DNA from: a virus
IMG/VR virus record: IMGVR_UViG_3300042691_009281
Span: 1 to 24,483 of that record
Strand: one strand, 5' to 3'
DNA: 24,483 bases
In this document: positions 1-24,483 of the stretch, one piece after another
How positions within the stretch are numbered: position 1 is the first letter of the stretch
How the letters are laid out: each line of letters opens with the position of its first letter
Position numbers and translations under genes: made by a program
The notes under the pieces: model-generated
Database searches by the model: none
Seen by the model: the letters and a program-made list of their open reading frames with translations, nothing else
What the model was told of the DNA's origin: nothing

Positions 1-1
1 A

Positions 2-346
2 GCAGCACAAAATGCTCAATTACAAGCAGCTAGAAATGCAAGAGAAGCAACAGCTAAAGAACAAGCAAGGCAAGAAGCTTATATAAATACTGCAGGAGCA
101 TTAGGAGCTACAGGAGCAGGTATAGGTACAATGTATAGAGATCAAAATCAACTTGATACTCAATATAAAATAGCATTAGCTACTGACCCTACTGGATCTG
201 CTGCAAGATGGTTACAAGCAAATGATCCTGCTGCATATAATAGATATATACAAGAAGGTACTACTAAAAAATTTGGAGGACCTAAAAATAATTATGTATC
301 TCGTTTAGGAGAATTAAGTAAAAGATCTTTAAAAGTTAAAATATAA
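2..346 (+). CDS. C-terminal part of a small Ala/Gly-rich protein, probable virion or ejection protein
   Basis: The frame is open from base 2 to a TAA at 344-346, so the gene starts upstream of the window and only about 114 residues are visible. An ATG at 131 would give 71 residues, but the open, protein-like sequence before it argues that it is internal. The visible part begins with an Ala/Gln/Arg/Glu-rich stretch of about 27 residues likely to form a helix or coiled coil, followed by a short glycine/alanine-rich hydrophobic segment (about residues 28-43) and a basic C-terminus ending KRSLKVKI. It has no cysteine. The next gene starts one base after its stop, so the two are cotranscribed and probably translationally coupled. 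The composition resembles small internal virion or ejection proteins and the position heads the cargo block. That role is inferred from context; no family is recognised. Confidence 0.75.
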   Translation, partial: AAQNAQLQAARNAREATAKEQARQEAYINTAGALGATGAGIGTMYRDQNQLDTQYKIALATDPTGSAARWLQANDPAAYNRYIQEGTTKKFGGPKNNYVSRLGELSKRSLKVKI

Positions 347-347
347 T

Positions 348-2813
348 ATGCCAATTCAATTTCAACCTTTTGTAAGTTTATATTCAGATCCTGGTATAAA
401 AGAAATTAGCACAGATCTAAAAACTAGATATTATGAAAATCTTAAAGCAAAAGATGCATTAGCTAGTGCATTAGATAACATGGTAGCACTAGCTCCTGAT
501 GAGGAAACTAAAGCTCAAATTAGAGCAGAAGCAGATGCTGCATTAGAACAAATATCTAAAGATCCTGCTCTTGAAAATCAAGGAATGCAAATATATAATG
601 CTGTAAAAGGATTTGATAAAAAATACAGTCAAGTTAAAAAACAGTATGATACTGCTATGGCTGAACTTCAAACTTTAGAACAGAAAAAAGAAAAAAGAGA
701 AATTGAACCAGAATATTATGATTTAATTAAAGCTAACTTTTTTAAAAATTATAAAGGAGTTAAATTTGATGATAAAGGTAGATTAATACAAGGATCTACT
801 TTTAAAGCTCCTACTTATTATAACTCAGTAGATATTAATGAAAAATTACTTAAACAATTAGGTATATTATCTCCTGAAGAAACTAAAACAGATATTGAAT
901 CATTTCAACTTAGTCCAGATGGTACTACTTATATAGCTAAAAAAGGCAATACTGAAACTAGTATTTCAGTAGATAGAGTAAGAGATGCTTATAATGCTAT
1001 TCTTCAAAGTCCAGATATTGATAGATATATTAATGATAAAGTTGATAAAAGATATAATTTATTAGAAGGTATAGATTCTAAAACAAATTTATTACAGTCT
1101 TTTAATAATTCAATTGATATGTCTAATTCTGAATATGAAAATCAGATTAATAAAAATAATGAATTAATTAATTCTACTATATCTATTTCAGATAAATTGC
1201 AATTGCAAAATCAAAATAAGCAATTGAAAGAAGTTATTGATGCTAATAATCTTAAAAAGAAAACTAATACAGGATTTATAAATCAATTAAATCAAGGTAA
1301 AGAAAATGAAGCTGAAATGCATATTAAATCATTAATTAAAGATGGTGAATTATCTGCATATAAACAATACGGAGATGCTAAAGCATTTACTTCTAAATCT
1401 TATACTGAAGGAATAGATCAGACTTATAAGAATCTTAAAGCACAAGAAGCTTTAGATGCTAATAAATGGTTAATGGAAAACCCAGAGTTTAAAGCTCAAG
1501 GGATTGTAACTGCAGCACAATGGGGTGGAATTGATACAAAAGCTAAAAAAGAAAACATAGCTATGTATCAACAAACTGGTAAAGAGTTGCAAAAAGTTTT
1601 AGATGACGAAACTGCAGCTATTGAAGCACAAAGAGCAAAAGGAGTCAAAGAAGAAAATATAATTCGTACTTTAAGTCCTGAATTAATTAAACAATATGAA
1701 TCTCAAATTCAAGGAGCTAAAAATGCTGCAGAAGATGTTCAAGCTCAAATAGATGCAGCTTTAAGAAAAACTATTTCAGATGCTGATATTAAATCTATAG
1801 TAAAAGATAAAAATGCATTAATTCTTTTAAAAGAAATGTATCCTGATTCTGCTACTAATAGTTATGAATTAATAAATAAAATTATTAATACTTTTGACAA
1901 TGAAGGGGATCAAGATTATTTAGATTTTAAAACTAAATATACTGAAACATATGGAATAGGATCTTGGAATAAAGAAGTTAAAGTATTTAAAGAAGTAGGT
2001 CCTGGAGAAAGAGCTGCTTCTGCTGGAGAAGCATTAGCAGGAATTAACCAAGAAAAAAAATTATATACAGATATTGGTTCTGAAATAAAAAGAAATTTAG
2101 ATGAATTTATTAGTGATAAAATTGACCCTGCTTATAAAGAAATTAAAGAATCTCCAATGTTTGATTATGGAGCTATTACATCTGTAAGTAATGATCCTGT
2201 AGAAGTTAGAAGATTAACTAATGCAGTTAATAAATATTTTACAGATAAACCTATAGGTGAAAATTTAAAAGTTACAGTTCAAGGACCTCCAGGAGATGAT
2301 ATAGGAAATACTGAATTTAATGATGCAGGTATTGCTGAAATAACTGGTAAAGATTTAGCAGGATATACTGCTAAAAAAATAGGATATTCTCCTATTGCAG
2401 GAAGTAAAGGATTATTTCAAGTTGAATTAAGTAAAGGTGGAGATCAAAGTAGCAATATTGTAGTATTAATAGATGGGCAACAATTAGCTGGTACTGAATT
2501 AGATAAAGCAGTTAATAGACCTGAAGTTTCACTAGCTCGTTTAATTAATAAATTAGATCCTAGAGATGTTGATTCACAACCAAGAACTAGAACTATTAGA
2601 ATATATGATGATCAAGGTAATATTATTCCTAATTCTTTTGCAAAACTTAATGTAAGAACAGGAGAAACAGGCAAACCTGAAGTTGCTGTTGAAACAAATG
2701 TAAACGGAATAGTAACTGTAGATCCTTATAGACCTATGAATAGTAGAAGTATAATTGATGGGTTTTCTGCAAAACATGCAAATGGTAATCCTATATATGA
2801 ATTACTTGATTAA
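348..2813 (+). CDS. 821-aa coiled-coil protein, probable virion cargo protein
   Basis: This open frame runs from an ATG one base after the previous stop to TAA. No Shine-Dalgarno sequence precedes it, so initiation is probably by coupling or by an A/T-rich leader. The product is largely helical and charged, with likely coiled coils near residues 90-125, 260-305 and 410-480. The C-terminal part (about residues 630-800) is richer in beta-forming sequence, including an RTRTIRIYDDQGNIIP stretch. I see no signal peptide, membrane segment, catalytic motif or cysteine. It lies directly upstream of two giant proteins in the same tight operon. In crAss-like phages this neighbourhood encodes proteins packaged inside the virion and ejected with the DNA. 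The cargo role is therefore inferred from gene order and composition; a tail or internal scaffold role is possible. Confidence 0.8.
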   Translation: MPIQFQPFVSLYSDPGIKEISTDLKTRYYENLKAKDALASALDNMVALAPDEETKAQIRAEADAALEQISKDPALENQGMQIYNAVKGFDKKYSQVKKQYDTAMAELQTLEQKKEKREIEPEYYDLIKANFFKNYKGVKFDDKGRLIQGSTFKAPTYYNSVDINEKLLKQLGILSPEETKTDIESFQLSPDGTTYIAKKGNTETSISVDRVRDAYNAILQSPDIDRYINDKVDKRYNLLEGIDSKTNLLQSFNNSIDMSNSEYENQINKNNELINSTISISDKLQLQNQNKQLKEVIDANNLKKKTNTGFINQLNQGKENEAEMHIKSLIKDGELSAYKQYGDAKAFTSKSYTEGIDQTYKNLKAQEALDANKWLMENPEFKAQGIVTAAQWGGIDTKAKKENIAMYQQTGKELQKVLDDETAAIEAQRAKGVKEENIIRTLSPELIKQYESQIQGAKNAAEDVQAQIDAALRKTISDADIKSIVKDKNALILLKEMYPDSATNSYELINKIINTFDNEGDQDYLDFKTKYTETYGIGSWNKEVKVFKEVGPGERAASAGEALAGINQEKKLYTDIGSEIKRNLDEFISDKIDPAYKEIKESPMFDYGAITSVSNDPVEVRRLTNAVNKYFTDKPIGENLKVTVQGPPGDDIGNTEFNDAGIAEITGKDLAGYTAKKIGYSPIAGSKGLFQVELSKGGDQSSNIVVLIDGQQLAGTELDKAVNRPEVSLARLINKLDPRDVDSQPRTRTIRIYDDQGNIIPNSFAKLNVRTGETGKPEVAVETNVNGIVTVDPYRPMNSRSIIDGFSAKHANGNPIYELLD

Positions 2814-2830
2814 TTAATTATCTTTGCTCT

Positions 2831-5800
2831 ATGGCTGAACCTAATACTACATCTGCATTAGATGCATTAACAAATCTTGCTAAACAACCTACATCTCCTG
2901 TTCCAGATACACCACCTGAAACTCCTAAATCTATTTCAGATTCTCCAGCTTTAACTGCATTATTTAAAGGAATAAATGTAACTCCTACAGTTGAAAAACC
3001 AGGGTATGGTACTAACCCATTAGATACAGCAACTAAAACTATTGACTTAACTAACACTTATACAGATCCATTAAGTAGTTATTTAGAGTACAAAGTTCCA
3101 ATGAACCCTTATTTTAATTTTAATGATGTAAGGGCTCAAAATCAAAGTACTGCAGAAAAATGGATGAGAGGTTTAACTAAAGCTGGAGTTACAGCTTTTG
3201 GTGCAGTAGTAGAAAATACTTTAGGAACATTAGCAGGATTAGGAGAGTTAGCTTCAGGAGGTTCATTTTATGACAATGCAGTAGGTCGGAATGTAGATAA
3301 GATGAATAACTTCATGCAAGAGTATATGCCTAACTATTATACTGAAGCTGAACAAAATATGGGACTAATGGAATCATTAGGAACAGCAAACTTTTGGGCA
3401 GATAAAGTTGCAAATGGAGTAGGTTATTCTTTAGGATCTATTGCAACAATGATGTTAGGAGTAGGAGAAGTTGGATTGTTAGCACAAACTGCTAAATATG
3501 GAGTTAGAGGTATAGGAGCATTAACAGTAAAAGCTGTTAAATTAGGGGATAAAATGGAAGATGGTTTCAAACTTGCCAATATGTATAAAGCTGGTAAGAT
3601 TGTTGAAACTGGTCAAAAAGCAGATAAAACATTAGCATTAGCTGCTAAATTTGCTAGAATAGAAAAAGCATCACAAAGATTAGCAGTTGCTACTAACATG
3701 TCTTTAGCTGAATCTGCCGTAGAAGCTAGAGAAGCTCAAAGAGGATTTATTGAATCTGAAATTGCTAAATGGGAAAGTGAAAATCCTGGATTAGAAATGC
3801 CTGCAGATGTAGAAGAAGGAATTAATGAATCAGCTAGAGCTGTAGGTAATTTAACTTTTGCAATTAATCTTCCTATTACATCTTTGACTAATGTTGCAAT
3901 GTTTGGCAATATGATGAAAGGGTCTGCTTTAGGTAAAAAAGCCATTAATGAGTTATCAGAAAAAGAGGCTAAAGAAGGAGCAATAAGAACATTTACAGAA
4001 GCTGGAACAGAGTCTGCTAATAAATATATTAAAGCGTTTAATAAAGCAAAAGCTTTTAAACCTACTTTAGGTAATATGTTAGAAGAGGGAATTCAAGAAG
4101 GTTCTCAATTTGCAGCATCTGAATTATCTAAAAAATATTATGAAGATAAATTTGATAATGGTATTGGAGATATGTCTAAAGCATTATCAGAATCTTTATC
4201 TGCTACATTTGGAACTAAAGAAGGTTTAGAAAATATTCTTATTGGTGCTATTGTAGGGGGAGGAACAGGAGCTGTACAAAGTTTAGTAGGTGCTGAAAAA
4301 AGATTAAAAGAAGCTAAATCTGCTAATACTACAAAAGCTTTAGAAATACTTAATAGTGGAGGACTTGCAAATCCATTAGCTAATTTAGAAGATGCCGCAG
4401 CTTTTGTAACTGCAGTTAATAACATGAACGCTGCTGCTACAGCAGGAGATTATACTCAAGCTAATTTAGAAAGAAAAAATCTAATAGCATCTGTAGCTAT
4501 GAGATTAGATAGAGTAGGAGGATTAGAATATGGTCTTGAACAATTAGAAGATGCTAAAGGATTATCTGAAGAAGAATTTAAAAAAGCTTTTGGATATAAT
4601 ACAAATAAAACTTTAGCTGAACAGACTGGAGGAATGTCTGTATCAGAAGTAGTAGATGAAGTTAAATCTGGAATTGAAAAGACAATTCAACGTAAAAATG
4701 ATATTAAAGATTTAATTGGTAAATATACTCCTAATGAAGGATTAGTATCAAGAATGTTACGTTCAATGGGAGAATCAGAAGACTCTAAGTATAGAGAAGC
4801 TTTAGCTAGTGAAATAGAACAAAAATACTTAAGATCATTTACTAGAGCTGCAACTGATTTAGATACACTTGATGAGCAAATTGATGATGCAATAGATAAT
4901 TTATTTACAGGTCTTCTTAATACTGGAAATATTAATATAAATAAAAAAGAATTTAAAGATCAATTTGCAGTTAAAATTAAAAATGGAACTGTAGAAATAG
5001 ATGATAAAGGTGATATTAAAGTTAAAGGATTAAGTACCGCTACAGTTACAGATAATACTTTAGAAAAAATTAATGAGATTGTAAGTCATTTTGATAAGTC
5101 AGTTACTAATCCTTTAGATAAAGAAAAACTTATTAAAAATCTTATAAATATAAATAGGTTAATTGCAAAAAGATCTGGTGCTGTAGATGCAATTAATAAT
5201 TTTATGAAATCTCCAGAATCTAGAGATTTGTTTTTAGAAGCACAAATGCTTAAAGAGCAAGCAGATAATAAAAAGAAAATTAATAATACTGCTAAAGCTG
5301 TAATTGAAAATGCAGAAACTAGTGATGACATTAAAGGAAATATTCCTAATGATGCATCTTTAGAAATTAAAGCATTAGCTGAAGATGCAATAGCAGAATT
5401 AGAAGAAAAAGAAGAGCAAGCATTAAAAGATTTTTCTGGAATGACTCTAGAAGAACTTGAAAAAATTAATGAAGATGAACAGTCTCCAATTAATTTAAAA
5501 GCTTTACTTGCTGCTAAACAACAAAAATTAGAAAAAGAAGCATTTAAAGATTTAAATAATATAGGTCAACCTCAAGAAATAGGACAAACAGTTAATGCTC
5601 CTAATATGTTTCAAGCAGAAGAAGAAGCATTAGAAATATTAAGTGAGATTGAAAGAGCTACTATTGGAGAAATTAGAGTTAGTGCTGCTAATGGACGTAT
5701 AGGACCTATATTTACTATTCAAGGAAGAGAGTATATTAATACTTTTGAAGAAAGTACAGATGCTATTATTAGAGATGCTGATGGTAATATAACAGGAGTT

Positions 5801-8800
5801 AAATTATTAGATGCTGTAACTGGAAATTATGTTACTTGGTTTGTACAAGATGAAAATGTTGAACCTACTGAACAATCAGAGAAAGAAGCTGCTATTGTAG
5901 ATGCAATTGCTTATGCTATTTTATTAAATAAAGCATCTGTAAGATCTGATAAAACTGTTACTCCAGCACAAGCTAAAGAAATTAATGATGCTAAAGTAGA
6001 AGCTATTACAGAAGACTTTAATAAAATTCAAGAATTAGAAGAAGCTCCTGTAACAGAAAAAGGTAGAGATCCTATTGCTAATCTTAATAAAACTAAAGAA
6101 ATGTCTGATGCAGAATTACGCATACAGATTGAAACTTTAAAACAAGATTTAGTAGAAATTGATGAGACTATTCAATATCTTACACAATTAGGAGAAGAAG
6201 CAGGATTTACTCCAAAAGAAATTAAAGAAGATGGACAAATTATTAAATTAAAACAACAAAGAAAAACTATTATTAGATATAAAACTGCTAAAATTAAAGA
6301 ATTAAGAAATCGTAAAGCTGATAAAAATGCACAAGAGCAAAATGCAGTATTACAAGAAGACGAAATTAATACTCTTAAAAATGTTATTAATGCTGAAATA
6401 GAATCTTTAAAAGAAGAAATTAAAAAACAAGAGGAACTTAGAACTGCTTATGAAAATATAGTAAATGGTATCTATGGAGAAAATCAAAATATTGAAGAAG
6501 CTCAGCAAGAAATTAAAAACATTAATAAAAAAATTGGCGTAATAAAAGCTAAAATAACCAAGCGTTTAAGTAAATTAGATGCTTTAACACCTACAGAAGA
6601 TGAAACAGCAGAAATTGAGCGACGTACTGAAAACAGTAACAGTCCCGAAGGAATTACAAGTACTCCTGAAAGGGAGATCGTTGAAGACACGGATCTCGAT
6701 CCTGGAACGCCATCTGAAGAGGTCAGGATGGATGCAGGAATAAATTTAACTGAAGCAGAAGAATTAGAATTAGCAAGACAACAAGCACAAGAAGATCTTG
6801 CAAACTTAGCATTATATGGAACAGAAGAACCTAGTGCAGAAACACCAATAGAAGAACCTGCAATAGTAGTAGAAGAAGTTGGATTATCAGATGTTAGATT
6901 AATTAAAGGTCAATTTGAAACTGATAATAACTTTAATGTTATTGTAGATGCTGATGGTAACCCTGTAACTAATGTTATTAAAAATCCAGTAACAGGTGTA
7001 TTTACTCCATTAACTATTAAAGTAGATGGAGAAGTTATCTCTGTTAATCCTGAACTTTTATCTAATCCAGAAATTGCTAAAGCTGGTAGTAAAGTTAAAT
7101 TTAAAGTATTAGATAACTCTGAGTATTGGAAAAATACTAAAGACTCTATTGCTCCTGAAGATCACTGGAAGACAGTTCCTATTATGGTTTATGTAGAAAC
7201 TTATGGAGTAGATATGCCTATTACTCTTTTACAAGCTTATACTGAATCTAACAATGAAGGAGAAAAAGGTGCAAGTAGAAAGAATATAGTTGAACTACAT
7301 GCTAAAGGTTTAACACCAATGGCAACTGTTTCTGAAAAAAGATTCCAATTAGGACCTAAAGGAAACATTGTAAACACTGTAACTAGAGATGGACAAAGAT
7401 TCTTCTCTCCAATATCTACATTAGGAGACAATGTACAATTTGCAGTAGTAGGTAAATTAGGATTTAAGTATAATGGTACTGACCCTGAAATAGGATCTTA
7501 CTTAGAAAATAAATCTACTGCTGGTTTTATTAGTGGTCAAGTTGTAGCAGTTATAACAGATCCTAATGGAGATAAACAAGTGCTTGCTTTGTCTACTAAA
7601 GACATGACAGAAGCTGGTTTAACTGCTGCTACTAATGCTATACTAGAAGTTAATGCTAATAAATTTAAAGCTATTGTAGGTACTAGCACAGACTCTGAAG
7701 TAGATGAATCTACAGATCTTACAGATCCTAATTTATTAATTGTAGACGTTTTACCAACTGGAGAAGCTTTCTTTAAGTTTTATTCTGTAGAAGCTAAGAT
7801 GATGGTTAAAGTTGATCTTCAAAATTTAATGAGAGCATTAGCAGATCAACCTTATAAATTCTCTTTTGTAACTCCTACATTTGAAGATGGTAATGTAAAA
7901 TACCAATCTGTAACTAGACCAGATGCAGACTATGCTTTAGTAGATATTAAACAAAAGTTTAATGATACAGTTAAAACTAAAAAATATCAAGTTGATGTTA
8001 ATCAACCTATAAATCAACCATATACTAGTCCTATTAATGGACAAACTTATCCTAGTTATATTGATTATTTAAGTTCTAATGAAAACTTTACAGGAGAACC
8101 TATATCTCAAGGTACTAATGCTATTCTTAGAACAGATTCATTTGGAGATCCATTCTTTGATATAGGATTAAAGTTTGAAGATTTAGGGGTGCAAGAAGAA
8201 GTAGATATTAAAACTAAAGAAGAAATTGCTACAAACAATGTAGTAGTTCCTACAGCTAAAGTTACTACTCAACCAGCAACACCAACTCCTATTTCTGATA
8301 TAGAAAGAAGAAGACAAGAAGACTTAAAGAATGCCGTACTGTTTTTAATTAATGATGGTACCTATGGTGGGTCAAGAGATTTTTCTTTAGCTGAATATTT
8401 TGATATACAGACTAAAGAAAATGGAGAAAAGTACAATGTTAACAACTGGAAGTATATTAATGTTAATGGTACTGGTGTATTCTTTTTAAAAGAAGAGGGT
8501 ACCGCTTATATAGTACCTAATAATTCCTATGCCAAAAATCCCAGAGTAGTAAAGATATTCTTCAACAAAGGTACTCAGAGACTAGATTTAAGTTCACCAA
8601 ATATCAATACTCCGAACTTAAAAATGTCTGCTGAAAAGGATAATGTTAATTATGATTCTTTACTACAGGAGGTACAAAGTGTATTACAACCGTTAGATGC
8701 AGAACTAACTGCTTTAGAAGGAGGTAAACCTTCTCCTAGTTCTGATAAGAAAGCTGATGATTTAAAAAGAGGTGATATTATAACATTTCAATTAGAAGAA

Positions 8801-9298
8801 TATCAAGTTGAAAGAGTAACTGAAAATTCAATTGATGTTAGAAGTACAAAAACAGGAGATACTGATGTAATATCTAAAGCAGATTATAATGCAGAATTAG
8901 ATGCTTTAGAAAGTAAACCAACTCAACCAGCACCTGCTACTCAACCTGTAGTAAAAGTAATTCCTAAAGAAGCTTTTGATATTGCTCCTGAAGTATTAGC
9001 ACAAATTAATGCTGAATTTGGATTAATAGCAGAGGTACCAACTGCTATATCAACTGAACCTACTGTTGAAGAACTTAATAAAGAACTTGTAGGTAGTATT
9101 ACAGATCTTTCTCAATTGTTAGGAACTGTTCCTGATGTTACTCCATCACCTGCAACAACCACTTATGTAAATGCAGGAAAAGGAGAAAATTCCATTGAAG
9201 TTAAGACTAGTTCTAGTAAATTTGCTAGAAAGAACCGTAATACTAATTTTGTAGATCCTAAACAGGCTAATACAAAAGGTAGTAATACTGAATGTTAA
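2831..9298 (+). CDS. 2155-aa giant virion cargo protein with hydrophobic glycine-rich segments
   Basis: One uninterrupted frame runs from ATG, 17 nt after the previous stop, to TAA. The N-terminal 60 residues are Pro/Thr/Ser-rich. Gly/Ala-rich hydrophobic segments occur near residues 118-143, 196-222, 340-362 and 466-488 (for example ILIGAIVGGGTGAV) and could touch or cross a membrane. A long coiled coil spans about 1090-1253. An acidic Pro/Ser/Thr/Glu linker follows at about 1255-1305 and coincides with a GC-rich patch. A beta-rich region at about 1345-1780 contains DHWKTVPI near 1445 and resembles beta-barrel domains of crAss-like giant proteins as I remember them. The C-terminus is low-complexity and ends TEC. 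That last residue is the only cysteine I find in the protein. No enzyme motif is recognised. From context it is probably packaged and ejected with the RNA polymerase encoded next, perhaps forming part of the DNA-entry conduit. That role is inference. Confidence 0.85.
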   Translation: MAEPNTTSALDALTNLAKQPTSPVPDTPPETPKSISDSPALTALFKGINVTPTVEKPGYGTNPLDTATKTIDLTNTYTDPLSSYLEYKVPMNPYFNFNDVRAQNQSTAEKWMRGLTKAGVTAFGAVVENTLGTLAGLGELASGGSFYDNAVGRNVDKMNNFMQEYMPNYYTEAEQNMGLMESLGTANFWADKVANGVGYSLGSIATMMLGVGEVGLLAQTAKYGVRGIGALTVKAVKLGDKMEDGFKLANMYKAGKIVETGQKADKTLALAAKFARIEKASQRLAVATNMSLAESAVEAREAQRGFIESEIAKWESENPGLEMPADVEEGINESARAVGNLTFAINLPITSLTNVAMFGNMMKGSALGKKAINELSEKEAKEGAIRTFTEAGTESANKYIKAFNKAKAFKPTLGNMLEEGIQEGSQFAASELSKKYYEDKFDNGIGDMSKALSESLSATFGTKEGLENILIGAIVGGGTGAVQSLVGAEKRLKEAKSANTTKALEILNSGGLANPLANLEDAAAFVTAVNNMNAAATAGDYTQANLERKNLIASVAMRLDRVGGLEYGLEQLEDAKGLSEEEFKKAFGYNTNKTLAEQTGGMSVSEVVDEVKSGIEKTIQRKNDIKDLIGKYTPNEGLVSRMLRSMGESEDSKYREALASEIEQKYLRSFTRAATDLDTLDEQIDDAIDNLFTGLLNTGNININKKEFKDQFAVKIKNGTVEIDDKGDIKVKGLSTATVTDNTLEKINEIVSHFDKSVTNPLDKEKLIKNLININRLIAKRSGAVDAINNFMKSPESRDLFLEAQMLKEQADNKKKINNTAKAVIENAETSDDIKGNIPNDASLEIKALAEDAIAELEEKEEQALKDFSGMTLEELEKINEDEQSPINLKALLAAKQQKLEKEAFKDLNNIGQPQEIGQTVNAPNMFQAEEEALEILSEIERATIGEIRVSAANGRIGPIFTIQGREYINTFEESTDAIIRDADGNITGVKLLDAVTGNYVTWFVQDENVEPTEQSEKEAAIVDAIAYAILLNKASVRSDKTVTPAQAKEINDAKVEAITEDFNKIQELEEAPVTEKGRDPIANLNKTKEMSDAELRIQIETLKQDLVEIDETIQYLTQLGEEAGFTPKEIKEDGQIIKLKQQRKTIIRYKTAKIKELRNRKADKNAQEQNAVLQEDEINTLKNVINAEIESLKEEIKKQEELRTAYENIVNGIYGENQNIEEAQQEIKNINKKIGVIKAKITKRLSKLDALTPTEDETAEIERRTENSNSPEGITSTPEREIVEDTDLDPGTPSEEVRMDAGINLTEAEELELARQQAQEDLANLALYGTEEPSAETPIEEPAIVVEEVGLSDVRLIKGQFETDNNFNVIVDADGNPVTNVIKNPVTGVFTPLTIKVDGEVISVNPELLSNPEIAKAGSKVKFKVLDNSEYWKNTKDSIAPEDHWKTVPIMVYVETYGVDMPITLLQAYTESNNEGEKGASRKNIVELHAKGLTPMATVSEKRFQLGPKGNIVNTVTRDGQRFFSPISTLGDNVQFAVVGKLGFKYNGTDPEIGSYLENKSTAGFISGQVVAVITDPNGDKQVLALSTKDMTEAGLTAATNAILEVNANKFKAIVGTSTDSEVDESTDLTDPNLLIVDVLPTGEAFFKFYSVEAKMMVKVDLQNLMRALADQPYKFSFVTPTFEDGNVKYQSVTRPDADYALVDIKQKFNDTVKTKKYQVDVNQPINQPYTSPINGQTYPSYIDYLSSNENFTGEPISQGTNAILRTDSFGDPFFDIGLKFEDLGVQEEVDIKTKEEIATNNVVVPTAKVTTQPATPTPISDIERRRQEDLKNAVLFLINDGTYGGSRDFSLAEYFDIQTKENGEKYNVNNWKYINVNGTGVFFLKEEGTAYIVPNNSYAKNPRVVKIFFNKGTQRLDLSSPNINTPNLKMSAEKDNVNYDSLLQEVQSVLQPLDAELTALEGGKPSPSSDKKADDLKRGDIITFQLEEYQVERVTENSIDVRSTKTGDTDVISKADYNAELDALESKPTQPAPATQPVVKVIPKEAFDIAPEVLAQINAEFGLIAEVPTAISTEPTVEELNKELVGSITDLSQLLGTVPDVTPSPATTTYVNAGKGENSIEVKTSSSKFARKNRNTNFVDPKQANTKGSNTEC
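6641..6740 (+). other. GC-rich patch encoding an acidic Pro/Ser/Thr linker
   Basis: I count 50 G/C in these 100 bases, against about 25 in 6401-6500 of the same gene. Codons rare elsewhere in the window cluster here (CCC, ATC, ACG twice, CTC, GTC, AGG). The patch encodes roughly residues 1271-1303 of the 2155-aa protein, a Pro/Glu/Asp/Thr/Ser-rich linker after the long coiled coil. It also contains a 6-bp inverted repeat (GAGATC at 6674-6679, GATCTC at 6692-6697). The reading frame is intact. It may be recently acquired or under a different constraint from its flanks. Confidence 0.6.
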
Positions 9299-9310
9299 TA
9301 ATATTTATAT

Positions 9311-12300
9311 ATGAGTTTTTGTCCAAACCTAGCAGATAAAAAGATTGCAGAACAGTTTAATAAACTTATTGAACTTAATAATGAGAATATTGCATATTAT
9401 TTATGGGATAAATATCAAGGAGAAGTTCCTAATGAATTCTATAAAAATAGTATTATAACAGCATCTGTAGGAGGAACAGTACAATATACTCATAAAATTA
9501 TTAATAGTCTTTCTAAAGCATTAGAAAATAGAAAAACTATTAGAGTTAGCACTGCTGATGAAATTACTAATATTCGTAAATATTTAAATGGTCAAGGTGT
9601 TCCTACTGAACAAGTTGACTTAATGTTAGAGTTTTTAAAAACTCAAGGTAAAACAGAAGTTAAAACATCTGAGTTAATTACAGATATGTTAGCAGCATAT
9701 TCTTATGCTGTTGAAATTAATATTGCTACAGAAACTGCAAAAAGTGCTAATAGAGTATATGGATACACTCCTAATGTTGATGTAAATAGTTTATATATTG
9801 AACAAAACAGTGTTTTTAGAGATTTTGTAATTAAAGATAAAAATGGTAATTTATTAAATCCTGTAGCATATAAAACAAGAGAAGAAGCTGAGGAAGTATT
9901 AAAAAACATAGGAAATAAACCTTCTCAATATTATTCTAATTTAACAGTTCCAGGAGGAATTAACTACACAGAACAAGAGATTGCTACACCTGCTATAACT
10001 CCTTCTATTAAAGGTCATGCTCAGTTTGCTACAGATAAAGGTATTGGATGGTTTAGAAGTGATGAACCAAGTCCTTATTCCAATACAATGGGTCTTGATG
10101 TAAACGCAATGACAGATGAAGAATATAATAATTACTTAAAAAATTATCCTAAAATTCGTAGAATACTAGAAGTACAATCTGATTTATTTCAGAAAGGTAG
10201 AGATAAAGAAAACTTATTAAATAAAAGAGAGGAATATAGCAGTTCAGATGCTTTTAAAAATGATGAAATAGGTAGAACAAGAATAACTAGAGAACAATTT
10301 GATGCTATAGATGGAAAAATATTACTAAACTCTACTAAAGAGTTTTCGTCATCTTTAGAAGTAGATAATGCAAATTTATACAAAAAAGAAAACCCAAAAG
10401 AATCTACAACGGCTATATATAAATACCAAAATGGTAAAAGGGTAGCTATGTACAATTTATCCTCTAATACATTTGTATCTATACAGTATGGTAAAAGAGA
10501 TTCTACCGAAAACCAATTTCTTCAACTTCTAAACAAAGACAATAATTGGGTAACATTCTTTGTTAAATCTATTATTCAAGATAGTGTTAAACAAGGATAT
10601 GAAAAAGTATTATTTCCTTCTGGTAATACTGCTAGTAAAGTTGAAGGACATACTACTCTAGAAGAGTTTAAGAAGCAAAAACAAGATAGGATTAAATTTT
10701 TACAAGAAGAGCAAAAAAGACTAGAAAAATTACCAGACGGAATAGAAAATTTTGAAGATATAAGTTATGATGATATGGGGAGACCTGAAGGATTTGTAAC
10801 TGTAAGTAAAGAAGAAGAGTTAAAAAAGAATTCAAGAGAAATAGATCAACTTAAACAAGAACTTGCAAGAATAGATAAAGAAGGATTTGGTGCTTTAAGA
10901 CCTATATATAATTTCTATGAAAATACTGTAAGAAATATTCTTAAAAAACAAGGATTTGAACCTAGAGAATTTAAAGATGAATATGGTAATACTTGGAATG
11001 AAATTACTTTAACTAATCCAAGAGTTAATAAACTTGCTAATTCTAGTATTGCATTTAGAACTCAAAAATCTACTGCTACTGAAACTATTAATAAAGAAAA
11101 AGCTTTAAATTGGTTAGAGCAAAGATTTCCTGGAATGTCTGTAGAGTTCTACGACATGGCAAAGAATATTGGTAATGGTCAAATTCACGGATATGTAGAA
11201 AATGCTGCTGTAAAACTTTGGAGTAGTGCTGAAGTTGGAACAGAATATCACGAAGCTTATCATATAACATTTAGAACAATGTTATCAGATTCTCAAAGAA
11301 TTGAATTATACAATGAAGCTGAGAAAGAATATGGTAAACCTACTGATGCAGAGATTGCAGAGATTAAAAAACAATTCCCAGATATTTCTGATAGAGAAGC
11401 TAATAGATTAGTTCTTGAAGAAAAAATGGCTGAAGGGTTTAGAGAGTATGTACTTACAGAACAGGAGTCTGGTAAAACATTATCTGGTAAACTTAAATCA
11501 TGGTTTAAAAATCTATGGAATTGGATTAAAGCAATGTTTAGTGATAACTTAAGCATTAAACAAGTATACTCTTTAATTGAATCTAACTCTTTAAATCGTA
11601 ACATATATAAGCGTAATGTATTTAGAAATCCTCAACAATTTCAAGGAAACAATACAGCTAATATGTATAGAGAAGGATTTGGAGATGTCAAATTCCAAGA
11701 AACTTTGTCTGTATTAGAAACTGTTTTTATAGAAACTAAAAATAGTAATCGGTTTAATAAAAAAGAATTTGGTTTAAACGCAAGTTTAGGAATTGGAGAA
11801 AATAGAGGATTAATCGTAAATAAGTTGGTTACAGATCATTTGTATGTAACTACTGATGGTTCAAAACTTACTACAGCCGCAGCATTAGAATTGCTTAAAG
11901 CTGAAATTGCTTACGAAAAGAATCCTACAGAAGAAAACGAACAAACAATGGTAGATTTAATGGACAAGTATAATGTCGATATTAAAGATACTGATGCTAG
12001 TGGTAGACCAGATCCTACTTATAACTTTAGATCTGCTATTATTAATGTATGGGATACATGGTTTACACAAAAAGATCCTGCAACTGGTAACTTAATTATA
12101 GAAGGTTGGAGAGAATTTTTATTATCTAAACTAGCTGATAGAGGTTTAGTACCTACTACTCGCAGTAAAGATAAACAACAAGAGCTACGCGAAGCTGTTA
12201 TTAGAGATATAGAAGATGAAGATAATCAAGATCTTGAAACATCTTATGAAGAGATAGATGCTCACATTGAAAAGATTTATGGGAAGAGTAGTTTAGAAAA

Positions 12301-15300
12301 ATCTCCTTCTAAATCTTTTACTGCTAAACTTAGAAATTTCTTAGCTAGTATTTATAGTCCTATTCCTAATAGTTTTGGGGTAACAACTTACATGGATAAA
12401 AATTATATCTATGCAGAACTTATTAGTATAGTAGCTGGATCTCAATCTTATGAGCAATTGCTAGCAAAAATGAAGAATCATTCTCAATTTAAACCACATT
12501 TAAAAAGAGTATATGAATTCTTAAGTTCTTCAAAAAGAACTAATTCAGAAAAAGCTATGTTCTTTTCAGGATTTAGTTTAGCATTTACTGGATTTGTATT
12601 GCATAAAACTAGAGAGGCAGGTAATGCAAGATTTGTAGATGTTATTAATGCTAATAGAAAAACAGGATTAGAGAACCAATTAGATAAATGGAATCTTAGT
12701 GTAGTAGATAAAGGTGTAAATTCTGATAGAGCATTATATAACGAATCTATTAAAATGACAGTAGATGCAGATGGTAATAATGTAGAAGCAACTACTAGAT
12801 CTATTAAAGAAGATAAACTTAAATCTGCAGTTAACTCTTTCATGTCTGTACAAGAAGACTTATATGGAAGAAATCCTGCAAGATTAATAACTGTAGGAGA
12901 AGATATACATCCTACTACTAAACAACTTGCTCAAACTATTTGGGATTTAGGAATGCATTTAGGAAGTTCTGCTACACTTTTAGAAACTCAAAAAGCATTA
13001 CAAACTATTATCAATAGTGAAGAGGGAATCTTTATTCAGAATGATAAAGGAATAATGGTTAACAAGAAAGGAAGTGATCTTGCTAAAGAGTTATTCCAAA
13101 ACTTAAGATTAATACTTAATAACCTTGGTAAATATGAAAAACCAGGTAAAGGTCAATTCTTAGGTAAACTATTAGAGGCAAAAGCTAATCCAGTTAAAAC
13201 TTATATTCAAGCTGAAACTTCTAGTGTAAGAATATTTGCTGAAATTAATTCATTGTTTACACCTCCAGCTCCTGAAAGTGTTGTAACATCTGATGGTAAA
13301 TCTAAGTATCCTGTTAATCTACAAAGCCATTTAGTAGAAATTGTTAATACTATTAAGAATGGTGGAAGTTTAGCAGCAGATTTAATTAAAGTATATCTTC
13401 AAGATCCTTCAATAAAAGGGGGAGAAAAAGAAGAATTTGGTAGCATACTTATTCAACATTTAAAAGGTAATGCAGAATTTTTAGGAGATTTTTCTGTAGA
13501 AGATTTTGATGCTATTAAAGGTGATAGAGTAGATGATGCTATTACTTATGAAGACTTTAGTGAATTTGATAATTATGTAGTTCGTATTAATAACTACATT
13601 AATGGGGGTAAAGAAAAAACATTTTATGTAGCTGTACCTGCACAAGCAGATCGTAGTAAATATTCTTTAGTTGCTGTCCCTAAACTTTTAAGTAATAAAT
13701 ATAATGTACTTGATAGAACTAAAAGTACTGTAGAACTTAAACAAGAACTTGTTAAAAGATTAATAATACAAGATTTATTACGTGTAGCAGAAGCTAAAAG
13801 ACAAGTTAAAAATTATTTAACTGGTAAAATTCCATTCTCTGATTTAATTCAAGGATATCATTATGATGAAAAGACTAATAGAATTGTAGATGAAAACGAT
13901 AAATTATTAGGAAGAGCATTTAAAGAAGAATTTTTTCAATTAACTGCTGTTAATGAAAAAGGAGAACAGATTGTTAAGAATATATCCTTTGGATTAAATA
14001 ATGAAAAAATAGACGGGCATGATAGATTAAGTGATGTAATTGGAAAATATGTAAAAGCTACTAAAGAAGAAAGATTATCTAATCCTGGACTTAGAGAAAT
14101 AGATAATTTACTTGCAGGAATGACTGATCAAGTAATTTCTTATTTTGATAGAAAAGCAAGTGAGTTACAAAAAACTTTAAATGATAATGATCGCATGTCT
14201 GATATTGGATTTGGACATGTTAAAGGAAATAAAGATGAATTCTTTAAAAACTTTATTTTTGAAGAGGCAATAGCAAGACTAGAGTTAATTAAACTATTCC
14301 GTGGTAATAGAGCATTATTTAAATCTACTGAAGAATTTTACAAACGTATGGGTCACTTGACTACTCCTGGAATTAAATTATTAGTTAAAGGAGATCTTGC
14401 TACATCCCCTGAATATGGAATGTTTGCAGAATACAATGAAACTACATTGTATGATTTAAAAGGAAACTTACAATCTACTGGACAAGCTAAAAGACAAAAT
14501 GCTGTTGCAGATAATATTTATCAAGGATTAGTTAATGCAAAAGATTCTAAAGGAAATTTTTTATATTCAGAAGAAGAGGCTAGATCTATATCTGATGCAT
14601 ATCGTCCTGGAGAATACGATGCTACTGACGCTCAAGCATGGATTAGTATTGATATGTACAGAGCAATTCAACAAGGATTAGGATTGTGGGATGATATAAA
14701 TGATGAAGCTGCATATAAAGCATATAAAGCAGCGCCTGTAGGTCAAAAGAAATTTGTATATCAAGAAGGATTTGTTCCTGAAGGATTTAAAGTAGGAGAT
14801 GCTGTTCAAATAAAACCTATAAAACCTTACTACGAAAAAATTTCAAACAGTGCTAATGTTACTCATGCTATTATGGAGAAGAACTCTTATAATATTCTTT
14901 TAGAAGAGTATACAATTAACTGGCCTAGAATGAATGATCTTCGTCAAAGAATGGAAAGTGAAGAAGTATATGCTGGATTAGAACCTGTACATGTTGTAAA
15001 TGTTGTATCAGGTAAAAAATCAGGAAGAAAAGCTCCACATACTGTTCAAGGAATTAATGGAGAATATACTGGAGTATTTGTAAGTAAAAATAATTCTAGA
15101 GGATTACGTTTCCCACAAACTATTCCAGATGCTAAAGAAAATCCAACAGTAGCACTTAATAGGCAGATTAAAAAGAACATGCTTGCTAATGTTCAAGATG
15201 ATACTATTTATACTATTGATGCTGGATTAGAATCAGCTACAAAAATATCTGGAGCAGAACTTAAAGAGTTAATGCATTCTGCTATATCTGAAAAAGTTTA

Positions 15301-18217
15301 TAGAGGTATTGATAGGGTTACTAAACAATATGGTTTAGATAAACTTATGAAAGCCAAAGAATCTGGCAATATTAAAGAGTTTAATAAAATTAAACTAGAA
15401 GTACTAAAAGCAGTAAGATCTTTATTAGAACAAAATATTAAAGAGTCTGATCTTCCATCTAATTATTTACGTGCATTAGATATTGTATTTGATGAGACAG
15501 GATCTCCAAGATTTACTATTCCATTAGATCTTCCTTTTTATAATAAAAAGTTTGAATCTATATTAATGTCAACTTTAAATAACCAAGTATTTAAACAAAA
15601 AGTATCTGGTTATGAAGCTGTACAAGTAGCACAGATTGGAGGATTTGCAACTGATGAAAATCGTGAATTAGAAGAAGAATTAAAGTTCTATCAAATTGAT
15701 GGAGATCGTCTAGTTCATGCTGAGATTATGGTACGTCCAGATGTTCTCAGAAACTTTAATCTTCCTGAAGGTGAATATACTTTAGATTCTATTCCAGAAG
15801 AATTACGTCGTGTTATAGGTTATCGTATTCCTAACCAAGATAAAGCTTCTACAGTAATCCTTAAGATTAAAGGATTCTTACCTGCTAATTATGCAAAAGC
15901 AATTTTAGTTCCTGGTCAATTAACCAAGTTGATGGGATCTGACTTTGACGTGGATAAAATGAATTTGATGTTCCCATCTATTAAGCAAATTAAAAATGCA
16001 GATGGAACTACATCATTTAAAAAAGATAGTCCAGATTATAATAATTTAAGATCATTAGATAAAGTATCAGATAATCAACTTACTAATATTGTATTAGATT
16101 TAATGGAGGCAGTAATGTCTAATCCTGTACATTTTGCAGAGACATTAAGTCCTTTGGATGATAAGACTCTTCCAAATTTAGTTAAGGAAATTAATAAAAA
16201 GAACCCAGAACTTGCTCAAACTTTTGACTTTAACGATTATAGAACTGAAGCTGATGCAATTGGAAGAAACTTGATTGGTAATACTATGAGAGGTATTTGG
16301 GCTAATCAAGTTGCGGGTGCTAACGTAGCATGGCATGGTGTAGTTAATGTTAATGATAAATATGCTATTAAAGTAATTAATGCATCTGGGGAAATTAAAA
16401 CTTTTACTAAGTTTATTAAACAAACTAAAGATGAAACTGGTAAAGTCAGGACTTTAGATAAAGCAGGTTCTATGTGGTTATCTGCTGCAGTAGATGCTGG
16501 TAAAGATCCTATTCAATACGAGTTAAATGATAATGTAATTACTGCACCTGTACGTCAATTGTTTATGGCTACATTCCCAGATGACTATGCTAATAAAATG
16601 GGAACAATGTTTTTGAATCAACCTATTATTAGAGATTTCATTAATATTTTCCAAACTAAATATAATAACGATCTTACTCAGATTAAAAATGCATATTCAG
16701 CAGCAGTAAAATTATATGGGGGAACACCAGCAATGTCTCCTCAAGATATTGATATTACTCCTATGAATCTTGTAGAATTACAAAATATAATGAAAGAAGG
16801 GAGAGATAAGACTGTACAAATACAGTTTATGAATAACTTCTATAAGTTTTACAAAGCTGGACAATCTATTCAAAGATTTTACAAAAGAATTACTCCTGAT
16901 GCTATGGATGGTATGAATCGTTTAGGATCAATTAATTCTTACTTTGATAAAGCAGAAGCATTTAATACTGAATCTCAATTAAATAATGATGAAGATGTAA
17001 TTCTTTATGGACCTGATTCTTCTACTAATGTAGTAGATCAATTTATTGGAAATAATTCTGTATATAAATATCAAAAAGCTTATAACGATCTTTTAAAATT
17101 TGGATTAGAATTTGGATCTGTTATGTTCCCAGCAAGAGGATCCGCAGCATTTGAAAAAGCTAAATTTAATATTAAAAAATTATCAGGACAAAAAGAACTT
17201 ACTCCTGAGATGCATCAATTGATTGATTACAATTTGATGTTTTTAATGCTTAGAAAACCAGGATCTCCATTAAGAAAATACTTAGAAGGTCAAAGACTTA
17301 ATGATAAATACTTTAAAAAAGATACCAATATAGTTACTAAATTAGAATCTGTAGCTAAAGATTTTCCTTCTATATTACATAATCCTTTTATTGCTAATCT
17401 ACAAAAAGATGTTACAGGAGATACTGCTGAAACATTCTATGGAATTAAATTTGATAATTCATTTTCTATGACTCGTGCTCAAAAAGAGCAGATGACTAAT
17501 GGATTGAGAAATCTTATTTACAACCCATTAATGTATATTAAAACTGACGGGCCTGTAGAACTTGATAAAGATGGAGTTCCAGTAGATTCTACAATTAAAA
17601 CATCTTTTTTACGTATTAAATCTTTAGGAATAGATTTGATTGTAAACAATTTTGCAGTTAATGCTTTTAGACAATCTTCTCAATCTTATCATGATCTTAT
17701 TCCAATTGAGTATTTAACTCAGATTCAAAAAGTTGAAGGTCATGAACCTACTAGTATTGTGCAATTCTTTGAAAAAGAAAAAGCTAAATTAGAAGATCCT
17801 AATTATTTTAATATGCAAGATTTGCATGTTTATATGCAATCATTTGGTAAAATGGTAGCAGGAGGCAAACCTTTACTTAAAAGATATAGCAAAAAAATTA
17901 ATTTTGATGCTTTAGATAGAACAGGACAAACTGAATTAAAAGTAGAAAATGCTTATCAAGAATACATAGTAGTAAGAGATGAAAATAAACTGTCTAGATT
18001 ATATAAGAAATTAAACAAAAATACTTATATTGCAGTTAAAGAATTGTTTGCTCGTAAGAAAGTATATGGTATTGAAATAGGGGAAGGAGATGAAAGATAT
18101 AGAGTAGAATTAAATGCTATGATGGGAGATAGTGAAAACCTTCTTAACTTTGAACCTGCTACAAATAATGCTGGAAGTCCTACAGGAGGATTTTTAAGCT
18201 GTAAAATTTCAATATAA
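9311..18217 (+). CDS. 2968-aa crAss-like single-chain virion RNA polymerase with polyvalent and zincin domains
   Basis: Predicted DNA-dependent RNA polymerase. The key evidence is D2211-F-D2213-V-D2215-K, a DxDxD metal-binding motif, preceded about 37 residues upstream by R2172-I-P2174-N-Q. This matches the order of RAPTLH and NADFDGD in the beta-prime subunit of cellular RNA polymerase and the DxDxD motif of crAss-like phage polymerases. Upstream, KPIKPYY (1835-1841) and KNS (1857-1859) are candidates for the first double-psi barrel lysines. The N-terminus (MSFCPN) leads to a polyvalent-type domain (about 234-438), then a coiled coil, then a zincin module (H647EAYH651). At 2968 residues it is longer than the ~2180-aa phi14:2 enzyme, mainly because of these N-terminal domains. 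The only cysteines I find are C4 and C2964. It starts 12 nt after the previous gene and has no Shine-Dalgarno sequence. In relatives this polymerase is packaged, ejected and transcribes early genes; that role here is by homology. Confidence 0.9.
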   Translation: MSFCPNLADKKIAEQFNKLIELNNENIAYYLWDKYQGEVPNEFYKNSIITASVGGTVQYTHKIINSLSKALENRKTIRVSTADEITNIRKYLNGQGVPTEQVDLMLEFLKTQGKTEVKTSELITDMLAAYSYAVEINIATETAKSANRVYGYTPNVDVNSLYIEQNSVFRDFVIKDKNGNLLNPVAYKTREEAEEVLKNIGNKPSQYYSNLTVPGGINYTEQEIATPAITPSIKGHAQFATDKGIGWFRSDEPSPYSNTMGLDVNAMTDEEYNNYLKNYPKIRRILEVQSDLFQKGRDKENLLNKREEYSSSDAFKNDEIGRTRITREQFDAIDGKILLNSTKEFSSSLEVDNANLYKKENPKESTTAIYKYQNGKRVAMYNLSSNTFVSIQYGKRDSTENQFLQLLNKDNNWVTFFVKSIIQDSVKQGYEKVLFPSGNTASKVEGHTTLEEFKKQKQDRIKFLQEEQKRLEKLPDGIENFEDISYDDMGRPEGFVTVSKEEELKKNSREIDQLKQELARIDKEGFGALRPIYNFYENTVRNILKKQGFEPREFKDEYGNTWNEITLTNPRVNKLANSSIAFRTQKSTATETINKEKALNWLEQRFPGMSVEFYDMAKNIGNGQIHGYVENAAVKLWSSAEVGTEYHEAYHITFRTMLSDSQRIELYNEAEKEYGKPTDAEIAEIKKQFPDISDREANRLVLEEKMAEGFREYVLTEQESGKTLSGKLKSWFKNLWNWIKAMFSDNLSIKQVYSLIESNSLNRNIYKRNVFRNPQQFQGNNTANMYREGFGDVKFQETLSVLETVFIETKNSNRFNKKEFGLNASLGIGENRGLIVNKLVTDHLYVTTDGSKLTTAAALELLKAEIAYEKNPTEENEQTMVDLMDKYNVDIKDTDASGRPDPTYNFRSAIINVWDTWFTQKDPATGNLIIEGWREFLLSKLADRGLVPTTRSKDKQQELREAVIRDIEDEDNQDLETSYEEIDAHIEKIYGKSSLEKSPSKSFTAKLRNFLASIYSPIPNSFGVTTYMDKNYIYAELISIVAGSQSYEQLLAKMKNHSQFKPHLKRVYEFLSSSKRTNSEKAMFFSGFSLAFTGFVLHKTREAGNARFVDVINANRKTGLENQLDKWNLSVVDKGVNSDRALYNESIKMTVDADGNNVEATTRSIKEDKLKSAVNSFMSVQEDLYGRNPARLITVGEDIHPTTKQLAQTIWDLGMHLGSSATLLETQKALQTIINSEEGIFIQNDKGIMVNKKGSDLAKELFQNLRLILNNLGKYEKPGKGQFLGKLLEAKANPVKTYIQAETSSVRIFAEINSLFTPPAPESVVTSDGKSKYPVNLQSHLVEIVNTIKNGGSLAADLIKVYLQDPSIKGGEKEEFGSILIQHLKGNAEFLGDFSVEDFDAIKGDRVDDAITYEDFSEFDNYVVRINNYINGGKEKTFYVAVPAQADRSKYSLVAVPKLLSNKYNVLDRTKSTVELKQELVKRLIIQDLLRVAEAKRQVKNYLTGKIPFSDLIQGYHYDEKTNRIVDENDKLLGRAFKEEFFQLTAVNEKGEQIVKNISFGLNNEKIDGHDRLSDVIGKYVKATKEERLSNPGLREIDNLLAGMTDQVISYFDRKASELQKTLNDNDRMSDIGFGHVKGNKDEFFKNFIFEEAIARLELIKLFRGNRALFKSTEEFYKRMGHLTTPGIKLLVKGDLATSPEYGMFAEYNETTLYDLKGNLQSTGQAKRQNAVADNIYQGLVNAKDSKGNFLYSEEEARSISDAYRPGEYDATDAQAWISIDMYRAIQQGLGLWDDINDEAAYKAYKAAPVGQKKFVYQEGFVPEGFKVGDAVQIKPIKPYYEKISNSANVTHAIMEKNSYNILLEEYTINWPRMNDLRQRMESEEVYAGLEPVHVVNVVSGKKSGRKAPHTVQGINGEYTGVFVSKNNSRGLRFPQTIPDAKENPTVALNRQIKKNMLANVQDDTIYTIDAGLESATKISGAELKELMHSAISEKVYRGIDRVTKQYGLDKLMKAKESGNIKEFNKIKLEVLKAVRSLLEQNIKESDLPSNYLRALDIVFDETGSPRFTIPLDLPFYNKKFESILMSTLNNQVFKQKVSGYEAVQVAQIGGFATDENRELEEELKFYQIDGDRLVHAEIMVRPDVLRNFNLPEGEYTLDSIPEELRRVIGYRIPNQDKASTVILKIKGFLPANYAKAILVPGQLTKLMGSDFDVDKMNLMFPSIKQIKNADGTTSFKKDSPDYNNLRSLDKVSDNQLTNIVLDLMEAVMSNPVHFAETLSPLDDKTLPNLVKEINKKNPELAQTFDFNDYRTEADAIGRNLIGNTMRGIWANQVAGANVAWHGVVNVNDKYAIKVINASGEIKTFTKFIKQTKDETGKVRTLDKAGSMWLSAAVDAGKDPIQYELNDNVITAPVRQLFMATFPDDYANKMGTMFLNQPIIRDFINIFQTKYNNDLTQIKNAYSAAVKLYGGTPAMSPQDIDITPMNLVELQNIMKEGRDKTVQIQFMNNFYKFYKAGQSIQRFYKRITPDAMDGMNRLGSINSYFDKAEAFNTESQLNNDEDVILYGPDSSTNVVDQFIGNNSVYKYQKAYNDLLKFGLEFGSVMFPARGSAAFEKAKFNIKKLSGQKELTPEMHQLIDYNLMFLMLRKPGSPLRKYLEGQRLNDKYFKKDTNIVTKLESVAKDFPSILHNPFIANLQKDVTGDTAETFYGIKFDNSFSMTRAQKEQMTNGLRNLIYNPLMYIKTDGPVELDKDGVPVDSTIKTSFLRIKSLGIDLIVNNFAVNAFRQSSQSYHDLIPIEYLTQIQKVEGHEPTSIVQFFEKEKAKLEDPNYFNMQDLHVYMQSFGKMVAGGKPLLKRYSKKINFDALDRTGQTELKVENAYQEYIVVRDENKLSRLYKKLNKNTYIAVKELFARKKVYGIEIGEGDERYRVELNAMMGDSENLLNFEPATNNAGSPTGGFLSCKISI
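10010..10624 (+). other. Domain resembling a recurrent phage polyvalent-protein domain, within the RNA polymerase
   Basis: Residues about 234-438 contain GHAQFATDKGIGWFRSDE, then LEVQSDLFQKGR (V288-QSD-291, KGR 295-297), then W413 and a helix leading to GYEKVLFPSG (G429 to G438). From memory, large phage polyvalent proteins carry a domain whose core reads roughly EIQSDxxQKGR, a Trp, a helix with A..GyD, and a strand ending in tG. The order and spacing match that pattern, except that the gap between GR and the Trp (about 115 residues) seems long. The biochemical function is unknown to me. The match rests on motif memory rather than a search. Confidence 0.5.
11150..11600 (+). other. Zincin (HEAYH) metalloprotease-like module within the RNA polymerase
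   Basis: H647-E-A-Y-H651 is a HExxH zinc-binding motif. It is preceded by a strand-like segment (AAVKLWSSAEVGTEY), as expected for the edge strand of a zincin. A helix 52-57 residues downstream (LEEKMAEGF, E703/E704/E708) could supply a glutamate third ligand. An amphipathic helix (KSWFKNLWNWIKAMF, about 728-743) and an SLNRNIYKR stretch follow. Function as a protease, for example processing cargo proteins or the host envelope, is inferred. It could also be a structural or inactive domain. Confidence 0.65.
15818..15979 (+). other. RNA polymerase catalytic double-psi barrel with DFDVD metal-binding motif
   Basis: Residues 2170-2223 run from GYRIPNQ through a beta-rich stretch (VILKIKGFLP, AILVPGQLTKLMG) to SDFDVDKMNLMFPS. 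The three aspartates D2211, D2213 and D2215 are predicted to hold the catalytic magnesium, and R2172 aligns with the beta-prime arginine that contacts the NTP in cellular enzymes. The fourth motif position is valine, where cellular enzymes have glycine. Downstream, about residues 2320-2340 (RNLIGNTMRGIWANQ) resemble another region conserved among crAss-like polymerases as I recall them. Confidence 0.88.
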
Positions 18218-18226
18218 AAATAAATT

Positions 18227-21200
18227 ATGGGGTGTGTAACTATAACTACTGATAGCAATGGATTTGTAAAAGAGTCTCCACAAGCTACTAATATGATTAG
18301 AATGATTGATTCTAAATTAGATAGAGGAGAACCTATATCTTCTAAAGATATAATTACTACTTTACAAAATAGCTATTTAGTTAGGAGAGGAGGTATTAAT
18401 AAAGTAGAAGATAAGTCAGGGTTAAGTAAAAACTTATACCAAATAATGTTACTTAATGGAATTCTAATGCTTAATTATAAAGCATCAAAACCATTATTAA
18501 ATATTATTGCTAAACCTCTTGGTAAAACTAAAAAACCTATAGAAAACTATTTAGGGGCTCCTGCTAATCCTAATTATGAATATGAAGTTGCTGTTAATCC
18601 TACAGTATTATCAGAATTAAAATCTAAAACAGCTTTTACACATACAGATCATACTATTAATTATGAGTTTAATTACAATAAATTAGATGAATCTACATTA
18701 ACTCCTGTAGCACAACAACTTTTAAAAAGAGAAGCTACTCCTACTCCTTTGGGTAAATTATCTAAAGTTAAACAAAGTATATTAGAAAAATACGGGGAGT
18801 TAGTATTTAGAGAGGCAGCAGTATTAAATAATTTTAGTAAACAAAATTTAGATTCAATTGCAGCTAGATTACAAAATACTAGTGAAAGTAAACCTTTAAC
18901 AGAAAGTGAAAAACAAATTGATTATCAATCTGCTAAAGATCAAATTATTAAATTGCAATCTGTATTTAATTCTGTTGGTATACCAGTTAAAGTAGTAGTA
19001 GATCCTAAATTAGAAGTTAAAGGGGATGTTACTAAAGATGCTAATGGTCAAATTACTCTTAGAATTAATCCTCTTAAAATGACTGAAGATACTCACATTC
19101 ATGAATTCAGTCATATTCTTATTGAATTGTTGGGAGAAGATAATCCAACAATTAAAAGAGCAATTGAAGAAATTAAAGATACAGAGTTATACAGTCTTGT
19201 ACAAGCTAAATATCCTGAATTAACTGGATCAAGATTAGATTTTGAAGTATTAGCTACTGCTATGGGATTAGAAGGTGCTAAATTTAATAGAAAGAATCCT
19301 TCTAAAATTCAAACTATAGTTAATAGAATACTCAGAGCAATAAAAGAATTCTTTAATATTGAAACAGATACTGCTGTTCAAGAATTAGTATCTAAAATGT
19401 TAGAAGGCAGATTAGATAGAAAAGAATTTAGTGGGGAGTTTGTAGAAGGTGTTCGTAGAAGTAAAACATTAAAAGAAGAGACAGACCCATTTAAAAAGCT
19501 TGTTAATGATACTCGTCAAATTGTATATGATAGTATTCAAAAAGAAGAAAGAAATATTGACTCTAATATTAATAAACAAGCAGCTTTAGATCGTCTTAAA
19601 TTATTACAAGCAAGATTAAAAGAAGTAAATCAAGTAGAAGATTTTGTAGATTTTGTTAATTATACTGCTAGTATTGCTTCAAGAGCTAAAGAAGTTTATG
19701 ATGAAATCATGAGAGATTATCCTGATGATGTTTTAAAGAGAATGTCACATGATGAGAGAATGGTTTTAATGAATAAAATATTTGCTGTAGGAGATTGGGT
19801 TGGACAATTCTTTGGAGATGGTAAAAATAACAGTAATGTTATGCAAAGAATTTTATCTGCTATTAAAAATAAAAAAGATTTACTTAAAGATACAGATCCT
19901 GCATATCAGTTTTTAGATAAATTAGAAACTAAATTAGGACAATCAATTCTTAATATTACAGGACTTAATCAAGACTATATTAAGTTTGCTATTCCTATTC
20001 AAGCTGATAATCTTTTAGAATATCATACCCCAGAAATTAATACTCAACTTGAAATTTTAATTGCTAATATTGAAAATAATAAACGTATTGTAGGTCTTGT
20101 AAAAGATGATGAATATTATGATTTAATGAAGCAGGAAAAAGATGGGAAGATTACTAAAGCACAACTTAAAGAAGCGTTAATTGCACTTAATATACAACAG
20201 TTAAAAAATAAAGAAATAGGAAGAGAAACTCTTATAAGAGAGTTAACTGAAGCACAAACTGATAAATCTGCATTTAGTTATATGCTAGATCCATTAGTAT
20301 ATTCAACTCAACCTACTTTACAATTATTTGCTTTATCTATTAGAAACATGTATCATTCAGCTAATGATGAAGTTCAAAATTTTATTAATGAATTTAAAGA
20401 AGGGTATGATAAATTTAAAGCAGTAAAAGGATCAGATATTAATCCTAATACATTTAATGAAGATTTATTAGAAACTCAAGTTCATTATGTCTATAATCCT
20501 CAAACTAATAAAAAAGAAAAGATTTCTATTCTTACATTAGTTCAACCTTTAAATGTAAATAAATATCGTGAAGATGAAAATGCTATGTATGAAAAATATG
20601 CAAAGCAATTTAATCGTCCAGATACTGAAAAAGAATTAGAAGTATGGAAAAAAAGTGCAGATGCTAAAAAATATTACAGAGCTGTAGGAGATTGGTATCG
20701 TACTAATGCAGTGATTAATCCTAAAATTAAAACTATTTACGATAATCTTGCTAATAGTTTACAAGTTAAAATTGCTAAACTTGCTAATGTAAAAAACACT
20801 ACTAAAGATCAAATTGAAATAGATTATCTTGAAGCAGAGATTGCTAGAATTAAAGGGGATATGCTTACATATAAATCCGAAGCAGGATATTATAAAGCAA
20901 AAGCATACATGCCAGGAGCTACATATTCTAATCCTAAGTTTAAAGCAATGAGTGGTGCTACATTAGAATACTACAATTTTATTTTAGATAAATATAAAGA
21001 TTTACAAAAGAATGTATTAGGTGTAAAATCTAATCTTATAATTAATCCTTGGGATGATTTCTCTTATATGATGCCTACAATTAGATCTGAAGGATTAGAG
21101 AAAGTACAAAAAGACGGAGCATTTGGTGCTGCAAAAGATTTTGCAAAAGATACTTATGATTATTTTAGTACTGACGTAAATTACGGGGATCTTATTAATC

Positions 21201-22876
21201 AAAATAAAGATACTACTAAAAAGTTAATTCCAATCTTTCACACTAATGCTGTAGATGAAAAACTTGTAAGTAGAGATATTGCTACATCTATGATTCACTT
21301 TGCTGGAATGGCTTATTTATTTAGAGCTAAAAGTAAAGTAGCAGGATCTGTTATGTTAATGAGAGAAATGGTTAAAAACAGAGAAGTGTTAGAAATAAAC
21401 TCTGCTGGTAATACCATTATTAATAGAGGAGCAGAAATGCTAGGATTTGTTAAGCATCAACGTAAAGATGGATTAAGTAATAACTTTAAACATCTTTCAG
21501 AGTTTATTGATAAAGTATTTTTTGGGGAAGAAGAACTCAAACAATCTTTTAATTTTAGAGGTAAAGAATTATCTGCTAATAAACTTGCTAATAAGTTTGC
21601 ATCTTATACAGCTCTTAATACTTTATCATTTAACTTATTACAAGCATTTAACCAAGGAGTTGTAGATAATGTTAAACTATTAGAAGAAGCAGTAGCTGGA
21701 CAATATTGGAGTATGTCTAATTGGTCATGGGCTACTAAAACATATCATTTAACTAAAGATGGTGGATTAGGATCTGCAAAAGATTATCAAGCATTTACCC
21801 CTGAAACCAAAATTGTACAAGCTATTCAGATGTTTGATGCATTAGGAGAAAGGTTTAATAACGCTACTAAAAAAAGAAGTGGTAATAAAGTTCTTAGAAG
21901 TGCAGCTCATATCCCTATGACTTTACAACAATTAGCAGAACATGAAACTGCTGTTAAAAGAATGCTTGCTTTAATGGATAGTTATCGTGGTAAACTTAAA
22001 GATGCATCTGGAAATGTAATTAAAAATGCTGAAGGTAAAGATGCTAATGTATATGACATATTAATTAAAGATCCAAAAACTGGTAAATTTATAATAGATT
22101 CAAAAGTTGCTAATTTTAATATTCAATCTTTTAGAAATAAATTAGCTGGTATAACTAAGAAAACTAACCAAATTAAACTCGGAATGGATGATGCTATGCT
22201 TCAGAGAAGATGGTATGGTAAATTAGTTATGTTATTTAGAAGATATTTTATCCCATCTTTAAGAAGATATTATGGGCATACAGGATTAAAAGGTGGAATA
22301 CATATGGATCTTGAAACTAATACAATTAGTGAAGGTACATTAATTACTCTTAAAAGATTTATAACTGAGTCTTATGAAAATGGATTCAATTTTGTAAAAG
22401 TTTTTAAAATGATGTCTCCTATGGAGCAACAAAATATGAGAAGAAACTTTGTTCAATTTGGATTCTTAACTCTTAGTATGGTAATTGCTTATCTAGTATT
22501 AGATGACGATGATGATGAAGATTATGCAAGTCAATTTATGGCTTACCAAGCTTTACGATTAGATTCTGAATTAACTCAGTTTGCTAATCCTGTAGAATTT
22601 GTAAGATTAGCGTCATCTCCTACTGCAGTTATTCGTCCACTTATGAAAATTATTGAATTAGGTGGACATATTATGACTCAAGAAATCCCATATTTTGTTA
22701 CTGGAGATACAGATGGAGTATTCTATGAAAGAAAATCTGGTATACATGAAAAAGGAGATAGAAAAACTGCTGCTAAAGTTGAAAATATTATTCCAATACT
22801 AAGAGGATTGTTTAAAAGTATGGATCCAAAAACTGCTTCTCAATTCTTTAATGCTCCTATTGGATCTGCTCAATAA
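18227..22876 (+). CDS. 1549-aa giant virion cargo protein with zincin motif and C-terminal membrane segment
   Basis: This open frame starts with ATG 9 nt after the RNA polymerase stop and ends with TAA just before a terminator. The N-terminus is MGCVTI and C3 is the only cysteine I find. A zincin module lies at about residues 240-410: a beta strand (ITLRINP), H292-E-F-S-H296, a possible third ligand E340, an amphipathic helix (ILRAIKEFF, about 367-378), then an EGRLDR stretch. The middle (about 420-1000) is long, helical and charged. Near the C-terminus a Arg/Tyr-rich stretch (RRYFIPSLRRYYG) is followed by one hydrophobic segment of about 18 residues (1408-1425) and an acidic run D1426-D1430 with E1431 and D1432. 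This suggests membrane insertion or docking. It is last in the cargo operon, so it is probably ejected with the polymerase. Role and protease activity are inferred; no specific family was identified. Confidence 0.85.
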   Translation: MGCVTITTDSNGFVKESPQATNMIRMIDSKLDRGEPISSKDIITTLQNSYLVRRGGINKVEDKSGLSKNLYQIMLLNGILMLNYKASKPLLNIIAKPLGKTKKPIENYLGAPANPNYEYEVAVNPTVLSELKSKTAFTHTDHTINYEFNYNKLDESTLTPVAQQLLKREATPTPLGKLSKVKQSILEKYGELVFREAAVLNNFSKQNLDSIAARLQNTSESKPLTESEKQIDYQSAKDQIIKLQSVFNSVGIPVKVVVDPKLEVKGDVTKDANGQITLRINPLKMTEDTHIHEFSHILIELLGEDNPTIKRAIEEIKDTELYSLVQAKYPELTGSRLDFEVLATAMGLEGAKFNRKNPSKIQTIVNRILRAIKEFFNIETDTAVQELVSKMLEGRLDRKEFSGEFVEGVRRSKTLKEETDPFKKLVNDTRQIVYDSIQKEERNIDSNINKQAALDRLKLLQARLKEVNQVEDFVDFVNYTASIASRAKEVYDEIMRDYPDDVLKRMSHDERMVLMNKIFAVGDWVGQFFGDGKNNSNVMQRILSAIKNKKDLLKDTDPAYQFLDKLETKLGQSILNITGLNQDYIKFAIPIQADNLLEYHTPEINTQLEILIANIENNKRIVGLVKDDEYYDLMKQEKDGKITKAQLKEALIALNIQQLKNKEIGRETLIRELTEAQTDKSAFSYMLDPLVYSTQPTLQLFALSIRNMYHSANDEVQNFINEFKEGYDKFKAVKGSDINPNTFNEDLLETQVHYVYNPQTNKKEKISILTLVQPLNVNKYREDENAMYEKYAKQFNRPDTEKELEVWKKSADAKKYYRAVGDWYRTNAVINPKIKTIYDNLANSLQVKIAKLANVKNTTKDQIEIDYLEAEIARIKGDMLTYKSEAGYYKAKAYMPGATYSNPKFKAMSGATLEYYNFILDKYKDLQKNVLGVKSNLIINPWDDFSYMMPTIRSEGLEKVQKDGAFGAAKDFAKDTYDYFSTDVNYGDLINQNKDTTKKLIPIFHTNAVDEKLVSRDIATSMIHFAGMAYLFRAKSKVAGSVMLMREMVKNREVLEINSAGNTIINRGAEMLGFVKHQRKDGLSNNFKHLSEFIDKVFFGEEELKQSFNFRGKELSANKLANKFASYTALNTLSFNLLQAFNQGVVDNVKLLEEAVAGQYWSMSNWSWATKTYHLTKDGGLGSAKDYQAFTPETKIVQAIQMFDALGERFNNATKKRSGNKVLRSAAHIPMTLQQLAEHETAVKRMLALMDSYRGKLKDASGNVIKNAEGKDANVYDILIKDPKTGKFIIDSKVANFNIQSFRNKLAGITKKTNQIKLGMDDAMLQRRWYGKLVMLFRRYFIPSLRRYYGHTGLKGGIHMDLETNTISEGTLITLKRFITESYENGFNFVKVFKMMSPMEQQNMRRNFVQFGFLTLSMVIAYLVLDDDDDEDYASQFMAYQALRLDSELTQFANPVEFVRLASSPTAVIRPLMKIIELGGHIMTQEIPYFVTGDTDGVFYERKSGIHEKGDRKTAAKVENIIPILRGLFKSMDPKTASQFFNAPIGSAQ
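19070..19470 (+). other. Second zincin (HEFSH) metalloprotease-like module
   Basis: H292-E-F-S-H296 of the 1549-aa protein is a HExxH motif after a strand (ITLRINP) and the THIHEFSHIL helix. A glutamate 44 residues later (DFEVLATAMG, E340) could complete a glu-zincin site. The module then has an amphipathic helix and an EGRLDR stretch, the same order as in the zincin module of the upstream RNA polymerase gene. Catalytic activity is not shown. Confidence 0.68.
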
Positions 22877-22883
22877 CCGCAAT

Positions 22884-22921
22884 AAAAAAGGGGAGCGTAG
22901 CGGCCCCCCTTTTCTCTTTTT
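22884..22921. terminator. Hairpin terminator between convergent gene blocks, probably bidirectional
   Basis: AAAAGGGG at 22886-22893 pairs with CCCCTTTT at 22906-22913, giving an 8-bp stem with a 12-nt loop (22894-22905). On the plus strand a T-rich tract (TTTTCTCTTTTT) follows. On the minus strand the mirror tract TTTTTT follows. It lies between the TAA of the last plus-strand gene (22876) and the stop of the minus-strand block (22920), the only notable non-coding gap in the window. CCGC at 22877-22880 could pair with GCGG in the loop (22900-22903), which would make a pseudoknot. Confidence 0.85.
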
Positions 22922-23285
22922 ACTGCTCTTTTAAAGCAATTTTAAGTAATACCAAATACCCAATTAAATCAGAGATAGTATCCTCTGTTTGATCAGTTAT
23001 TCCTTTGTTCTTAATCCTAGTAAGTTTATCATCAATTCTTAGTTTAATCCCTTCTATTGAAGGTTGTTTACTAAAAACATTACTAGGTGTTAATGCAGAA
23101 TCTCCATAAGCAGCATTCTTAGAAAGCAATAGAGAGGTGATTTCAGCCATCACCCCTCTTATTTGCAATTCTCTTGGTAGTACTTTAGTTTGTAATTCAG
23201 CATTCTTTAAAAACGCAGATTTCTCTTCTTGAATACCTGGCGTTATTAGTGAATTATAATTCATAGAATGTATTGTATCAGTCAT
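22920..23285 (-). CDS. Nmad1/MazG-like protein (DUF1599 type), 121 aa
   Basis: The protein matches the pattern of the nucleotide modification associated domain 1 family (DUF1599), which resembles all-alpha MazG-like nucleotide pyrophosphatases. Helix one carries E49 and KNAAYGD (56-62). A second conserved block reads GIKLRIDDKLTRIKN (79-93). The third helix carries E101, D102 and D106 (EDTISDLIGYLVLL). The acidic residues would bind magnesium and a nucleotide. The first ~35 residues look like an extension before the domain. A role in nucleotide-pool control or base modification is inferred from the family. The ATG overlaps the stop of the upstream gene by one base (TAATG), so translation is probably coupled. 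It is the last gene of the minus-strand block and ends at the shared terminator. The match is from motif memory, not a search. Confidence 0.72.
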   Translation of the reverse strand: MTDTIHSMNYNSLITPGIQEEKSAFLKNAELQTKVLPRELQIRGVMAEITSLLLSKNAAYGDSALTPSNVFSKQPSIEGIKLRIDDKLTRIKNKGITDQTEDTISDLIGYLVLLKIALKEQ

Positions 23286-24049
23286 TATTTTTTAAATTTA
23301 GTTTCGTAATAGTTAGTATTAAATATCTCAATGCTCATATCTGGTTTATCATAAAGCTCAGCGTCTTCATGAATAGTCACTTGTAGCTCTTCTTCAAGCT
23401 TTTGTTTAAGTGACGGAGATTTAAATAATATTTTAGACAAATCACTGTCCATAGTTATCTCATGAAATGATACTATTTTAAGTTTATAAAAGTCAGACAT
23501 TTCTGAATATTTACCTTCTTTAAAAGCTAGATAAGAATTCTCCATTTCTTCTGTAAGATCAAATATGAACATTACATGATAAGGATCTGGATCCATTCTT
23601 CTTCTAAAGTTTCTAAATGATTCTAATGCTTTCTCAAATTTACTAAATAATACATCCCCTGAAAATCTGTACAATAAAGCAATACAGTTATCATCAAATG
23701 GAGTTCCAACAAATGCATTAATTAAGCCTTGATCCCATAGAAATAATTTTCTACTACCTCCCATCAAAGGAAGAATAAAATAAGAAGATTTATTTCTTAA
23801 AGCATAAACCAAATCATAACATATTATATTAGAACCTTTCACATATTGAATAATATGATTAATTTTAAATGCATATCCTCTTTTAGGTTTAAATACTGCC
23901 CCTACTTTGTAAGATATACTATTACATGTAATCTCTGTAATTACTCCATTATCATCATAAATTGGACGATAATCTGCTAAATTACCTGTCAATCTAACCA
24001 CTCTCGGATTGACTACTGTTTGTATTAGATTAATTCCACAATCCTGCAT
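23285..24049 (-). CDS. Uncharacterised ~254-aa protein in the replication block
   Basis: I do not recognise a family. I chose the ATG at 24049, which begins inside the last codons of the upstream exonuclease gene (20-nt overlap, different frame). An in-frame TTG at 24058 would add three residues. The product looks soluble, with no signal peptide or membrane segment. The N-terminal half is beta-rich (ISYKVGAVFKPKRGYAF, about 45-61), followed by conserved-looking segments (LPLMGGSRKLFLWDQG, DPDPYHVMFIFDLTEE) and a charged C-terminal part. It contains four cysteines, unlike the giant plus-strand proteins. Its stop overlaps the start of the downstream Nmad1-like gene by one base. Placement between an exonuclease and a nucleotide-metabolism protein suggests a replication or repair role, but the sequence itself does not show one. 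Confidence 0.75.
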   Translation of the reverse strand: MQDCGINLIQTVVNPRVVRLTGNLADYRPIYDDNGVITEITCNSISYKVGAVFKPKRGYAFKINHIIQYVKGSNIICYDLVYALRNKSSYFILPLMGGSRKLFLWDQGLINAFVGTPFDDNCIALLYRFSGDVLFSKFEKALESFRNFRRRMDPDPYHVMFIFDLTEEMENSYLAFKEGKYSEMSDFYKLKIVSFHEITMDSDLSKILFKSPSLKQKLEEELQVTIHEDAELYDKPDMSIEIFNTNYYETKFKK

Positions 24050-24483
24050 CGTCTTCAATTGGATTAAAAGTTAAACATTGTAATAATGGTAACTCAACTC
24101 CAACTTCACGCTCAACATCTTGTCGAGTTTTTAACAAATATACTAAACGAAAGTTTGTATAAAATTGAACTAGCCCTTCAATCATTCCAAACTTCTCCAC
24201 ATATTGCTTTAAAGCAAATCCTTCATAATCTTTAGTACGATCTTTTAACCAATTTTCTGCAGTCTTAATTCCTACTCCAGGAATTCCAGGAATGTTATCT
24301 GTACTGTCTCCCATTAATACTTGTTTCCATAAGAATAAATTAGCTTCTTCTGGAGAAGTATGTAAGAATTCAGCTTTCTGATAATTATAATGCATACCAA
24401 CACATTGTTGTAACACATCTTTATCAGGAGAACAAATAATAGTTTTACGAGTTTCTGTATACGAATAATAACTAACTAAATCA
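24030..24483 (-). CDS. 5'-3' exonuclease (FEN/Pol I N-terminal type), C-terminal part
   Basis: The frame is open to the window edge, so the N-terminus is missing; about 151 residues are visible. A GTG at 24416 lies inside a conserved motif and is not the start. TIICSPDKDVLQQ matches the conserved DKD(L)xQ segment of 5'-3' exonucleases, where the aspartates bind metal. MGDSTDNIPGIPGVGIKTA (24314-24258) is the helix-three-turn-helix motif that grips duplex DNA and carries metal-ligand aspartates. The protein is expected to cut 5' flaps and remove RNA primers during phage replication. Because the gene is cut, I cannot say whether it is a stand-alone exonuclease or fused to another domain upstream; its C-terminus, ending GLWN, shows no polymerase domain after it. 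The downstream gene starts within its last codons. Confidence 0.9.
   Translation of the reverse strand, partial: DLVSYYSYTETRKTIICSPDKDVLQQCVGMHYNYQKAEFLHTSPEEANLFLWKQVLMGDSTDNIPGIPGVGIKTAENWLKDRTKDYEGFALKQYVEKFGMIEGLVQFYTNFRLVYLLKTRQDVEREVGVELPLLQCLTFNPIEDDAGLWN

Follow-up and report, generated by a model that had tools for sequence, protein, structure and literature searches.

The four complete and one partial plus-strand proteins encoded in the window, which is the whole stretch of 24,483 nucleotides analysed here (IMG/VR record IMGVR_UViG_3300042691_009281), contain only 4 cysteines (Cys) in 7,607 residues, each at an inner end of three giant proteins that we refer to as A, B (the RNA polymerase, RNAP) and C. 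This raises the question why these proteins almost completely lack Cys and why the few that remain are found where two of the proteins meet. A first, sequence-only reading had proposed that cargo threaded unfolded through the tail may avoid internal thiols, whereas the terminal Cys link successive proteins head to tail by a disulfide or a shared metal.

A recount confirmed the four positions (Table 1). The minus-strand genes have 7 Cys in 528 aa. Positional base composition predicts about 83 TGY codons in the four complete plus-strand genes (Poisson P(<=4) = 1e-30), and the probability that all four Cys lie within 5 residues of the four inner ends is 8e-11. We therefore rejected chance and composition as explanations. 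Cys is the only residue so depleted in this chain, with an internal rate of 0.06x that of other proteins in the same loci, followed by tryptophan (W) with 0.66x and histidine (H) with 0.70x. The sequence-only reading had also claimed that the two C-terminal tails look alike. This was not upheld as a general feature, since tails of A and B in the same genome are no more alike than shuffled pairs (n=36, p=0.53). Heads of B and C gave a similarly negative permutation test (p=0.38); a CPN(x)nW head motif occurs in some B and some C proteins but is not a rule.

Table 1. Positions of the plus-strand genes and of the terminal Cys codons in the window.
Coordinates	Strand	Feature	Length	Description
2..346	+	C-terminal part of a further protein	114 aa (partial)	No Cys
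348..2813	+	Protein upstream of A	821 aa	No Cys; probable separate cargo/ejection protein (position of crAss001 gp46); no coupler Cys toward A
2831..9298	+	Protein A	2155 aa	First element of the giant cargo chain; homologue of crAss001 gp47 / phi14:2 g067 by position and profile; no Cys except its last residue
9293..9295	+	Cys2155 of A (TGT)		C-terminal residue; left half of the proposed A/B coupler
9311..18217	+	Protein B, virion RNAP	2968 aa	DFDVD at residues 2211-2215 (about 15941-15955); Cys only at 4 and 2964
9320..9322	+	Cys4 of B		Right half of the proposed A/B coupler
18200..18202	+	Cys2964 of B		Fifth residue from the end; left half of the proposed B/C coupler
18227..22876	+	Protein C	1549 aa	Last element of the chain; homologue of crAss001 gp49 / phi14:2 g065 by position and profile; Cys only at 3, none at its outer end
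18233..18235	+	Cys3 of C		Right half of the proposed B/C coupler

To identify the proteins we first searched with the sequence of B. A tblastn search revealed homology to crAss001 gp50 (E 1e-23, 24.9% identity over 19% of the query) and to g066 of Cellulophaga phage phi14:2 (2e-15; PDB 6VR4). B carries the DFDxD motif of two-barrel RNAPs (GSDFDVD at residue 2211), and an alignment showed invariant G, D, F, D and D columns across 15 crass-like sequences. Homology to N4 gp50 was not found: the listed phage matches of the window RNAP are crass-like phages, and those of N4 gp50 are N4-like phages. Pfam and PHROGs gave no confident domain for A, B or C beyond one PHROG of unknown function for A. 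Profiles seeded with the window's own A and C proteins detected 49 of 56 upstream and 138 of 140 downstream candidates, respectively. The homologues in crAss001 and phi14:2 are present in virions (PMC10172136; record annotation of phi14:2).

These profiles allowed us to assign the gene architecture of 198 non-redundant crass-like loci independently of Cys. At split junctions, a Cys was found within 15 aa of the A C-terminus in 46/49 cases (two more at -18 and -24), of the B N-terminus in 47/49 (one more is a mis-called start, the true start being MSC), of the B C-terminus in 137/138 (the other at -16) and of the C N-terminus in 137/138 (the other at +20). In the tree-based tables, the split junctions carried Cys in 47/48 cases at A/B and in 137/137 at B/C, in contrast to 0/56 and 0/33 for the respective fused junctions. 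The one failing A/B break lacks both Cys and looks like a frameshift. The outer ends of the chains showed 0/92 for A and 1/160 for C; the one exception (locus L228) is followed by a further giant protein beginning with MSSC, i.e. an extra junction. Across the immediate upstream boundary, 56 cases have both Cys, 45 have neither and 0 are discordant. Split or fusion state changed at least 14 and 11 times on the tree, and the Cys followed in the predicted direction in 12/12 and 9/9 independent pairs. It is thus very unlikely that Cys are merely tolerated at flexible ends while purged elsewhere, although the terminal tails are variable in sequence; this reading is already contradicted by the Cys-free outer ends and the perfect pairing.

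The number of Cys in complete chains also followed the number of junctions. Of the chains encoded in a single ORF, 12 of 15 have no Cys (median 5,472 aa), whereas chains with one junction have a minimum and a mode of 2 and chains with two junctions have a mode of 4. The isolated phage phi14:2 shows the pure pattern, with C1797/1797 facing C3 and C2179/2180 facing C3. These observations also argue against homodimers of each protein, a reading that we consider very doubtful: a single terminal Cys may well give homodimers in vitro, but fusing two proteins would not remove the need for them, yet both Cys vanish at fused junctions.

We next asked whether the pairs depend on gene order. They persist when A is encoded on the opposite strand (crAss001, DAC15, cr85_1) or when C is displaced by other sequence (loci L006, L129 and L239), with the genes up to kilobases apart. 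In crAss001, the gp47 C-terminal residues CNS would be the partner of the gp50 N-terminal peptide starting CITTNSTIEELAAK. TGT dominates among the terminal codons and lies near stop and start codons, which could point to a nucleotide-level signal at gene junctions that happens to read as Cys. However, TGC is also used (43 of 373), the distance varies from -1 to -24 and from +2 to +20, and the junction between the upstream cargo gene and A never has a Cys on the side of A. Together with the displaced and opposite-strand genes, this led us to reject the explanation.

The lack of internal Cys prompted us to look into other ejected proteins. The virion RNAPs of N4, LIT1, R7L and phi50-12 and their companion ejection proteins, T7 gp15 and gp16, P22 gp7, gp20 and gp16, and the tape-measure-fused RNAP of Thermus phage P23-45 (5,002 aa, a single ORF in a long-tailed phage; PMC10770324) all have 0 Cys; T7 gp14 has one. 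Avoidance of internal Cys is thus general among these proteins, whereas terminal pairs were found only in the crass-like chains. Strict purging is, however, not universal. Gut TAG-recoded and other lineages tolerate 7-26 internal Cys, some gut lineages keeping the terminal pairs nonetheless, and crAss001 gp50 has an additional internal Cys1334. Homologues that lack the terminal Cys are the fused ones, as linkage predicts. Both parts of the initial proposal, avoidance of internal thiols and linkage through terminal ones, are therefore supported.

The explanation that we favour, with a probability of roughly 0.8, is that A, B and C are one functional string of about 5,500-6,700 residues that must be covalently continuous while it is packed in and squeezed out of the virion. 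Some crass-like phages encode this string as one ORF and others in two or three pieces, and each break would be bridged by an interchain disulfide between a Cys at the C-terminus of the upstream protein and a Cys at about residues 3-7 of the downstream protein. The disulfide, its existence in the virion and its role in coupling during ejection, possibly also during packaging, are inferred from sequence. Internal Cys would be purged because the chain is threaded partly unfolded through the portal, the tail and an oxidising periplasm, where any other thiol could pair wrongly or jam. In the reducing host cytoplasm the bonds would open and free the polymerase; opening cannot be essential, because single-ORF phages do without it. 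In agreement with this, crAss001 virions contain disulfides elsewhere, and the cargo must partly unfold to pass constrictions under 50 A (PMC10172136). On the other hand, some hosts are gut anaerobes, where oxidation before release is uncertain. In three-part chains the tails of A and B, and the heads of B and C, could cross-pair, so that non-covalent docking must give specificity; none was demonstrated. An AlphaFold model of a fused B-C boundary (locus L049, 600 aa, 6 sequences) was poor (pLDDT 47) and neither supports nor refutes the proposal; the variable stretch between the conserved end of B and the start of C has no confident structure. A search for an Erv/ALR sulfhydryl oxidase revealed none in the 24,483-base record, but the control genomes gave no hit either, so this result is uninformative.

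Sequence alone cannot tell a disulfide from another thiol-dependent bridge such as a shared metal or a third partner. Either alternative, the metal being the one in the sequence-only reading, is unlikely, since there is only one Cys per terminus, H is at or below average in the tails and no other residue around the Cys is conserved. Moreover, two-part chains often have exactly two Cys in total, too few for a usual Zn site. A link that serves co-packaging and stoichiometry rather than ejection remains a tentative possibility: fusion and linkage both fix a 1:1:1 ratio, and the cargo sits together in a capsid zone (PMC10172136). However, disulfides would be unlikely to form in a reducing cytoplasm at assembly time, and the avoidance of Cys extends to ejected proteins of N4, T7 and P22 that have no coupler, which points to transit as the stress.

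Homologous A, B and C proteins are already known from crassviruses, and the cargo is thought to pass the tail partly unfolded (PMC10172136). In the papers consulted, which did not include the primary phi14:2 RNAP paper (10.1038/s41586-020-2921-5), they are described as separate RNAP-associated proteins and the distribution of Cys or a linkage is not mentioned. The proposed link might work like that of two-chain secreted proteins, in which an interchain disulfide ties the translocated chain to its carrier and is reduced in the cytosol. Those, however, arise by nicking one precursor that already holds an intramolecular bond, whereas here separate gene products would be joined head to tail in series, interchangeably with gene fusion; no homology is implied. 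What we regard as new in kind, and as probable, is an order-wide design rule in which a terminal Cys pair is an evolutionary substitute for a peptide bond, paired with each gene split and lost again upon gene fusion.

How a giant RNAP cargo passes through a tail narrower than the folded enzyme, and in what order, is an open question for crassviruses and for N4 (PMC10172136, PMC12633501). If A, B and C are one covalent string, a fixed order of delivery follows, as does a reason why ejected proteins avoid Cys. The rule also predicts which cargo proteins travel together and which gene breaks are real protein ends and which are introns or frameshifts (breaks inside the DFD motif carry no Cys), and it implies that unknown ejected proteins may be flagged by the absence of Cys.

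The sequence-only reading of the window had reported only four cysteines in its plus-strand products, all at termini flanking the RNA polymerase, and a recount confirmed both its counts and its coordinates. The three giant proteins A, B (the RNA polymerase) and C carry Cys only at the positions listed in the table, and the 821-aa protein and the 114-aa partial protein encoded upstream have none. Positional base composition predicts about 83 Cys codons in the four complete genes; the Poisson probability of finding four or fewer is 1e-30, and the chance that four random Cys all fall within five residues of the four inner ends is 8e-11. The minus-strand genes have 7 Cys in 528 aa.

Coordinates of features in the window and in the compared loci (Cys given as residue number, or as residue/protein length)
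Record	Position	Strand	Feature	Cys
Window	2831-9298	+	A, 2155 aa	2155 (last residue)
Window	9311-18217	+	B, 2968 aa, RNA polymerase with DFDVD at residue 2211	4, 2964
Window	18227-22876	+	C, 1549 aa	3
Window	24033-24482	-	Fragment of a 5'-3' exonuclease (PF01367), convergent gene at the contig end	
L015 (cr108_1)	24473		Interruption of the RNAP reading frame at or beside the catalytic GSDFDxD codons	No Cys pair
L103	19411		Interruption of the RNAP reading frame at or beside the catalytic GSDFDxD codons	No Cys pair
L131	10504		Interruption of the RNAP reading frame at or beside the catalytic GSDFDxD codons	No Cys pair
L010 (NC_055828.1)	13243		Start of crAss002 gp33	
L011	32144-34714		Separate cargo protein upstream	C856/857
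L010	2548-4218		Separate cargo protein upstream	C550/557
L017	4882-7152		Separate cargo protein upstream	C747/757
L228	13813-21239		Variant chain with an extra element	
L268 (T7)	1729-2319		gp14	2

Comparison with relatives revealed the same arrangement. The nearest relative found (locus L001, 40% identity) has C2089/2092 in A, C4 and C2457/2458 in B and C3 in C. Among cultured phages, phi14:2 has C1797/1797 in A, C3 and C2179/2180 in B and C3 in C, while crAss001 has C2339/2341 in gp47, C5, C1334 and C2404/2412 in gp50 and C5 in gp49. DAC15 is similar, and so is the uncultured cr85_1. In crAss001, DAC15 and cr85_1 the A gene lies on the opposite strand from B and C, so the pairing belongs to the proteins and not to the gene junction.

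Crass-like phages differ in how the same A-B-C string is cut into genes: A, B and C can be separate, A can be fused to B (AB and C), B can be fused to C (A and BC), or a single ORF can encode ABC. To exploit this natural experiment, we collected 198 non-redundant RNAP loci, clustered at 90% core identity, and assigned their architecture with sequence profiles of A and C that were built without regard to Cys. The contigs are mostly metagenomic, the IMG/VR sampling is biased towards sequences near the seeds, and start codons were taken as first ATGs. At split A-B junctions, Cys lies within 15 residues of the A C-end in 46/49 cases and of the B N-end in 47/49 cases; at B-C junctions it lies within 15 residues of the B C-end in 137/138 cases and of the C N-end in 137/138 cases. 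The outer ends of the chain have it in 0/92 (N-end of A) and 1/160 (C-end of C).

The exceptions were examined individually. Loci L002, L252, L210 and L165 have the Cys slightly further in (-24, -18, -16 and +20). In L010 the start of crAss002 gp33 appears to be called about 32 codons too early, and a following Met gives MSC, as in its relatives. L255 lacks both partners at its A-B junction, and its two ORFs overlap in different frames, as a frameshift in a fused gene would. The single outer-end hit, L228, is followed by another 1308-aa giant starting MSSC and is thus a further junction: its chain consists of AB, a 1167-aa protein with Cys at both ends and the 1308-aa protein with its N-terminal Cys; the chain can gain a link. 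In three separate phages (L015, L103 and L131) the RNAP reading frame is broken inside the catalytic motif; unlike real protein breaks, these interruptions have no Cys, look like introns and serve as a negative control. C is separated from B by about 4 kb (L006), 2.6 kb (L129) and 6 kb (L239) of other sequence and still has its N-terminal Cys, as B has its C-terminal one. In three Intestiviridae (L011, L010 and L017) the separate cargo protein upstream has a lone Cys near its C-terminus without an obvious N-terminal partner.

The number of Cys in complete chains corresponds to the number of junctions. Of 15 chains without a junction (median length 5,472 aa), 12 have zero Cys; of 33 chains with one junction, the minimum is 2 and 17 have exactly 2; and of 27 chains with two junctions, 18 have exactly 4, while one has 2, as L255 with its Cys-less break would give. 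On a FastTree phylogeny of 187 RNAP cores, which represents one domain only, the A-B join changed at least 14 times and the B-C join at least 11-12 times. Phylogenetically independent contrasts on well-supported branches were in the predicted direction in 9 of 9 cases for B-C and in 12 of 12 cases for A-B (11 when L255 is drawn), with none against (p=0.0039 and 0.0005). Across the immediate upstream boundary, 56 have both Cys, 45 have neither and 0 have only one, including upstream partners that the A profile had missed.

Other ORFs of at least 300 aa in the same loci have 1.07% Cys, whereas the inner parts of B-containing ORFs have 0.087%, with a median of zero. Only Cys is depleted to this degree (0.06x; next W with 0.66x). 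Unrelated ejected proteins are also Cys-free: N4 vRNAP (3,500 aa) and gp51, the vRNAPs of LIT1 (3,398 aa), R7L (3,616 aa) and phi50-12 (3,024 aa) with the proteins encoded just upstream, T7 gp15 and gp16, P22 gp7, gp20 and gp16, and the P23-45 tape-measure/RNAP (5,002 aa). The ejected T7 gp14 has a single Cys, and the non-ejected T7 fibre and P22 spike and portal proteins have Cys. Avoidance therefore looks like a general trait of proteins that pass the tail, while the paired terminal Cys were seen only in crass-like chains. Some gut and TAG-recoded lineages carry 7-26 internal Cys in their AB or B proteins but keep the terminal pair, so that the terminal pair is the stricter rule; in the TAG-recoded lineages (L018 and several of L192-L214) internal Cys in the chain is clearly more frequent (median about 0.2%).

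An alignment of split and fused B-C boundaries showed that the Cys-bearing tail of B and head of C fall in the stretch that is variable and gappy in fused proteins. Around the terminal Cys nothing else is strongly conserved; the tails are rich in K/E/N/D and poor in aromatic residues and His. A CPN(x)nW head motif of unknown meaning recurs on either B or C in a minority of phages, e.g. in B of L020 (MAFCPNINSEEW) and in C of L098 (MSHCPNINSPEW). An AlphaFold model of the fused boundary was too poor to use.

The proteins themselves belong to the known crassvirus RNAP cargo. We found no mention of cysteine in the crAss001 atlas, the N4 vRNAP structure preprint, the N4 RNAP review, the ejection-protein review, the P23-45 paper or the Crassvirales review, and literature searches surfaced no paper on such linkage, although prior notice cannot be excluded. 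We regard the coupling principle, a terminal Cys pair interchangeable with a peptide bond across an order of viruses, as new in kind, with the disulfide itself unproven. The nearest analogy in its mode of working is the interchain disulfide of two-chain secreted proteins, which is reduced in the cytosol; no relationship is implied.

The rule of two Cys per junction, its loss with fusion and its independence of gene order suggest that, most likely, the two terminal thiols at each break form an interchain disulfide, making A-B-C one covalent string. The crAss001 cargo is located in the virion and must partly unfold to pass constrictions under 50 A, and the same virion contains disulfides in gp57 and the tail hub (PMC10172136). 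We infer that the bond forms in the assembled or released virion, holds through portal, tail and periplasm, and is reduced in the cytoplasm. Whether continuity matters more for ejection or for packaging is open; we favour ejection because the Cys ban is shared with ejected proteins that have no coupler. Because single-ORF phages work without being cut, release would be optional and continuity the essential property.
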